This document shows, piece after piece, positions 1-64,000 of a stretch of DNA of 64,000 nucleotides. The translations under genes and the position numbers were made by a program. Source of the stretch: Desulfuromonadales bacterium (GTDB lineage: Bacteria > Desulfobacterota > Desulfuromonadia > Geobacterales > Pseudopelobacteraceae); assembly GCA_016650295.1 (NCBI GenBank), contig JAENWA010000032.1, positions 1 to 64,000 of the forward strand. The letters are read 5' to 3'. The notes under the pieces are model-generated. The model worked only from the letters and a program-made list of their open reading frames with translations, made no database searches and was not told where the DNA came from. The stretch's first letter is position 1. Each line of letters begins with the position of its first letter.

Positions 1-20
1 CAATGTAGTAAATTGCATTC

Positions 21-114
21 ATGGAAGCCTCCTCGTGGTAGTTTGATTTCGGACGGCTAGGCCGGTCCGACCGCTTGCGCTTACAAGCTATTCAATACCA
101 CCGGGGGCTTCCAT
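21..114. repeat. Long imperfect inverted repeat (hairpin-forming)
   Basis: The left arm (21-40) begins ATGGAAGCC and ends GTGGTA. The right arm (96-114) is its near-complement, TACCAC...GGCTTCCAT. The loop contains a second GC-rich inverted segment around 50-70. No coding frame fits. It may be the end of a mobile element or a folded intergenic repeat; the sequence does not say which. Apart from this and the repeats listed separately, 1-312 shows nothing else. Confidence 0.5.
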
Positions 115-167
115 TTCAACTCTTACTTATGCATTCAAACACAATATGGAATACCTAAGCAGGGAAA

Positions 168-200
168 AATCGGGGGACACAATACAGATATCAGATGGTG
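168..200. repeat. Direct repeat, copy A (GGGGGACA-type module)
   Basis: This 33-base block matches 1481-1513 at 30 of 33 positions. Its core is AATCGGGGGACA followed by GATATCAGATGGTG. Both copies are preceded by CAGGGA and followed within about 70 bases by a short GGGACA...TCCC palindromic segment. An inverted GGGGACATTAAATTG-type end lies at 709-732. The family resembles termini left by small transposable elements, but no transposase gene is present. Confidence 0.55.
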
Positions 201-290
201 AATAACATGAGAATCTGGATTCCCGATCAGAAACGATTCGGGAGAACATCAGGGACATCTCCCGTATTTATTGAAAGTCAAGGGAGGAGA

Positions 291-320
291 ACCTATTTGA
301 ACCTATTTGAACCTATTTGA
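291..320. repeat. Three tandem copies of a 10-base unit
   Basis: The unit ACCTATTTGA occurs three times without interruption. The last copy contains the stop codon of the minus-strand DUF2442 gene (313-315). Slippage here would add or remove whole units downstream of the stop and leave the protein unchanged. Confidence 0.8.
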
Positions 321-579
321 AAGCGGAACGGGGCGCGGGAGTTCCGCGCAAGAGACCTTCCGTGCTCAGGTCTTCGTCAATATCAGGCCAGTGGATGCCA
401 TAGCCGCCTCCGCTGGTCTGCCAGTTTTCACGAGCTTTCTGTGATGCATTGGCAAGCCGGGGATACCATATCAGCGGAACGGATATGCTTCTGCCATCCA
501 TAAGGTCAACAGCAATTACGTCATCATCAATATGTATGTTTTTGACCCGCTCATCTGCTTTAAGCGCCAAAGTACCCAT
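313..579 (-). CDS. DUF2442 domain protein
   Basis: This 88-residue protein has the DUF2442 pattern: a short strand-rich domain with VDLMDGRSISVPLIWYPRL, then WQTSGGGYGIHWPDIDEDLSTEGLL. The function is unknown. DUF2442 proteins usually sit directly downstream of a DUF4160 protein, and the pair is often listed with toxin-antitoxin-like modules. That arrangement is present here, with a 20-base overlap, but the DUF4160 partner (560-694) is only a fragment. The C-terminus, beyond LLRG, looks short and unconserved. The gene appears intact, but its partner does not, so it may be in decay. Confidence 0.75.
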   Translation of the reverse strand: MGTLALKADERVKNIHIDDDVIAVDLMDGRSISVPLIWYPRLANASQKARENWQTSGGGYGIHWPDIDEDLSTEGLLRGTPAPRSAFK

Positions 580-694
580 TCCATGCCTCCAGTAGGGTTA
601 TACGGTGTTCGATTACCAGTAGTTGAAGAATCCGCAGTTCACGAGGGGAAAAACCGATGCTTGATGCCAGGGCAACAGGATCAATCCAGAATTT
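560..694 (-). pseudogene. DUF4160 protein, C-terminal remnant
   Basis: Reading the minus strand from 694 gives KFWIDPVALASSIGFSPREL and then RILQLLVIEHRITLLEAWNGYFGA before a TAA at 560-562. This is the C-terminal half of DUF4160, whose usual hallmarks are a KFWLDP-like strand and an EAW.xYF end. A TAG lies two codons upstream of the match, and the N-terminal half is missing. In its place is an AT-rich stretch with a GGGGACAT terminus (709-732). I infer truncation by insertion or deletion at that repeat. Confidence 0.65.
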
Positions 695-813
695 TAACTA
701 TTGCATAGGTTAATTGACAATTTAATGTCCCCTCAGCCCACTGTTCACGCTCTTGGTGGGGTTATGGATCATCCTTATGTCGAATGAAGAGTTTCATTCC
801 GATACTCGAATCG

Positions 814-1161
814 TCACACGTCAAGTTGCGCCGGTGAAATTCCCAGCGCCTCGGCAACCTTCTTCAAAGTTGCGCCGCGTGGTTTTGCATCAGGCTTTTC
901 CAGCTTGGCGACGGCGGCTTGACTGACTCCCATGCGGGTGGCAAGTTCCCCCTGGGTGATGCCGATATGTTCACGCCATGCCCGAATCATGGGAACTTCA
1001 CTCAGAACGTGAGCCTCGACAACCGCCTGGGGTATTCCAGTAGCACGGGCTTTGTCCCCTTCCAGCAGAGGCCGGACACGATTGAACTCTTCCCACGGAA
1101 CCAGCACAAAGGCCGGTATGCCGTGGTAATCTATCGTCTGGTAATCAGTATGTGTTTTCAT
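814..1161 (-). CDS. XRE-family antitoxin
   Basis: This 115-residue protein has an N-terminal segment ending around VLVPWEEFNRVRPL and a C-terminal helix-turn-helix (about residues 60-110). The HTH reads ITQGELATRMGVSQAAVAKLEKP and then LKKVAEALGIS, which is a standard Cro/C1 DNA-binding fold. It follows a RelE-like toxin with a 17-base overlap, giving the toxin-first order typical of HigBA-like pairs. Its likely role is to neutralise the toxin and repress the shared promoter, which carries two overlapping palindromes (1420-1454). The family assignment is firm; the exact subtype is not. Confidence 0.85.
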   Translation of the reverse strand: MKTHTDYQTIDYHGIPAFVLVPWEEFNRVRPLLEGDKARATGIPQAVVEAHVLSEVPMIRAWREHIGITQGELATRMGVSQAAVAKLEKPDAKPRGATLKKVAEALGISPAQLDV

Positions 1162-1402
1162 CCCGTTTTTTCACCTCTTCAATGCTGGCAATGCTGATTT
1201 CCTCAAAAACGTTGAACAGAATCCGCCAGTCGCCGACACGCAACCGGTGTGTATACTCATGATTGTTCAACCGCTTGACGTTGGGGCACACCGAAAAATC
1301 TGCAAGTCCCCGTGTAGCCGTTAGAATTCTCCCCTGAACGGTTCTGTCTCCGATTTTCTTGAGCTGCTTCAGTGCTTTTGTCTGCCAGATAACTTCCATC
1401 AT
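1145..1402 (-). CDS. RelE/ParE-superfamily toxin
   Basis: This 85-residue basic protein has the RelE/ParE pattern: VIWQTKALKQLKKI, a central helix, RLNNHEYTHRLRVGDWRILFNV, and a final strand ending in KKRDENTY. Toxins of this fold cleave ribosome-bound mRNA or poison gyrase; the subclass cannot be fixed by eye. The sequence starts with two Met codons (1402 and 1399) and has no Shine-Dalgarno. The TATATT box at 1409-1414 places transcription start at or next to the first ATG, so the mRNA may be leaderless. The antitoxin gene overlaps its 3' end. Confidence 0.85.
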   Translation of the reverse strand: MMEVIWQTKALKQLKKIGDRTVQGRILTATRGLADFSVCPNVKRLNNHEYTHRLRVGDWRILFNVFEEISIASIEEVKKRDENTY

Positions 1403-1408
1403 GGATTA

Positions 1409-1454
1409 AATATAACTCCATACAACCTTATGTCAACAATAAGTTGTATTGTTG
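1409..1454 (-). promoter_or_regulatory. Promoter and operator of the RelE/XRE pair
   Basis: On the minus strand, a -35 TTGACA (1431-1436) and a -10 TATATT (1409-1414) are separated by 16 bases. Two palindromes overlap the -35. The first is a perfect 8-base pair of arms, CAACAATA/TATTGTTG (1434-1441, 1447-1454). The second is ATACAACCTTAT with ATAAGTTGTAT (1420-1431, 1439-1449). This is the layout expected for autorepression by the antitoxin. Confidence 0.6.
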
Positions 1455-1480
1455 GATTGATCAAATCTCCAGACAGGGAT

Positions 1481-1513
1481 AATCGGGGGACATAATGCTG
1501 ATATCAGATGGTG
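1481..1513. repeat. Direct repeat, copy B (GGGGGACA-type module)
   Basis: This is the second copy of the 33-base block at 168-200, with three mismatches. The two copies lie in the same orientation and bracket the DUF2442/DUF4160 and RelE/XRE genes. That is compatible with a mobile segment or with recombination between repeats. Confidence 0.55.
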
Positions 1514-1576
1514 GAAATTAGAGGGTAATTCGGGGGGTAATTCGGGACATTCCCCATTTGGTTTTGTAAATCAGAA

Positions 1577-1606
1577 TTGACAACTGTACATTTGAAGCAT
1601 ACAGTT
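1577..1606 (+). promoter_or_regulatory. Promoter and operator of the Phd/VapC pair
   Basis: A -35 TTGACA (1577-1582) and a -10 TACAGT (1600-1605) are 17 bases apart. A perfect 7-base palindrome, AACTGTA/TACAGTT (1582-1588, 1600-1606), spans the spacer and the -10. It is a probable binding site for the Phd-type antitoxin. Confidence 0.55.
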
Positions 1607-1634
1607 GATGCAATACATCAGCTTGGAGAACCTC

Positions 1635-1874
1635 ATGATACACGTTAATGTCACTGAATTCAGAAACCATCTCCCCACCTATCTTGACAAGGTAAAAACA
1701 GGCGAAGTGGTGGCGCTTACCTCGCGCGGTACGGTTGTGGCTCGTCTTGTTCCGGAGGGAGATGAATCGCTGAAGGCCAGAGAGTGGCTTGTATCCATTC
1801 GTGGCAAAAGCTGGGTTGGAGATGTCACCGCGCCGCTGAACGAAGAGTGGGAGGCGTTGAGTGATACTCCTTGA
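1635..1874 (+). CDS. Phd/YefM-family antitoxin
   Basis: This 79-residue protein begins MIHVNVTEFRNHLPTYLDKV and continues GEVVALTSRGTVVARLVP, the Phd/YefM DNA-binding fold. The C-terminal tail (SWVGDVTAPLNEEWEAL) is the usual flexible toxin-binding part. The ATG at 1635 is chosen because GGAG lies eight bases upstream at 1624-1627. A longer reading from 1605 has no such site and overlaps the promoter. It is followed by a VapC-type toxin with a 14-base overlap, so the two are translationally coupled. Confidence 0.85.
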   Translation: MIHVNVTEFRNHLPTYLDKVKTGEVVALTSRGTVVARLVPEGDESLKAREWLVSIRGKSWVGDVTAPLNEEWEALSDTP

Positions 1875-2259
1875 TACCTGTGCGATCATTTACGCTGCAC
1901 TGACGCCCGAAAAGCTCGCAAAAAAAGCGGCAATGGAGATCGACCGCGGGGTTGATGCAAAAAAACTGGCCTGCAGCGACATATCTCTATGGGAAATTGC
2001 TATGCTGATCAGCAGAGGGCGACTGAAGCCTGACGCCGATCCACGTTTGTTTATCACCCGCGTACTGACAGCCTATAACCTCACCATACTTCCGATTACT
2101 CCGGATATTGCTCTGCTGTCTGCAGATGATCGGTTATTCAGCCATAAAGACCCATGCGACCGGATCATTGCCTCAACAGCCCTGTATCACAGAATACCCC
2201 TTATCACAAGTGACGCCAGCCTGCGCACATTGGCCGGGCTGAAAACCATCTGGTCATAA
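1861..2259 (+). CDS. vapC: VapC-family PIN-domain toxin
   Basis: This 132-residue protein starts at GTG and opens MILLDTCAIIYAAL, giving the first PIN acidic residue in LLDT. ISLWEIAML supplies the conserved Glu, and SADDRLFSHKDPCDRIIASTA the later Asp residues, followed by LITSD. All positions expected for Mg-dependent RNase activity are visible. VapC toxins cut specific tRNAs or rRNA; the target here is unknown. The partner is the Phd-type antitoxin immediately upstream. Confidence 0.88.
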   Translation: MILLDTCAIIYAALTPEKLAKKAAMEIDRGVDAKKLACSDISLWEIAMLISRGRLKPDADPRLFITRVLTAYNLTILPITPDIALLSADDRLFSHKDPCDRIIASTALYHRIPLITSDASLRTLAGLKTIWS

Positions 2260-2429
2260 AACCTCTACCTGAAACATGTCGGCATGTGCGTCCTGTACCT
2301 GCTCTTATGTTGGACGACTATTCCGGCGGTTCGTGGTATCATTGAGGGAATCCTGCTCCTGATCATGAGTGACGAGGATTTCTATCGGAAGTATGGCACA
2401 ATCTGACATTCTGGTTTGGAGGGTTGTAG

Positions 2430-3209
2430 ATGGCACTATCACAATCGGAAATCATAGAACTCAGGGGAGCAAAAGAGCTTCTCGAAAACCCGGGAATAGC
2501 CGCCAAGGTCAGCAACTTCGTCGGCACCCCCATCGAAAAAGTGCTCAAAAAACTGCCCGAATCGTTGACCGCGGCTGTCAATGACATCACACGTAAATCA
2601 ATTGAGAAGGCACTCGATATTGCACTATTGACCATGGATAGAGATGAGCGAGGGTCTTCGTCGAACTGGTGGCATAAACTTGCCGTAGTAGCAACCGGTG
2701 CCGGTGGCGGCGCATTCGGACTGCCGGCATTGGCAATAGAACTTCCGGTATCCACAACGATCATGCTTCGTTCCATTGCAGACATTGCCCGCAGCGAAGG
2801 AGAAGATTTGCGTTGTCCTGACGCCAGGCTGCAATGCGTTCAGGTTCTGGCGCTTGGCGGAAATTCAAAGAATGACGACGGGACTGAGTCAGGCTATTTT
2901 GCCGCACGGGCAGCACTCGCCAAGGCGATCTCGGAAGCGGCGGCGCATCTAACAAAGAAAGGGCTTTCGCAGCATGGTGCTCCCGCGATTGTCAGGTTGA
3001 TTTCCCAGGTAGCATCACGGTTCTCGATTGTCGTCTCGGAAAAAGCGGCTGCTCAGGCAGTGCCTCTGGTGGGGGCAATCGGTGGCGCAGCGATAAACTC
3101 GTTATTCATTGGTCATTTTCAGGACATGGGACGGGGCCATTTTATTGTCCGAAGGCTGGAGCGGCTTCATGGCCAGGAAGAGATTCGCCGGCTTTATGAG
3201 GAACTGTAG
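2430..3209 (+). CDS. EcsC-family protein
   Basis: This 259-residue protein matches the EcsC family. The central segment NWWHKLAVVATGAGGGAFGL leads into ALAIELPVSTTIMLRSIADI, a glycine-rich hydrophobic stretch. A later AVPLVGAIGGAAINSLF segment is followed by the ending FIVRRLERLHGQEEIRRLY. EcsC was named from Bacillus operons involved in secretion and competence, and its biochemical role is unknown. GGAGG at 2416-2420 supports the ATG at 2430. A small Pmp3-like membrane peptide starts 15 bases after the stop, so the two probably form an operon. Confidence 0.8.
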   Translation: MALSQSEIIELRGAKELLENPGIAAKVSNFVGTPIEKVLKKLPESLTAAVNDITRKSIEKALDIALLTMDRDERGSSSNWWHKLAVVATGAGGGAFGLPALAIELPVSTTIMLRSIADIARSEGEDLRCPDARLQCVQVLALGGNSKNDDGTESGYFAARAALAKAISEAAAHLTKKGLSQHGAPAIVRLISQVASRFSIVVSEKAAAQAVPLVGAIGGAAINSLFIGHFQDMGRGHFIVRRLERLHGQEEIRRLYEEL

Positions 3210-3224
3210 GCAGGAGGAGACTTC

Positions 3225-3383
3225 ATGGGTTTGGGAAGAGCTTTGATCTGTATTCTTTTACCACCATTGGCGGTATTGGACATGGGCTGTGGGACAATAT
3301 TGATTGTCTCACTATTGACTTTGTGTGGGTGGGTTCCCGGAGTGATTGCCGCCCTGGTTGTCTGTACGAAGGCCAGTAAATAA
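3225..3383 (+). CDS. YqaE/Pmp3-family small membrane protein
   Basis: A 52-codon frame starts at ATG 3225 behind a strong AGGAGG (3212-3217). The peptide has two hydrophobic helices. The first carries ILLPPLAVL, close to the Pmp3/YqaE hallmark ILLPPLGV. The second is ILIVSLLTLCGWVPGVIAAL, matching the family's LLTLLGWIPGxIHA pattern. Pmp3 proteins are small inner-membrane proteolipids linked to membrane potential and stress tolerance. It lies 15 bases downstream of the EcsC-family gene and is short enough to be missed by length cut-offs. Confidence 0.72.
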   Translation: MGLGRALICILLPPLAVLDMGCGTILIVSLLTLCGWVPGVIAALVVCTKASK

Positions 3384-3509
3384 TAGAGCTGTTGGGCAAG
3401 GGAAGAAGACCATCAAAGATTTCTTGATGATGTTCAGTTTTACTGGTGCTGTCAGCGTATTGTTTTTTTATTATCCTCTGGTTACTTACACAAAAACAAC
3501 CGAACCGCC

Positions 3510-6074
3510 CTACCCCCAGATCAGATACCCCGGTTCATAGACATTCCCCAGTTCCTTGTGTTTAGGCATAACCCGCAGCATGAAACCGTGCCGTCCGCAG
3601 AAACGGCACTCCATCTCCCCGCCGAACTGGTGGACACCATTGCCCAGATCCTCGCGGTGTTTAAGTTTCACAATCTCGCCACCCTGGATATTCCCTTTGG
3701 AGTCCAGCACGCCGAAATACCCCTCCACCGAGACCTCGTCAGCCGGGATGTCGGCCAGGGCGATGCGTGCCGAAACCGGGACGCTGCTGCCGACGGCAAT
3801 GTCATCGGAAACCTGCGCCTCGGCCTGTTCGATCCTGACCTGCGGCCAGGCAGCAAAGATGCGTTTCTTCCACTGCGCCAGATCCCGCGCCAGGGCCAGG
3901 TCATTATCCACAAAACGCTTCCAATGGCGGAAGGAGGGGACGTACGATAGTTCAGCGTATTCCTGAACCATGCGGTCGGTAGAAAAAACCGGACAGAGGC
4001 TCTGCATGGAGGCCTTCATGGTGGCGACCCAGGCACGTGGCACGCCGTCGTTGTTGCGCTCGTAATAATGCGGCACAACCTCCTTCTCAAGCAGATCATA
4101 CAGGGCGCGGCTCTCCACCTGGTTCTGATATTCCACATCCTCATAGACCTCGCCCTTGCCGATGGCCCAGCCGTTATTGCCCTGGTATCCCTCGCACCAC
4201 CAGCCGTCCAGCACACTCATGTTGAGGCCGCCGTTAAAGGCCACCTTCATGCCGCTGGTGCCGCTGGCCTCCATCGGCCGCAGCGGTGTGTTGAGCCAGA
4301 CATCCACCCCCTGCACCAGGTGCCGTGCCACCTCCATGTCGTAGTCCTCGATAAAGACGATCCGGTGGCGGAAGAGTTCCTGATGGGAGACCTGCACCAG
4401 CTGGCGGATCAGCTCCTTGCCTTCCTGATCCTGGGGGTGGGCCTTGCCGGCAAAGATAATCTGCACCGGCATTTCGGGATTGTTGAGGATGCGCGAGAGG
4501 CGCTCCAGATCGCGCAGCAGCAGTGTGCCGCGCTTGTAGGTGGCAAAACGCCGGGCAAAACCGATGGTCAGTACCTCGGGGTCGAGCACCTCCTCGGCCG
4601 TGGCGATCTCCTTAGTGGTGGCGCCTACCTTGATCAGCTGGGCTTTCAGGCGCTTGCGGGCAAAGTCGACCAGCTTTTCACGGCTGTTCTGGTGCGAGCG
4701 CCACAGCTCGGCATCCGGGATCTTGGAGACCCTGCGCCAGACGGCGTGTTCGGTCGGGTCATCCAGCCAGCGTGTTCCCAGGTAGCGCACCAGCAGGTTT
4801 GCCATGTGATTGGACATCCAGGTGCGGGTATGGACACCATTGGTGATGGAGTTGAGCGGCAGCTGCTCTTCCGGCAACTCCGGCCAGAGGTTCTTCCACA
4901 TGGCGCGGGAGACTTCGCCGTGCAGCTGGCTGACGCCGTTGGCATGCCCGGCCAGCTTGATGGCCAGCACCGCCATGCAGAAACTCTCCTGAGAGTTTAA
5001 GGGATTCTGCCGCCCAAGGCCGGTGAACTCGTCCTTGGAGAGCCCCAGCGATCTGTAGTAGCGGGAGAAAAACCGGTCCAGCAGTTCAGGGGCGAAATGG
5101 TCGATGCCGGCCTCCACCGGGGTGTGGGTGGTGAAGATATTTCCGGCGCTGACAATCTCGCGGGCTTCGGCAAAGCTTATGCTGCGCTTGTCCATCAGCA
5201 GCCGGATGCGTTCCAGGGCCAGGAAGGCGGCATGCCCTTCGTTCATGTGGCAGACGTTGGGGATGACACCCAGGGCGCGCAGGGCGCGGATACCGCCGAT
5301 ACCCAGCAGGATCTCCTGGATCATGCGCATTTCCTTGTCGCCGAAATAGAGCTGGGCCGTTATCAGCCGGTCCTCGGGGCTGTTGGATTCCAGATTGGTA
5401 TCCAGCAGATAAAGCGGTACCCGTCCGACCTGCACCCGCCAGATATGGACCCGGAAACGCCGGTTGCCGAAATCCAGCTCGATCTCCAGAGGAACCCCGG
5501 CTTCATCCCGTTCCAGGGTTAGCGGCAGGTTGTAGAAATCGTTCTCGGGATAGTACTCCTGCTGCCACCCCTCGTTGTTGAGATACTGTCGGAAATACCC
5601 CTGGCGGTAGAGCAGGCCGACCCCCACCAGCGGCAGGCCCAGGTCGCTGGCCGATTTGAGATGGTCTCCGGCCAGGATGCCCAGGCCGCCGGAATAGATC
5701 GGCAGGGACTCGTGCAGGCCGAACTCCATGGAAAAGTAGGCCACCTTCATCTTTGAATCACCGTTGGCGTTTTTCTGGAACCAGGTTTTTCCCTTGAGAT
5801 ATTCGGAGAGTTTTTCGTCCACCATCTTGAGGTGGGCCATGAAACCCTCATCGGATTTGAGCGACTCCAGGGTGGTCTGCTGAAGAATCCCCAGCATCTC
5901 GACCGGGTTATGGCGGGTGGATTGCCACAGGTCGGCATCCAGGCGCCGGAAAAGGTTGATGGCATCCGGTTCCCAGCACCACCACAGATTGTAGGCGATA
6001 CGCTGCAGCGCGGCCAGTTCCTCGGTCAGCGAGGGAACCACGGTGAATTTATGGATCATTTTTGTGAAGTCCAT
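3510..6074 (-). CDS. glgP: Alpha-glucan (glycogen) phosphorylase
   Basis: This 854-residue GT35 phosphorylase releases glucose-1-phosphate from storage glucan. It has the N-terminal DUF3417 domain typical of the shorter bacterial form (YNLWWCWEPDAINLFRRLD). YSGGLGILAGDHLKSASDLG marks the substrate region. The pyridoxal-phosphate lysine lies in EASGTSGMKVAFNGG at about residue 610. The C-terminal stretch beyond about 740 is a beta-rich extension. It is the last gene after gspC-gspD-gspE-gspF on the same strand, about 20 bases beyond gspF, and may be read through from that operon, though no functional link is obvious. Confidence 0.93.
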   Translation of the reverse strand: MDFTKMIHKFTVVPSLTEELAALQRIAYNLWWCWEPDAINLFRRLDADLWQSTRHNPVEMLGILQQTTLESLKSDEGFMAHLKMVDEKLSEYLKGKTWFQKNANGDSKMKVAYFSMEFGLHESLPIYSGGLGILAGDHLKSASDLGLPLVGVGLLYRQGYFRQYLNNEGWQQEYYPENDFYNLPLTLERDEAGVPLEIELDFGNRRFRVHIWRVQVGRVPLYLLDTNLESNSPEDRLITAQLYFGDKEMRMIQEILLGIGGIRALRALGVIPNVCHMNEGHAAFLALERIRLLMDKRSISFAEAREIVSAGNIFTTHTPVEAGIDHFAPELLDRFFSRYYRSLGLSKDEFTGLGRQNPLNSQESFCMAVLAIKLAGHANGVSQLHGEVSRAMWKNLWPELPEEQLPLNSITNGVHTRTWMSNHMANLLVRYLGTRWLDDPTEHAVWRRVSKIPDAELWRSHQNSREKLVDFARKRLKAQLIKVGATTKEIATAEEVLDPEVLTIGFARRFATYKRGTLLLRDLERLSRILNNPEMPVQIIFAGKAHPQDQEGKELIRQLVQVSHQELFRHRIVFIEDYDMEVARHLVQGVDVWLNTPLRPMEASGTSGMKVAFNGGLNMSVLDGWWCEGYQGNNGWAIGKGEVYEDVEYQNQVESRALYDLLEKEVVPHYYERNNDGVPRAWVATMKASMQSLCPVFSTDRMVQEYAELSYVPSFRHWKRFVDNDLALARDLAQWKKRIFAAWPQVRIEQAEAQVSDDIAVGSSVPVSARIALADIPADEVSVEGYFGVLDSKGNIQGGEIVKLKHREDLGNGVHQFGGEMECRFCGRHGFMLRVMPKHKELGNVYEPGYLIWG

Positions 6075-6094
6075 GACGTTTTCCAGTCTCTGAT

Positions 6095-7306
6095 TTATTT
6101 GATCAACTGGTTCATCTCGAAAATCGGCAGCAGCACCGCCATGACCACGATACCGACTGCCAGTCCCATCCCCAGGACCAGGAGCGGTTCCATCAACCCC
6201 ATCAGGCGGGTCAGGCGGGTATTGAATTCCCGCTCATAGGCGATCCCGGCCTTGAGCAGCATATCCTCCAGGGTACCCCCTTTTTCGCCGACCCCGGTCA
6301 GATGCACCAGCATCGGCGGAAAGAGCCGGCTCTTGCGCAGACTGCCCGACAGGCTGCCCCCCTGGGCGAGCTCTTCCATCACCCCCCGCAGGAATGAGCG
6401 GTAGACCCGGTTGACCAGCACCTCGGAGGTGATTTCCAGGGCGCGAATGATCGGCACCCCGCTGGCCAGCAGCAGACCGAGCACCCGTGCAAAGCGCGAC
6501 AGGATCAGCTGCTGCAGCATGCCGCCGGCCAGCGGCAACCTCAACAGCAAGTCATCGCGCTTCAGGCGCAGGTCGTCCCGCAGCATGGCCTTGCGGTAAA
6601 GCGGTACCGAGGCGATCAGCAGGGCGGCCAGCACCCACCACCAGCCCCGCAGGAAATGTGAAAACTTGATCAGGAGGATGGTGATCAGCGGCAGGGCCGC
6701 CTTGCTGTCCTCGAAAATCACGACGATCTTGGGGATGACCATCGTCAGCAGAAAGAGCATCACGCCGCCCCCCACCAGGACCATCAGTACCGGATAGGCC
6801 AAGGCCGAGGTTACCCGGCTGCGGACCTGTTCCTGCTCCTCCAGAAAGTCGGCCAGCCGGTCCAGTACCGTATCCAGTGCGCCGCCGGCCTCGCCGGCCG
6901 CCACCATGCTGATGTAGCTTTCGCCGAAGACCTTTGGTTCGGCCGCAAAGGCCCGCGACAGGGAAGCCCCCTCGGCGATCCGGTCCCGTACCCGTGCCAG
7001 CACCTGTTTCAGCTTGCCGCTCTCCTCCTGCTCGAACAGCGAACCCATGGCCTCGTACAGCGGGATCGATGAAGCCACCAGAGTTGCCAGGCGGCGGGTG
7101 AAGAGCGCCAGATCGGTCGTCGAAATGCCGGACCGGAACGAAAAGGAAGATGCAGCCTGATCGGCCGCACCTTCCTCATGAACCTCCCGCGGCAGCAGTC
7201 CCTTGCCTTTCAGCTGGGTCAGGGCCTGTCGTTCGGAGTCGGCCTCAAGCACCCCGGATACCGAGGCCCCGGCGGTGCTGTATGCTTTATAACGGAACGT
7301 CGGCAT
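6095..7306 (-). CDS. gspF: Type II secretion inner-membrane protein GspF
   Basis: This 403-residue polytopic protein has two GspF repeats. It shows DLALFTRRLATLVASSIPL near the N-terminus, and later RFARVLGLLLASGVPIIRAL with GEKGGTLEDMLLKAG. Three strong membrane segments follow the family pattern. It is the platform that couples the GspE ATPase to the pseudopilus. The start MPTFRYKAYS at 7306 is chosen over an upstream reading; it overlaps the end of gspE by 20 bases. Pilus PilC is the main alternative, but the gspC/gspD/gspE context favours GspF. Confidence 0.9.
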   Translation of the reverse strand: MPTFRYKAYSTAGASVSGVLEADSERQALTQLKGKGLLPREVHEEGAADQAASSFSFRSGISTTDLALFTRRLATLVASSIPLYEAMGSLFEQEESGKLKQVLARVRDRIAEGASLSRAFAAEPKVFGESYISMVAAGEAGGALDTVLDRLADFLEEQEQVRSRVTSALAYPVLMVLVGGGVMLFLLTMVIPKIVVIFEDSKAALPLITILLIKFSHFLRGWWWVLAALLIASVPLYRKAMLRDDLRLKRDDLLLRLPLAGGMLQQLILSRFARVLGLLLASGVPIIRALEITSEVLVNRVYRSFLRGVMEELAQGGSLSGSLRKSRLFPPMLVHLTGVGEKGGTLEDMLLKAGIAYEREFNTRLTRLMGLMEPLLVLGMGLAVGIVVMAVLLPIFEMNQLIK

Positions 7307-8858
7307 AATCGTCCTGGGTAACCCGCAGCACTTCTTCAATGGTGGTGATGCCGGCCGCCGCCCTGGCCAGACCATCGTCCCGCAGGGTCTTCATGCCGCG
7401 GGAAACGGCGTATTCCTTGATCTCTCCGGCATGGGAACGGCGGATGATCATGGAACAGATCTCCTGGTCCACCGGCATGATCTCGTAAATGGCGGTCCGC
7501 CCCATGGTCCCCAGCCCGAAACAGCTGTCGCAGCCCCGACCCCGGTAGAGGCGCTCCGGCAGAACCACGCCGGCAAACTGCTCCAGCGGACGATACTCCT
7601 CGCGGCAGTGCGGACAGATCACCCGTACCAGGCGCTGGGCCATGACTGTTGACAGCGAGGAGGCAATCATGAACGGTTCGATGCCCATATCCACCAGGCG
7701 CGTCACGGCGGAGGCGGCATCGTTGGTATGCAGGGTCGAAAGCACCAGATGGCCGGTCAGACTGGCCTGGATGGCGATCTCGGCCGTTTCGGAATCGCGG
7801 ATCTCGCCCACCATGATGATGTCCGGGTCCTGGCGCAGGATGGAGCGCAAGCCGGAGGCAAAGGTCAGGTCGATCTTCGGGTTGACCTGGATCTGGCCGA
7901 TACCTTTGATCTGGTACTCGATCGGGTCTTCAATGGTAATGATATTCTTTTCGCTGGAGTTGACCCGGTTAAGGGCTGCGTACAAGGTTGTGGACTTGCC
8001 GCTGCCGGTGGGGCCGGTCACCAGTACGATGCCGCTGGTGCGGGTCAGCACCCGTTCCATGGTCTGCACCCCTTTTTCGCCCAGGCCGATGTCGGCCAGG
8101 GAAAGCACCCCTTTTTTCTTGTCCAGCAGACGCAGCACCGAACGTTCGCCGTAAAAGGTGGGAATGATCGAGACGCGGATATCCACATCTCGGCCGGCCA
8201 CCAGCACCCGGATGCGGCCGTCCTGGGGGAGGCGTTTCTCGGCGATATTGAGGCTGGCCATGATCTTGATGCGCGAAACCAGCGCTTCCTGGATGATCTT
8301 GGGAGGGGTGAGTTTTTCGTAGAGGATGCCGTCGATGCGGAAGCGCACAACCAGATCCCGTTCATAGGGTTCGATGTGAATGTCGCTGACCCGCTCCTTG
8401 ACCGCTTCGGAGAGGATCGAATTGAGCAGGCGGATGACCGGCGCTTCGTCACTCAGGTCCAGCAGATCCTTGGGGTCGCTGAACTCGGTGGCTATGGTGG
8501 AGAGGTCTTCACCCTCCAGCTCCTGCAGCACTTCGCGGGCGGTCCCGGACATGCCGGCATAGGCGTGATTGATGGCATCGATCAGGGCAACGGCCGGGAC
8601 CAGTACCGCTTCAACCGGTTTGCCGAAGGTCAGCCGCAATTCATCCAGCGCCAGCAAGGCTCCCGGACCGGCGATGGCGACCCGGATCGCGCCCTCATGT
8701 TCGATCAGCGGCAGAAGTATATTAGCGCGGGCGAAGCTGAGCGGCACTCTTGCCAGCAGGCCGATGTCCACGTCGCTGGCGCTGATGGCGGGCATACAGG
8801 CGATACCGAGACGCAACGCCAGGACTTTCAGTTCATCGGGAGGGGTACTGGCGCTCAT
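7287..8858 (-). CDS. gspE: Type II secretion ATPase GspE
   Basis: This 523-residue protein has a full ATPase core. Walker A GPTGSGKSTTLYAAL lies near residue 285, the Asp box and Walker B near DPDIIMVGEIRDSETAEIA, and the His box in HLVLSTLHTNDAASAV. The zinc-binding tetracysteine is CPHC (about 415) and CDSC (about 441). It powers pseudopilus assembly at the inner membrane. The gene overlaps gspD by four bases (ATGA) and gspF by 20. The intact motifs contrast with the degenerate homologue at 25357-26994. Confidence 0.94.
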   Translation of the reverse strand: MSASTPPDELKVLALRLGIACMPAISASDVDIGLLARVPLSFARANILLPLIEHEGAIRVAIAGPGALLALDELRLTFGKPVEAVLVPAVALIDAINHAYAGMSGTAREVLQELEGEDLSTIATEFSDPKDLLDLSDEAPVIRLLNSILSEAVKERVSDIHIEPYERDLVVRFRIDGILYEKLTPPKIIQEALVSRIKIMASLNIAEKRLPQDGRIRVLVAGRDVDIRVSIIPTFYGERSVLRLLDKKKGVLSLADIGLGEKGVQTMERVLTRTSGIVLVTGPTGSGKSTTLYAALNRVNSSEKNIITIEDPIEYQIKGIGQIQVNPKIDLTFASGLRSILRQDPDIIMVGEIRDSETAEIAIQASLTGHLVLSTLHTNDAASAVTRLVDMGIEPFMIASSLSTVMAQRLVRVICPHCREEYRPLEQFAGVVLPERLYRGRGCDSCFGLGTMGRTAIYEIMPVDQEICSMIIRRSHAGEIKEYAVSRGMKTLRDDGLARAAAGITTIEEVLRVTQDDYADVPL

Positions 8859-10801
8859 TTCGCCGGAATCTCCTGCACCCCACCGGTTTGAATGGGGCCT
8901 TTTCCTTCGATCTCTTTCTGTACATCAACCGGCTCGATCTTTTTGGCGGACTCGCCGAATTTAATACGCTGGAAATCGGAAATCGTAGCCAGATCCGCGG
9001 CATCTCTGATGATGTGCGGAGTGAGCAGGATCATCAGATTGGTTTTCTTTCGTGATTTTGTGGTTGTCTTGAACAGCCAGCCCAGACCGGGGATGTCACC
9101 CAGGAAAGGAGTTTTGCTGACATTCACATCCTCGGAATCCTGGATCAGGCCGCCGATCACGACCGTTTCCTTGTCCTTGACAACGATGCTGGTTTTAGCC
9201 GAACGCTTGGTGGTAACTAGGTCGACAGCCTGACCCTTGTCATTCTTCACTGCAGAAATTTCCTGGTTGATATCCATGCGAATATAATCGCCCTCGCTGA
9301 TCTGGGGCTTGATCTTGAGGTTTATGCCGATATCCTTGCGTTCGACTGACGTTAGTGTGTTGGTGGCGTTCTGGGTGGTCGCACCCGTGAAGGGAACATT
9401 TTCTCCTACATTGATCTCTGCCTCTTTATTGTCGGACGTTAGGATATTGGGGGTCGAGAGGATATTTACCAGACCTTTCTTGTCCAGCGCTTTGAGTACC
9501 GCGGCTACATTGACTGGACTGGCCGTTAAACTGGGTGTCAACTTGCCGCCTGCAGAAATGACAGTGCCGATCGTTCCAAGGGCGCCCAGCGGGTCGTACA
9601 TGCCGGCTACCGTCAGGTACTGGTTCAGAACAGCGCCGCCAATAACACTGGTCTGTAAACCAAGCTCCCGTGAATTATCCAGGGTAACTTCCGCAATCAG
9701 GACCTGCACAAAGACCTGTTTGCTGCGGCGGTCAAGCTTCTTGATAACCTGGGTCAGGTTGTTGTAGTCGTTGGGGGAGGCCATGATCACGAGAGAATTG
9801 GAGGCCTTGTCCGGGGTGATGGTGACCTTGCCGCTATCGAAGGGCGATGACTGCGGTGCGGCGCCGCCGGGCTGAGCCGTCGCCTGTGCGGTCATCCCTT
9901 TGACCACCCCGTCCAGCACCTTGGCCATCTCGGTGGCATCGGTGTTTTCCAGATAATAGACGTTGACCTTGCTGCTGGCCTCGGGCGGCTGCACATCCAG
10001 TTTTTCAACCAGTTCCCGCACCGACCTTTTGATGCTGTCATTGCCGAAGACCAGCAGGGCGTTCAGGCGCTGGTCGGCCAGCACGCTTCCTGTGGCGCTT
10101 GATCCGGCAACCGCCGGCTGGCCGGCCGGCTTGGCTTCGCCACCGGAGAGCCATTGTTTGATGGTTGTAGCGACACTTTCGGCCGAGGCGTATTGCAGAT
10201 AGATGATCTCAAGTCCTTCGCGGGTGCGTTCGTTGTCGATGGTCTGCAGGATGCCCTGCAGTTTGCGGATGTTAAGGGACGAATCCACCATCAGGAGCAG
10301 ATTGCCCGGCCCGAAGGCGGAAATATAGCCGTCTTTGGAGATCATCGGCTGCAGAAAGGTCAGTGCCTCCTGGGCCGAGATGTTTTCCAGTTTGTTGACC
10401 TGGGCGACATAATTCTCGTTGAGCGGAGCCTTCTGACCGGAGGGGAGCAGGGTAAAGCCGGACTGCTTGGCGCTGGCCGAGGGGACGATCTTGCCGACCT
10501 TGCCGCTCTGGACCACCGTGAAACCTTTCAGCTCCAGCACCGAGACGAACACATTGTAGGCCTCTTCGTTGGAAAGCTTGGAGGGCGAGAAAACCGAGAT
10601 CTTGCCCTTGACCCGGTCGTCCAGCACAAAATTCCTGCCGGTCAGGTCACTGATGAATTTCACCATGGTGGAAATATCCACCTCGTTGAAATTAAGCACC
10701 ACCCCCTTGCCGGCCGCCAGCGCCGGGGAGGTGAAGATGGCTCCGATCAGGAGCAGGGACCAGAGGGTATGTTTGAAGTGTCGTATCAAGCGTGCCTCCA
10801 C
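8855..10801 (-). CDS. gspD: Type II secretion outer-membrane secretin GspD
   Basis: This 648-residue secretin has an N-terminal signal peptide (LWSLLLIGAIFTSPALAAG). The N0 domain follows (GKGVVLNFNEVDISTMVKFI), then the N1-N3 modules, then the secretin core ending IPGLGWLFKTTTKSRKKTNL and MILLTPHIIRD. The low-complexity insert in N3 (about 295-315) is common. It forms the outer-membrane channel. It starts two bases downstream of the gspC stop on the same strand. Confidence 0.94.
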   Translation of the reverse strand: MEARLIRHFKHTLWSLLLIGAIFTSPALAAGKGVVLNFNEVDISTMVKFISDLTGRNFVLDDRVKGKISVFSPSKLSNEEAYNVFVSVLELKGFTVVQSGKVGKIVPSASAKQSGFTLLPSGQKAPLNENYVAQVNKLENISAQEALTFLQPMISKDGYISAFGPGNLLLMVDSSLNIRKLQGILQTIDNERTREGLEIIYLQYASAESVATTIKQWLSGGEAKPAGQPAVAGSSATGSVLADQRLNALLVFGNDSIKRSVRELVEKLDVQPPEASSKVNVYYLENTDATEMAKVLDGVVKGMTAQATAQPGGAAPQSSPFDSGKVTITPDKASNSLVIMASPNDYNNLTQVIKKLDRRSKQVFVQVLIAEVTLDNSRELGLQTSVIGGAVLNQYLTVAGMYDPLGALGTIGTVISAGGKLTPSLTASPVNVAAVLKALDKKGLVNILSTPNILTSDNKEAEINVGENVPFTGATTQNATNTLTSVERKDIGINLKIKPQISEGDYIRMDINQEISAVKNDKGQAVDLVTTKRSAKTSIVVKDKETVVIGGLIQDSEDVNVSKTPFLGDIPGLGWLFKTTTKSRKKTNLMILLTPHIIRDAADLATISDFQRIKFGESAKKIEPVDVQKEIEGKGPIQTGGVQEIPAK

Positions 10802-10802
10802 G

Positions 10803-11729
10803 TCAGCGAATATCGTAATTAAAGGTCACCGGACGTCCGTCCCGGATCATATCCAGTTTAAGCCTGTTCTGTCCTTTGAGGGCGATGAATGATTGCAGCG
10901 CCTTGTCCGGTGAGTCTATCGGAAAGTCGTTCAGACGCAGCAGCACATCGCCGTTTTTAATTCCAATCATGGCAAATACGCCGGAGGGTTTGACCTCTGA
11001 TGCCCGAAAGCCTTCCACCTTGCCGTCTTTCTGGCTGGGAAGCAGGCGGGCATCGCTCATGGCCTGGCCGATATTGTCAAGCGCTGCATTCAGGGCCCGC
11101 TGGTCGATGACGTAACTGCCCGCGCCCGTACTTGTGATACCCGAACCGGGCTGCACGGGAGCCGGCGTTGCCTGACCGGCGGCAGCCGCCGGCGACATGG
11201 GGGTCAGAAGCTCGACTTTTTTCCCGTTTACCACAATAAAGGCCTGATCCCGGGTCACCTGGACCAGCTTTCCGGCGTCAAAGACCATGTCACCCAGACG
11301 AAAGACGCGTTCCTCCTGTTTGGCCGAATGGCGCACCAGGGCAAAGGTTTCACGGAATGATCCCGTGACCGTTCCCAAAAGGAGCAGTTCGGCCGGCGCC
11401 GTGACCGGGGCAGCGGCCTGTGCGGCGGCTCCGCTATTCACGATCGGCGAGAGTTGGCCCTGGGTGGATTTACCGAACAGGCCGTTGGTGAGTATCGGTG
11501 CATAGTAGGAGAGATCGGCTGTTTTCGTGGCGCCGGCCGCTGGAGCCGCAGCGCTCTTGCCTCCCTTTGGAAGCAACGGAACGGAAAGGTTGCGGGAAAG
11601 GCTGTTGGCGACGATGGTGGCCAGAAGCACAACAACGACAATCCCCATGAGGATATTTATGATGGTAACCGTACGTGACATAGACCCTTGCGGTATGCAT
11701 CTCTTCAATATTTCCGACAGAGTGCTCAT
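10803..11729 (-). CDS. gspC: Type II secretion protein GspC
   Basis: This 308-residue protein has one N-terminal membrane helix (INILMGIVVVVLLATIVANS), a proline/alanine-rich linker, and the HR domain (FRLGDMVFDAGKLVQVTRDQ). A C-terminal PDZ domain reads GVFAMIGIKNGDVLLRLND and ends RDGRPVTFNYDIR. GspC bridges the inner-membrane platform and the secretin. It is the first gene of the gspC-D-E-F run. No clear terminator separates it from the nuclease gene upstream; the 178-base gap (11730-11907) shows no gene. Confidence 0.9.
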   Translation of the reverse strand: MSTLSEILKRCIPQGSMSRTVTIINILMGIVVVVLLATIVANSLSRNLSVPLLPKGGKSAAAPAAGATKTADLSYYAPILTNGLFGKSTQGQLSPIVNSGAAAQAAAPVTAPAELLLLGTVTGSFRETFALVRHSAKQEERVFRLGDMVFDAGKLVQVTRDQAFIVVNGKKVELLTPMSPAAAAGQATPAPVQPGSGITSTGAGSYVIDQRALNAALDNIGQAMSDARLLPSQKDGKVEGFRASEVKPSGVFAMIGIKNGDVLLRLNDFPIDSPDKALQSFIALKGQNRLKLDMIRDGRPVTFNYDIR

Positions 11730-11907
11730 GATTTCCGGCCGCTACCATACCAAATAAGCGCCGGTGCAACAAGTACTTTCCGGTATGGGCAGCTCTCTGA
11801 AAGCTGAATCCGGTTTCAGGTGACCGGCGGATAGTAATTCCAAGTTATCTGCTGCAATCGGGAAGCGGGACGATTCACCGTTTCAATCAAGACAGTTAAA
11901 GGTGTCT

Positions 11908-12438
11908 TTATCTGTGCCGCTTTCCATGCCGATTGCCCCCCTTGAGCGCCTGACGGAACTCCCAGGGCGGCAGCGGATTTGAATCGCGCCACAGTCCGGC
12001 CCGCCGGGCACGGGCCCGGGTTTCGGCCCCGATGTACTCGGAGGCATAGGGTCCCCGCAGATAGTGCCGGTAGGCCCAAGCCATCCCTTCCACCACCATC
12101 TCGCGGTTGATATCCCGGCCGGCGCAGCGAACCACCGCAACGACCCGCTGGTACGGGTCGATATCGATGATCTCGGCTGAAACCCTGCGACCCATGACCT
12201 TGCCGGTCAGCGCCCGTTTGGCATCTTCGCCGAAGGGTTGTCCCGGCTTGTCCGGCTTGGCGGTTTCCGGGGCATCGATACCATACAGCCGCACTTTGAG
12301 GCGACTCTCCTCGGGAGTATTCAGGAGGATCGTGTCACCATCGTAGACCGCCCGAACTACCCCTTCTATGCTGCGGGCCGCACAGCAGTCAGCCGTTATC
12401 AGCAGGATCATGATGCAGATGAGCGACAGCAGTCGCAT
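11908..12438 (-). CDS. Thermonuclease-like secreted nuclease (SNase fold)
   Basis: This 176-residue protein has an N-terminal signal peptide ending near ITADCCAA; a Cys there could also suit lipidation. The SNase OB fold follows: VVRAVYDGDTILL, KVRLYGIDAPET, a Lys/Arg-rich helix (GEDAKRALTGKVMGR) and DPYQRVVAVVRCAGRDINREMV. The catalytic positions, an Asp in DGDT and an Arg in VRLYGIDAPE, are present. It probably degrades extracellular or periplasmic nucleic acid. The start codon overlaps the stop of the U32 gene upstream by one base (TGATG), so the two are coupled. Confidence 0.87.
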   Translation of the reverse strand: MRLLSLICIMILLITADCCAARSIEGVVRAVYDGDTILLNTPEESRLKVRLYGIDAPETAKPDKPGQPFGEDAKRALTGKVMGRRVSAEIIDIDPYQRVVAVVRCAGRDINREMVVEGMAWAYRHYLRGPYASEYIGAETRARARRAGLWRDSNPLPPWEFRQALKGGNRHGKRHR

Positions 12439-14810
12439 CAGATCAGTTCCGCCGGGTAGTTGAATTCGGTTGTGCCCGGAATTTCGCGGCCGGATTTGAA
12501 GGCGCCGATGATATCACCCCAGGATTCGCGCGGGGCTTGGCGCAGGTCGATCAGGAACGAGCCGCACCCCTTGCCGCGCAGTTCGTTGTGCCGGGCGGTC
12601 AGGGAGAAAGGTTTCGCGGCGGTGATGGTCTGCAGGCCGTCACGGGTCGTAACGCTGTAGGCCTCGCCCCGGTCCGAGTGCAGCGGCGTGTTGCTGTGGA
12701 CATCCTTGATGCGGATCTTGGTGGTCATGACCGGCAGGGGGGCGTAGGCGATGGTCCGGCGCTCGATGGCGATATCCGCGGCCAGCAGGAGCGTGAGATT
12801 GACGGCATCATCCTCGATATACAGGGTGGCGGCTTCGGCGCCCAGTTCCTGCCAGGCGGCCAGGGCTTGGGAGTTGAGCGAGAAACAGCGGTGCCAAGTC
12901 GAGATGCGGATGCTGTCCAGGCCGCGCAGCAGCTGAAAATGGGACAGGTTGGCCGCTTCAAAACGGCGGAAACCGGCCTGGTGCAGCTGGCGGATCGTAT
13001 CACGGTAGAGCGGGATATCACGGTCGAAGAGCATGAAAGGGAGCTGCCAGATGACCTGACCCTCCAGGCCGCGCATCTTGGGCACCGCCCCCGGCAGCTG
13101 GTGGATGGCGGCCTTGGAAAGCGGCAGGATGGTGATGTCGGCCCCCTGCTGCAAAGGAAAGCGCCAGTCGCGTGGCAGATCCATGACCACCGCCAGGCTC
13201 TCCCGTGCTGCCGGGCGGGCGGTCGGGGTTTGAAGAGATTCCACCTCGCGCATGGCAGCTTTGCGGGAGGCGCTGGTCCGCTCGCGGGTAGCAGTTGTCA
13301 CGGCTTCACCCAGTTGGCGGTAAAACTGTCGGCGCAGCTCCTTGAAGAGGGCCGCGGGTATCAGCAACGCCGGAAAACCGGGCGCCTCCAGCGCTTCGAG
13401 GGAGAAGGGCGTGTCCCCGGTTTTGGAGAACTGGCTGCGCAGGACACCTTCCATGTCGCCGCTGCGGGCGGTTTCCAGCTCCCCGAGAGGGTAGCTGAAT
13501 TCATGCTGCAAACCGGCCGCCTCGGCCGAGATACGGAGTGTGCCGTTGTCCAACGCAAGCTTCAACCGGCAGGGTATTTTATCACCCGCTACCGATTCCA
13601 GCCTGCGCATACCGGCGTTTTCGCTGAGCGTAAAGGCCTCGTTGGAGGAGACCTTGTAGATGGAATCGCCGACCTCGAAGCGGAAGGGGGTCTCCACCTC
13701 CACCATGCTTCCGGCCCTGGCCTCCATAGATTTTTTACCGTTGACGAACAGTTCGCGCACGGTCCAGGCCTGTCCGGCCATATCGGTCTTGGGCTGGGCC
13801 CGCAGCCGGTCGCCCACGTGCAGGGCGTCACGGGTATCGAAGGTCAGGCGTTTGCCCTTGATACTCTTGATCTGGCCGACATAGCGTCCGGTGCCCCCCT
13901 TCTGCCAGGGGTTGGCGATGTCATCCGGCTGCTGGGATGACAGAAAACCCTTGGTGGGGGTGCGTCCGAAGGAGAATTTCAGGATCTCCTTGGCCGCCGT
14001 AAGTGCTTCCTTTTGGGACTGTTCCGGGGCATCCAGCACCATGCGGTAGGCCTCGACCACACTGGCCACGTATTCGGCCGACTTCATGCGCCCCTCGATC
14101 TTGAGGGAAGTAACCCCGCTTCGGGCCAGATCAGGGAGCAGGTCGATGGCCGACAGGTCGCTGGTAGAGAAGAAATAGCCCTGTTTGCCGCGGTGGTCGT
14201 ACAGCCGGCGGCAGGGCTGGGCGCAACGGCCGCGGTTGCCGCTGTGCCCGCCCAGATAGGAGGAGAAGAAACACTGTCCCGAAATGGAAAAACAGAGCGC
14301 GCCATGGACGAAGATCTCGATCTCCACCGGCGTGGCGGCAGCGATGGCGGCGACCTCGTCGATAGCCAGTTCCCGGGCCAGTACCGCCCGCTGAAAGCCG
14401 AGTTCATGCAGCATCTGCACACCGGCGGTGTTATGGATGGTCATCTGGGTCGAGGCGTGCAGCGGGATGGTCGGAAAGTGGTTGCGGATCAGGCGGGCAA
14501 CGGCCAGGTCCTGCAGAATCACGCCATCCACCCGCATGGCCTCCAGGGCTGCCAGGGTGTCCACCAGCTGCGGCAGTTCATGCTCCTTGACCAGGGTGTT
14601 GAGGGTGATGTAGATCCGCCGGCCGTGGGAGTGGGCGTAGGCCAGCATGCGCTCCATCTGGCGCAGGCTGAAGTTCTTGGCCCGGGCCCGGGCCGAGAAA
14701 TCCTGCAGACCGGCGTAGACCGCATCTGCCCCCTTTTCCATGGCGGCAAAGAAGGATTCAAGCGATCCGGCCGGGGCCAAAAGTTCGGGTTTTTTGTTTT
14801 GAAGGGTCAT
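12438..14810 (-). CDS. Peptidase U32 family protein with C-terminal DUF3656
   Basis: This 790-residue protein begins KKPELLAPAGSLESFFAAME, the U32 signature. The four-cysteine region includes HGALCFSISGQCFFSS and GRCAQPCRRLY, which in this family holds an iron-sulfur cluster. The long C-terminal part is DUF3656-like, as in RlhA-type proteins that hydroxylate 23S rRNA. Despite the peptidase name, the characterised relatives are RNA-modifying enzymes or partners of such enzymes. It may share a transcript with the nuclease downstream. A second, shorter U32 gene lies at 38579-39805. Confidence 0.88.
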   Translation of the reverse strand: MTLQNKKPELLAPAGSLESFFAAMEKGADAVYAGLQDFSARARAKNFSLRQMERMLAYAHSHGRRIYITLNTLVKEHELPQLVDTLAALEAMRVDGVILQDLAVARLIRNHFPTIPLHASTQMTIHNTAGVQMLHELGFQRAVLARELAIDEVAAIAAATPVEIEIFVHGALCFSISGQCFFSSYLGGHSGNRGRCAQPCRRLYDHRGKQGYFFSTSDLSAIDLLPDLARSGVTSLKIEGRMKSAEYVASVVEAYRMVLDAPEQSQKEALTAAKEILKFSFGRTPTKGFLSSQQPDDIANPWQKGGTGRYVGQIKSIKGKRLTFDTRDALHVGDRLRAQPKTDMAGQAWTVRELFVNGKKSMEARAGSMVEVETPFRFEVGDSIYKVSSNEAFTLSENAGMRRLESVAGDKIPCRLKLALDNGTLRISAEAAGLQHEFSYPLGELETARSGDMEGVLRSQFSKTGDTPFSLEALEAPGFPALLIPAALFKELRRQFYRQLGEAVTTATRERTSASRKAAMREVESLQTPTARPAARESLAVVMDLPRDWRFPLQQGADITILPLSKAAIHQLPGAVPKMRGLEGQVIWQLPFMLFDRDIPLYRDTIRQLHQAGFRRFEAANLSHFQLLRGLDSIRISTWHRCFSLNSQALAAWQELGAEAATLYIEDDAVNLTLLLAADIAIERRTIAYAPLPVMTTKIRIKDVHSNTPLHSDRGEAYSVTTRDGLQTITAAKPFSLTARHNELRGKGCGSFLIDLRQAPRESWGDIIGAFKSGREIPGTTEFNYPAELI

Positions 14811-14904
14811 TTCTGCTCACAATTAATTGAAAAGTTAAGGATTACTTTAGCTGCCGTCCCGGTCAAAAGCAAGGTTTTCGCAGCCTGCGGCAGGCACCAC
14901 AAAA

Positions 14905-14943
14905 ACAACGGCATCCGGAGCAGTTGGCCCCGGATGCCGTTGT
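14905..14943 (-). terminator. Rho-independent terminator of leuA
   Basis: A perfect stem of 14 base pairs (ACAACGGCATCCGG at 14905-14918, complement at 14930-14943) is followed on the minus strand by a T-run. It lies 30 bases past the leuA stop. Confidence 0.85.
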
Positions 14944-14972
14944 GCAGATGCTTGATGGTTGCTGAGTGGGGA

Positions 14973-16532
14973 CTACACGCTCGCGTTCAAGCGTTTCTGC
15001 TTGAAGTTAAGGCGGTTAAGCGCATGAATGTAAGCCTTGGCCGACGCTTCGATGATGTCGGTGGAGGCGCCTTTGCCGACCACGTTATGATCACCTTCGC
15101 TTACCCGCACGGTGACCTCACCCTGGGCGTCGGTGCCGCCGGTGATGGAGCCGACGTTATACTGCAGCAGCTTGGCCTTGGACTTGGTCAGCTTCTTGAT
15201 CGCCTTGAGGGTGGCGTCTACCGGGCCGTCGCCCAGCTCCGCGGTGCGGACCGCGATGCCGTTGATCTCCATCTGCACGGTGGCGGTTGCCACGGCAAAC
15301 GAACCGCAGGTAACGGTGATGTGATCAAGCTTGTAGCGGTCCTCGACCCTGGATTCTTCGGCGGCAATCGCCTCCAGATCCTCGTCGAAAACCTCTTTCT
15401 TCAGATCGGCCAGGGTCTTGAACCGTTCAAAGGCGTGATTCAGCTTCTCGTCGTCCAGTTCGAAGCCGAGCTCGATCAGGCGCTTGCTGAAGGCATGCCG
15501 GCCGGAGTGTTTGCCGAGCACCAGAGCGTTGGTGGAAAGTCCGACCGATTCGGGGGTCATGATCTCGTAGGTGGTTTTCTCCATCAGCATGCCGTGTTGA
15601 TGGATGCCGGCCTCGTGGGCAAAGGCGTTGGCTCCTACCACGGCCTTGTTGGGCTGGACACCGATGCCGGTGACGGTGGTCAGAAGGCGGCTGGCCGGGG
15701 TCAACAGTTCGGTGGCCACATTGCAGGCAAAGGGGAGGATGTCCTTGCGGGTGCGCAGGATCATGACGAATTCTTCCAGCGAACAGTTTCCGGCGCGCTC
15801 GCCGATGCCGTTTATGGTGCATTCCACCTGACGGGCGCCGGCCTGGATGGCGGCGATGGAGTTGGCCACGGACAGCCCCAGGTCATTGTGACAGTGGACC
15901 GAGATGATGGCCTTTTCGATGTTGGGAACATTCAGTTTCAGATACCGGATGATGTCGTAATATTCGGATGGGATGGTGTAGCCGACCGTATCCGGGATGT
16001 TGACCGTGGTGGCGCCGGCATCGATTACCGCTTCAACCACTTCGGCCAGAAACTCGCGGCGGGTGCGGACGGCATCCTCGCAGGAAAATTCGACATTGGG
16101 CGTATAACCGGCGGCCCGTTTGACCGCCTTGACCGCCGATGCCAGCACCTTGGCCGGTTCCATCTGCAGCTTGTATTTCATATGGATGTCGGAGGTGGCG
16201 ATGAAGGTGTGGATGCGCCCTTTCTCCCCGGCGTACTTCAGCGCTTCCCAGGCCCGGTCGATGTCTTTTTCGCTGGAGCGGCACAGGCCGGCGATCTCCG
16301 GTCCCTTGATGAGCTGGGCAATCTTTTTGACCGCTTCGAAATCTCCGTCGGAAGCGATCGGGAAACCGGCCTCGATTACATCCACGTTCATTTTCTGAAG
16401 GTGACGGGCCAGACGCAGTTTTTCCTCGATGTTCATGCTGTTGCCGGGGGCCTGCTCGCCGTCCCGCAGGGTGGTATCGAAGATCCTGATGATCTGCTTG
16501 TCGTCCTTTTTCTGTGCCGGTGCCTTAGCCAT
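14973..16532 (-). CDS. leuA: 2-isopropylmalate synthase
   Basis: This 519-residue enzyme makes 2-isopropylmalate from 2-ketoisovalerate and acetyl-CoA, the first committed step of leucine synthesis. Seen: IRIFDTTLRDGEQAPG near the N-terminus, the metal-binding HCHNDLG at about residue 213, GIGERAGNCSLEE, and NKAVVGANAFAHEAGIHQHG. The C-terminal LeuA dimer (leucine feedback) domain ends EASAKAYIHALNRL. AAAGGAG precedes the ATG. It is a single-gene unit with its own promoter, T-box leader and terminator. Citramalate or homocitrate synthase are alternatives; the leucine specifier upstream supports LeuA. Confidence 0.93.
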   Translation of the reverse strand: MAKAPAQKKDDKQIIRIFDTTLRDGEQAPGNSMNIEEKLRLARHLQKMNVDVIEAGFPIASDGDFEAVKKIAQLIKGPEIAGLCRSSEKDIDRAWEALKYAGEKGRIHTFIATSDIHMKYKLQMEPAKVLASAVKAVKRAAGYTPNVEFSCEDAVRTRREFLAEVVEAVIDAGATTVNIPDTVGYTIPSEYYDIIRYLKLNVPNIEKAIISVHCHNDLGLSVANSIAAIQAGARQVECTINGIGERAGNCSLEEFVMILRTRKDILPFACNVATELLTPASRLLTTVTGIGVQPNKAVVGANAFAHEAGIHQHGMLMEKTTYEIMTPESVGLSTNALVLGKHSGRHAFSKRLIELGFELDDEKLNHAFERFKTLADLKKEVFDEDLEAIAAEESRVEDRYKLDHITVTCGSFAVATATVQMEINGIAVRTAELGDGPVDATLKAIKKLTKSKAKLLQYNVGSITGGTDAQGEVTVRVSEGDHNVVGKGASTDIIEASAKAYIHALNRLNFKQKRLNASV

Positions 16533-16565
16533 GGTGTTGCGCTCCTTTCGTGCGGTTGTTCAGAA

Positions 16566-16815
16566 TATAAAAATGCCTTCGCCCCAAACAGGGGCGAAGG
16601 CATTGAATGCTATTCGCGGTACCACCCTTTTCGCTTGGCGAAGATTCTCGCCAAGCCTCATTACACCCTTTACGCGGGAGAACGGCTCCAACTACTTTTC
16701 TTCATCGGAACGGCTCCAAGGCGAGTTCATCATCCGTACTTACCGGTTCGCACCACCCACCGGCTCTCTGAAAAGCCCGTAACGACTACTACTCCTCTTC
16801 ACAGCCTTTATTGAT
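16566..16815 (-). ncRNA. T-box leader (tRNA-Leu sensing) of leuA
   Basis: On the minus strand the leader shows the AG-bulge region (CAGAGAGCCGGTGG), then a specifier loop containing GAACTC. The CTC (16723-16725) is a leucine codon. Further on is the conserved T-box GGGTGGTACCGCG (around 16613-16626). It is followed by a strong terminator, TGCCTTCGCCCC/GGGGCGAAGGCA with T-run (about 16568-16605). By T-box rules, uncharged tRNA-Leu would stabilise the antiterminator and turn leuA on. The specifier agrees with the gene it controls. Confidence 0.93.
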
Positions 16816-16823
16816 TGTCAGAC

Positions 16824-16853
16824 ATTTTAGAAAAATCAATCGGATAAAGTCAA
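16824..16853 (-). promoter_or_regulatory. Promoter of the T-box/leuA transcript
   Basis: On the minus strand, TTGACT (16848-16853) and TAAAAT (16824-16829) are separated by 18 bases, just ahead of the T-box leader. Confidence 0.6.
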
Positions 16854-17054
16854 GCGGTTTTATTTCCAGCAAGCTGATTTTGGAGAGCAGTGCATCAGTC
16901 TTCGGCTTGCCAACGTATCGAAACGGGATGCACTAGTACAAATAACGTCATACCGTTTGTCCAAACTCACGAAACGAGGGGTAACGCTTTTTTTTCAGGT
17001 TTGGCCGCTCAAGGCAGATGGAACACTGCCGGAAAAACCTGCTGCAACAGGTAA

Positions 17055-17306
17055 AGCGGCAATTGGTGCGAGTTTGATGCAGGTGAATATGAACTTTCAG
17101 CCAGAGAAGTCCGTTACTGGGTAGCCATGAACGTCCGCTACGACCCGGGCCAGTCGATCATACTGACCAGCCTCTGGGTGGCGCTGGCCGGGATGGTCAT
17201 TACCACCTTCGGCCGGATCAGAAAAAGCAACCGTCAGGGTAAGGGCATCGCAGCGTTAAACAAATTGACAGAACAGACAGGAATTAACCTAAAATTTAAT
17301 TCTTGA
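17055..17306 (+). pseudogene. ResB-like cytochrome c biogenesis protein, C-terminal remnant
   Basis: This frame is open from 17055 to a TGA at 17304. It encodes AREVRYWVAMNVRYDPGQSI followed by ILTSLWVALAGMVITTFGRI. That resembles the last part of ResB, where a YYxGLQVxxDPG-type segment precedes the final membrane helix. A stop at 17052 and no plausible start leave only about 80 codons, whereas ResB is 400 or more. An adjacent frame (about 16890-17140) is also free of stops, suggesting a frameshift in a decaying gene. The intact CcsA gene, ResB's usual partner, follows. The rest of 16860-17054 shows nothing recognisable. Confidence 0.5.
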
Positions 17307-17391
17307 GCTCATGAGTCAACTTCAAATGTATTTTGAATGCCGCTTGATTTCATGTAGGATATAAAATTAAATCATTTTACGGAGGTACCCA

Positions 17392-18219
17392 ATGAAACCT
17401 GAATTAACCTGCTTCTGGATCGCCGTAACCCTGTATGGGGTGAGCACATTCAGTTATCTCTTCGGCCTGATCGCCCGGCAGGACAAACTCTTCACTGTCG
17501 GCCTGTTCAGCGCCCTGGCCGGCTTTTTCCCCCATGTTGCCGTCATCGCCCTGCGCTGGTCGGCCACCGGTATCAGCCCTTTTATATCAATTTCCGAATC
17601 AATCACGCTGGGCGTCTTCATGACGGTCCTGCTTTTCCTGATACTCCAGTTCAGCACAAAAAAGGTGCGGCCGCTGGGTGTACTGGTCATGCCGGTCGCG
17701 TTTGTTCTCATGGGCTGGGCCGGGACGCTTATCAAAGAGGTGGCTGCCACCCTTGCCCCGGCCTTGCAGAGCGGCTGGATCTGGGTGCATATCGTCGGAG
17801 CCACAACCGGATTCGCGTCGGTTCTGATCGCGGCGGGGTTGGGGCTGCTCTATCTGCTCAAGGAGAAGAAATCCGGCGGCATCTATGACAAACTACCGGA
17901 TTTGCAGGACATAGACAATTTATCGTATCGTTTTGTCGCTGCCGGCTTCATCATGTATGGCTTGATGATCGTGTCCGGCTGTTTCTGGGCCAACCAGGTA
18001 AAAGGTACTTACTGGAACTGGGACCCAGTTGAGGTCTGGTCGCTGGTATCCTGGCTGATCTACGGCATCTACCTGCACCTGCGGGTTACGTTCGGCTGGC
18101 GGGGAAGAAAGCTGGCTATCTATGCCCTCTTTGCCCTGGCCGCTATGATCGTCAGTTACTGGGGAATCCCGTTTTCCGTGGAGACGTTCCATTCCGGGTT
18201 CCGTATTGAACACAACTGA
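17392..18219 (+). CDS. ccsA: Cytochrome c biogenesis protein CcsA/ResC family
   Basis: This 275-residue membrane protein has about eight hydrophobic segments. The tryptophan-rich haem-handling motif GTYWNWDPVEVWSLVSW lies at about residues 204-220, and further His residues (FPHVA, WVHIVG) fit haem ligands. System II proteins of this type carry haem across the membrane for attachment to apocytochromes. GGAGG sits before the ATG, and a possible -35/-10 (TTGAAT, TAGGAT) lies about 50 bases upstream. Only a fragment of the usual ResB partner remains upstream. Confidence 0.88.
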   Translation: MKPELTCFWIAVTLYGVSTFSYLFGLIARQDKLFTVGLFSALAGFFPHVAVIALRWSATGISPFISISESITLGVFMTVLLFLILQFSTKKVRPLGVLVMPVAFVLMGWAGTLIKEVAATLAPALQSGWIWVHIVGATTGFASVLIAAGLGLLYLLKEKKSGGIYDKLPDLQDIDNLSYRFVAAGFIMYGLMIVSGCFWANQVKGTYWNWDPVEVWSLVSWLIYGIYLHLRVTFGWRGRKLAIYALFALAAMIVSYWGIPFSVETFHSGFRIEHN

Positions 18220-18257
18220 TCGCTGAATTCATTGAAAACTGAGAGCAGAGAGTTACC

Positions 18258-19595
18258 ATGAAACTATGCATCATCTTCCCGCCTCTGCCTTTTGGCTGGA
18301 CGCCGGTAGCCCCGCCGATTCTCGAGTACCTCGCCGCGCTTTCGCGTAAAGCCGATCCGGCCATCGAGCTTCAGCTGATCAGCGGCAGCGCCACACCGGA
18401 CGCCTTTAAAACAGTGGAGTGCGACCTGGCCGCCATCAGCATCCTGACGCCGACCGCCGTCTCCGGCTACCGGATTGCCGACAGCCTCCGGGCGCGGGGC
18501 ATCAAGGTCGTCTTCGGCGGCATGCACGCCTCCGCCATGCCGGAAGAAGCCAAAAGGCATGGCGACGCCGTCGTAATCGGCGAAGCCGAATCGGTCTGGC
18601 CGGAAGTACTGCGTGATTTCCAGTCGGGCCAGCTGAAACCGTATTACAAGGGTGAACAGATCGAACTCAACGACATGCCCACCCCGCTCTACGGCATGCT
18701 GCAGGACAATCACAAATTCCGGATCGTCAACACCTCGCGCGGCTGCCCGTTCAACTGCACCTTCTGTTCGGTAAAACCTTTTTTCGGCGCAAAAATCCGC
18801 TTTCGTCCCATAGACGACGTCGTGCGCGACGTCGCCGCCATCCCTGAAAAGATGTACGAAATCGGCGACGAGAACATCTGGTGGACCGGCCAGACACAAC
18901 GCGCCATAGACCTCTTCACGGCACTCAAGGGCAGCCGCAAGAAATGGATGGGTTTCGGCAGCCTCGGTCCGGTCCTGTCGCCGGATGGCTCACGCATGCT
19001 GAACGCTGCCCGGGAAGGGGGGCTGTTATCCGTGTGGGTCGGCTGGGATGCCATTTCTGACAAGAGCCTGAAGGCCTATAACGCCAATGGTAAAATCGGT
19101 GTTGACCGTGAAAAGGCGGTGCGCACGCTCAAAGATCATGGTATAGATGTATCGCTGTTTTACATGCTCGGCTCCCGGGAAGACACCCTGGATGATTTCA
19201 AACGTGCCATAGAGGTAGCCGACCGTCTGGGAGTAAGCATGCACCCCTCACTGGTAGTACCCTATCCGGGAACCATCCTTTCCAAACAGTACGAACCGTA
19301 TATTTACAAGGGACTCGGCTGGGAGTACTACAACGGCTCCTATGCATTGTTCGAGCATCCTGAACCGGGCATGAGTCCTGAAGTCCGCGAAGAACAGTTT
19401 TACATCAGCCTGCTTGAACAACTGAGCCTGCCGAGGGTATTACGGCATATGCTCAAGGTCCCGCTGGCCGGTTTTCCCTATGCCCACATACTGTCACTCA
19501 TGTCCCAGCTTCCGGTCCGGACCGGCGTGAAGATCGCGTATGAGCAGTGGAAAATTAACAAGCAATCGGTGAGTGAAAAAAGGATCATCAGGTAA
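18258..19595 (+). CDS. Cobalamin-binding-domain radical SAM protein (first)
   Basis: This 445-residue protein has an N-terminal cobalamin-binding-like domain (LCIIFPPLPFGWTP, FGGMHASAMPEEAKRHGDA, VVIGEAESVW) and a radical SAM core. The cluster cysteines are in RGCPFNCTFCS (C163, C167, C170). The B12 domain lacks an obvious DxHxxG, as in most proteins of this superfamily. The substrate is unknown; relatives methylate or rearrange unactivated carbons. It follows ccsA by 38 bases and precedes the LuxE-like gene by 207 bases, a gap with no gene. Confidence 0.85.
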   Translation: MKLCIIFPPLPFGWTPVAPPILEYLAALSRKADPAIELQLISGSATPDAFKTVECDLAAISILTPTAVSGYRIADSLRARGIKVVFGGMHASAMPEEAKRHGDAVVIGEAESVWPEVLRDFQSGQLKPYYKGEQIELNDMPTPLYGMLQDNHKFRIVNTSRGCPFNCTFCSVKPFFGAKIRFRPIDDVVRDVAAIPEKMYEIGDENIWWTGQTQRAIDLFTALKGSRKKWMGFGSLGPVLSPDGSRMLNAAREGGLLSVWVGWDAISDKSLKAYNANGKIGVDREKAVRTLKDHGIDVSLFYMLGSREDTLDDFKRAIEVADRLGVSMHPSLVVPYPGTILSKQYEPYIYKGLGWEYYNGSYALFEHPEPGMSPEVREEQFYISLLEQLSLPRVLRHMLKVPLAGFPYAHILSLMSQLPVRTGVKIAYEQWKINKQSVSEKRIIR

Positions 19596-19802
19596 TCGAG
19601 CGTGAAAGTGCTTATAATGTGTCATGAGGTGCTAAAGGTGCTTGTTTGTTGAGCAATTGTCCGGTGAATTGACGGAACATGAAGAATTTGGTTCCTGTAA
19701 TATAATGATATTATTATAGGAATTGGAAGCCTGTTTGTGGCAGATAGTTTGTATGGATTTTCCCCACCCTGTCGATAAAATAAACCTAGATCAAGGAGTA
19801 TT

Positions 19803-21284
19803 ATGTCTGTCATTGATAGTGAAAGCCATCGGCTTACCGAAGACATCCTCGGTTTCATTGAGGCAGGCGTTGACGCCGAGCTTCCCAGCTTTAACGACTA
19901 CTCCCTTCGACTGTTCTCCCTGCAATACGACAATAACACCCTCTTCCGGGAATTTTGCGACGCCAAGCAGGTTCGGCCGGGAGACATTGATCGATGGGAA
20001 GATGTTCCGATGGTATATAACGACGTCTTCAAAACTCACCTGGTGGCCTCCTTTCCGCTGGAGCAGTCTGTAATGTCCTGCTTGACCGGTGGCACCACCA
20101 GCATCACTCAGCGGGGGCGCATCTTCCGGGACGAAGACGGCAAACGCCTCGTATTCGCCGCTAACAAAATGATGACCGGAGCTTACCTCTTCCCCGACTT
20201 CGAGGAAGGGCGACGCTGCCGGATTCTGATTCTGGCCCCCAGTCCCGAGTTGGCGCCCTCCATGGGAATGGCCATTGGAATGGATCAGACACGCCGGGCC
20301 TTCGGCACGGACAACAGCATGTTCCTGTTGGGCAAGACCGGCATTGACATAAAGAACCTCCTCAAAGCCCTGCGCGAATCCGAGGCCAGCGGCGTTCCGG
20401 TAGCGCTGATCGGTGCGACATCCGCCTATGTCTATTTCTTTCAGGCCTGCCGCAGGAAGAAAATTAAGTTCCACCTCCCTCCCGGCAGCCGCATCTGTGA
20501 CGGTGGGGGGTATCGCGGGAGGTTCGGCCCGGTCAGCCGCGAAGACTACTATGCCATGGTACAGGAGATCCTGGGCATACCTGAGACCCACTGTGTCAAC
20601 GTGCTCGGCGAAGCAGAAACAGCGACCAACCTGTTCGACGACGCCCTGCGCCGCCACGTCAAGGGTCTTCCTCCGCGCAAGCGTACCCGACCGGTCCCGC
20701 CCTGGTCACGTGTACTGGCCATGAGCATCGACGACCTGAAACCTCTGCCGGACGGGGAGGTTGGTCTGCTTGCGCACTGGGATCTGGCCAACGTACCGAC
20801 CGTACTGTCCGTGATCACCGATAACCTGGGCTACACCACCGATGGCGGCACCGGCTGCGAGATGGTGGGCCGCGCCAAGATCGAGAACGGCAAAGTTTCG
20901 CCGCTGCCTGATGAAACCCCGGCCAGCCCGATGGGCGACTCGGCCATCTTCCGCATGCTGGAGACCTACACCAACTTTTCCATCGACTTCAAGATGATGG
21001 TTGCCAAGGACCCGAAAATCGCGCCAAGTGTGCGCGAGGAGATCGAAGCCAGACCGGGATCGGTCGCCTCATGCCCGCAGGTCGTGGACGAAATCCTTGT
21101 GGCCCAGGCCGATCAGGAAGCCGCCAAATTGCGGGATGACTCCCTGAACACCTTCAGGGACCAGACCGATCGTCCGCTTGAGTGGTACAAGGCCGAAGAG
21201 GATAAACAGGTGCTCATGGACCATCCGGCCGGACTAAAGTCGGAAAAACCGGTGGCAAACGAAGGCAGGCAGAAAGACAGTTGA
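19803..21284 (+). CDS. LuxE-like acyl-protein synthetase / acyl-adenylating enzyme
   Basis: This 493-residue protein resembles LuxE-type synthetases, which activate a fatty acid as acyl-AMP and pass it to a protein or CoA. The phosphate-binding loop is SCLTGGTTSITQRG. A conserved stretch HCVNVLGEAETATNLF and a later LLAHWDLANVPTVLSVITDN and LGYTTDG also fit. It is longer than classical LuxE (about 370 residues). AAGGAG supports the ATG at 19803. It sits between two cobalamin-type radical SAM genes on the same strand, which suggests a shared pathway modifying an acyl chain or lipid; that is inference. Confidence 0.72.
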   Translation: MSVIDSESHRLTEDILGFIEAGVDAELPSFNDYSLRLFSLQYDNNTLFREFCDAKQVRPGDIDRWEDVPMVYNDVFKTHLVASFPLEQSVMSCLTGGTTSITQRGRIFRDEDGKRLVFAANKMMTGAYLFPDFEEGRRCRILILAPSPELAPSMGMAIGMDQTRRAFGTDNSMFLLGKTGIDIKNLLKALRESEASGVPVALIGATSAYVYFFQACRRKKIKFHLPPGSRICDGGGYRGRFGPVSREDYYAMVQEILGIPETHCVNVLGEAETATNLFDDALRRHVKGLPPRKRTRPVPPWSRVLAMSIDDLKPLPDGEVGLLAHWDLANVPTVLSVITDNLGYTTDGGTGCEMVGRAKIENGKVSPLPDETPASPMGDSAIFRMLETYTNFSIDFKMMVAKDPKIAPSVREEIEARPGSVASCPQVVDEILVAQADQEAAKLRDDSLNTFRDQTDRPLEWYKAEEDKQVLMDHPAGLKSEKPVANEGRQKDS

Positions 21285-21325
21285 CAGCCGATACCTGATA
21301 GCGGCAGCTGACTCAAGGAAAATCC

Positions 21326-22834
21326 ATGACCATACAACGTGTAGCGCTCATCACGCCGCCCTACCATTCCGGCGTTGTCGAATCGGCCGGAACCTGGCTG
21401 AACGTCGGTTTTGTGTATATTGCCGGTGCGTTGCGTGCTGCGGGCTACGAAGTCGATTACTATGATGCCATGTCGCTGTGGCACAAATGGCCCGAGATAG
21501 AAACCCGCATTCGGGACTTCAACCCGGACGTAGTCGCAACCACCTCGTTCACCGCCTCCATCGTCCACGCGCTGGAACTGACGGCCCTGGCCAAGAAGAT
21601 AAACCCAGGCATCGTCACAGTCCACGGCAACGTCCACGCCACCTTCTGCTTTGAGGAGATCCTCAAGGAAGAACACGACACCGTCGACTTCATCGTGCGC
21701 GGCGAAGGGGAAGTTACCCTGGTCTCCCTGCTTGACTGCCTCAACGCCGGGGGAGACCCGGCCCGGGTTCCCGGCCTGGCCTTCCACCGCAGCGGGGCCG
21801 TAGTCGTCACCCCCAAAGCCCCCTACATCCACGACCTCGACGCCCTGCCCCTGGCCTGGGATCTGGTAGAATGGCCTATTTACAGCTACCGGGCCAAGAA
21901 CAACGCCCGCCTGGCCATCGTCTCCTCCTCGCGCGGCTGTATGGAGAGATGCTCCTTCTGTTCCCAGCAGCTCTTCTGGTCCCAATCCTGGCGCGCCCGC
22001 AGCCCAGAGAACTTCATCGCCGAACTGGAACTGCTCCACAACACCTACGGAGTCGAAGTCGCCATGCTGTCCGATGAAATCCCGACCTTTGACCGGGAAC
22101 GCTGGGTCAGGATCCTCGACCTGATGATCGAACGCAAGGTAGGGGTCAAACTCCTCCTGGAAACCAGGGTAGACGACATCCTGCGTGATGCCGATATCAT
22201 GGACAAATACCGGGAAGCCGGGGTCGAGCACATCTACGTCGGCGTCGAAGCCGGTGATCAGGCCACGCTCGACCTCTTCAACAAGAACACCAAGGTCGAG
22301 CAGTCCAAAATGGCCATCGACATCATCAACAACGCCGACATCGTCTCCGAGACCTCTTTTGTGCTGGGGATGCCCGACGACACCCCGGAATCAATAGCAA
22401 AAATTGTCGAACTGGCCAAACACTACAACCCGGACATGGGCTTCTTCCTGGCCATAGCCCCCTGGCCCTACGCCGAGCTCTATCCTGAACTGGAACCGTA
22501 CGTAGCCACCAAGGATTACCGCAAGTACAACCTGGTGGAACCGGTCGTCAAACCGAAGAACATGACCCTTGAAGAACTGGAGCAAGAGCTGGGTAAAGCA
22601 TCCCAGAAGTTCTTCATGCACAAATTCCAGCACCTGCACGAGCTCACCCCCTGGAAGCAGGAATTCATGTTATCGGTCCTGGACCTGCTGATCAACCATT
22701 CCTACCTGGCCGGTCAGATGAAAGCGGCCATGAAAGAGGGGGGAAAAGAAATGCCACTCGAGGTGATTGAACTCCTCAGGAGCGTCAAGGGACACGGCCA
22801 GGGGACGCCCCATACCTTGGCCCCGATACCCTAG
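21326..22834 (+). CDS. Cobalamin-binding-domain radical SAM protein (second)
   Basis: This 502-residue protein has an N-terminal B12-binding-like domain (RVALITPPYHSG, GFVYIAGALRAAGYEVDYYD, VHGNVHATF, VRGEGEVTLVSLL). The radical SAM core has SSRGCMERCSFCSQ (C205, C209, C212). The barrel carries GVEHIYVGVEAGDQATLDLF and ETSFVLGMPDDTPESI. It belongs to the BchE-like group, whose members include methylases and cyclases; the substrate is not known. It starts 41 bases after the LuxE-like gene and differs clearly from the radical SAM protein at 18258, so it is not a recent duplicate. Confidence 0.86.
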   Translation: MTIQRVALITPPYHSGVVESAGTWLNVGFVYIAGALRAAGYEVDYYDAMSLWHKWPEIETRIRDFNPDVVATTSFTASIVHALELTALAKKINPGIVTVHGNVHATFCFEEILKEEHDTVDFIVRGEGEVTLVSLLDCLNAGGDPARVPGLAFHRSGAVVVTPKAPYIHDLDALPLAWDLVEWPIYSYRAKNNARLAIVSSSRGCMERCSFCSQQLFWSQSWRARSPENFIAELELLHNTYGVEVAMLSDEIPTFDRERWVRILDLMIERKVGVKLLLETRVDDILRDADIMDKYREAGVEHIYVGVEAGDQATLDLFNKNTKVEQSKMAIDIINNADIVSETSFVLGMPDDTPESIAKIVELAKHYNPDMGFFLAIAPWPYAELYPELEPYVATKDYRKYNLVEPVVKPKNMTLEELEQELGKASQKFFMHKFQHLHELTPWKQEFMLSVLDLLINHSYLAGQMKAAMKEGGKEMPLEVIELLRSVKGHGQGTPHTLAPIP

Positions 22835-22870
22835 CAACAGAGAAGGTGCAGCATTGATAAGAGGAGAATC

Positions 22871-23221
22871 ATGAATCTGAAGAAAATCTTCGTAGTGCTG
22901 AACGGTTTTGTGCATGATTTTGCTTCCGGCATCTGGCTGGCCGCCGTTGCCGCCATCGGCATGCTGCATGGCGCCCACCTTCGCGAGCCGACGCTGACAG
23001 CGGTCATCAACCCGCTGGAACGGCACTTCTTCTGGTGGAGCGTGGCTGCCATGCTGGTCATCCTGGCCACCGGCGCCGGTCGTACCTTTACCTACGTCGA
23101 TAACTGGTACGGCGCCGATGCCGAGCGGGTGCGCCGCCGCATGCTGATCATCAAGCACGTGCTTCTCCTGGCCGTTTTCGCTCTCGGCTACTGGTACGTC
23201 GTGGCACGCGTGTTCCATTAA
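22871..23221 (+). CDS. Small membrane protein with conserved-looking histidines
   Basis: This 116-residue protein has three hydrophobic segments (FASGIWLAAVAAIGMLHG, FFWWSVAAMLVILATGAG, HVLLLAVFALGYWYVVA). His residues sit next to or inside them (H15, H28, H32, H47, H95, H116). The pattern recalls small CopD-like or haem-binding membrane proteins, but I do not recognise a named family. GAGGAG precedes the ATG. It is the last gene of the radical SAM/LuxE group, 36 bases after the second radical SAM gene, and converges on mog. Confidence 0.65.
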   Translation: MNLKKIFVVLNGFVHDFASGIWLAAVAAIGMLHGAHLREPTLTAVINPLERHFFWWSVAAMLVILATGAGRTFTYVDNWYGADAERVRRRMLIIKHVLLLAVFALGYWYVVARVFH

Positions 23222-23245
23222 TGCCGGACAAACGAATTCTGTCGG

Positions 23246-23752
23246 CTACCTGTCAAACCGCCCCGCGCAATCCTCCTGCCCGCCGCGAATCTTCTCCACC
23301 CCGTGACCGACTACCGGCCAGACCGCCGCCAGATTCTCGACTGCTCCCTTGGGGCTGCCCGGCAGATTGATGATCAGCGACTTGTTGCGGATACCGGCCA
23401 CGGCCCGCGACAGGGCCGCCATGGGGGTGATCTTCAGGCTCTCCAGGCGCATCAGCTCACCGATGCCGGGGATCATCCGGCCGCAGACCTGCGCCGTAGC
23501 CTCGGGGGTCACATCCCGGGGCGAGACCCCTGTGCCGCCGGTGGTCAGGATCAGGTCGGCGATGTCACGGTCAGCCCAATCGGCCAGCACCTCTACAATC
23601 TGCTCAAATTCATCCGCGATGACCTGGGCATGCACCGTGCGTACGCCGCGCTCGGCCAGCCAGGACGACAGAGCCGGACCGCTCTCGTCGGTCCGTTCGC
23701 CCCGCGAGCCCTTGTCGGACAGGGTCAGGATTGCCGCTCTGATCTGGTTCAT
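23246..23752 (-). CDS. mog: Molybdopterin adenylyltransferase MogA/MoaB family
   Basis: This 168-residue protein activates molybdopterin with ATP before molybdate insertion. Seen: AILTLSDKGSRGERTDESGP, DLILTTGGTGVSPRDVTPEAT (the TGGTG nucleotide loop), and a C-terminal LIINLPGSPKGAVENL. It overlaps moaC by four bases and is the last gene of the dnaB-to-mog run. Molybdopterin synthesis fits the molybdoenzyme encoded at 55054. Confidence 0.92.
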   Translation of the reverse strand: MNQIRAAILTLSDKGSRGERTDESGPALSSWLAERGVRTVHAQVIADEFEQIVEVLADWADRDIADLILTTGGTGVSPRDVTPEATAQVCGRMIPGIGELMRLESLKITPMAALSRAVAGIRNKSLIINLPGSPKGAVENLAAVWPVVGHGVEKIRGGQEDCAGRFDR

Positions 23753-24231
23753 ACATGCTCCTCCCGCCGATAGATGCCACTCTTGCCGCCTTCCTTGAAC
23801 AGCAGCCTGATGTCACCAATGCTGATCGACTTGTCACTTCCCTTGCACATATCATAGATCGTCAGGGCCGCCAGAGCCGCGCCGGTCATGGCTTCCATCT
23901 CGACCCCGGTCCGCTCGAAGGCTCGCACCGTGCATTTCACGGAGATGCAGCCGGCAGGCTGGTCCTGCTCAAAATTCACCGCCACGTGGTGGATGGCCAG
24001 CGGATGCGAGAGCGGAATCAGCTCCGGCGTCCGTTTGGCGGCCTGGATGCCGGCCAGCCGCGCCACCCCCAGCACATCCCCCTTGGCCACGCCGCCGCTG
24101 TTGATGGCCGCCAGCAGTTTCGGGGACATATGCACAAGAGCTTCGGCAATGGCGGTGCGCAGAGTGGGCTGCTTGGCGGAAACATCCACCATCACCGCAT
24201 TGCCTTGTTCATCAAAATGATTAAAGTTCAT
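23749..24231 (-). CDS. moaC: Cyclic pyranopterin monophosphate synthase MoaC
   Basis: This 160-residue protein forms cPMP in molybdenum cofactor synthesis. Family marks: AVMVDVSAKQPTLRTAIAEA, LIPLSHPLAIHHVAVNFE with the catalytic region, and the ending FERTGVEMEAMTGAALAALT, MCKGSDKSISI, LLFKEGGKSGIYR. The start at 24231 (MNFNHFDEQGNA) is chosen because GGAGG lies seven bases before it; a reading from 24252 overlaps pilT and has no such site. It lies 17 bases after pilT. Confidence 0.94.
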   Translation of the reverse strand: MNFNHFDEQGNAVMVDVSAKQPTLRTAIAEALVHMSPKLLAAINSGGVAKGDVLGVARLAGIQAAKRTPELIPLSHPLAIHHVAVNFEQDQPAGCISVKCTVRAFERTGVEMEAMTGAALAALTIYDMCKGSDKSISIGDIRLLFKEGGKSGIYRREEHV

Positions 24232-24248
24232 AGTCTCACCTCCGCCTG

Positions 24249-25340
24249 TCAATGTCCCAAGCCCACCCCGCCGGCGGCGGCGTTCTGAGGCAGGTACTGT
24301 TCAAACTGCTTCTTGTCGATGGAGCAGCGATAGGCCTCTTCCGGGTTGACCTTCTTGGTCTTCAGCAGGTCCAGCAGATGCTGATCCATCAACTGCATGC
24401 CGTCCTTCTTGGCGGTCTGGATGATGGAGGGGATCTGGAAGGTCTTGCCCTCGCGGATCAGGTTGGCGATGGCCGGCGTGCCGACCATGATCTCCAGCGC
24501 CGGCACACGACCCTTGCCGTCAACGGTCTTGAGGAGCTGTTGACAGACCACCCCCTTCAGCGACTCGGACAGCATGGCCCGCACCTGCTCCTGCTGATCG
24601 GTGGGGAATACGTCGATGATGCGGTCGATGGTCTTGGCGGCGGTGTTGGTGTGCAGGGTGCCGAAGACCAGGTGCCCGGTCTCGGCGGCGCTCATGGCCA
24701 GCTGGATGGTCGTCAGGTCGCGCATCTCTCCCACCAGGATGATGTCCGGGTCCTCGCGCAGGGCCGCACGGAGGGCCGAGGCGAAGCTCTCGGTGTGCTC
24801 GCCGATCTGGCGCTGATTGAGCAGCGACTCCTTGTTCTCGTGGATGAACTCCAGCGGGTCCTCCAGGGTCAGGATGTGCTCCCTGCGGGTAGAGTTAATC
24901 AGATCGATCATGGCCGCCAGGGTGGTGGATTTGCCCGAACCGGTCGGCCCGGTCACCAGCACCAGTCCCTTTTTGTAGAGAGTCATGCGCCGAACCCCCT
25001 CCGGCAGGCCCAGTTCGTCGGCCGACAGGATCCGGGTCGGGATGATGCGGAAAACCGCTGCCACCCCGCGGTGGGTCATCAGGATGTTGCCGCGGAAACG
25101 GGCCAGATCCGGCACGGAATAGGCAAAATCCAGATCCTTTTTTTCCATGAAATGCGCCTTCTGCTTCTCATCCAGGATCTCCATCAGCACTACCATCAGC
25201 TCATCGTGTCCCAGCGACTTGAACTGCAGACGGGTCATCTCGCCATGCAGGCGGAAGATGGGCGGGTTGCCGGAAGAGAGGTGCAGGTCGGATGCCCCCT
25301 GTTCCTTCATCATCTTGAAAAGTGCATCTATCTTGGCCAT
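24249..25340 (-). CDS. pilT: Type IV pilus retraction ATPase PilT
   Basis: This 363-residue hexameric ATPase retracts type IV pili. Walker A GPTGSGKSTTLAAMIDLI lies at about 132-150, the Asp box near EDPLEFIH, and Walker B in REDPDIILVGEMRDLTTI. The His box HLVFGTLHTNTAAKTIDRI and the PilT-specific C-terminal AIRNLIRE-like segment (NLIREGKTFQIPS) are visible. It starts 16 bases after the stop of the degenerate PilB/GspE-like gene, so the two are probably co-transcribed. Confidence 0.94.
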   Translation of the reverse strand: MAKIDALFKMMKEQGASDLHLSSGNPPIFRLHGEMTRLQFKSLGHDELMVVLMEILDEKQKAHFMEKKDLDFAYSVPDLARFRGNILMTHRGVAAVFRIIPTRILSADELGLPEGVRRMTLYKKGLVLVTGPTGSGKSTTLAAMIDLINSTRREHILTLEDPLEFIHENKESLLNQRQIGEHTESFASALRAALREDPDIILVGEMRDLTTIQLAMSAAETGHLVFGTLHTNTAAKTIDRIIDVFPTDQQEQVRAMLSESLKGVVCQQLLKTVDGKGRVPALEIMVGTPAIANLIREGKTFQIPSIIQTAKKDGMQLMDQHLLDLLKTKKVNPEEAYRCSIDKKQFEQYLPQNAAAGGVGLGH

Positions 25341-25356
25341 GTTGGAGTACCTCGTG

Positions 25357-26994
25357 TCACATGATTACGGATGCAATGTATTCTTCCGGTGAAACCTCTC
25401 CGTCCATAAGCAACCGCAGACCGGCCTGCTCGATACTCTGGTGTCCGGCCAACTTCAGACAGTCTTCCAGCGCGGCCACGGTGTCGGCCTGCTCGAAGAC
25501 CCGCAGAAACGGCTCGTCAAAGAGGATCACGTCCAGCAGGAAGCACCGTTCGCTGAAACCCCGCTGACCGCATACATCACAACCGGTTGAGCGGTAGAAG
25601 GCGGCCGGCGGCTGTTCCAGCCGCATGGCGGCCAGTTCCTCGCGCGACGGCAGGTATTCAACCCGGCACGATGGGCAGAGGTGCTGGATGCCGGTAAATG
25701 AGATCAACCCGTTGACAAAGACCGGCAGGAAATAATTTTTCTGCTGGTATAACAGCAGCTGCCGCAGGGCGGTGCGGTTGTTGGGCATCTCCAGGCCCGC
25801 CAGAACCTGCTTGCCGTGCACGGCCGCCCGGCAGGCAGCTGAAAAGGTCGATCCCTCGGTGACATCCGCGATTACCAGAATATCCGGGTCGTGGTCGAGA
25901 CTGTCCATGATCAGCCTGGCGCGCTCCGCCCCGGATTCGGGCAGCGCGATGCGCGGAAAGTGTTTCTGCATCCGCCCCGGCCCACCGCCCAGAATAATGA
26001 CATTTCTGCCGGTCGTATCCATCTCCTCCAGCATCAGATCCATGAAACGGTCGCGCTCCCGGGCGTTACGTGAGGCAAAGAAGGTGATGCCCCGGCCGGC
26101 CCGTGCCAGCAGTGCAAAAGCGGATTCCTGCGCCGGCGGCAGATGCAGTTCCACCAGGCGGTCCGGTACGCGGGCGCTGACATGCAGCCGGATGGTGATG
26201 AAGTCGCCCCCCTCTCCCGGCATCATGGCAATCTGGAAGACCGTTTCCCGTGAACGGTAGGAGAAACTGAGCAGGCCGCTGCCGGACTGCGGGACATGGG
26301 CAGCCTTGCGCAGACGGAGAGAAAATTCGGGAAAGTGGTTGGGCGCCAGGGTGCCAATGGTGGCGACCGTTGTGCCCTGTCTCCCGCGAATCAGCACCAC
26401 ATCGCCGAAAGGCTGCAGCGAAAGCGAGGTCAGCCTGTGCTGCAAAATGTAGATCAGCAGGTAATCCAGCAGGATACCGCCGCTCAGGTCGGCATTGACT
26501 GCCTCAAGGCTGTCTTCGGAAAACTCCGTGGATTCAAAACCCATGCTGTCATGCTGGACAGAGCCATAGAATGCGTCGATCATTTCCCGGATCTCACGCA
26601 GCAACGCGACCGAGACGTTGACACTGCAGCCGCTCTCCCGCTCGATTGCCTCAACCGCCGGACGATTGAGCGGGTCGGCCAGGGCGATGTTCAGTTCTCC
26701 GCCGGCCCGGATCAGGGGTATGCAGTTATATGTGCGGGCCATGGCGGCCGGTATCAGGGCAACAGCCAGCGGATCGATCATATCCTGCTTGAGGCGGATA
26801 TAGGGTATGTCCAGCTGGTTGGACAAGGCCCAGTCAATATCCTCCTGGGTGACGATGCCCAGGTTCAGCAGGGCCTCACCGAAGCGGCAGCCGGATCGTT
26901 TCTGTTCCTCCAATGCCGAGTTGACATCATCCGCGGTAATAATCTGGGAGTCGGAGAGGATCTCTCCCAGCGTTCCTTTTCTGATGTTGGACAT
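25357..26994 (-). CDS. PilB/GspE-like protein with degenerate ATPase domain
   Basis: This 545-residue protein begins with an MshEN/GspE N-terminal domain (GTLGEILSDSQIITADDVNS; later LGIVTQEDIDWALSNQLDIPY). It keeps the ATPase-domain layout, including the zinc tetracysteine (CPSC, CDVCG), but the catalytic motifs are lost. The Walker A position reads AGRGITFFASRNARER with no GxxGxGKS/T, and the His box region reads GKQVLAGLEMPNNRTAL instead of HLVxSTLHTN. The start at 26994 has GGAGG upstream. It lies between dnaB and pilT. It is best read as a pseudo-ATPase that may regulate PilT or another pilus ATPase; that role is inference. Confidence 0.8.
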   Translation of the reverse strand: MSNIRKGTLGEILSDSQIITADDVNSALEEQKRSGCRFGEALLNLGIVTQEDIDWALSNQLDIPYIRLKQDMIDPLAVALIPAAMARTYNCIPLIRAGGELNIALADPLNRPAVEAIERESGCSVNVSVALLREIREMIDAFYGSVQHDSMGFESTEFSEDSLEAVNADLSGGILLDYLLIYILQHRLTSLSLQPFGDVVLIRGRQGTTVATIGTLAPNHFPEFSLRLRKAAHVPQSGSGLLSFSYRSRETVFQIAMMPGEGGDFITIRLHVSARVPDRLVELHLPPAQESAFALLARAGRGITFFASRNARERDRFMDLMLEEMDTTGRNVIILGGGPGRMQKHFPRIALPESGAERARLIMDSLDHDPDILVIADVTEGSTFSAACRAAVHGKQVLAGLEMPNNRTALRQLLLYQQKNYFLPVFVNGLISFTGIQHLCPSCRVEYLPSREELAAMRLEQPPAAFYRSTGCDVCGQRGFSERCFLLDVILFDEPFLRVFEQADTVAALEDCLKLAGHQSIEQAGLRLLMDGEVSPEEYIASVIM

Positions 26995-27025
26995 GGCGTC
27001 CTCCGGTAATAACGTGACAGTAGTA

Positions 27026-28405
27026 TTATCCGTCGCTGCGGTCGCTGCGGTTCTCGAAACGGGTATGTTCACCGATAAAGGTCAGTTCGATGGTGCCCAG
27101 GGCGCCGTTGCGCTGCTTGCCGATGATGATCTCGGCGTTGCGCTCATGCCCCTTGCTGCAAGTAGTATCCGGCTTGCGACAATCCTCGCAGTAGACGGTT
27201 TCGCGGTAGACAAACATGATCACGTCGGCATCCTGCTCGATGGCTCCCGACTCGCGCAGGTCGCTCATCATCGGGCGTTTATCGGCGCGTTTTTCCAGTT
27301 CGCGGTTGAGCTGTGACAGCGCCACCACCGGCACCTCCAGCTCCTTGGCCAGCGCCTTGAGCGATCGTGAGATCTCGGAAATCTCCTGCTGGCGGGATTC
27401 GGGATTGTTGCTGCCCTTCATCAATTGCAGGTAGTCGACGATGACCAGGCCGATATCGTGCTCGCTCTTCAAGCGGCGCGCCTTGGAGCGCAGCTCCAGC
27501 ACGCTGATGGAGGGCGAGTCATCGATGAAGATCTTGGCGTTGTGAATAATACCGGCTGCCTGGGCCAGGCGCGGCCAGTCCGAATCATGGAAATGGCCGG
27601 TACGCATCCGGCCGAAGTCGACCCGGGCGATGGAGGCCAGAAAGCGCATCACCAGTTCTTCCTTGCCCATTTCCAGGGAGAAGATCACCGTGGGGCTTTT
27701 CTTTTTGTTATGCGGATTGGCGCTGGCATACTCAGCGATGTTAAGTGCCAGGGTGGTCTTGCCCATGGAAGGCCGGGCAGCGATGATGATCAGGTTGCCG
27801 GGCTGAAAACCGGCTGTTTTGTGATCCAGGTCCACATAACCGGTCGGCACGCCGGTGACATGCTCCTTCTGATCGTACAGGCTCTTGAGGATATTCATGG
27901 CGTCTTTGAGGACCGCCTGCACCGGTACATACTGGGGTCGCGATTTGTTTTCGGAGATCTCGTAGATCTCCTTCTGGGCCTTGTCCAGCAGTTCTTCCAC
28001 ATCGGCCTGTTCATCGTAGCCGCGACTGACGATCTCGGTCGCCACGCTGATCAGTTTTCGATTGGTGGACTTTTCCTTGACCATCTTGCAGTAGTAGGCG
28101 ATGTTGGCCGCCGTGGGGACATAATCCACCAGGGTCGCCAGATAGGCCGCCCCGCCGATCTCTTCCAGCTCTCCGGCCTTTTTGAGCATATCGGTCATGG
28201 TGATAAAATCGCACGGTTCGCGCAGGTCGGACAGCTTCATCATGGACTGGAAGATCTTGCGGTGACTCTCGCGGTAGAAATCCTCCGGCGTGAGCATCTC
28301 CAGCACCCGGTTGATGGCGTCGTTGTCGATCAGGATGCCCCCCAGGATGGACATCTCTGCCTCCAGGCTCTGGGGGGGAAGTTTTCTAAGGTCTGTGTCG
28401 CTCAT
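27026..28405 (-). CDS. dnaB: Replicative DNA helicase DnaB
   Basis: This 459-residue helicase unwinds DNA at the replication fork. The N-terminal domain (PPQSLEAEMSILGGILIDND) is followed by a RecA-like core with Walker A ARPSMGKTTLALNIAEYA at about residue 212. The core continues PTVIFSLEMGKEELVMR, GLVIVDYLQLM, and an arginine-finger region ending KQRNGALGTIELTF. There is no sign of an intein. It is the first gene of a minus-strand run with the pilus-type and molybdopterin genes, so dnaB transcription may feed those genes. Confidence 0.95.
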   Translation of the reverse strand: MSDTDLRKLPPQSLEAEMSILGGILIDNDAINRVLEMLTPEDFYRESHRKIFQSMMKLSDLREPCDFITMTDMLKKAGELEEIGGAAYLATLVDYVPTAANIAYYCKMVKEKSTNRKLISVATEIVSRGYDEQADVEELLDKAQKEIYEISENKSRPQYVPVQAVLKDAMNILKSLYDQKEHVTGVPTGYVDLDHKTAGFQPGNLIIIAARPSMGKTTLALNIAEYASANPHNKKKSPTVIFSLEMGKEELVMRFLASIARVDFGRMRTGHFHDSDWPRLAQAAGIIHNAKIFIDDSPSISVLELRSKARRLKSEHDIGLVIVDYLQLMKGSNNPESRQQEISEISRSLKALAKELEVPVVALSQLNRELEKRADKRPMMSDLRESGAIEQDADVIMFVYRETVYCEDCRKPDTTCSKGHERNAEIIIGKQRNGALGTIELTFIGEHTRFENRSDRSDG

Positions 28406-28452
28406 ATTCGTACGTATTTTCCTCTTGTAAGTTTAATATCCGATGAATTCTG

Positions 28453-28881
28453 TTAGCTGCCGACAAGCTCCATAAAATCGCCCACGGTAATGATCCTGGT
28501 CTGTTTGTAGTTCTTCAGGACCAGCAAATTCTGGTCGCCGGTAATTAGAAATTGAGCGCCACCACTGTCAGCTACCGCAAGAAACATGTCATCGAGAGGA
28601 TCGCGACAGATCCCGGTTACCTGCTCGATAATCTCCACCGGTTCCACAAAGGGGAGGATTTCTTCATTCAAGATAGCGCGAATCTCCCGCAAAGAAAGTT
28701 TGAATTTCGGATACGACAGGACTTTTCTGAATTCAGCGAATGTCTCCTTGGATACCAGCGGGATAATGCGGCCGGTCTTCCACAAGTCACGCAGCATTCC
28801 AACCCGGCCACTGAAGAGAAGAGCCGAGATTAGGACGTTGGTATCGAGGACAATCCGCAGGGGTGCTATCTTCTGGCCCAT
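28453..28881 (-). CDS. PIN-domain toxin (COG1569-type)
   Basis: This 142-residue protein opens RIVLDTNVLISALLFSGR with the first PIN Asp. SKETFAEFRKVLSYPKF supplies the Glu, and CRDPLDDMFLAVADSGGAQF with LITGD gives the later Asp residues, so the active site looks complete. This group is usually paired with an AbrB- or RHH-type antitoxin. Here the AbrB-like gene lies upstream, overlapping by 16 bases. It probably cleaves RNA; the target is unknown. Confidence 0.87.
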   Translation of the reverse strand: MGQKIAPLRIVLDTNVLISALLFSGRVGMLRDLWKTGRIIPLVSKETFAEFRKVLSYPKFKLSLREIRAILNEEILPFVEPVEIIEQVTGICRDPLDDMFLAVADSGGAQFLITGDQNLLVLKNYKQTRIITVGDFMELVGS

Positions 28882-29096
28882 TTAACCGCCTCGGTCACAT
28901 CATTCTCGTCAATACCGAGCTTCCGGATTTTTTCACGGATGCCTTCCAGGGAGGCATTCAGTGGTGTCACCTTCACCGGGGTCAGTACGATGCGGTTATC
29001 TTCCACCACGGCATCAAACAGGTCGATACCGGGAAAGTTGCCGACGATTTCCTTGGGCAAGGTCAGCTGATTTTTCGATGTTTTTTTGGCAAGCAT
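28866..29096 (-). CDS. AbrB/MazE-like antitoxin
   Basis: This 76-residue protein begins KKTSKNQLTLPKEIVGNF, the swapped-hairpin AbrB DNA-binding pattern, and continues DAVVEDNRIVLTPVKV. The C-terminal helix (GIDENDVTEAVKWARR) is the likely toxin-binding part. AAGGAGG precedes the ATG. A possible promoter (TTGTCC, 17 bases, TATTCT) lies about 20-50 bases upstream. It heads the pair with the PIN toxin. Confidence 0.82.
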   Translation of the reverse strand: MLAKKTSKNQLTLPKEIVGNFPGIDLFDAVVEDNRIVLTPVKVTPLNASLEGIREKIRKLGIDENDVTEAVKWARR

Positions 29097-29174
29097 TATT
29101 CCTTACCTCCTTACTATAAGAATAGTCGAGTTTATTGGCGCGGACAACCAGAATTTAGCAGTGTCTAAATTTAC

Positions 29175-30338
29175 TTATCTCCGATGGCGGTGGATAACCT
29201 CTTTCACCGCCTCTACCACATCCGCAGCATCTTCATCGGTCATTTTCGGAAACAGCGGCAGGGAAAGGATGCGTTCCGAGGCATAGCTGGCGTTGGGCAG
29301 TTCAGAGTCGGCCACCGGCAGATGCTCGCGATACCAGGCGTGGTGGTGGATGGCCTTATAGTGCAGGCCGCTGCCGATGTTACTCTTCTTGAGCTCCTCC
29401 ATAAAGCTGTCACGGTCGATGGTCAGCTGTTCGATCCTGACCAGCGGGGTGTAGAGGTGCCAGGCGTGGCGCTGCTGGTAGGGGGCGTAGGCCGGCAGGG
29501 CCAGTTCCGCCATATCCGCCAGTTCCCGGTTGTAGAACTCGGCGATGTCGCGGCGGCGGTCGATGAATCCGTCCAGCCGGGGCAGCTGATGGATGCCGAT
29601 TGCGGCCTGGATATCCATCATGTTGTATTTGAAGCCGGGCAGCAGGATGTCGTAGTTGGGGGTGCCGCTGGCGGCAAAACGCTTCCAGGCCTCGCGGCTC
29701 ATGCCGTGGAACTTCATCAGGGAGATCTCTTCGGCCAGGTTTTCATCGGCGGTGCAGACCATGCCCCCCTCGCCGGTGGTGATGTTCTTGTTGGGGTGAA
29801 ACGAGAAGATCGAGATGGAATCCAGGGAGCCGATCCGTTTGCCCTTGTATTCCGTACCGACGGCGTGGGCGGCATCCTCGATGATCGTCAGACCGTGCTC
29901 TTTCGCCAGGGCAAAGAGCGGGTCCATGTCACAAGCCTGTCCGGCGAAATGCACCGGGATGATGGCGCGAGTGGCGGGCGTAATCTTTTCGCGGACTTTG
30001 GCCGCGTCGATGTTGAGGGTGCCTGGCTCGATATCGGCCAGCACCGGCGTCCCACCGCACAGGATGATCATGCTGACCGTGGAGGCAAAGGTCATGGGGG
30101 TGGTGATGATCTCGTCCCCCTCCTTGATTTTCAGTGCCAGCAGGGTCAGGTGCAGACCGGCGGTGGCCGAGGTCAGCGGCACGGCATAGGGTGCGCCCAC
30201 ATAGGCCTTGAAGGCCTCCTCGAAGCGCTTGACCTTGGGGCCGGTGGTGATCCAGCCGGATTTGAGCGAATCGACGACCTCGTTGATCTCGGCGTCTTCG
30301 ATGGTCGGGGTGGAAAAGGGGAGGAAGGTTGTACGCAT
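29175..30338 (-). CDS. DegT/DnrJ/EryC1-family aminotransferase
   Basis: This 387-residue PLP enzyme of the sugar aminotransferase family transfers an amino group to a nucleotide-keto-sugar. Seen: GWITTGPKVKRFEEAFKAYV, TSATAGLHLTLLALKI, TTPMTFASTVSMI, the PLP Asp region IIEDAAHAVGTEYKG, and the lysine in FSFHPNKNITTGEGGMV. The start at 30338 (MRTTFLPFSTPTI) is the family start; an upstream reading is unsupported. It is not next to other sugar genes here, although a lipid-A-type GT39 transferase lies at 36855. The product sugar cannot be named. Confidence 0.88.
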   Translation of the reverse strand: MRTTFLPFSTPTIEDAEINEVVDSLKSGWITTGPKVKRFEEAFKAYVGAPYAVPLTSATAGLHLTLLALKIKEGDEIITTPMTFASTVSMIILCGGTPVLADIEPGTLNIDAAKVREKITPATRAIIPVHFAGQACDMDPLFALAKEHGLTIIEDAAHAVGTEYKGKRIGSLDSISIFSFHPNKNITTGEGGMVCTADENLAEEISLMKFHGMSREAWKRFAASGTPNYDILLPGFKYNMMDIQAAIGIHQLPRLDGFIDRRRDIAEFYNRELADMAELALPAYAPYQQRHAWHLYTPLVRIEQLTIDRDSFMEELKKSNIGSGLHYKAIHHHAWYREHLPVADSELPNASYASERILSLPLFPKMTDEDAADVVEAVKEVIHRHRR

Positions 30339-30463
30339 GGTGTTGGGTGCTCCTTGAGAAGTTGTTCGATAACCTAGCATGGAAGTAGAAGACAAGAAAG
30401 CAGCAACAAGCTATTCACCTGCTTTGCCCATTATTGGTGCCTTTGCAATCTTAGCGCTCGTTG

Positions 30464-33400
30464 TTAATATTCACTTTCAAACTGCTTGTGGACCCAAAGA
30501 AACTCTTTACGCTTGTTCTGTACTCGGACAAGCCCACCAAAGCTAGCGTCCTTCTCCTTCAATAACGCGTGTAGTTGCCTCAAAGTGGCTCCTTTTGCCT
30601 GAATTACCTCGCCTTGTTCTAAATCAGGCGCATCGTTATGTCCGAGCCACGCCCCTGATTTTTCTCCTCCCTTTAGAACGGAATCGATGCTTTTCTGGCC
30701 AAAGTCCAACTCTTTTTCAATGCCTTTGTATGTAACATTGTCGAGTGCAAGTTTGGTTGCTGAAGCAGCCACAGGTAGCACGAGACTGAGTGTTCCAGTG
30801 AGCACCTTGAAGAAAGGAGCAGCTTTGACAAACCAATCTCGTGGAAGATCCAGCTCATAGACACCACAACAATCATCTTTTCCATTTAATGCCGGGAGCG
30901 GCAAACGGGAATGTTCGCACCATAGTGTCAGACGAAATTTCTGGTTTACCCACTTTGGCCGATCAAGAAATCTGGGATCGACTGGCTGGAAACTAAACAG
31001 CCGCGGTCCGTCTTTGGCCTCATCGATTAAAATTTGGATCATATTTGTAAAAGCATCTTCAACTTGACTCATAATACGCCGGTCGTTTTGGTCAAGCTGA
31101 TGATAGTGCTCCTGTTCACTCTTAATGTGCTGGTATGAAAGTTCACGAATCGTGTCCAGTCTGGAACGCATCTCGTCGAACCCTTTAGAAAACAACACTT
31201 CAATTGACGTGCGCTGTGCGGATGGCGCATTGCGAAGAAGGCAATCAATATTTTGCCATTCATCACATACAGGGCATGGATAGTCTGGTTTATTTCGTTT
31301 TTTACTTTCTATGAGTTTCTGCACTTCAAACAAGCCTATACCAGGAACACCTTTACCGCATGGCACTACGCATGGCACCATCACCTTGCACCGTAGGCCC
31401 GACCAAAAGCTCTCAACAAGCCACTTCACTTCATTCGTTAGTACAGACAGAAATCGCTCAGGATATGGAGCACGTACGGTGATACGTACATCGTTTCCAA
31501 TATATTCCAATAAAGCACGTCCATTGTAGTCATCATCAAGCACAAGCCCGCGTTGCCAATGCACACTTTCCATGAAATTCAAGCGACCAAGCGAATACTT
31601 GTGTAAGCGCACAATCAATAGATAAAAAAGCCCTTCTGCAGTTGCCGATTGACCGCTTCCCGCATCTACTATCTGGCAAATTTGTACCTGCTGTCCATCT
31701 CCTTCATCTGCACTGTCAGTCCATCCAGGGATCTGTGCAGGGCGGGTATCGGGAACCAGTTGTGCGATCAGGCTGGCTCCTTCATTTCCATCATCAGAAA
31801 GTCCTACTACACGATAGGATAAGTCGAAGCGTTCCATCAATCGCAAGAAAACAAAATGTACATCCGCTGGATATCGGTATAGATCTATCTTGCTCGGATC
31901 GTTCCACAACAAACGTAGGCTGGAAAAACTGACCAAACCATGAGTGTCACGGGTTTGCTTGTCGTCAAGGACTAAACTGATTGCCGTGGCTAGCCAATCC
32001 GGTTTAAGGATTACAATATCCCGTAAAAATGGATCGTGCTCGTAATGGATCAAATGACCCAGGCGATGAGAAATACGCACAAGGTCTAGTGCTTCCACCT
32101 CATCCATCTTGTTCTCGCCAAATATTTCAATAACACGTTCAAACGAAAGATAAGCCACCCCTGTTTGCTGTAGAGCTTCGCGCGCACGCTGCCACCGAGC
32201 CGGCACAGAACGCCCCATATCGGGCAGACTTGCTGCAACTCTAGTGATCGCTTCTTTTAGTTCTGAAATGCCTTCACGCTCACCGGTAATGTCATCCGGT
32301 TTGCTATCCACATGGAAGAAGTCTAGTACTGTCTCATGACCAAACAGGTCGTAAATCTCCTGCCGGTCAATGTCCGGCTGTCGCTGTCCTGGTTCACCAT
32401 GAGTGGCTACGACCAGAATCTTGGCATCCGGCTCACGATGTTTAACCAGCTTGATCCAATCTTTGACAAAACCTTGGGTTGGCCCTTCACGCGGTTTCCA
32501 AACAACCAGATAGACTGCCGGAGCGCTGAAGAACAACTGGTGTGTTGGGCGGTATACTCGCTGGCCACCAAAGTCCCATCCATTAAGTGTGATATCAATT
32601 CCATTTTCTGGATTCCTAACAGAAACGGGTTTTATTTCGATACCATGCGTAGATTCGCGTTCCACCCATGGATCTCCTCGTAACGCGCCGAGTAGACAGC
32701 TTTTCCCAACCTCACCCTCACCAACCAAAATGAGCTTTGCTTCGTTCAAAACTACTTGCTCTTCCGCTTGCGCGCGCAGGTATCGCATGACAGCGTCAAG
32801 CCCTTCTTCATATGCCGCTGCTAATTCAGGATGTAGTGGATTCCCTCCAAGTTGAAGTTTTTCAAGTTGGTGGAGTTGAGCCAAACTTGATGGCATCATT
32901 GTTAACATGTTACCAGCGTCTTCAGCATATGAGGCATTCCACGATATCTCAATTCCACCCAAAACAAGAATTTGCAGCCGATTAAGTTTTGAAATAGAGT
33001 CGGGGAGATTTTCGATTTGGTTATTGAGCGCATAGAGTTCAACTAAATTTACGAGGTTACAGATACATTTTGGAAACTCCGTAAATTCATTTGAAGATAT
33101 GGAGATACGCCTCAAGTTAGTAAGCAGAGTTAGAGATTCCGGTAGCTCCTTCAGTTTATTGATCCAAAGCTCCAAATCTACTAACTGCTTGAGCTGGCCA
33201 ACACCATTTGGAATCTTTGTCAGATTGTTAAAAGAGAGGTTCAGTGTTTGTAACTGTATTAGCTGTCCTATGCTCTCAGGAAGTTTTACCAGTTCATTAT
33301 GGGAGATATTCAACGATTGCAACTGCTTTAGCTGGCCCAAACTCTTTGGCAGCTTCTTCAGATTGTTTTGGGAAAGATTCAATATTTGTAATTGCTTAAG

Positions 33401-33883
33401 ATGTCTAAACCAATCAGGTAACTCTGTTAATTCATTAGAGCTGAGGTCCAACAATTGTAACTGATTTAATCGCCACATACTATTTGGTAACTTTGTTAAC
33501 TCGATACTGTGGAGGTGAAGCGATTGCAATTGTGTAAACTGTCCCATCCACTCTGGTAACTCTTTCAATTCGTTTTCGGAGAGACTCAGCGATTGCAACT
33601 GTGTAAACTGCCCCAACCACTCCGGCAATTCAGTCAGTACGTTGTCGGAGAGATCCAACGATTGCAACTGTGTAAGTTGCCCCAACCACTCCGGTAACTC
33701 AGTAAATTCGTTAGAACTGAGGTTCAGTGCCGTTAGCTGGGTAAGCAGACTCAAAAATTTCGGTAGTTCTGCGACATTTGCTAAGTCGTCCATTTGAAAG
33801 CTTAGATCAAGTTCTGTAGCTCCAGTTTTTAGTGCATCTTCAATCATTTCTTTTGCTGTTTTATCCGCCACACCATGTGCCAT
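30464..33883 (-). CDS. Bacterial Roco protein: LRR - Roc GTPase - COR
   Basis: This protein of about 1139 residues has some 13-14 leucine-rich repeats of 23 residues (about 20-350; unit such as LQSLDLSDNVLTELPEWLGQ). A Roc GTPase follows, with P-loop GEGEVGKS (about 388-395), switch WDFGGQ (about 436-441) and THGE at the NKxD position. Then comes a COR domain (about 560-800). The C-terminal third carries a possible zinc pair (CPVC...C near 905) and a hydrophobic stretch VLTGTLSLVLPVAASATKLA. Roco proteins include eukaryotic LRRK2; bacterial roles are mostly unknown. ATG at 33883 has GAGGTG upstream. Base composition is AT-richer than the flanks, suggesting transfer. Confidence 0.87.
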   Translation of the reverse strand: MAHGVADKTAKEMIEDALKTGATELDLSFQMDDLANVAELPKFLSLLTQLTALNLSSNEFTELPEWLGQLTQLQSLDLSDNVLTELPEWLGQFTQLQSLSLSENELKELPEWMGQFTQLQSLHLHSIELTKLPNSMWRLNQLQLLDLSSNELTELPDWFRHLKQLQILNLSQNNLKKLPKSLGQLKQLQSLNISHNELVKLPESIGQLIQLQTLNLSFNNLTKIPNGVGQLKQLVDLELWINKLKELPESLTLLTNLRRISISSNEFTEFPKCICNLVNLVELYALNNQIENLPDSISKLNRLQILVLGGIEISWNASYAEDAGNMLTMMPSSLAQLHQLEKLQLGGNPLHPELAAAYEEGLDAVMRYLRAQAEEQVVLNEAKLILVGEGEVGKSCLLGALRGDPWVERESTHGIEIKPVSVRNPENGIDITLNGWDFGGQRVYRPTHQLFFSAPAVYLVVWKPREGPTQGFVKDWIKLVKHREPDAKILVVATHGEPGQRQPDIDRQEIYDLFGHETVLDFFHVDSKPDDITGEREGISELKEAITRVAASLPDMGRSVPARWQRAREALQQTGVAYLSFERVIEIFGENKMDEVEALDLVRISHRLGHLIHYEHDPFLRDIVILKPDWLATAISLVLDDKQTRDTHGLVSFSSLRLLWNDPSKIDLYRYPADVHFVFLRLMERFDLSYRVVGLSDDGNEGASLIAQLVPDTRPAQIPGWTDSADEGDGQQVQICQIVDAGSGQSATAEGLFYLLIVRLHKYSLGRLNFMESVHWQRGLVLDDDYNGRALLEYIGNDVRITVRAPYPERFLSVLTNEVKWLVESFWSGLRCKVMVPCVVPCGKGVPGIGLFEVQKLIESKKRNKPDYPCPVCDEWQNIDCLLRNAPSAQRTSIEVLFSKGFDEMRSRLDTIRELSYQHIKSEQEHYHQLDQNDRRIMSQVEDAFTNMIQILIDEAKDGPRLFSFQPVDPRFLDRPKWVNQKFRLTLWCEHSRLPLPALNGKDDCCGVYELDLPRDWFVKAAPFFKVLTGTLSLVLPVAASATKLALDNVTYKGIEKELDFGQKSIDSVLKGGEKSGAWLGHNDAPDLEQGEVIQAKGATLRQLHALLKEKDASFGGLVRVQNKRKEFLWVHKQFESEY
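33521..33697. repeat. Tandem 69-base LRR-coding repeats
   Basis: Near-identical DNA units recur every 69 bases inside the Roco gene. GATTGCAACTGTGTAA starts at 33591 and again at 33660, with a diverged copy at 33522; each is followed by CCCCAACCACTCCGG or a close variant. DNA-level identity implies recent expansion or homogenisation of repeat units, not just conserved protein. Confidence 0.75.
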
Positions 33884-34060
33884 AGTCACCACCTCAAGAA
33901 TATATGTGAGACAAGTTTGAATTTATGTAACTCATAAAGACACACTCACGCCGCCAACTCTCCCACCCCAAACGAATCCGCCTGCCTCAACTCAACTCCC
34001 CGCTCAAACCCAGGCAAAAGCTCTGCGATAAAAAATATTAGTGAACTTCAGCATAACACA

Positions 34061-34172
34061 GGAGCGTGGGCATCCTGCCTGCGTTTCAAGCGGACGTTTC
34101 GCTTGAATTGACTGCAAACAAATGTATTCGGGCATAACCCCGCCCGAAACACAGGCAGGATGCCTATGCTCC
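34061..34172. repeat. REP-like nested inverted repeat
   Basis: The outer arms GGAGCGTGGGCATCCTGCCT (34061) and CAGGCAGGATGCCTATGCTC (34152-34171) are complementary with two mismatches. Inside lies a smaller hairpin, TTCAAGCG/CGCTTGAA (about 34085-34106). The sequence type resembles dispersed REP elements. The rest of 33893-34213 holds no gene. Confidence 0.65.
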
Positions 34173-34213
34173 GGAAGAACCAAGCTATCATATCTCGGTA
34201 CAAAACAAATTAT

Positions 34214-34247
34214 GTTACTTGACTTACCAAACTAACCAAGGTAACTT
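34214..34247 (+). promoter_or_regulatory. Promoter and operator of the RHH/methyltransferase unit
   Basis: TTGACT (34219-34224) and TAACTT (34242-34247) are 17 bases apart. The expected transcription start falls at or next to the ATG at 34255, and there is no Shine-Dalgarno, so the transcript looks leaderless. GTTACTTG (34214) and CAAGGTAAC (34238) form an imperfect palindrome covering both boxes. Confidence 0.5.
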
Positions 34248-34254
34248 TACTAAC

Positions 34255-34467
34255 ATGACAACAACACAAGAAGCAAAACGAAAAAAAACGTTTCCCATTG
34301 AGATTGAGGAAGACCTTCACAAGGCCCTCAAATTCAAGGCGATTGAATCGGATATGACGCTCCATGCCTATATTATCGAGGCGCTCAATTCTCGGGTTCG
34401 TGAGGATTCTGCTGCCTATGCTGGCAAGGGTAACGCACAAACTTCAAGCACGGGAGACAAACCATGA
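34255..34467 (+). CDS. Small ribbon-helix-helix (Arc-type) protein, possible controller
   Basis: This 70-residue protein is basic at the N-terminus and has an RHH-like core: TFPIEIEEDLHKALKFKAIE followed by SDMTLHAYIIEALNSRV. Arc/CopG-type dimers bind palindromic DNA through the beta strand. The ATG overlaps promoter spacing for a leaderless start, and the stop overlaps the methyltransferase ATG by four bases (ATGA). By position it could act as the controller of the restriction-modification system, in place of the usual HTH C protein; this is inference. A start further upstream at 34219 has no support. Confidence 0.65.
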   Translation: MTTTQEAKRKKTFPIEIEEDLHKALKFKAIESDMTLHAYIIEALNSRVREDSAAYAGKGNAQTSSTGDKP

Positions 34468-35417
34468 TCGCCGCCAGTCACCTGGACATTGGCCGGGTCG
34501 CGCATGAAAACCAGGCGGATGATGCTCCTGTGCGGATCATCCATGGTGATGTTCGTCAAGAGCTGGCCAACCTTGCCGATGAGACGTTTCACTGCTGCGT
34601 AACATCTCCGCCGTACTGGGGAATGCGTGATTACGGCTATGAGGGGCAGATCGGCGCGGAAAGCCGCATTCAGGACTATATCGAACATCTGGTCGCCGTG
34701 TTTCGTGAGGTACGCCGGGTGCTGCGCAGTGACGGTACACTCTGGCTCAATATCGGCAACACCTACACATCCGGCGGCAGAACATGGCGACAGTCCGACT
34801 CCAAAAATGCGGGACGCGCCATGTCGTATCGCCCCGATACACCGGAAGGACTCAAACCCAAAGACCTGATCGGTGTGGCCTGGATGCTGGCCATGGCCCT
34901 GCAACTTGACGGTTGGTATCTCCGTTCCGACATCATCTGGCACAAACCTAACTGCCAACCAGAATCCGTCAAGGACCGCGTAACAGTGTCTCACGAATAC
35001 CTGTTCATGCTTTCAAAGAGCGAGTCCTATTACTTTGATCAGGATGCCATCAAGGAACCGACTGCTGACGGCAAAACCCGCAAAAACAAACGGAGCATCT
35101 GGAGCATCAATACTGAACCCTGCAAGGAAGCTCACTTTGCGGTTTTCCCACGGGCCTTGGTGCAACCTTGTCTGCTCTCTGGTTCGCCGCATGACGGGCT
35201 GGTACTTGATCCGTTTTTCGGCAGCGGCACGGTTGGTGTGGTCGCGGTTGAAACCGGGCGGCGGTGTGTCGGGATAGAGCTGAAGGCCGACTATGTCGAG
35301 ATAGCGCGGCAGAGACTGCGCAATGCGCTACCGCCGCTCATGCCGGAACTTGCTGCTGCGGCTCCTCGAAGCGCCACGTCGCGTGAACGATACACGACGC
35401 CTTCATTAGGCCTTTGA
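34464..35417 (+). CDS. DNA methyltransferase, probably N4-cytosine (SmaI-type)
   Basis: This 317-residue protein has the catalytic motif TSPPYW (about residues 47-52) before the AdoMet motif DPFFGSGTVGVVAVETG (about 248), the beta-class order. SPPY is typical of N4-cytosine enzymes. IELKADYVEIARQRL closes the core. The gene converges on a restriction endonuclease resembling SmaI, so the likely target is CCCGGG; that target rests on the endonuclease similarity. Its last 80 bases overlap the 3' end of the endonuclease gene on the other strand. Confidence 0.85.
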   Translation: MIAASHLDIGRVAHENQADDAPVRIIHGDVRQELANLADETFHCCVTSPPYWGMRDYGYEGQIGAESRIQDYIEHLVAVFREVRRVLRSDGTLWLNIGNTYTSGGRTWRQSDSKNAGRAMSYRPDTPEGLKPKDLIGVAWMLAMALQLDGWYLRSDIIWHKPNCQPESVKDRVTVSHEYLFMLSKSESYYFDQDAIKEPTADGKTRKNKRSIWSINTEPCKEAHFAVFPRALVQPCLLSGSPHDGLVLDPFFGSGTVGVVAVETGRRCVGIELKADYVEIARQRLRNALPPLMPELAAAAPRSATSRERYTTPSLGL

Positions 35418-36114
35418 TCTGTAACTTTCTTTCACCACCCCCGTCAAAATATAGGCTGAAAAGGGCCTGCCCGTTTTCCTCCACGTAGCAGTATCCCGGC
35501 TTGGGGTACTGCCTGCTTTCCATCCGCATTTCAAAACGGCCATCCTTGGCCATTTCCAGAATGTTTTTCGGGATTTCCACAAGTTCATAGAGATAGTCAG
35601 GTGAACCCTTGCGGAGCGCCCGCAACACCAGAATACGGTTGATTCCCGCCAGGTTGTCAAGAAACTGCTGTCGCAGCCCGATCAAGTCGTCAAGATTATC
35701 ACCCCAATGACCGCCACCCAACTCCATGAATTTCGAGATATGAAGGGTTGAGAGGCGAATCCCCTTGGCCGCCTCGGTTTTCAGGGAAAATTTCTGTCCT
35801 GCAATGGACAGGTCATGACCACGTGTTCCCCGTGGCGCCAAAAGAGCCGCACAACCCGATGTCATCAATACCATTTCCAGCGCAAACTCAAACTTGTCCT
35901 TGGAAAAGGGCTCACGGGAAAAGCTGTGATGCAGGCGCAATACATCACCAAAATCCAGCAGCGAACCGTATGAAATGATGTCTGAATCAGGCGCCCGGTA
36001 TATCTCCCACGGTTGCAAGAACACCGATACCACACGATCAATCAGCTCAAGACGATAGTCACTCAGGTCGGGAATAGCAGCTAACAGCCTTTGAATACGT
36101 ACCTTACGATTCAT
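35338..36114 (-). CDS. Type II restriction endonuclease, SmaI-like
   Basis: This 258-residue protein matches my memory of the SmaI sequence in several blocks. These are GHDLSIAGQKFSLKTEAAKG (SmaI: GHDITI...LKTEAAKN), a KFMELGGGHW-type segment, and LVEIPKNILEMAK. The end LYFDGGGERKLQIKGL and CIVHATW is also shared. D101 with K112/E114 would form the PD-(D/E)XK-type site. It probably cuts CCCGGG. It is encoded convergently with its methyltransferase, with an 80-base overlap. No alignment was computed, so the specificity should be taken as likely, not proven. Confidence 0.8.
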   Translation of the reverse strand: MNRKVRIQRLLAAIPDLSDYRLELIDRVVSVFLQPWEIYRAPDSDIISYGSLLDFGDVLRLHHSFSREPFSKDKFEFALEMVLMTSGCAALLAPRGTRGHDLSIAGQKFSLKTEAAKGIRLSTLHISKFMELGGGHWGDNLDDLIGLRQQFLDNLAGINRILVLRALRKGSPDYLYELVEIPKNILEMAKDGRFEMRMESRQYPKPGYCYVEENGQALFSLYFDGGGERKLQIKGLMKASCIVHATWRFEEPQQQVPA

Positions 36115-36194
36115 TTGTCCACCTAATGATTGGGTTCATGCAAAAAAAATATCAACGATTCAGTCCAACAGGCAACGCCAACCGTTACTCCAAT

Positions 36195-36803
36195 CTACCC
36201 CACCCGATACCGTCCCGGACCTTCCTTCACCATATTCAACTCCGCCGGATCACGCTCGAATATTTCCCACAAAAGGAGCGTAATTCCGGGCAACGCCACC
36301 AGCGGCAGTTCCTCGTTCCAGGCGAAGATCTCGGCCCGCCCATACGCTCCTTCCACAAGGGCATAGCGTTCAACCAGATCGTTTTGCGGATCGACAAGCA
36401 GGTATTCCGGCACTCCGAAGCGTTCGTACAGTTGCAGCTTCAGGCGTTTGTCCATCAGGGGATTGGAAGGTGAAAGCACCTCGATGACAAGATCGGGGGC
36501 TCCCTGGATATTGGCTTCGAAAATCCTGCTTTTATTGCAGACTACCAGCACATCGGGCTGAACGATGTTGTAGTCGTCAAATACCACATCCGTCGGTGCA
36601 ATGAACGGGGTACAGGGTTTTCCCTTGAGCTGTTCGCGAATGGTGGAATAGAGGTTGCCGGTAAGCTTCTGGTGTTTGATGTTGGGGGCGGCGGTCATGT
36701 TATAGGCCTGACCGTTAATGATCTGCCAGCGCTCCGTCTCCGGCCAGTCCCGGTAGTCGTTCAATGAAAAACGGTGCGGTTCATTTTCTGACGGGAATGC
36801 CAT
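36195..36803 (-). CDS. Uma2 family (DUF820) endonuclease-fold protein
   Basis: This 202-residue protein has the Uma2 pattern: WQIINGQAYNMTAAPNIKHQ, FIAPTDVVFDDYNIVQPDVLVV, and then APDLVIEVLSPSNPLMDKRLKLQLY with GVPEYLLVDPQNDLVERY. The D...EVxS...K arrangement is a PD-(D/E)XK-like core. Uma2 proteins are abundant in cyanobacteria and their role is unclear. The start at 36803 (MAFPSENEPHRF) is chosen because GGAGG lies upstream with normal spacing. Confidence 0.83.
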   Translation of the reverse strand: MAFPSENEPHRFSLNDYRDWPETERWQIINGQAYNMTAAPNIKHQKLTGNLYSTIREQLKGKPCTPFIAPTDVVFDDYNIVQPDVLVVCNKSRIFEANIQGAPDLVIEVLSPSNPLMDKRLKLQLYERFGVPEYLLVDPQNDLVERYALVEGAYGRAEIFAWNEELPLVALPGITLLLWEIFERDPAELNMVKEGPGRYRVG

Positions 36804-36854
36804 ACTTGATCCTCCGTTGGAATTGATACGCAAAAAAACTGTTCAAGGTACCTG

Positions 36855-38582
36855 TTACCGGTTACTGATCAGCACTCTCCGTCCCGCTTCGCCCTTGACA
36901 ACCGGCCGAGGGTCCAGCAATGGCCGCAGGCCATTCAGTTCCCCTTTATTAAGGAACACCAGGACGTGCTTCTCGCTGCCCCATAGCGCCAGCAAGGCTT
37001 GCTGATCGGGAAACCAGGCCGTTTGGTCGCCCTGCCTGCTTCCAAACTCAAGTTCATCGATCTTGCCGGTCACCAGTACCCTGCGGCCGGTGTACCATGA
37101 GACCGCTTGCATCGGGCCATAGGTGACGATCGCTGTGTCCGGGCCGGCCAGTGCAGCGGCCTTCAGGGCCAGTTCGCGGGGAGACTCGGCGCGGGTGATC
37201 TCGCCCATGATCAGCCGCGGTACCAGGATTTCAAGCAGAAACGAACCGATACATAGTACCACGAACATCCGCATCGGATTTTTGCCGGTGCTATTCAAGG
37301 TTCCAAGCCCCTGGAACAGGAACAGTCCCCCCAACGTGACGACGGCCGCAACCGAAAAAGCCGGGGCGTGGCTGACAAACTGCGCCAGGGGGGCTGACCA
37401 GCCGGGGACACGGCTGCTCAGCAGAGCAGCTGCCTGGGGCAGCCGGGCATAGGCCAGGGCTGCCGCACCCAGTACCAGCAGAGCCAGACCGAGCAGCATG
37501 GCCGCCCCCTTCAGCTCCCTGCTGCGACCGGCCGAGAGCAGGTCGATGCGCTGGCCGATCAGCATGGCCAGGGGCGGGAAGATCGGCAGGATGTAGGGGA
37601 TCAGCTTGGAGCCTGATTTCGAGAAGAACAGGAATATGACGGCAATCCAGATCAGCAGGTACAGGCCGGCCCGCCCTTCCTCGTGGTTCCGGTCGCGCCA
37701 GGCCCTGACCAGTGCGCCGGGGATGAAGAACGACCAGGGCAGCATGGTGCCCAGCAACACCGGGACAAAGAACCAGAAGGGCTGGTTGCGGCCATGCACC
37801 GTGCTGGTGAAACGCTCGAAGTGCTCGTGGATGAAGAAGAAACGGGCAAACTCGGGGTTCTTCAGCGAGACCGCCACAAACCAGGGCGCCGCCACGGCCA
37901 GGAACAACAGCAGTCCGCTTGCCAGGCGCATCTCGGATAGCAGCCGCCAGCGCCGACTGAGCAGAAGATAGAAAAAGATGATGCCGGCCGGAAAGACCAT
38001 ACCGATCAGCCCCTTGGCCAATACGGCCAGGGCACTGAAGACGTAGAACAGGTACCAGGGCAGGGCTTTGGAACGGCGACCTTCGCGGCAGGTGGCTACT
38101 ATAAAGGAGCCCAGAGCAGCGGTCAGACAGAAGGTCAGCAGCATGTCGGTCAGAATGATGCGCGACTGCAGCACGAAACCGGCCGAAGTCCCCAGGATCA
38201 GGGCCGAGAACAGCGCAGCGCGGCGGCTGTAAAGCTTGCGAGCGATGATATAGGTCGCCAGTACCGTCAGCAGACCGCACAGGGCCGAGGGGAAGCGGGC
38301 GGCGAACTCGTTCTGGCCGAACAGCTTGAGAGAGGCGGCATTGATCCAGTACAACAGCGGCGGCTTTTCAAAATACTTGACGTAATTGAGGGTAGGGGTG
38401 ATCAGATCGCCCCGTTCCAGCATCTCGCGGGGGATTTCGGCGTAGCGTCCCTCGTCCGGGTCCATCAACGGTAACCCGCCCAGATATTGGAAAAAAGGAA
38501 TGCCGAGGCAAACGGCCAGTATCAGCAGGTCACGCAGCCAGCCGCCGGACCCGTTGCTGACAATAGGCTTGAGGTCTCTCAT
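36855..38582 (-). CDS. ArnT-like GT39-family glycosyltransferase
   Basis: This 575-residue polytopic protein has about 12 hydrophobic helices. The first loop carries MDPDEGRYAEIPREMLERGD, with the Asp-Glu pair that GT39/GT83 enzymes use, followed by YVKYFEKPPLLYWINA. Such enzymes move a sugar from undecaprenyl phosphate to lipid A, proteins or glycans on the outer face of the inner membrane. Whether it adds aminoarabinose is unknown, as no other arn gene is present. It overlaps the upstream U32 gene by four bases (ATGA). Confidence 0.85.
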   Translation of the reverse strand: MRDLKPIVSNGSGGWLRDLLILAVCLGIPFFQYLGGLPLMDPDEGRYAEIPREMLERGDLITPTLNYVKYFEKPPLLYWINAASLKLFGQNEFAARFPSALCGLLTVLATYIIARKLYSRRAALFSALILGTSAGFVLQSRIILTDMLLTFCLTAALGSFIVATCREGRRSKALPWYLFYVFSALAVLAKGLIGMVFPAGIIFFYLLLSRRWRLLSEMRLASGLLLFLAVAAPWFVAVSLKNPEFARFFFIHEHFERFTSTVHGRNQPFWFFVPVLLGTMLPWSFFIPGALVRAWRDRNHEEGRAGLYLLIWIAVIFLFFSKSGSKLIPYILPIFPPLAMLIGQRIDLLSAGRSRELKGAAMLLGLALLVLGAAALAYARLPQAAALLSSRVPGWSAPLAQFVSHAPAFSVAAVVTLGGLFLFQGLGTLNSTGKNPMRMFVVLCIGSFLLEILVPRLIMGEITRAESPRELALKAAALAGPDTAIVTYGPMQAVSWYTGRRVLVTGKIDELEFGSRQGDQTAWFPDQQALLALWGSEKHVLVFLNKGELNGLRPLLDPRPVVKGEAGRRVLISNR

Positions 38583-39805
38583 GGGGAGGTCTTCTCCCGC
38601 CTGAGCAGATCGAGCGGCTCGACCTTGAAAGGGAGACTGAGCGCGATGGTCTGGTTGGGGTTGGCAACAGCGATTTCACTTTCTCCCGGCGACAGGAGCG
38701 TCATGCCGCCGATGGTAATGTGGTCTGCGCGCATGGCCGGCCCGATGACTTCCAGCCGGTCGCCGGCCGAGATACGGTTGCGGACCGCGATCAGCGCCCG
38801 TCCGTCCGGCAGCAGATCCTGCACCACACCGACAAATTCGTGGCTGCGGAGATAGGCCGAGTCGTACTCCTGCCCCACCGCCTGCGGTTCGCCGAACAGG
38901 AAGCCGGTGGTGTAGCCGCGGTGGCTCATCTTGGCCAGTTCCTCCATCCACTCCGGCCGGCAGCGCCACCCAAGCGGGTCGGCCAGATATTCGTCCAGGG
39001 CCTGGCGATAGACCCGCAGCACCGAGGCCACGTAGTTGATCCCCTTCATGCGCCCCTCGATCTTCAGGGAGGCCACGCCGCTTTGCACCAAGGCCGGGAT
39101 ATGCTCCAGCAGGCACAGGTCGCGGGAGTTGAAGATAAAGGTGCCGGTCTCATCCTCCACCACCGGGAAATACTCGCCGGGACGTTGTTCCTCCACCAGG
39201 TGATAGCTCCAGCGGCAGGGGTGGGTGCATTCGCCCTGGTTGGCGTCGCGACCGGTCAGCATGCTGGAGATCAGGCAGCGGCCCGAGTAGGAGATGCAGA
39301 GCGCGCCATGCACAAAGGCCTCAAATTGCATGCCGGGGACCGCTGTCACCGTCTCGCGGATATTCTCCAGGGTCATCTCGCGGGCCATATTGATGCGGCC
39401 GATACCCAGGCGCTGCCAGAAGCGGGCACTGTGCAGGTTAATGGTATTGGCCTGGGTGGAGAGGTGCAGTTCACGCTCGGGAGAGATGCCGCGGACCAGC
39501 TCGATCACCCCGGGGTCGGCCACGATGTAGGCGTCGAAGGGCAGCGGGGCCACGCTCTTCAGATACGCCTCCAGGGCGGCCATCATCTCGTTGCGCGGGT
39601 AGCTGTTGACCGTCAGGTAGGCCTTGACACCGCGGAGGTGGCAGAGATCCAGCGCCGCACCCATTTCCTCCAGGGAGAAGTTGTCGGCCTTGTTGCGCAG
39701 ACCGAAGGAGTGACCTCCCAGGTAGACCGCGTCGGCGCCGTAGTGCAGGGCAATTTTCAGTTTTTCCATGTTGCCGGCCGGGGCCAGCAGTTCGGGTTTG
39801 GTCAC
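38579..39805 (-). CDS. Peptidase U32 family protein (TrhP-like)
   Basis: This protein of about 408 residues starts TKPELLAPAGNMEKLKIALH, the U32 signature, with YGADAVYLGGHSFGLR. The four-cysteine region is HGALCISYSGRCLISS and then GECTHPCRWSYHL, a probable iron-sulfur site. Its length fits the TrhP/YegQ-type group that helps hydroxylate tRNA uridine, shorter than the U32-DUF3656 protein at 12438. A GTG at 39805 is chosen as start because it matches the family's usual beginning; no strong Shine-Dalgarno is visible. It is coupled to the GT39 gene. Confidence 0.85.
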   Translation of the reverse strand: MTKPELLAPAGNMEKLKIALHYGADAVYLGGHSFGLRNKADNFSLEEMGAALDLCHLRGVKAYLTVNSYPRNEMMAALEAYLKSVAPLPFDAYIVADPGVIELVRGISPERELHLSTQANTINLHSARFWQRLGIGRINMAREMTLENIRETVTAVPGMQFEAFVHGALCISYSGRCLISSMLTGRDANQGECTHPCRWSYHLVEEQRPGEYFPVVEDETGTFIFNSRDLCLLEHIPALVQSGVASLKIEGRMKGINYVASVLRVYRQALDEYLADPLGWRCRPEWMEELAKMSHRGYTTGFLFGEPQAVGQEYDSAYLRSHEFVGVVQDLLPDGRALIAVRNRISAGDRLEVIGPAMRADHITIGGMTLLSPGESEIAVANPNQTIALSLPFKVEPLDLLRREKTSP

Positions 39806-39953
39806 GGGGTTTCCGGTTAGAGTTATTGGATGGATCGGGGTGCAGAATGCTATCACATTATACAGGTCAATAAAACCGAAACCTGTTACACTGAATCCGG
39901 CCGGCAGGAAAAACATAATAGCGCTTGTAACCATGCAAAAACACAGCTTTCAC

Positions 39954-39982
39954 TTGACAAATAACAGGTTATCGCTTTAATT
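39954..39982 (+). promoter_or_regulatory. Promoter ahead of the CpoB/YbgF-like lipoprotein gene
   Basis: TTGACA (39954-39959) and TTAATT (39977-39982) are separated by 17 bases, about 30 bases before the ATG at 40013. This lies in the divergent gap between the U32 gene and the lipoprotein gene. Confidence 0.5.
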
Positions 39983-40012
39983 GTGGGAAACAGCTATCAC
40001 ATGGGGGGAATT

Positions 40013-40738
40013 ATGGTGTCCGGCAGCAAGTGGATCGCATGTTGCATTTCATGTCTCGCGCTGACCGGTTGCGCAGCCAATGACCTGATGGTGAAGCGTC
40101 AGGCCGAGACGGACGCCAAGGTCGAACATCTGATCCAGTCCGCCAAGAAAAATGATCAGCGTTCAAATGAGCTGGCCGACCAGTTCAGAAACCAGGGTGA
40201 CCAGACCAAAGCTGCTGCCGCACAGTTCAAGCAGCTGGAGAATGCGGTCAGGGAAGTGCGTCAAACCCTGGATGAGCTCAATGCCCGTGTCACACTGCTG
40301 GCACTGCAGAATGCCACGCCCAAGATAGAAGTGGTCAATCAGGAACCCGCACTGAAAGGGAGGGATACCGGTCCGCCTGCGGAATACCTCAAGGCCTTCG
40401 GACTGTACAGCGCCAACAACTTTGCCGAGGCCATCCCGGCCTTCGAAGCTTTCATGAAAAACCATCCGCAGAGCGATTACGTTGCCAATGCCCTGTATTG
40501 GATCGGCGAATGTTACTACAGTATGTCTGACCTGCCCAAGTCAAAAGAAATCTTTTTCCGGGTGGCGGGGACCTATCCGAACAGTTCCAAGGCTCCGGAT
40601 GCCCTGCTGAAACTGGGATATACCCTTGCCGCCATGAAAGAGAAGGATAAGGCCACTGCCATCTTTGAAAGCCTGATCAAGTCGTACCCCAGCAGCCCTG
40701 CTGCGGCAAAAGCCCGAGAACGGCTGACTGCCAATTGA
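40013..40738 (+). CDS. CpoB/YbgF-like lipoprotein with TPR repeats
   Basis: This 241-residue protein has a lipoprotein signal ending CLALTGCAAND (lipobox LTGC). A coiled coil (about 30-85, QFRNQGDQTKAAAAQFKQLE) follows, then C-terminal tetratricopeptide units (YLKAFGLYSANNFAEAIPAF, NALYWIGECYYSMSDLPKSK, ALLKLGYTLAAMKEKDKAT). The layout matches CpoB/YbgF of the Tol-Pal system, which links peptidoglycan synthesis and outer-membrane constriction. The ATG at 40013 sits behind GGGGGG. No tol or pal gene is in the window. It probably shares an operon with the LysM gene downstream. Confidence 0.82.
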   Translation: MVSGSKWIACCISCLALTGCAANDLMVKRQAETDAKVEHLIQSAKKNDQRSNELADQFRNQGDQTKAAAAQFKQLENAVREVRQTLDELNARVTLLALQNATPKIEVVNQEPALKGRDTGPPAEYLKAFGLYSANNFAEAIPAFEAFMKNHPQSDYVANALYWIGECYYSMSDLPKSKEIFFRVAGTYPNSSKAPDALLKLGYTLAAMKEKDKATAIFESLIKSYPSSPAAAKARERLTAN

Positions 40739-40789
40739 ACTCTGCAGGTGAATCCTGCGCCAACTCATGAGTGAAACATTGAGGTGCCT

Positions 40790-41812
40790 ATGAAATCCCG
40801 ACTGAAGCTGTTACTGCTGGCGTTGACCCTGGCTGTGCCCTGTCTGGCCGTCGCGGCGGAGCAGTCTGACCTGACCATCTATGTCATCAAGCAGGGCGAT
40901 ACGCTCTGGGGGCTTTCGGAACGCTTCGTAAAGGATCCGAAATACTGGCCGGATATGTGGTCAAAAAACAGGGAGATCACCAACCCTCACGTGATCTACC
41001 CCGGCCAGAAGGCCCGCGTGTTCCCCGACCGGCTTGAATTTGTACCCAAAGAGGAACTGACCGGACAGAGTAAAAAGGAAACTGCTGCCGCATCCGCTGT
41101 ACCGGAGACCTTTTCTGAAGTCAGCGGTGAGCGTACCTATTCCGTACGCGGCAGCGAGGGTTTTATCCTTGAATCCGCGGCCAAACCGTCCGGCACTATT
41201 ATCAGCCTCCACAACAACCGCCACATTGGCGGGGACGACGATATCGTTTATACCGACATCGGCAAGGAACGCGGTGCCAGGGGGGGAGAGAAATTTTCCG
41301 TTTTCCGCCGGGACGCAAACATCAGTCATCCGGTTACCAATGAAATCCTGGGAACCAAGATCATCCCGCTGGGAACGATTCAGTTGACCGATCTTGAAAA
41401 AAATGCGTCCCGCGCCATTATCACCAAGGCCCATCAGGAAATCATTCCCGGGTCATATCTGCTTCCGGCCCTTGAAAACAACCGGCGCGAGATTTCGCTC
41501 AAGATGTCGTCAAAAGAGCTGAAAGGCTACATCGTTGACAGTTTCAGCGGAAGCAACATCATCGCGGCGGGCGACATTGTCTACATTGACTTGGGAAGAG
41601 TGCAGGGCGCCGAGCCGGGTAATATGCTCTACGTTGTTCGTGATGTCACCATCGATGCCAGTTACGCAACTGGATATACCGAAAAACTTCCTCAGGAACT
41701 GCTCGGGGCGCTGGTCATACTGGAGACCGGGGAGAAGACCGCCACGGCACTGATTGTCAAAAGTATCGATGCGATTTTCAGGGGCGACAAGCTGCTCAGC
41801 CAACCGAAATAA
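40790..41812 (+). CDS. LysM-domain periplasmic protein
   Basis: This 340-residue protein has a signal peptide ending LAVAAEQS and one LysM domain (about 28-78). The domain reads YVIKQGDTLWGLSERFVKDP and then NREITNPHVIYPGQKARVFP. The rest is beta-rich with no named domain I recognise. LysM binds peptidoglycan, so this is an envelope protein. GAGGTG lies five bases before the ATG at 40790. It follows the CpoB-like gene by 51 bases and ends at a strong terminator. Confidence 0.85.
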   Translation: MKSRLKLLLLALTLAVPCLAVAAEQSDLTIYVIKQGDTLWGLSERFVKDPKYWPDMWSKNREITNPHVIYPGQKARVFPDRLEFVPKEELTGQSKKETAAASAVPETFSEVSGERTYSVRGSEGFILESAAKPSGTIISLHNNRHIGGDDDIVYTDIGKERGARGGEKFSVFRRDANISHPVTNEILGTKIIPLGTIQLTDLEKNASRAIITKAHQEIIPGSYLLPALENNRREISLKMSSKELKGYIVDSFSGSNIIAAGDIVYIDLGRVQGAEPGNMLYVVRDVTIDASYATGYTEKLPQELLGALVILETGEKTATALIVKSIDAIFRGDKLLSQPK

Positions 41813-41831
41813 GCATCCTGTTACCCTTGAG

Positions 41832-41862
41832 AAAAAGACCGGCCCACGGCCGGTCTTTTTTT
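41832..41862 (+). terminator. Rho-independent terminator after the LysM gene
   Basis: The stem AGACCGGCC/GGCCGGTCT has a short loop, is preceded by A residues, and is followed by seven T residues. It lies just after the LysM stop and before dprA. Confidence 0.85.
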
Positions 41863-41905
41863 GCCAATTCTCTCTGTTTATCAGAGGCCCGGAGACCCTG
41901 GATTG

Positions 41906-42997
41906 ATGAAAGAGCTGCACTGGATAGGTCTTAAATCCATTCCCGGAATCGGCAATGTCACCTTCCGGAGACTGCTGGAGCGCTTTGAAACCCCCGAGGC
42001 GGTCTTATCCGAATCTTCCGCAGCGTTTGCAGGCTTCCGCGGAGTCAATCCGGGCGTGGTTGAGGCGATTACAAAAGGAACCTGGCGCAGCTTTGCCGAG
42101 TCGGAGTGTGACCGGCTGTCCGCCAGCGGGGCACGGCTGGTAACATTTACAGCAACCGACTATCCAAAATCGCTCTTTGAGATACCGGACCCGCCACCCT
42201 TTCTGTATGTACGCGGAGAACTGGGCAGTCATGAAACCGCCGTGGCCATCGTCGGCTCGCGGCGGGCCACCGCCTACGGGATTCAGACTACGACCCGACT
42301 GGCCGAAGCGCTGGCCGGTCATGGCATTACAGTTATCTCCGGCATGGCGCGCGGTGTCGATACAGCCGCACACAAAGCGGCGCTGGCCGCCGGCGGACGG
42401 ACGATCGGTGTACTGGGATGCGGCATCGACCGGGTCTACCCTCCTGAAAACCTCAAACTTTTCCGGGAGACGGCCGAGAAAGGCTGCCTGGTGTCGGAGT
42501 TTCCACTGGGCACCCTGCCGCTGGCCGAGAATTTCCCGCGCCGCAACAGGATCATCAGCGGGCTTTCGCGCGGTGTGCTGGTGGTGGAGGCGGCCGAGAA
42601 CAGCGGCTCGCTGATCACCGCCCAGTATGCGCTGGAACATGGCCGGGATGTCTTTGCCGTACCGGGCAACATCAGCTTTGCCACCAGCCGGGGCAGCAAC
42701 CGACTGATCAAACAGGGCGCAAAACTGGTGGATTGCGTTGAGGATATCCTGGAGGAACTGCCCGGCTATGGAGCCGCATCAGGGCACGCTGAACTGCCGG
42801 CGCCAGCGGCCCGCAGCTTTTCACTCACCCCGAAAGAGGCGGCCATCTACGAAGTTCTGGCCAGGTCGCCGCTGCATATCGACGACATCATCGCCCAAAC
42901 TGAATTGACAGCCGCCGAGGTTTCCTCTATGTTACTTCACCTTGAACTCAAGGGCGCGGTTCAGCCGCTGCCGGGGACACACTACTCCATTTCATAA
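41906..42997 (+). CDS. dprA: DNA-processing protein DprA
   Basis: This 363-residue protein protects incoming single-stranded DNA and loads RecA in natural transformation. An N-terminal helix-hairpin-helix (ELHWIGLKSIPGIGNVTFRR) is followed by the Rossmann-like core. The core includes VAIVGSRRATAYG, ISGMARGVDTAAHKAALAAG, TIGVLGCGIDRVYPPEN and NRIISGLSRGVLVVEAAENSGSL. It ends with a winged-helix C-terminal domain. The start at 41906 follows GGAG by about ten bases and matches the family start. topA follows after a short gap, an order common in many bacteria. Confidence 0.93.
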   Translation: MKELHWIGLKSIPGIGNVTFRRLLERFETPEAVLSESSAAFAGFRGVNPGVVEAITKGTWRSFAESECDRLSASGARLVTFTATDYPKSLFEIPDPPPFLYVRGELGSHETAVAIVGSRRATAYGIQTTTRLAEALAGHGITVISGMARGVDTAAHKAALAAGGRTIGVLGCGIDRVYPPENLKLFRETAEKGCLVSEFPLGTLPLAENFPRRNRIISGLSRGVLVVEAAENSGSLITAQYALEHGRDVFAVPGNISFATSRGSNRLIKQGAKLVDCVEDILEELPGYGAASGHAELPAPAARSFSLTPKEAAIYEVLARSPLHIDDIIAQTELTAAEVSSMLLHLELKGAVQPLPGTHYSIS

Positions 42998-43028
42998 TAT
43001 AAAATTACTCCAAGGGATACAGCACGTT

Positions 43029-45335
<2,307 letters not shown>

Positions 45336-45345
45336 ATTGTTATGA

Positions 45346-45370
45346 GGCGGGGCGAAAGCCCCGCCTTTTT
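45346..45370 (+). terminator. Rho-independent terminator of topA
   Basis: A perfect GGCGGGGC/GCCCCGCC stem with a GAAA tetraloop is followed by five T residues, ten bases after the topA stop. Confidence 0.92.
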
Positions 45371-45375
45371 CTTGC

Positions 45376-45588
45376 TTGCATGCTTGTCAGCCCTTCGTAT
45401 ATGCACTCAAGCAGCACGAAAGAGGACGACTGTTGCTTTACTACGAGCCAACGCCAGAACTGCCTAACCCGCCATTTGATGTAAGCAGTTTCAGATATGA
45501 GCCAATCGCACAAGCAGCGGATATTCCAGATGCACTCAGAGGGCACATTCAGACAATTTTGCAGGAGGCGGGGGTAGGAATAATTTAA
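45376..45588 (+). CDS. Uncertain short ORF, possible remnant
   Basis: This 70-codon frame reads GRLLLYYEPTPELPNPPFDV and SSFRYEPIAQAADIPDALRGHIQTI. There is no Shine-Dalgarno before its ATG, which lies only six bases past the topA terminator. I do not recognise the family. The composition looks protein-like, with a pattern that could come from the end of a nucleotide-binding or TIR-like domain, so it may be a leftover of an accessory gene. The remaining sequence to 45702 holds only a GGTTATTAACC palindrome near 45657-45667. Confidence 0.25.
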   Translation: MHACQPFVYALKQHERGRLLLYYEPTPELPNPPFDVSSFRYEPIAQAADIPDALRGHIQTILQEAGVGII

Positions 45589-45702
45589 TATAACGCTCTT
45601 TTCTCGCTAAACGATATAACTTCGACCCAAGGTGTGGCACGAGGCGCAGATTAGTAAGGTTATTAACCCCAAAGGTTAATAAAAATTGACAGTCGGCAAA
45701 AT

Positions 45703-46041
45703 ATGATTATACTGTTTGCATCCACAAAACTTCTAAAAGAATGCAATGACGCCCGACTCTTGGTAAAAAAACATGGAGCGGTACGCGCCAAACTTATCCA
45801 GAAACGCCTTTCCGAACTTCACGCAGCCACCGTTCTGAACGACCTTCGCAACTTGCCACAGGCCAGATGCCATGAACTTCATGGAGATAGAAAGGGTGAA
45901 TTAACAGTGGACCTGGATCATCCCTACCGTCTCCTTTTCGAGATCGCCGATGATCCGACACCCACCAAGCCCGATGGCGGGCTAGACTGGACGAAAGCAG
46001 TATCTGTACGTATTTTGGGAATCGAGGATACCCATGAGTAA
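45703..46041 (+). CDS. higB: HigB-like toxin (RelE superfamily)
   Basis: This 112-residue protein matches the plasmid-maintenance killer type. FASTKLLKECNDARLLVKKH, RLSELHAATVLNDLRNLP and ARCHELHGDRKGELTVDLDH followed by PYRLLFEI are all close to the family pattern. The start at 45703 matches the family N-terminus; no Shine-Dalgarno is visible, and AT-rich palindromic sequence precedes it. It overlaps the HigA-like gene by eight bases. It probably cuts mRNA on the ribosome. Confidence 0.87.
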   Translation: MIILFASTKLLKECNDARLLVKKHGAVRAKLIQKRLSELHAATVLNDLRNLPQARCHELHGDRKGELTVDLDHPYRLLFEIADDPTPTKPDGGLDWTKAVSVRILGIEDTHE

Positions 46042-47113
46042 GGCCACTCAAAATCAATTCATGCCCAATTACGCGGTGCCGCCCGGTGAAACCTTGCTGG
46101 ATACCCTGGAGGCCATCGGTATGTCGCAGGCAGAACTTGCAAATCGAACCGGCAGGCCGAAAAAGACCATTAACGAGATCATCAAAGGGAAAGTAGAAAT
46201 CACCTCTGAAACAGCTTTGCAACTAGAACGGGTACTCGGTATTCCGGCCGGATTCTGGAACAATCTGGAGCGTAACTATCAGGATGCCAAGGCTCGCCTG
46301 GCCGAACAAGAACGCCTGATGCATCATATTGCCTGGCTCAGGGAGATTCCGGTCGCCACTATGGTAAAGCAGGGCTGGATTCAGCCCTTCAGGGACAAGG
46401 TGCAACAGCTTCAGGAGGTACTGAACTATTTCGGTGTCGCTTCACCCGAATTGTGGCAGGCACGCTGGCATGACCCCGGTGTCGCCTACCGCGAATCCAG
46501 TTCATTCCGGAGCCATCCCGGCGCGGTTGCAGCCTGGTTGAGAAAAGGTGAGCTTGAAGCGCACAGAATTGCTTCTTCGCCCTTCGATCCGACCAAATTC
46601 AAGGAGGTTCTTGGTCGTATTCGCGGTATTACAAGGCATCTTCCTGAGGATTTTCAGCCGGAGATTGAGCGACTGTGCGCAGAAGCCGGGGTAGCCGTCG
46701 TAATCGTTCCGGAACTGCCCAATATCCGTATCAGCGGCGCAACCTGGTGGCTTAATCCAAACAAGGCTGTTATCCTGTTGACACTGCGCTACAAAAGCGA
46801 TGACCAGTTATGGTTCAGCTTCTTTCACGAGGCAGGACACATTCTCCTTCACGGAAAGAAGGACGTTTTTCTGGAGGGGGAGTTGTCTGACGGCAAAGAA
46901 GAAGAGGCAAACAGCTTTGCGGGAGATTTTCTGATTCCAGCAAGAAAGTATCAGCAGTTCATAACAACTGCCACGCTCAGTAAAATGACAATCCATTCTT
47001 TTGCAGATGAGCTCGGCATTGCGCCGGGGATAATTGTAGGAAGACTGCAACACGATAAACGTCTCCCTTTTACCCACTGCAATGAATTGAAACGGAAACT
47101 TGTATGGAAATGA
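46034..47113 (+). CDS. HigA-like antitoxin fused to an ImmA/IrrE metallopeptidase domain
   Basis: This 359-residue protein has an N-terminal XRE helix-turn-helix (PPGETLLDTLEAIGMSQAEL, then PKKTINEIIKGK). A linker follows, then a C-terminal ImmA/IrrE domain with zinc motif HEAGHILLHG (about residues 266-275) and KEEEANSFAGDFLIP supplying the further Glu. ImmA/IrrE peptidases cleave repressors under stress, so the antitoxin may carry its own means of release or self-cleavage; that is inference. Plain HigA is about 100 residues, so this is more than three times longer. It is paired with the HigB-like toxin upstream. Confidence 0.88.
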   Translation: MSKATQNQFMPNYAVPPGETLLDTLEAIGMSQAELANRTGRPKKTINEIIKGKVEITSETALQLERVLGIPAGFWNNLERNYQDAKARLAEQERLMHHIAWLREIPVATMVKQGWIQPFRDKVQQLQEVLNYFGVASPELWQARWHDPGVAYRESSSFRSHPGAVAAWLRKGELEAHRIASSPFDPTKFKEVLGRIRGITRHLPEDFQPEIERLCAEAGVAVVIVPELPNIRISGATWWLNPNKAVILLTLRYKSDDQLWFSFFHEAGHILLHGKKDVFLEGELSDGKEEEANSFAGDFLIPARKYQQFITTATLSKMTIHSFADELGIAPGIIVGRLQHDKRLPFTHCNELKRKLVWK

Positions 47114-47191
47114 AATATATGACGAATCAGCAGGCGGAAGCAGCACGAGAGTATTACCCTGAAATAAAAAATTTGGGTGGCGGAGAATTCA

Positions 47192-48517
47192 TTGATTATT
47201 AACTCAGAAAAGCATCACTCTATCACCATCATCGGCGGCGGACTGGCTGGCTGCGAAGCGGCCTGGCAGTCCGCACAGCGTGGAATCACCGTCACCCTGC
47301 ACGAAATGAAACCGGAGAAGTTTTCTCCTGCCCACCACTTGCCCGGTCTGGCGGAACTGGTCTGTTCCAACTCCCTGCGCGGCGATTCGCTGGAAAACGC
47401 CGTCGGCCTCTTGAAAGAGGAACTGCGCCGTTGCGGCTCCCTGGTCATGGAAGCGGCCGAAGCCACCCGCGTGCCGGCCGGAGGGGCGCTGGCCGTGGAT
47501 CGTCAGCTGTTCTCCGACTACATTACGGAAAAGATCAGCAGCCATCCGCTCATTACCGTGATGCAGGGTGAAGCTACTGAAATCCCTGCTGAAGGCATCG
47601 TAATTATTGCCTCCGGGCCGCTTACCAGCGACACCCTGGCAGAGTCGCTGGCAACACTGACAGGCGATCGGCTCTATTTTTATGATGCTATCGCGCCGAT
47701 TGTCTCCGCCGAATCCCTCGACATGACCAAGGTTTTCGCCGCCTCCCGTTACGGCAAGGGGGATGGTGACGATTATCTCAACTGTCCGCTGGACGAGGTC
47801 GAGTATCTGGCATTCGTGGCCGAGCTGGTTGGCTCAGAGAAGGTTCCCAGCCGGGATTTTGAAAAGATCGTCCACTTCGAAGGCTGCATGCCGGTGGAGA
47901 CCATGGCCGAGCGGGGCGTGGAGACACTGCGCTTCGGCCCGATGAAACCGGTCGGCCTGGCCGATCCGCGCAGCGGTGTCGAGCCGCACGCCGTCATCCA
48001 GCTGCGGGCCGAGAACCGCGAGAAGACCATGTATAACCTGGTCGGCTTCCAGACCAAGCTGACCTACGGGGAACAGCGCCGGGTCTTCCGGATGATCCCG
48101 GGGCTGGAAGATGTCGAATTCATCAGGCTCGGCTCCATGCACCGCAATACCTTCATCAATTCACCGGCCTTGTTGCTGCCGACCCAGCAACTCAAGCAGG
48201 AGCCGCGCATCATCTTCGCCGGCCAGATCACCGGTGTGGAAGGTTATGTGGAATCGGCCGCCAGCGGCTTCCTGGCCGGCATCAGCGCAGCCTGCCTATC
48301 GCAGGAGGAAACGCTTCCTCTCCCCCCGCCCGAGACCGCCCTGGGGGCGCTTATGGCCCATATCACCAATGCCGATGCCAAACATTTCCAGCCCATGAAC
48401 GTCAATTACGGGCTGTTCCCGGAGCTGCCCGGCCGGGTAAAGAAGAAGGAAAAACGCCAGAAGCTGGCTGAACGGGCGCTGGCCGCACTTGATGAGTGGC
48501 GGGAACAACTTGCTTGA
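47192..48517 (+). CDS. trmFO: tRNA m5U54 methyltransferase TrmFO (folate-dependent)
   Basis: This protein of about 441 residues methylates U54 of tRNA using methylenetetrahydrofolate and FAD. The FAD-binding start [20 protein letters not shown] is followed by the family stretches [55 protein letters not shown] and [23 protein letters not shown] at 47192 is preferred because GGAG lies six bases before it; a GTG at 47177 is possible and would add five residues. It overlaps the next gene by about 29 bases. Confidence 0.92.
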
Positions 48518-49388
48518 TCCACTCAAGCTGACCTGCCGCTATCAGAAGTCAGGCAAGCTTACCTCCGCAGGAATCGTTTCCTTCCGGAAAACCATCTACG
48601 AACAGTACTATGCCACCCCCCGCCCCATGCCGTGGCGCGACACCGTTGATCCCTACCGTATTCTGGTATCCGAAATCATGCTGCAGCAGACCCAGGTGGA
48701 ACGGGTCAAAGGCAAATATACGGAGTTCCTGGCGGCCTTCCCGACGGTCCGGCATCTGGCGGAAGCTCCGCTGCCGGATGTGCTGCTGGTCTGGCAGGGA
48801 CTGGGTTATAATCGTCGTGCCCTGGCCCTGAAACGGTGTGCCGGGGAGATTGTGGAGCGCTACGCCGGAGCATTTCCCCGCAGTACCGATGAGCTGCAAT
48901 CCCTGCCTGGCATCGGCCCTTATACCGCCCGGGCGGTGGCGGCCTTTGCCTTCGGAATCGCCGAGCCGCTTATCGAAACCAATGTCCGCACGGTCTTCAT
49001 CCATTTCTTTTTCCATGGCCGGGACCAGGTAGACGACCGTGAGATCATGCCGCTGGTTGCCGCAACCCTTGACCGGGATAACCCGCGTGAGTGGTACTAC
49101 GCCTTGATGGACTTTGGTGTACAGCTCAAACAACGCCACCCCAACCCCGGTCGCCGCAGCAGGCATCATGTGCAACAGTCGCGCTTTGAAGGGTCTAACC
49201 GCCAGATGAGAAGCCGCCTCCTGCAAGTTGTGATGGCGGGACAGGGGATTTCAGCAGCGGCACTGGCGGATGAACTAGGCGTCGAACAGGGAGCCGTTGA
49301 GAGGAATCTTGCTGACATGGAGCGGGAAGGTTTTCTTAGTCAGGCAAACGGCAGATACATGGTGTTTGGCAAAAACAAAAAGGGGTAG
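48489..49388 (+). CDS. MutY/EndoIII-like DNA glycosylase lacking the iron-sulfur motif
   Basis: This protein of about 299 residues has [20 protein letters not shown] with the MutY-type Glu, TQVERV, and helix-hairpin-helix [18 protein letters not shown]. The catalytic Asp position (LDGNV in MutY) reads LIETNVRTV, giving Glu. Where MutY and EndoIII have four cysteines for a 4Fe-4S cluster, this protein reads [20 protein letters not shown] with none. A winged-helix-like tail follows ([17 protein letters not shown]). It probably excises a damaged or mispaired base; substrate uncertain. The start is uncertain: TTG 48489, ATG 48492 and TTG 48510 are in frame. Confidence 0.75.
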
Positions 49389-49411
49389 CCACATGCATGC
49401 GCTACCCCTTT
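49377..49411. terminator. Bidirectional terminator between the glycosylase and cytochrome c7 genes
   Basis: AAAAGGGGTAGC pairs with GCTACCCCTTT around a loop of about ten bases, with A- and T-runs on either side. It overlaps the stop of the glycosylase gene and serves both converging genes. Confidence 0.75.
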
Positions 49412-49436
49412 CGATCACCAGTTCATCTGTAGAATG

Positions 49437-49700
49437 CTATTTGTGGCATTCCTTGCAGGATGTCGGCCCTTTCTTTCCATCGCTGTGGCACCCCTTGCAG
49501 GTCTTGTGTGCAAAGTCTTTTCCGAATCCTTCTATTTTGCCCCCTGCGTTAGTTGCGTGACACTTGGTACAGTCTTTCAAGGACTCCTGGTGAGCCTTGT
49601 GCTTGAATGTAACACCTTTTTTCAGTTCGATGACGTCGGCGGCGAAGGCGGTTCCGGCAAAAGCTGCCAGGGCAAACAGTGCGATGATGGTTTTTTTCAT
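49437..49700 (-). CDS. Periplasmic triheme cytochrome c7 (PpcA family)
   Basis: This 87-residue precursor has a signal peptide (KKTIIALFALAAFAGTAFAA) and a mature part of about 67 residues. Three haem motifs are present (CTKCH, CKGCH, CKECH), and the FKHKAH segment supplies distal His ligands. The missing haem II relative to c3 cytochromes is the c7 hallmark. These proteins carry electrons through the periplasm to outer-membrane conduits in metal-reducing Geobacter relatives. The start at 49700 has AGGAG upstream. It is a single-gene unit. Several paralogues usually exist in such genomes, so the exact ppc letter is not assigned. Confidence 0.92.
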   Translation of the reverse strand: MKKTIIALFALAAFAGTAFAADVIELKKGVTFKHKAHQESLKDCTKCHATNAGGKIEGFGKDFAHKTCKGCHSDGKKGPTSCKECHK

Positions 49701-49993
49701 TTTTCTTCTCCTTGTTGTTGGCTTTTTATGCCCGATGGGCAGCTTGCTAATATGTTTCAAGCTTATGCGGTGGTAATACATATCCCATGCCAAGTCAACG
49801 ACATCACGCAACCATCCGTTATTGAGCGAATATTTTATTCAGGCCCAAAATCGTTACCTGGAAGTTACCTCAATTGAGGCAATTGATATTTCTTTTAGGA
49901 CAGTTCATGGTAAATCGAAATCCCTTGTTCCTGCCAGACCCTTCATGTAACATTAAGACTCTGAAAAACTATACCGACGGAGGATGGTGCTCA

Positions 49994-50434
49994 ATGAATA
50001 CACTCAAAAACAGAAACGGTTTTACCCTGATTGAAATTATGGTGGTTATCGTCATCCTGGGCCTGCTGGCGGCACTGGTCGGCCCCAAGCTGATGGGGCG
50101 TACGGATGATGCCAAGGTTACCGATGCCAGGGTTCAGATAAAAAATATCGAGACGGCACTCAAACTCTACAAGCTGGACAATGGTTCCTATCCCGCCACG
50201 GAGCAGGGCCTGTCGGCTCTGGTTGAGAAACCGACCGTTGGCGTCATACCGAAAACCTACAAGGACGGCGGTTACCTGGAAAGCAAAAAGGTACCCAAAG
50301 ACCCCTGGGGTAATGACTACCTGTATATATCACCGGGAGAACATGGCGATTACGACCTCTTCTCCTACGGAGCCGACGGCGCCAAGGGTGGTGACGGCAA
50401 GAACGCCGACATAACCAGCTGGGATACGAAATAG
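49994..50434 (+). CDS. gspG: Type II secretion major pseudopilin GspG
   Basis: This 146-residue protein has a prepilin leader ending [20 protein letters not shown], with cleavage between G and F and Glu at +5. The rest shows the GspG pattern: [52 protein letters not shown] and [20 protein letters not shown]. The aspartates near the end bind calcium in this family. The start at 49994 follows GGAGG. It stands alone: gspC-D-E-F are about 38 kb away and no gspH-K or prepilin peptidase is near. Confidence 0.92.
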
Positions 50435-50454
50435 ATAAAATCTCATCTTTATTG

Positions 50455-50482
50455 TTGTTATTTTGAAAATCTGCGCTATAGT
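50455..50482 (+). promoter_or_regulatory. Putative promoter of ppdK
   Basis: TTGTTA (50455-50460) and TATAGT (50477-50482) are 16 bases apart, about 90 bases upstream of the ppdK start. The region is AT-rich after gspG. Confidence 0.35.
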
Positions 50483-50574
50483 CTGTCTCTGTAAACTGTT
50501 ATTTTTATTATGAATAAACGTTTTTAGCGAGTGTAAACCGCACAGGCGTTATCTACTACAGAGGAGGCAGTACA

Positions 50575-53232
50575 ATGGCTCAGAAGTTCGTGTATTTCTT
50601 TGGAAATGGCCAGGCAGAAGGTCGGGCCGACATGAAGAACCTGCTGGGAGGGAAGGGGGCTAATCTGGCGGAGATGTCCAGCATCGGCCTGCCGGTTCCT
50701 CCCGGTTTTACCATTTCCACAGAGGTCTGCACCGAGTTCTACAAAAACAACCAGAAGTATCCCGAGTCGCTTACCGCTGAAGTTGCGGCAAATCTCAAAA
50801 AAATCGAAGATCTGATGGGCAAGAAGTTCGGCGATGCCCAGAATCCCTTGCTGGTTTCGGTCCGTTCCGGCGCCCGGGCGTCCATGCCCGGCATGATGGA
50901 TACGGTTCTCAACCTCGGCCTCAATGACACCACCGTGCAGGGCATCATTGCCCAGAGCGGCGATGAGCGCTTTGCCTATGATGCCTACCGGCGTTTCGTG
51001 CAGATGTATGCCGACGTGGTCATGGGCATGGAAAAGGATATCCTCGACCACCTGCTGGAGCAGAAGAAAGAGGAAAAGGGCGCCCATCTGGACACCGACC
51101 TGAGCGCCGCTGACTGGAAGGATCTGGTCGCCCGCTTCAAGGCCGCCATCAAGCTGGAACTGGGTCAGACGTTTCCCGAAGATCCGCAGGAACAGCTGTG
51201 GGGCGCCGTTGGAGCGGTCTTCGGTTCATGGATGAACCAGCGCGCCATCACCTATCGCAAGCTCAACAACATCCCGGCCGAGTGGGGCACCGCCGTAAAC
51301 GTGCAATCCATGGTGTTCGGCAACATGGGCAATGACTGCGCCACCGGGGTAGCCTTCACCCGCGACCCCTCCACCGGCGAAAACTACTTTTACGGCGAAT
51401 TCCTGGTCAACGCCCAGGGCGAGGATGTGGTGGCCGGTATCCGCACCCCCCAGCCGATCAACCGGGTCAAGGACAAGGACGGCAAACTCCCCTCCATGGA
51501 AGAGGTCATGCCGGAATGTTACGCCCAGCTCGCCGGGATTCGCGATATCCTGGAGAAGCATTACAAGGATATGCAGGACATCGAGTTCACCATCGAGACC
51601 GGTGTGCTCTACATGCTGCAGACCCGCAACGGCAAGCGCACCGCGCCGGCCGCCATCAAGACTGCTGTCGATATGGTCAAGGAAGGTCTGATCGACGAGA
51701 AGACCGCGGTACTGCGAGTAGCCCCCAGCCAGCTTGATCAGCTTTTGCACCCTTCCCTTGATCCCAAGGCCGTCAAGAACATCATCGCCAAGGGGTTGCC
51801 GGCCTCTCCCGGTGCAGTCACCGGCGAGGTGATCTTCAGCGCCGATGAGGCCGAGGCCGAGGCCAAGATCGGCAAAAAGGTCATCCTGGTACGTATCGAG
51901 ACATCGCCCGAGGATATCCACGGCATGCATGCCGCTCAAGGCATCCTGACCGCCCGGGGCGGCATGACCTCCCACGCGGCGGTAGTGGCGCGCGGCATGG
52001 GCAAATGCTGTGTGGCGGGATGCAGCGACATCAAGGTGGATTACAGCGTGGGGACTTTTACAGCCAGGAACGGCGTTGTCGTCAACAAAGGGGACATCAT
52101 CACCCTGGACGGTTCGACCGGCGAGGTCATGCTGGGAGCCGTAGCAACCGTACCGGTTCAGCTGACCGGCGATTTCGGCATCCTGATGGGGTGGGTTGAC
52201 CAGTTCCGCACCATGAAGGTCCGCACCAATGCCGACACACCCCACGATTCCAAGGTGGCCCGCGAGTTCGGCGCCGAGGGAATAGGCCTGTGCCGCACCG
52301 AGCATATGTTCTTTGATGCCGAGCGTATCGCGGCGGTGCGTGAGATGATCCTGTCCGAAGAACTGGAAGGGCGCGAACGGGCCCTGGCCAAAATCATGCC
52401 CATGCAGAAGGGTGATTTTACCGGCATTTTCCGTGAGATGAAGGGGCTGCCGGTAACTATCCGTTTGCTGGATCCGCCGCTGCACGAATTCCTGCCCCAG
52501 GAAGAGAAGGACATCGAAAACCTGGCCAGAACCATGAAGGTGACCGTCAATTCCGTCAAGCACAAGATCGAGCTGCTGCACGAGTTCAACCCCATGCTCG
52601 GTCATCGCGGCTGCCGTCTCGGCATCACCTACCCGGAGATCTACAACATGCAGGTGCGGGCCATCATGGAGGCCGCCTGCGAACTGGTCAAGAACGAAGG
52701 TTTCAGCATCGTACCGGAGATCATGATTCCGCTGATCGCTACGGTCAGTGAATTGAAGGTGCTCAAACAGAATGCCGTGGCAATCTGCGAAGAGGTTATC
52801 GCCCAGTACGGCGTTCCGGTCGAGTATCTGATCGGCACCATGATTGAACTGCCCCGCGCCGCCCTGACTGCCGATGAAATCGCCGTTGAGGCCGAATTTT
52901 TCTCCTTCGGCACCAATGACCTGACCCAGACCACCTTCGGCCTTTCCCGCGACGATGCCGGCAAGTTCCTTCCCTTCTATGTGGACAACGGCATTCTGCC
53001 GGAGGACCCCTTTGTCTCCCTCGATCAGGCCGGGGTCGGCAAGCTGGTCAAGATGGCCTGCCAGTTAGGCCGGGACACGCGTCCGAAGATCAAGCTCGGC
53101 ATCTGCGGCGAGCATGGCGGCGACCCGGCATCGGTGATCTTCTGCCACAACATCGGCCTGGATTACGTCTCCTGCTCACCCTTCCGGGTGCCGATCGCCC
53201 GTCTGGCTGCAGCCCACGCTGCGCTGGCCTGA
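50575..53232 (+). CDS. ppdK: Pyruvate, phosphate dikinase
   Basis: This 885-residue enzyme interconverts pyruvate, ATP and Pi with PEP, AMP and PPi. The N-terminal ATP-grasp part ([38 protein letters not shown]) is followed by the phosphohistidine domain ([20 protein letters not shown], His at about 466). The C-terminal PEP-binding barrel has [20 protein letters not shown] and [16 protein letters not shown] precedes the ATG. It ends at a bidirectional terminator. The length is normal for the family. Confidence 0.96.
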
Positions 53233-53250
53233 TTCAGTTTCTTCGCAGAA

Positions 53251-53292
53251 AACAAAAAAGGGATAGGCCGTTTCGGCCCATCCCTTTTTTGT
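53251..53292. terminator. Bidirectional terminator after ppdK and the AMMECR1 gene
   Basis: AACAAAAAAGGGAT...GGCCG pairs with CGGCC...ATCCCTTTTTTGTT around TTT, with one mismatch. A- and T-tracts allow use from both sides. Confidence 0.9.
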
Positions 53293-53309
53293 TCACAATT
53301 GTCCGGGAA

Positions 53310-53858
53310 CTACCGCTCCCCGAATACCTGCGCACTGAAGATGTAGATTTCACAATCCTTACGCCAGGCGTTTTCCAGTAATCCGGCCTTGATGCAGGTA
53401 TGTTTAAGGAATTCCTCCCGGTCCCAGCCGTATTCCGTGGCAACCTGCGGCAGCAGTACTCCGCGGTAACTCCCCTTTACAAGATAGATGCCGTGTGTTC
53501 CAACTTCGATTTCATCTACCGATGCAGCCAGATGCAGGGGCGACAAGGCCGATATCTCCAGCTTGAAGTCGGCCAGGTCCGGTTGTTTCATGGGATAGAA
53601 ACGCGGATCGCGGGTCGCTGCGGACACGGCCATCTCCTGTACCAGGTGGTAGAGCGGCTGGTCGGAAACAAAGTTGCCGATACAGCCCCGCAGTTGGCCA
53701 TGCTGCTTGATGGTCACGAAACAGCCGCACTCGGCATTCAATCCAGCCGATGACGACACGATTGGCGGGACCGTGCCGTTGGTTACGTAGGAGACAATCG
53801 TCTCGCGGGCGATCTTCAGTAGTTCGTTCTGCTCCTTCTTTGTCAGCAGTTCAGCCAT
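53310..53858 (-). CDS. AMMECR1-domain protein (AmmeMemoRadiSam system protein A)
   Basis: This 182-residue protein has the AMMECR1 core: CGCFVTIKQHGQLRGCIGNF, AVSAATRDPRFYPMK, LKLEISALSPL-like (FKLEISALSPLHLAASVDEI) and VLLPQVATEYGWDREEFLKH followed by TCIKAGL. In many bacteria it travels with a Memo protein and a radical SAM enzyme; neither is next to it here. The function is unsettled. It is read from the same strand as def and the ACT protein, starting 13 bases after def. Confidence 0.88.
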   Translation of the reverse strand: MAELLTKKEQNELLKIARETIVSYVTNGTVPPIVSSSAGLNAECGCFVTIKQHGQLRGCIGNFVSDQPLYHLVQEMAVSAATRDPRFYPMKQPDLADFKLEISALSPLHLAASVDEIEVGTHGIYLVKGSYRGVLLPQVATEYGWDREEFLKHTCIKAGLLENAWRKDCEIYIFSAQVFGER

Positions 53859-53870
53859 GGTATAGATACC

Positions 53871-54377
53871 TCATGCGTAATTCTTTCTCCGGAACAGCCC
53901 GGTCTTGATACTCACGATGCGGTCCAGAAACAGGACACCATCCAGGTGATCCATCTCATGCTGGATAGCCACCGCCTCAAAGCCGACGGCTGTTATCTCC
54001 TGCGAGCTTCCATCCGGCCCGCTGAAGCGGACGGTGATGCCGGTGGCCCGTTCCACGTCGCCGGTATAGTCCGGCACGCTCATGCATCCCTCGCGCATGA
54101 TGGCCGCTCCCTCGCGTGCAACGATCTCGGGATTGATCATGCAGAGCAGGCCGTGGTTATTGTCCTTGCCGTGCCGGCTGGCAGAGACATCCACCACACA
54201 GACCCGCAGGGTGACGCCGATCTGCGGCGCGGCCACCCCCACTGACCCGAGACCGGCATGCATGGTGTCCAGCAGGTCGTCAATCAGCCTGAGGATTGTC
54301 GTGTCGATGCTCTCCACCCGGTGACAGACCTTTTTCAAAACCGGGTGGGGATAGCGCAGGATAGGTAGATTCGCCAT
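53871..54377 (-). CDS. def: Peptide deformylase
   Basis: This 168-residue metalloenzyme removes the formyl group from new proteins. The three motifs are present: GSVGVAAPQIGV, EGCMSVPDYTGDV, and AIQHEMDHLDGVLFLDRI, giving the metal ligands Cys, His, His and the catalytic Glu. No fmt is adjacent, although def and fmt are often neighbours. It starts four bases after the stop of the ACT-domain gene. Confidence 0.94.
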   Translation of the reverse strand: MANLPILRYPHPVLKKVCHRVESIDTTILRLIDDLLDTMHAGLGSVGVAAPQIGVTLRVCVVDVSASRHGKDNNHGLLCMINPEIVAREGAAIMREGCMSVPDYTGDVERATGITVRFSGPDGSSQEITAVGFEAVAIQHEMDHLDGVLFLDRIVSIKTGLFRRKNYA

Positions 54378-54380
54378 ATA

Positions 54381-54941
54381 TCAGAAGGCCACCGGCGTAA
54401 CGATACGGACACCGATTTCCACGTTCAACTCCTTTTTAAGATCCCCCAACAGCGCCTCCAGCCCTTCCGGCGTCTGCCCTTCCGGAATGGCCGCTTCCAG
54501 CATCATCACATAGACCGGCTCTTCAGGTGTTCCGATCAGCTTGGTATTGAGGTCCATGATGTTGACCCCCAGTGCCGCCAGCTCGCGGGTGACGCGATAG
54601 ACAATGCCGGGCTGGTCGGCCCCATAGACCGATATGATGCAGATTTCATCGCTGGTCTCCTGTCGGGCCACCTCATCGACGTGCAAAGTCCGCACTGCCA
54701 GGGACATGCCCATGTTGTCGCAGACCGGCTTAAGCTCGTCATGGAGTTTGGACTTGCTGAACGGTCGCGGGTGAGAGACGATCAGGATCATGGCAAACTC
54801 GCCGGCCAGCATGGAACAACTGGAGTCGGCGATATTGCAGCCCAGACGAAAGAGCACCTCGGCAATGCCGGCCACGATACCGGTGCGGTCCTTGCCGACC
54901 ACTGAAACGGCGTAGTGCAGAGTTTCTGGCTGATGCGTCAT
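54381..54941 (-). CDS. GcvR-like protein with two ACT domains
   Basis: This 186-residue protein has two ACT domains: HYAVSVVGKDRTGIVAGIAE (about 9-80) and ISVYGADQPGIVYRVTRELA (about 97-170). This is the layout of GcvR, an accessory repressor of the glycine cleavage system, and of related regulators in anaerobes. No gcv gene is in the window, so the ligand and target are unknown. It heads the run with def and AMMECR1. Confidence 0.8.
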   Translation of the reverse strand: MTHQPETLHYAVSVVGKDRTGIVAGIAEVLFRLGCNIADSSCSMLAGEFAMILIVSHPRPFSKSKLHDELKPVCDNMGMSLAVRTLHVDEVARQETSDEICIISVYGADQPGIVYRVTRELAALGVNIMDLNTKLIGTPEEPVYVMMLEAAIPEGQTPEGLEALLGDLKKELNVEIGVRIVTPVAF

Positions 54942-55053
54942 TTATCCCTCCCTCAGATGGTATGCGATGTGGTTATCATCATTCGTTTTCATCTGCAATT
55001 GTTTTCTGGTTTCGGGTATAGTAGCAGGAGTCTATCCCGAAAGGAAGCCTGCC

Positions 55054-57066
55054 ATGAGTACAGAGATTCATCGCTCCGTCTGCCCTTACGACTGTCCCGA
55101 CACCTGCGGCCTGCTGGTGGAAGTGGAAAACGGCCACGCCGTCCGTGTGACTGGCGATCCGCGGCACCCGGTCACACGCGGCCTGCTCTGCCCCAAGATG
55201 AACCATTACGAACGTACGGTGCATTCACCCGGCCGCCTGACGACACCCCTGTTGCGAACCGGTCCCAAGGGAAGCGGCGAGTTTGCGGCCATCAGCTGGA
55301 CAGAAGCGATCGAGCGCATCTGCATGCGCTGGAAAGAGCTGATCGCGGCACATGGCGGCGAGTGCATCCTGCCCTATTCCTATGCCGGCACCATGGGTCT
55401 GGTGCAGCGCAACAGCGGCCACCCCTTCTTCCACCGGCTGGGGGCCTCCCGCCTGGAGCGCACCATCTGCTCGCCGGCCAAGGATGCCGGCTGGAAGGCG
55501 ATCATGGGAGACACCCCGGCGATTGATCCCGCCGGCATGGAACGGAGTGACCTGGTGATCCTGTGGGGTATCAACGCCGCAGCCACCAGCATCCATGCCA
55601 TGCAGGACGCCCAGGCCGCCCGGCTACGCGGGGCGCGGGTCTGGGCCATCGACACTTACCGCACCCCCACCTGCGACGCCGTTGACGAGGCCTTTATCGT
55701 CAGTCCGGGGGGCGACGGCGCCCTGGCCCTGGGGATGCTGCACGTCATTGTCCGTGAGGGGCTGGCGGACCGGGCCTTCATCGCCGCCAACGTGTCCGGC
55801 TTCGATCAGTTGGAGGCGCAGATCCTGCCGGAATGCAGCCCGGAACAGATGTCGGCCGTATGCGGGCTTCCCCCTGAGACCATCGAGCGTCTGGCGCGGG
55901 AGTATGCCGCGGCCGAAGCGCCTTTCGTCCGCCTGGGAAGCGGCCTGACCCGTTACGGCAACGGGGCCATGACCGTCCGCAGCATCGCCTGCCTGCCGGC
56001 GGCCACCGGGGCCTGGCAGCGGCCGGGGGGCGGGGTCTTTCCCGGCACCTCCACCGGCGCCGCTTTCCCGCTGGCACGGGTGACCCGCGAGGATTTCATG
56101 GTTCAGCCGACCCGTCTGGTCAGCATGAACCAGCTGGGCGCGGCCCTGAACAACCTGACCAGCCCGCCGGTCATGAGCCTGTACGTCTATCATTCCAACC
56201 CGGCCTCCATCGCCCCGGACCAGAACGCCGTCATCCGCGGCCTGCTGCGTGATGACCTGTTCACCGTGGTGCACGAACGCTTCCTGACCGACACGGCCCG
56301 TTATGCCGATATCGTCCTGCCGGCCACCTCTTCACTGGAGCAGCCGGATCTGTATCGCTGCTACGGCTACTACCATGCCCAGCGCTGTAATGCGGTCGTT
56401 CCGCCGGTGGGGGAGGCAAAATCCAATTGGGATGTATTCTGCCTGCTGGCAGAGGGAATGGGCTGTGATGAGCCGTTTTTCATGAAATCGGCCGACGACA
56501 TGATCGATCAGCTGCTGGATTTCGAGACCCCCTGGCGGGATCATGGAACAACCGCCCGGCTGCGCCAGGGCGAACCGGTTTTCCTGGTTCCCCCGACCGG
56601 CACACCACAGAACTGGCAGACCCCCTCGGGCCTGATCGAGATCTTCAACCCGCGCGAACCGGAACCGTTGCCGCGCCTGTTGCCGACCCACGCCGTTGGT
56701 GACGGTTTCCCCTTGCGGCTGCAGCCGGCCACGACCCCCTTTGCCCTTAACTCCAGCTTCTACGAGCAGGAGGAGCTTCGCTCCCGGCAGGAGCCAATGC
56801 TCCTGATGATGAACCGCGCCGATGCCGAGGCGCGCGGACTGACGGACGGTCAGCAGGTGCTGGCCTGCAATCGGCAGGGAGAGGTTCATTTTACCCTGAA
56901 GATTACGGAGCGGGTCCCGGTCGGAACTGTGGTGACAGAAGGGGTCTGGTGGAGCGAGTTCATAGCCGGGAAGCGCGGGGTAAATGCCCTGACTTCCCAG
57001 CGGCTGACCGACGGAGGGCGGGGGAGTACGCTGTATGATGTGACGGTGGAGGTGCGGGGAGTGTAA
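55054..57066 (+). CDS. Molybdopterin-dependent oxidoreductase (bis-MGD family)
   Basis: This 670-residue enzyme has an N-terminal 4Fe-4S site (CPYDCPDTCGL and RGLLCPKM) and the molybdopterin core. ISWTEAIERICMRWKELIAA, SYAGTMGLVQRNSGHPFFHR, LVILWGINAAATS and the dinucleotide-binding end MMNRADAEARGLTDGQQVL are all visible. No Tat or Sec signal is present, so it is probably cytoplasmic. The usual catalytic Cys/Ser/SeCys position cannot be fixed by eye; TICSPAKDAGW is the likely segment. It stands alone with no small or membrane subunit. GAAAGGAAG precedes the ATG. The mog/moaC genes at 23-24 kb supply cofactor steps. Confidence 0.85.
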   Translation: MSTEIHRSVCPYDCPDTCGLLVEVENGHAVRVTGDPRHPVTRGLLCPKMNHYERTVHSPGRLTTPLLRTGPKGSGEFAAISWTEAIERICMRWKELIAAHGGECILPYSYAGTMGLVQRNSGHPFFHRLGASRLERTICSPAKDAGWKAIMGDTPAIDPAGMERSDLVILWGINAAATSIHAMQDAQAARLRGARVWAIDTYRTPTCDAVDEAFIVSPGGDGALALGMLHVIVREGLADRAFIAANVSGFDQLEAQILPECSPEQMSAVCGLPPETIERLAREYAAAEAPFVRLGSGLTRYGNGAMTVRSIACLPAATGAWQRPGGGVFPGTSTGAAFPLARVTREDFMVQPTRLVSMNQLGAALNNLTSPPVMSLYVYHSNPASIAPDQNAVIRGLLRDDLFTVVHERFLTDTARYADIVLPATSSLEQPDLYRCYGYYHAQRCNAVVPPVGEAKSNWDVFCLLAEGMGCDEPFFMKSADDMIDQLLDFETPWRDHGTTARLRQGEPVFLVPPTGTPQNWQTPSGLIEIFNPREPEPLPRLLPTHAVGDGFPLRLQPATTPFALNSSFYEQEELRSRQEPMLLMMNRADAEARGLTDGQQVLACNRQGEVHFTLKITERVPVGTVVTEGVWWSEFIAGKRGVNALTSQRLTDGGRGSTLYDVTVEVRGV

Positions 57067-57175
57067 CGCATCTAAACGCAGGCAGGGTGTCCCGAACGCT
57101 TCGTGTATTTGTTTTTTCGTTTTGCAGGTTCGTGATATAGATAATTAATGATTCAACCAGCAAGGAGGTGGCTTC

Positions 57176-57448
57176 ATGGCAACACTAACGATCCACAACG
57201 TTGATCCTGTGCTGAAGGTCGAGGCAATGGAAATCATGCGTCAGCACGGCATGACTGCGAAGGATACCATTTCGGCTTTCCTTCAAAAGATCGTAACCGA
57301 CCATCGTCAGGATGCGGATACCTGTTTTTGCCGCGACCTGGAGTTGAGTGCCGAAACCGGTCAAGATATTAAGGATGCAAAGGCGGGGCGAGTGAAATAT
57401 ACAGCATGCATGGATACCGACGAGCTTTTCAAGCGTCTGGGTATCTGA
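57176..57448 (+). CDS. RelB/DinJ-family antitoxin, apparently without a toxin
   Basis: This 90-residue protein has the RelB/DinJ ribbon-helix-helix start TLTIHNVDPVLKVEAMEIMR, then GMTAKDTISAFLQKIV. The tail continues to TDELFKRLGI. AAGGAGG lies upstream. Such antitoxins normally precede a RelE/YafQ toxin, but the next 264 bases hold no toxin frame. The toxin appears lost, or the protein acts alone. The region after it (57449-57712) is AT-rich and contains two copies of TTAAACGCCAT. Confidence 0.75.
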   Translation: MATLTIHNVDPVLKVEAMEIMRQHGMTAKDTISAFLQKIVTDHRQDADTCFCRDLELSAETGQDIKDAKAGRVKYTACMDTDELFKRLGI

Positions 57449-57712
57449 ACGATGTCATAGGCTCAAGTTTGTTCCACCTGAAAACGCCTTCCCGATTTGT
57501 TCACTGTATACCTTCCCATGCATAATGCTGCAACCTCTCAGGAGCTAGATTTTGAGTTAAGTCGAAATGCTTTTTAAATTTATCAACAACTTAAATTAAA
57601 CGCCATCACAAGTATGTTCTATAATTATTTCAGTACGATAACTTGGTATGTTTTATAAAGCCCGTTTAAAACCCATTTAAAAGCCTTTTAAATTGTATAC
57701 AAAATGTCAAAT

Positions 57713-58228
57713 TTAAACGCCATTGGTTTCAAGCTCCCACAACGAAGTACCACTTGATGTTCTGCAACGGATGCTTTTATCTTTCATTCTCATTTCAGTC
57801 AGGAGATTAATTACCTTGTTGCGCTTTTTCTCATTACTGAGAACCGCAGGAAGCATTGAGAAAAGCAACTCTTCAAACTGGGCACGTGGCGTAGGTCCAA
57901 ATTCTCTGATGTGTTGAAGTACAAATTCCTTGAGGCGAGACTTGTCAATACCACGATTACGCGTATAAAAAGGCTTGGTATTGGTAGCAGCCGCTATTTT
58001 CGCCGAAACAAAGAACCCTGGCTTTCTTCCTTCAATTAAACCGGCCTTGCGCAGCATGTTTGCTGCTTCATCGGTAATTGTCTGGCGTTTTTGAATCCGG
58101 TCGAGGAGTATGATTTTCGAAAGCGGCAAATCCTGCCTTTCCAAAAGTAGCCGTGTATAGTTCTCGTCAATAACGCGTCCGAAGATTTCGAGCACGACTT
58201 TCTGATCGCGCAGTTCTTTTTCGGTCAT
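57713..58228 (-). CDS. C-terminal part of an AlbA_2-type (COG2865) protein
   Basis: This 171-residue protein matches the C-terminal region of COG2865 AlbA_2/ATP-binding proteins. VVLEIFGRVIDENYTRLLLE, LSKIILLDRIQKRQTITDEA, AGLIEGRKPGFFVSAKIA and a final winged-helix-like segment all fit. Full members are about 450-560 residues, so the N-terminal DNA-binding and ATPase parts are missing. It still has GGAGAG nine bases before its ATG and no internal stop. It could be an expressed truncated form or a remnant; I cannot decide. Confidence 0.6.
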   Translation of the reverse strand: MTEKELRDQKVVLEIFGRVIDENYTRLLLERQDLPLSKIILLDRIQKRQTITDEAANMLRKAGLIEGRKPGFFVSAKIAAATNTKPFYTRNRGIDKSRLKEFVLQHIREFGPTPRAQFEELLFSMLPAVLSNEKKRNKVINLLTEMRMKDKSIRCRTSSGTSLWELETNGV

Positions 58229-58328
58229 TTATAAGATCTCTCCAAATGGTTACAGAGTATCGAGTTTTTTCCTTAAAGATCATAGCCACAACATATAGTT
58301 GCTGAATTCGTAAATTCATTAGAGGAGG

Positions 58329-61300
58329 TCAGCCAATCGCTCTAAGCTGTAAAAAAGATTTCCAGAGTTGCCCGGAGTGTTCAGTACGAATACTTCTGAT
58401 GGTGTTGTCAGCTACCTCACGTAATAGAGACGTTGCTCCGGGCCAAGCTTTTGCCAGATCGACTAATATGTTACCAAATCCTCCAAAAGCCTCAGTCAAA
58501 TCAATACTTCTCGAAACCGAGGCAGCACCTTCAACCAATTGCCATAAAGCATTACAGCGAGGATCTTCTTGAGGAGTCCCTGCCCGTTGTACCTCGCCTG
58601 GATATTTATCCGAATAATAAGCTGCCAATTTAATCAGTTGCTCAATAAACTGAATACGTGACTCACTTGCGCCAATTTGCAGAATACATGTTCCTATTAC
58701 CTGCATCAGAGTTATGTCAGCTTCTTTTCGGCTAACCATCTCAACCAGGTTCAGACGGGTTGCAATGGCTGACATTTTTTCACGTTGAGATCCCGTCATG
58801 CCCGAAGTCATAAACAGCCTCATAAATGACCAGCAGATTGCCGAATTGGGCTCTGTCTCCAAGTCAGCAAATGCTTTTTCCTGCAGGCCTGCAATATGTT
58901 GCTCGTTTGGCCCCTCTGATTCATTGAACAAACCAATGGGCGGCTTCACAAAATATGATCCAATCTGGTTGAATGCGGTATTTTTTGCCATAAACAGCCA
59001 CGGAGAAAGTATCCGCGAATTATCGGTGTCTATCATCAGCAAGTTAGATATTTTTTCAATATGCTCCTCAAGTAAAAATTGGTTTGCATCTCTGTCTTGT
59101 AATACTTGTCGTAATCCGAAGTACAAAATGGCCGCATCATCTATGGAACGTGGGTTAACCGGTGACTCGTCATACATAGAATCAAAGCGCATCGTTTGTT
59201 CAACAGGTCGCGACGGCAGATGATCTGCAAAACGCGTTTCAACTTGCTCAAGATCAATTTGCTGAGATACGAAAATCCGTATGACACGGTCAGCGTGCAT
59301 CCAGACAAGCGCCAAGCGTTCTGAAACCGGTAATTGAGTCCAGGTATCGTCATTCTGGAAGGCAAACTCTGTCCAGCGCAGAACCGATACGAAAGGCTTG
59401 GACACCCTGTGCCATCCTTCCAGAACATCATTCAAATGCTTATGATAAACTTCTTTCGGGGTAATTCTGACTAGAAGGCTTAACGCCTGAATCATCTGAA
59501 GTGGCGAACCTTTTTGTTCTATCAACATTGCGACAATCTTGTCGTAGTGAGTTTCACTCACGACTTGGACTGCCTCAACGACTGGTTCAGGCAATGCGAC
59601 TGGAATTCCCGCCAAGCGAGAAAAGGCAAACATCCATCCACGTTCGGAAATGAGGGTGTTAGAGGCCGCTGCACACTTTTCTGGAAATGACAAAACCTGA
59701 TCACTTGGCAGACGCAAATGATTTATTAAAGATGTTGCAGGTGGAGGCATAAAAGCATCTAAAGACAATTGTTCGCGTTGCTCCAATTTGCCTTCCAAGC
59801 AAGAGTAGAAAAATGACGCACTTATCTCCCTCATTTCTTGCAGCATTTTTAATCGGTCTGCTGGCAATGCCGTTGCAACGATGTTTTCTACCAATGCTTT
59901 TCGCTCAACAGGTGGAATGTCTAACCAATCTGGATTTGCAAGCAGCACGTTGCGGCGTTGCGCGCTTGACTTGTCAAGTAGCCCGATAACACTATCGGAA
60001 AAATTACCAGTAAGTGCACCGGTCAGGCGAATGGAATTTTTATCCGACACATCACGTTTTAACGTGAGCTGCTTGCTGCCCTTGAGTGTCTTAACATGCG
60101 CTTTTCCATTGATAACAGCTTTGGAAATTGCAGGCCATAACTGATCCGCCTCAAAATCAAGCCCTCCCATGGTAACGACACTAGCCATCTTGATGCCAAG
60201 CTTTTGGCAGAAGGCTTTGTTCGCTAACAGTTTTTGCATGATGGTCTCAGGCAGTTTATTCACAAGCATGCGCATCAACGATCTAATGCCTTCCAAGTCG
60301 ATACTTTTGTTTTTTGCTGCATCATCGATGAGTTGCATCAGCATTGGAGAGAAAAATCCCGCTATTGATTGTAATAAGGCTTCATCTTTCTCAAGACGAT
60401 AATCAATAATATTTCTCTGCAAGCATTGCCGATATGATTGGAGCCTGATTTCAACTGAATCTACATTACGTGTTACCAGTTGAATCATGCCCGTTAGCAA
60501 CGTACATATATTCAAGGCAAGAACCGCGTGGTTACGAGTTACCGCCTCAACATGTTTGGGAAGCCGGTAAAAACGGTCTGTTCTGAGAGATGACCAAAGC
60601 CATGTTGCCCGTGCGTTACGCATTTCATCGTCAAGGTCAGGCTTCACCCACTGTGCAACAACGCACCGTGCCACGATCCCTTGAATTTCAAAAAGGAACT
60701 GGATCTCATCCGGTCTGCCCTTGAGCTGTTCCATTGATTCGTCCAGTTTAATATGGTCTTCAAGCAGTAATGCATGTGAAAAATTTCGTCGTATCGAGGA
60801 CAATGCCGTAGTCTCAATGACCCTGCCATTAATTATTTGCGCTTCCGCGAGGTGGTGAAGTATCTCGTCGGGCTCAAAAGGAACGAACATGGCATTTGAG
60901 TCCCGTAAGCGTCGCAAGGCGTCATAACGGTCAGATTCAGCTATCAGCTTGGCGGCGAGTAACGCGTTTAGGACTTCGTAGATTCCGACAATCGGATTGT
61001 TTTGGCTATTCTGGTAGCCGGAAAGGGCCCGGTCGTCAAACCACAGGACAGAGTTTTCGGAATTCTGTACATTCAAAAGGTCATAAACACACTTTAACAA
61101 CGGCTGAACTGGCTGGTTGGTATCATCGGCTTCGTCATTGTCCGGCGTTGAAACGGAGGCCAGAGTTACATACCTTTCATTTTCTATTCCTTGGGCTACC
61201 CGCCTTCGTAAGGAAGTTAGCCATGTTGCGGCGTGTTTAGGCTGCTCTTGCTCCAGCTTCATGAGAACTATAGGGAGTGCTGGTGAGATAATCAGCGGGT

Positions 61301-64000
61301 GAGGTAATTGTTCGAGAGTGTCGAGAAGCCCCAACTGGCAGGCGAGCAATAGACCCGTTACATCAATATGAAGTCGCCACTTCGTAATTGGTGCTTTGAG
61401 TTTATGATGTGCCGGTCTGCCACCATGACGAATCAAAAGTGGGCCAGATGTGGTTGGCTGAGATGTTTCAGCAAGGCAATACATATGAGCCAGGTCTGCA
61501 TTACTCTGGTCGCTGAAAACGTGAACCGGCAGTACTCCATCAAGATAGAGTTTGTAAAGATGTTCCACATTTTTGTGCTGGATACGCAAAAGATCCGTAA
61601 TTTCTTCAACTGAAACAATCTTGATGAGAGGAGAACCCTGCTGAGCTAATTCTCCCATAATCTGCACGAGCGGTCCTGCCTCACGTTGCAGGCCAAGCCG
61701 ATTTGCCAATTCAAATGCATGCATCGACAACTCTCTCGGGAGCCCTTTTTCTATGGCTTGGCATAACAATGACCGTGCCAAGTCAACATCTTCAAGGGCT
61801 ACCATTCTGGAGAGTTGTAGAGCATTTTGTGAGGATAATTTTTTTGCTTGGGCGGCCTCCCGGATTATTGATAGCGAGCCGCCAATATTTCCGGTGTTAA
61901 GTTGCAGGGTCGCTTTCAGCATTCTGTGGGGAAATGCCGATGTTTCGGCGGCAAGCAGGTTAGCACAATGTAGTGCCTCCTTTGTCTTACCGCTTTGAGC
62001 GAAGGCTTCTGCTTTCAATGCCATTAATTCATGAGGAATTTTACTGTCTCTGAATTTTGATTTGTGTGTATCGAGGAGCTGAATGGCTGATGCCAGTTGT
62101 TGGGTGTTGAAAGCGGTATAAACGGCAATTCTGACTGCCTCTGCGGTTCCGAATGACAAAATCAGGTCCAAATGCTTGCCGAGAGCGTGCCAGCGACCTG
62201 TTGAGGCCAACATTTGTGCTGCTCGCAGCAAGATGGCGGGCGTTGGTTTTAATGACGCAATTTCTTCTAAGAATCCTTCTAATGGCGTCCAGTCCTTTGA
62301 TTGGTTGGCGCGCTCTACAAGAACACTCATCTTGCTTGCAACTGTCAGTGCCGCATCACCGCTATTTGAAGCTTCAAACTTTTCACGTGCAGTAAAGTCG
62401 GCAAGCCATGTTGCATGTGATTGCTGAAGTTTTGGCGTATTAAACCGGTCTGCATATCGCGTCATTATTTCAATGGCTGCTTGGTTATTTCCGTCAACCA
62501 GATTTAGCCATGCGAGAGAAGTAACCTGCTCCGAATCACCATTGCCGCGTTCAAGGCTTTCTTGTAATTGCCGTTTGCTGGCATCGCGATCAAAATCAAA
62601 ACCACGCGCCAATGCCCAATCTACAGCTCCGGTATGTGTTGGTTCGTCAGCGAGTATCTGCTTGCACCGAAGCTCCGCGTCATCAAGACGATTACGTAGA
62701 TTGCACAGGCACGCTAACGCCCAGGTCTGGTCAATCCGTTTACGTTCATCATCCTGGGCTTGGCTTGCAAGATTTTCAAAACGCTCCAAAGCTTCTGTCA
62801 GCAATTCATGGCTGTTGTTATCATCTCTCACCAAATCGAGATCTATTGGATTTGGGTACAGATACCATTCAGATGTGAGAACAGGCGACAACGCAAGCGC
62901 ATAGCGTATCATTGCGCCGGCCCGCTGGATGGAAGGCCAGTCGCTTTTCAGTTTTTCAGCATGTCGTATAATCTCAAACGCCCGTTCACGGTCACCTTGC
63001 AACAAGGCGATAAAAGCCTTTAGCCGCTCTGTTTCAGCATGTGGTTCTTCAAAAATGGGACTGTGTTCAATTGTCGTTATGGCATCATCCAACCGACCCG
63101 CGTCAAGTAACATTGCAACGCGTAGCTGCACGCCATCCCTGCTTGCAGGAATCCCCAGAATCTCAAGGCCTTTTTCTGAGCGATCTCGACGGGTTGCAAT
63201 GAGGGCTCTCAAACGCAATTCTTTGGGCACATGAATATGATCTGCTTCATCAGCCAGTTTCTCTGCATAGTCAATATTGCCACGCTGCAAGGCCAGAGAT
63301 GCCTGCAAACGGATAACGCGAGCTTGAACTTCGGGAAGCAATTGTGCCCAAGCTTCTCCAGTGCGGATGTCGAGCAGTTGTGTTTCAACGGCGTTGAGGT
63401 TACCTCGCTGTATCTCTTCGAATGCGGTTTCAAGTTGTTTTTCTGTGCTGCCAGAGAGGTGTTTTTGAAGTGAAGATATCTGGGCGATGATGGAGGCGGA
63501 CATAATGCCTGTATCAGCAACTGACGCGCTAGCTGTATTTTGAGTTGAACCACATAAACGATCGGCCCACCATGGATCAAGATAACGCGAAACTATACCA
63601 CGGTGTTTGTGGAGCTTGTTCTGAAGTTGTCGTGGTCCCCAAACGTCATAGGTGACGCCATATGATTCAAACCGAGCCTTTTCGGCATCGATTTCAATTT
63701 CTCGTTCTTCTGAATTTACGTCACTGGCGACAATAAGTACGATCTTGTGGACTTTTTTTGCCTTCCAGTGGCTATCCCAATGAGTTAGAAAATCCGCTCC
63801 CCATTGTGGGATTTGTCCTTTCTTGATAGTTGAGTAGCACTTACAAGAAGCGACTTCTATACCTGTACCATCAATACGCGTTGCGATAATATCAATGCCA
63901 AATTGACGTTGAAATTTCCGGCGATATAAGTCCGCAGTTGAAATCCTCGACTCCTCTTGATAAAGAGCACAGGACATCTCTTCGAACGCATGTTCGTCCA
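58329..64000 (-). CDS. Giant nuclease-like / helical-repeat / PIN-like protein (5' end outside window)
   Basis: At least 1890 residues are present. The frame is open past the Met at 63977 to the window edge, reading HAFEEMSCALYQEE in the added part, so the start is upstream. The N-terminus looks like a PD-(D/E)XK Mrr-type fold: FGIDIIATR, then IEVASCKCYS. Residues about 180-830 are alpha-helical TPR-like units (RALIATRRDRSEKGLEILGI, ALKAEAFAQSGKTKEALHCA). A PIN-like segment begins near 870 (LHIDVTGLLLACQLGLLDTL) with LWFDDRALSGY near 981. The last 800 residues are helical and unassigned. AT-rich base use suggests transfer. The layout resembles defence or RNA-cutting proteins; the function is inferred. 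Confidence 0.7.
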   Translation of the reverse strand, partial: DEHAFEEMSCALYQEESRISTADLYRRKFQRQFGIDIIATRIDGTGIEVASCKCYSTIKKGQIPQWGADFLTHWDSHWKAKKVHKIVLIVASDVNSEEREIEIDAEKARFESYGVTYDVWGPRQLQNKLHKHRGIVSRYLDPWWADRLCGSTQNTASASVADTGIMSASIIAQISSLQKHLSGSTEKQLETAFEEIQRGNLNAVETQLLDIRTGEAWAQLLPEVQARVIRLQASLALQRGNIDYAEKLADEADHIHVPKELRLRALIATRRDRSEKGLEILGIPASRDGVQLRVAMLLDAGRLDDAITTIEHSPIFEEPHAETERLKAFIALLQGDRERAFEIIRHAEKLKSDWPSIQRAGAMIRYALALSPVLTSEWYLYPNPIDLDLVRDDNNSHELLTEALERFENLASQAQDDERKRIDQTWALACLCNLRNRLDDAELRCKQILADEPTHTGAVDWALARGFDFDRDASKRQLQESLERGNGDSEQVTSLAWLNLVDGNNQAAIEIMTRYADRFNTPKLQQSHATWLADFTAREKFEASNSGDAALTVASKMSVLVERANQSKDWTPLEGFLEEIASLKPTPAILLRAAQMLASTGRWHALGKHLDLILSFGTAEAVRIAVYTAFNTQQLASAIQLLDTHKSKFRDSKIPHELMALKAEAFAQSGKTKEALHCANLLAAETSAFPHRMLKATLQLNTGNIGGSLSIIREAAQAKKLSSQNALQLSRMVALEDVDLARSLLCQAIEKGLPRELSMHAFELANRLGLQREAGPLVQIMGELAQQGSPLIKIVSVEEITDLLRIQHKNVEHLYKLYLDGVLPVHVFSDQSNADLAHMYCLAETSQPTTSGPLLIRHGGRPAHHKLKAPITKWRLHIDVTGLLLACQLGLLDTLEQLPHPLIISPALPIVLMKLEQEQPKHAATWLTSLRRRVAQGIENERYVTLASVSTPDNDEADDTNQPVQPLLKCVYDLLNVQNSENSVLWFDDRALSGYQNSQNNPIVGIYEVLNALLAAKLIAESDRYDALRRLRDSNAMFVPFEPDEILHHLAEAQIINGRVIETTALSSIRRNFSHALLLEDHIKLDESMEQLKGRPDEIQFLFEIQGIVARCVVAQWVKPDLDDEMRNARATWLWSSLRTDRFYRLPKHVEAVTRNHAVLALNICTLLTGMIQLVTRNVDSVEIRLQSYRQCLQRNIIDYRLEKDEALLQSIAGFFSPMLMQLIDDAAKNKSIDLEGIRSLMRMLVNKLPETIMQKLLANKAFCQKLGIKMASVVTMGGLDFEADQLWPAISKAVINGKAHVKTLKGSKQLTLKRDVSDKNSIRLTGALTGNFSDSVIGLLDKSSAQRRNVLLANPDWLDIPPVERKALVENIVATALPADRLKMLQEMREISASFFYSCLEGKLEQREQLSLDAFMPPPATSLINHLRLPSDQVLSFPEKCAAASNTLISERGWMFAFSRLAGIPVALPEPVVEAVQVVSETHYDKIVAMLIEQKGSPLQMIQALSLLVRITPKEVYHKHLNDVLEGWHRVSKPFVSVLRWTEFAFQNDDTWTQLPVSERLALVWMHADRVIRIFVSQQIDLEQVETRFADHLPSRPVEQTMRFDSMYDESPVNPRSIDDAAILYFGLRQVLQDRDANQFLLEEHIEKISNLLMIDTDNSRILSPWLFMAKNTAFNQIGSYFVKPPIGLFNESEGPNEQHIAGLQEKAFADLETEPNSAICWSFMRLFMTSGMTGSQREKMSAIATRLNLVEMVSRKEADITLMQVIGTCILQIGASESRIQFIEQLIKLAAYYSDKYPGEVQRAGTPQEDPRCNALWQLVEGAASVSRSIDLTEAFGGFGNILVDLAKAWPGATSLLREVADNTIRSIRTEHSGQLWKSFLQLRAIG

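Follow-up and report, generated by a model that had tools for sequence, protein, structure and literature searches.

A horizontally acquired bacterial LRR-Roc-COR protein with a conserved C-terminal domain outside the named Pfam and NCBIfam families

A stretch of 64,000 nucleotides from a Desulfuromonadales contig (JAENWA010000032.1, hereafter the window) carries a horizontally acquired single gene, recently inserted on its own beside a restriction system, whose product, judged from its sequence, is a bacterial relative of LRRK2: a protein of known kind that ends in a C-terminal domain (CTD) unnamed in Pfam and NCBIfam. LRRK2 is the Parkinson's-disease protein, and the bacterial Rocos are its simplest relatives. 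As a whole, the reading favored here stands at about even chances of being correct: one gene, gained by horizontal transfer, whose product belongs to the LRR-AP-GTPase(Roc)-COR family of conflict type and serves as an LRR-GTPase sensor switch.

Domain Architecture

The open reading frame occupies positions 30464–33883 on the minus strand (1139 aa), ending at 30464, with an ATG at 33883 preceded by a GAGGTGG ribosome-binding site, so that the boundaries given by the first-pass annotation proved to be exact; an alternative GTG start 9 bases upstream is possible but worse placed than the ATG. From the N- to the C-terminus, Pfam profiles matched in the order LRR_14 (2.7e-46), Roc (PF08477, 1.9e-19), COR-A (PF16095, 2.1e-29) and COR-B (PF25497, 1.3e-23), all four being significant and Roc being followed directly by COR. 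Together with the P-loop GEGEVGKS (aa 388) and the DFGGQ motif (aa 437), this upheld the earlier recognition of a Roco from the succession of LRR, P-loop, DFGGQ and COR. NCBIfam matches to secreted LRR proteins remained far under the cut-offs, were due to the LRRs alone and were rejected. The features of the protein, in window coordinates, are as follows:

30464–33883, minus strand: the whole Roco (LRR-Roc-COR protein of 1139 aa), starting from an ATG behind a GAGGTGG ribosome-binding site, Pfam
32834–33742, minus strand: leucine-rich repeats, about aa 48–350, presumed sensor; Pfam; repeat number highly variable among homologues
32399–32737, minus strand: Roc GTPase domain, about aa 383–495, with P-loop GEGEVGKS, DFGGQ and G4 = THGEP
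31757–32203, minus strand: COR-A, about aa 561–709, Pfam
31232–31636, minus strand: COR-B, about aa 750–884, Pfam
31265–31372, minus strand: zinc-ribbon-like Cys4 motif (C838, C842, C870, C873), overlapping the end of the COR-B match
31025–31204, minus strand: predicted long helix or coiled coil, about aa 894–953, low confidence, from structure prediction
30467–31009, minus strand: conserved C-terminal domain (CTD), aa 959–1139, without Pfam or NCBIfam family
30746–30841, minus strand: long hydrophobic helix of the CTD, aa 1015–1046, with the conserved Pro of 'LPVAAS'

The P-loop and DFGGQ are intact across the homologues. At G4, the window protein has THGEP and most of its clade THGGP, whereas the canonical guanine-specificity motif is [N/T][K/H]xD, with an Asp in the last position. 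Six of the 38 homologues have this Asp at its usual fourth place (THID, THTD, TQID), and the other 32 lack it there. Since membership in the Roco group rests on Roc-COR, the missing Asp weakens just the case for ordinary guanine specificity, which may be altered here; the Roc domain presumably uses GTP. Among solved structures, the best match to the full Roc-COR was the Chlorobaculum tepidum Roco (CtRoco, E 2e-20), outscored by a shorter bacterial Roc-COR fragment (4wnr) and followed by human LRRK2 over Roc-COR-A (E about 1e-15). The comparison with the Chlorobium Roco suggested by the first-pass annotation thus yielded clear Roc-COR homology together with a different G4 (NKID there, THGEP here).

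The C-Terminal Tail

The approximately 250 residues beyond COR represent a conserved tail of three parts: the Cys4 motif, the predicted coiled coil and an alpha/beta CTD of about 180 aa. Profile searches with the last approximately 250 residues recovered no Pfam or NCBIfam family, and a profile search of the sequences of solved structures gave no match to the CTD. Sequence matches to catenin, C-type lectin and the like (E >0.1), as well as a two-finger match at E 0.026, were treated as chance, while the CTD matches on viral contigs (L026–L028) turned out to be an unrelated 198-aa ORF. The first and third cysteines of the Cys4 motif (Cys838 and Cys870) were invariant in all 38 homologues and the fourth (Cys873) was present in 35 of them; by its pattern, the motif would be expected to bind zinc. 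Within the CTD, the homologue alignment revealed the conserved motifs GPRLF, LWCEH, LxLPVA, LHALLKEKD, GGLVRVQ and FLWVH, while more distant family members terminate in 'HWGGLKKVLTPEGHYLWLCEHHAAEY'.

When the whole tail was first modelled from 18 similar sequences, pLDDT reached 56 and the result was read for secondary structure only; the AlphaFold2 model of the CTD built from 31 diverse sequences reached pLDDT 74.6 and pTM 0.71. In it, beta strands are followed by three helices, the first two of them long, then by a beta hairpin and a short helix. The additional C-terminal domain claimed earlier is therefore real, the domain search and structure prediction having returned a conserved tail with its own predicted fold rather than disorder or a part of COR alone. 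Comparison of the model with PDB and viral fold libraries yielded no convincing match (best Foldseek E values 0.92 and 1.3, VIA Z at most 3.8), which is not proof of a new fold.

In almost all of the sequences tested, hydrophobicity along the CTD peaks at the same place, which is aa 1024–1042 in the window protein and lies within the first long helix, with Kyte-Doolittle 19-mer values of 1.34–1.93 across the family and 1.57 in the window CTD, just below the usual cut-off of 1.6 for a transmembrane helix. The first-pass annotation pointed out a Cys pair and a hydrophobic stretch; the cysteines (Cys838, Cys842, Cys870 and Cys873) and the stretch are present, and, since both sit in a conserved region, they are more than chance. 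The peak and the long uninterrupted helix of the model would suit a membrane-killing effector, in which GTP activation exposes a hydrophobic helix hairpin for insertion into the inner membrane and abortive infection. However, the segment, with its value under the cut-off, could equally pack inside the CTD, and fold and sequence searches found no match to a known pore-former, which makes such an effector unlikely; the membrane-active tail suggested earlier was not demonstrated, given the borderline hydrophobicity and the lack of a known fold match.

Each of the 38 distinct Roc-containing homologues has its CTD after Roc-COR, the zinc ribbon and the coiled coil. Because of this position, the CTD may be a structural extension of COR, serving dimerisation, autoinhibition or LRR docking, with the output delivered by an unknown partner. 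A long predicted coiled coil would suit dimerisation, and the corresponding tail of CtRoco is flexible (PMC11052575). Set against this, the CTD is predicted as a fold of its own, and two cyanobacterial loci encode it without Roc-COR; a purely structural role is possible but rather unlikely. At these two loci (L149:5823–6784 and L150:5057–6009), the CTD is fused to DUF6887 and encoded behind a DUF6888 gene; in L149 the fusion gene directly adjoins a Roco-CTD gene which is itself split by an inserted gene reading like a transposase, and a fragmented downstream gene at L149/L150 reads like a papain/C39-type peptidase. The DUF6888, DUF6887-CTD and peptidase-like genes possibly form a multi-gene conflict cluster.

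The Roc-less proteins give the best hint at the CTD as an adaptor or assembly module. Their arrangement resembles the logic described by Kaur et al. (2021; PMC8195603) for shared domains of which one copy is borne by the NTPase and others by partners. That the CTD is an unnamed assembly or effector domain of bacterial LRR-GTPase immune sensors, shared with a DUF6887-CTD partner which is recruited by CTD-CTD contact, is a distinctly doubtful proposal; if true, such recruitment would be a GTPase-based parallel to NLR-adaptor signalling.

Genomic Site and Insertion

The neighbors of the Roco gene encode a SmaI-type restriction endonuclease (4.8e-76), an N4/N6 DNA methylase (5.6e-53) and Uma2 (3.1e-33), all by Pfam, and the GC content is 45–47% at the locus versus 55–63% around it, in agreement with the restriction-modification (R-M) system and Uma2 gene in AT-richer DNA noted in the first reading. 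At a Roco-CTD locus elsewhere (L151), several tandem Uma2-like genes (11405–15728) adjoin the Roco, and Uma2 is also near the window Roco. A small 82-aa ORF (34219–34467) lies just upstream of the methylase start and overlaps it; its counterpart in a genome of the same genus (G458) has a weak HicB-family match below the cut-off, in view of which the ORF possibly encodes a ribbon-helix-helix regulator for this R-M system. No Rfam families were found in 28000–40000.

The flanking aminotransferase and U32-peptidase genes are about 1.75–1.95 kb apart, with one glycosyltransferase, in most relatives and 8.2 kb apart in the window. One relative (G025; L097 1249–4111) carries a Gp49/RelE-like gene and a HATPase-domain gene at the same chromosomal site, while other relatives have no insert there; the site is thus variable and is an insertion hot spot. 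In G458, the methylase and SmaI-type nuclease genes occupy this site too, with 90% identity to the window from 34206 to 36126, but the counterparts of window positions 30380 and 34206 are separated by no more than 24 bases, the Roco gene being missing. Two further features result from this part of the window:

30381–34205, no strand assigned: Roco-only insertion relative to G458, about 3.8 kb, replaced by 24 bp in G458
34061–34172, no strand assigned: foreign inverted-repeat element folding into a branched hairpin (-70.5 kcal/mol, z -9.5), upstream of the Roco gene within the insert

Since G458 has the R-M system and lacks the Roco, the piece, about 3.8 kb long, came in or dropped out on its own, apart from that system, and the reading of both as one acquired system was rejected. 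The R-M genes being a separate insertion, their adjacency is weak evidence for a joint function with the Roco. The hairpin has arms of the GGCATCCTGCCTG type, without a match elsewhere in this genome, and its arm pattern recurred in a single further genome among 336 from the phylum; confined to the insert and nearly missing from the phylum, it is a foreign mark. The repeat was absent from the other loci compared and from plasmids, and these searches pointed to no donor.

Homologues and Distribution

Scanning of 84,980 species genomes produced 19 loci, and one distant homologue was found in the own phylum of the host. The loci of readable length all encoded LRR-Roc-COR proteins with the same tail and belonged to Nostoc, Scytonema, Leptolyngbya, Oscillatoria, Anaerolineae, Planctomycetota, Calditrichota and a deltaproteobacterium. 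Only 1 of 141 genomes from the window's own order and 3 of 395 from its phylum carried the CTD. It occurred in 37 of 320 genomes of one cyanobacterial order (about 12%, broken copies counted), in 7 of 292 of the cyanobacterial phylum with a narrower profile, and in 5 of 201 Chloroflexota genomes; plasmid and phage searches gave no copies. In the tree, the window protein grouped with two Chloroflexota-derived proteins (support 100/99), and it is 65–68% identical to cyanobacterial and Chloroflexota proteins over Roc-COR-CTD, the tail being conserved together with Roc-COR as a single unit. Patchy distribution, tree placement and the insertion agree with an accessory, horizontally acquired location.

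While Roc-COR-CTD stays similar, complete homologues differ widely in the length of their N-terminal LRR tract, which ranges from about 190 to 750 aa; three Nostoc proteins close to each other in Roc-COR-CTD (L008, L009 and L012) have 493, 338 and 393 aa ahead of the P-loop. Such variation is expected of a recognition surface. In two Chloroflexota loci (L067 and L068), two different Roco subfamilies occupy one genomic slot, between genes that read like a GMC-type oxidoreductase and a 3-hydroxyacyl-CoA dehydrogenase, as if one receptor had been replaced by another.

Possible Link to Defence

PADLOC 2023 has no model for the Roco. Near a few homologues, a Septu system (L059), an AAA_21/DUF4276 pair with matches to HEC-01 models (L149), a PARIS-like AAA_21/DUF4435 pair (L151) and an AAA_15 ATPase (L160) were encountered, and control regions also matched defence-related models, such as those of PbeA/PbeC and TnsB/TnsC. 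The survey used crude-ORF gene calls and the top 25 families, and its second near-set took L149 proteins beyond the fixed distance, so that it falls short of a formal test; in its two paired sets, homologue neighborhoods were mostly housekeeping, with defence-gene counts in no clear excess over controls. The neighborhoods thus did not demonstrate the defence gene suggested earlier, and a role in anti-phage defence is no more than plausible. The second Roco of the same contig (G000:C32, about 86554–90045; L102:2554–6045), 54 kb away and outside the window, has the architecture TIR_2-WD40-Roc-DUF4365, with no Pfam match for a COR region in the scanned part; it adjoins a DUF5131 (Gp37/Gp68-type) gene and a gene reading like a three-Cys-motif partner protein.

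Prokaryotic AP-GTPase(Roc)-COR proteins with a fast-evolving LRR and at least 24 C-terminal domains, including TIR, DRHyd, caspase, trypsin, FGS, GT4 and EADs, have been proposed as counter-invader systems by Kaur et al. (2021; PMC8195603). The window Roco shows the combination described there: variable LRR, Roc-COR and a C-terminal domain in the effector position. The missing excess of defence genes and the housekeeping neighbors shared by the Roco genes of three Nostoc-type genomes (L056, L057 and L064) would fit a GTPase of routine signalling unconnected with defence, a niche-specific transferred gene with stable chromosomal contexts in Nostoc. But the patchy distribution, broken copies and LRR length variation, as well as the L067/L068 slot with its two subfamilies, look like conflict genes, and an ordinary signalling role is judged improbable.

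Proposed Mechanism

The Roco probably works as a GTP-driven sensor switch. In this reading, the fast-varying LRR would bind a cue inside the cell, a product of an invader being the likeliest candidate. The cue, together with GTP loading of Roc-COR, would drive a change from dimer to open monomer of the kind known for CtRoco, which is a dimer when nucleotide-free and an open monomer when GTP-bound (PMC11052575); by homology, a GTP-dependent dimer-monomer cycle may be expected of the window protein as well. Opening would free the zinc-ribbon/coiled-coil/CTD tail, and the CTD would act as the output module by assembly with itself or with a partner. Its hydrophobic helix might engage the membrane, assembly being favored over direct pore formation. 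Taken alone, the window protein adds a further example to a known family; the Roco-only insertion, with a genome of the same genus missing it, and the Roc-less CTD partner make the idea of a GTP-driven immune switch directly testable.

Comparison With Known Systems

Closest in architecture are the LRR-Roc-COR proteins of Nostoc, Scytonema, Leptolyngbya and Anaerolineae, which share the zinc ribbon and CTD at the identity given above, but differ in their LRR arrays and genomic context. The AP-GTPase(Roc)-COR conflict proteins, as described by Kaur et al. (2021), have in common with the window Roco the N-terminal variable LRR, the Roc-COR switch and a C-terminal domain in the effector position; the CTD is not among the domains listed above by name, but could be one of the others counted there. 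CtRoco (PDB 6hlu, 8r4b, 3dpu) shares the LRR-Roc-COR core but has a canonical G4, in contrast to the THGEP of the window protein; it was not matched by the CTD or tail profiles in the sequence-profile search against PDB, and its last 150 residues form the flexible tail that is not resolved (PMC11052575). Human LRRK2, finally, has a kinase and WD40, whereas the window Roco lacks both and carries the bacterial CTD instead.
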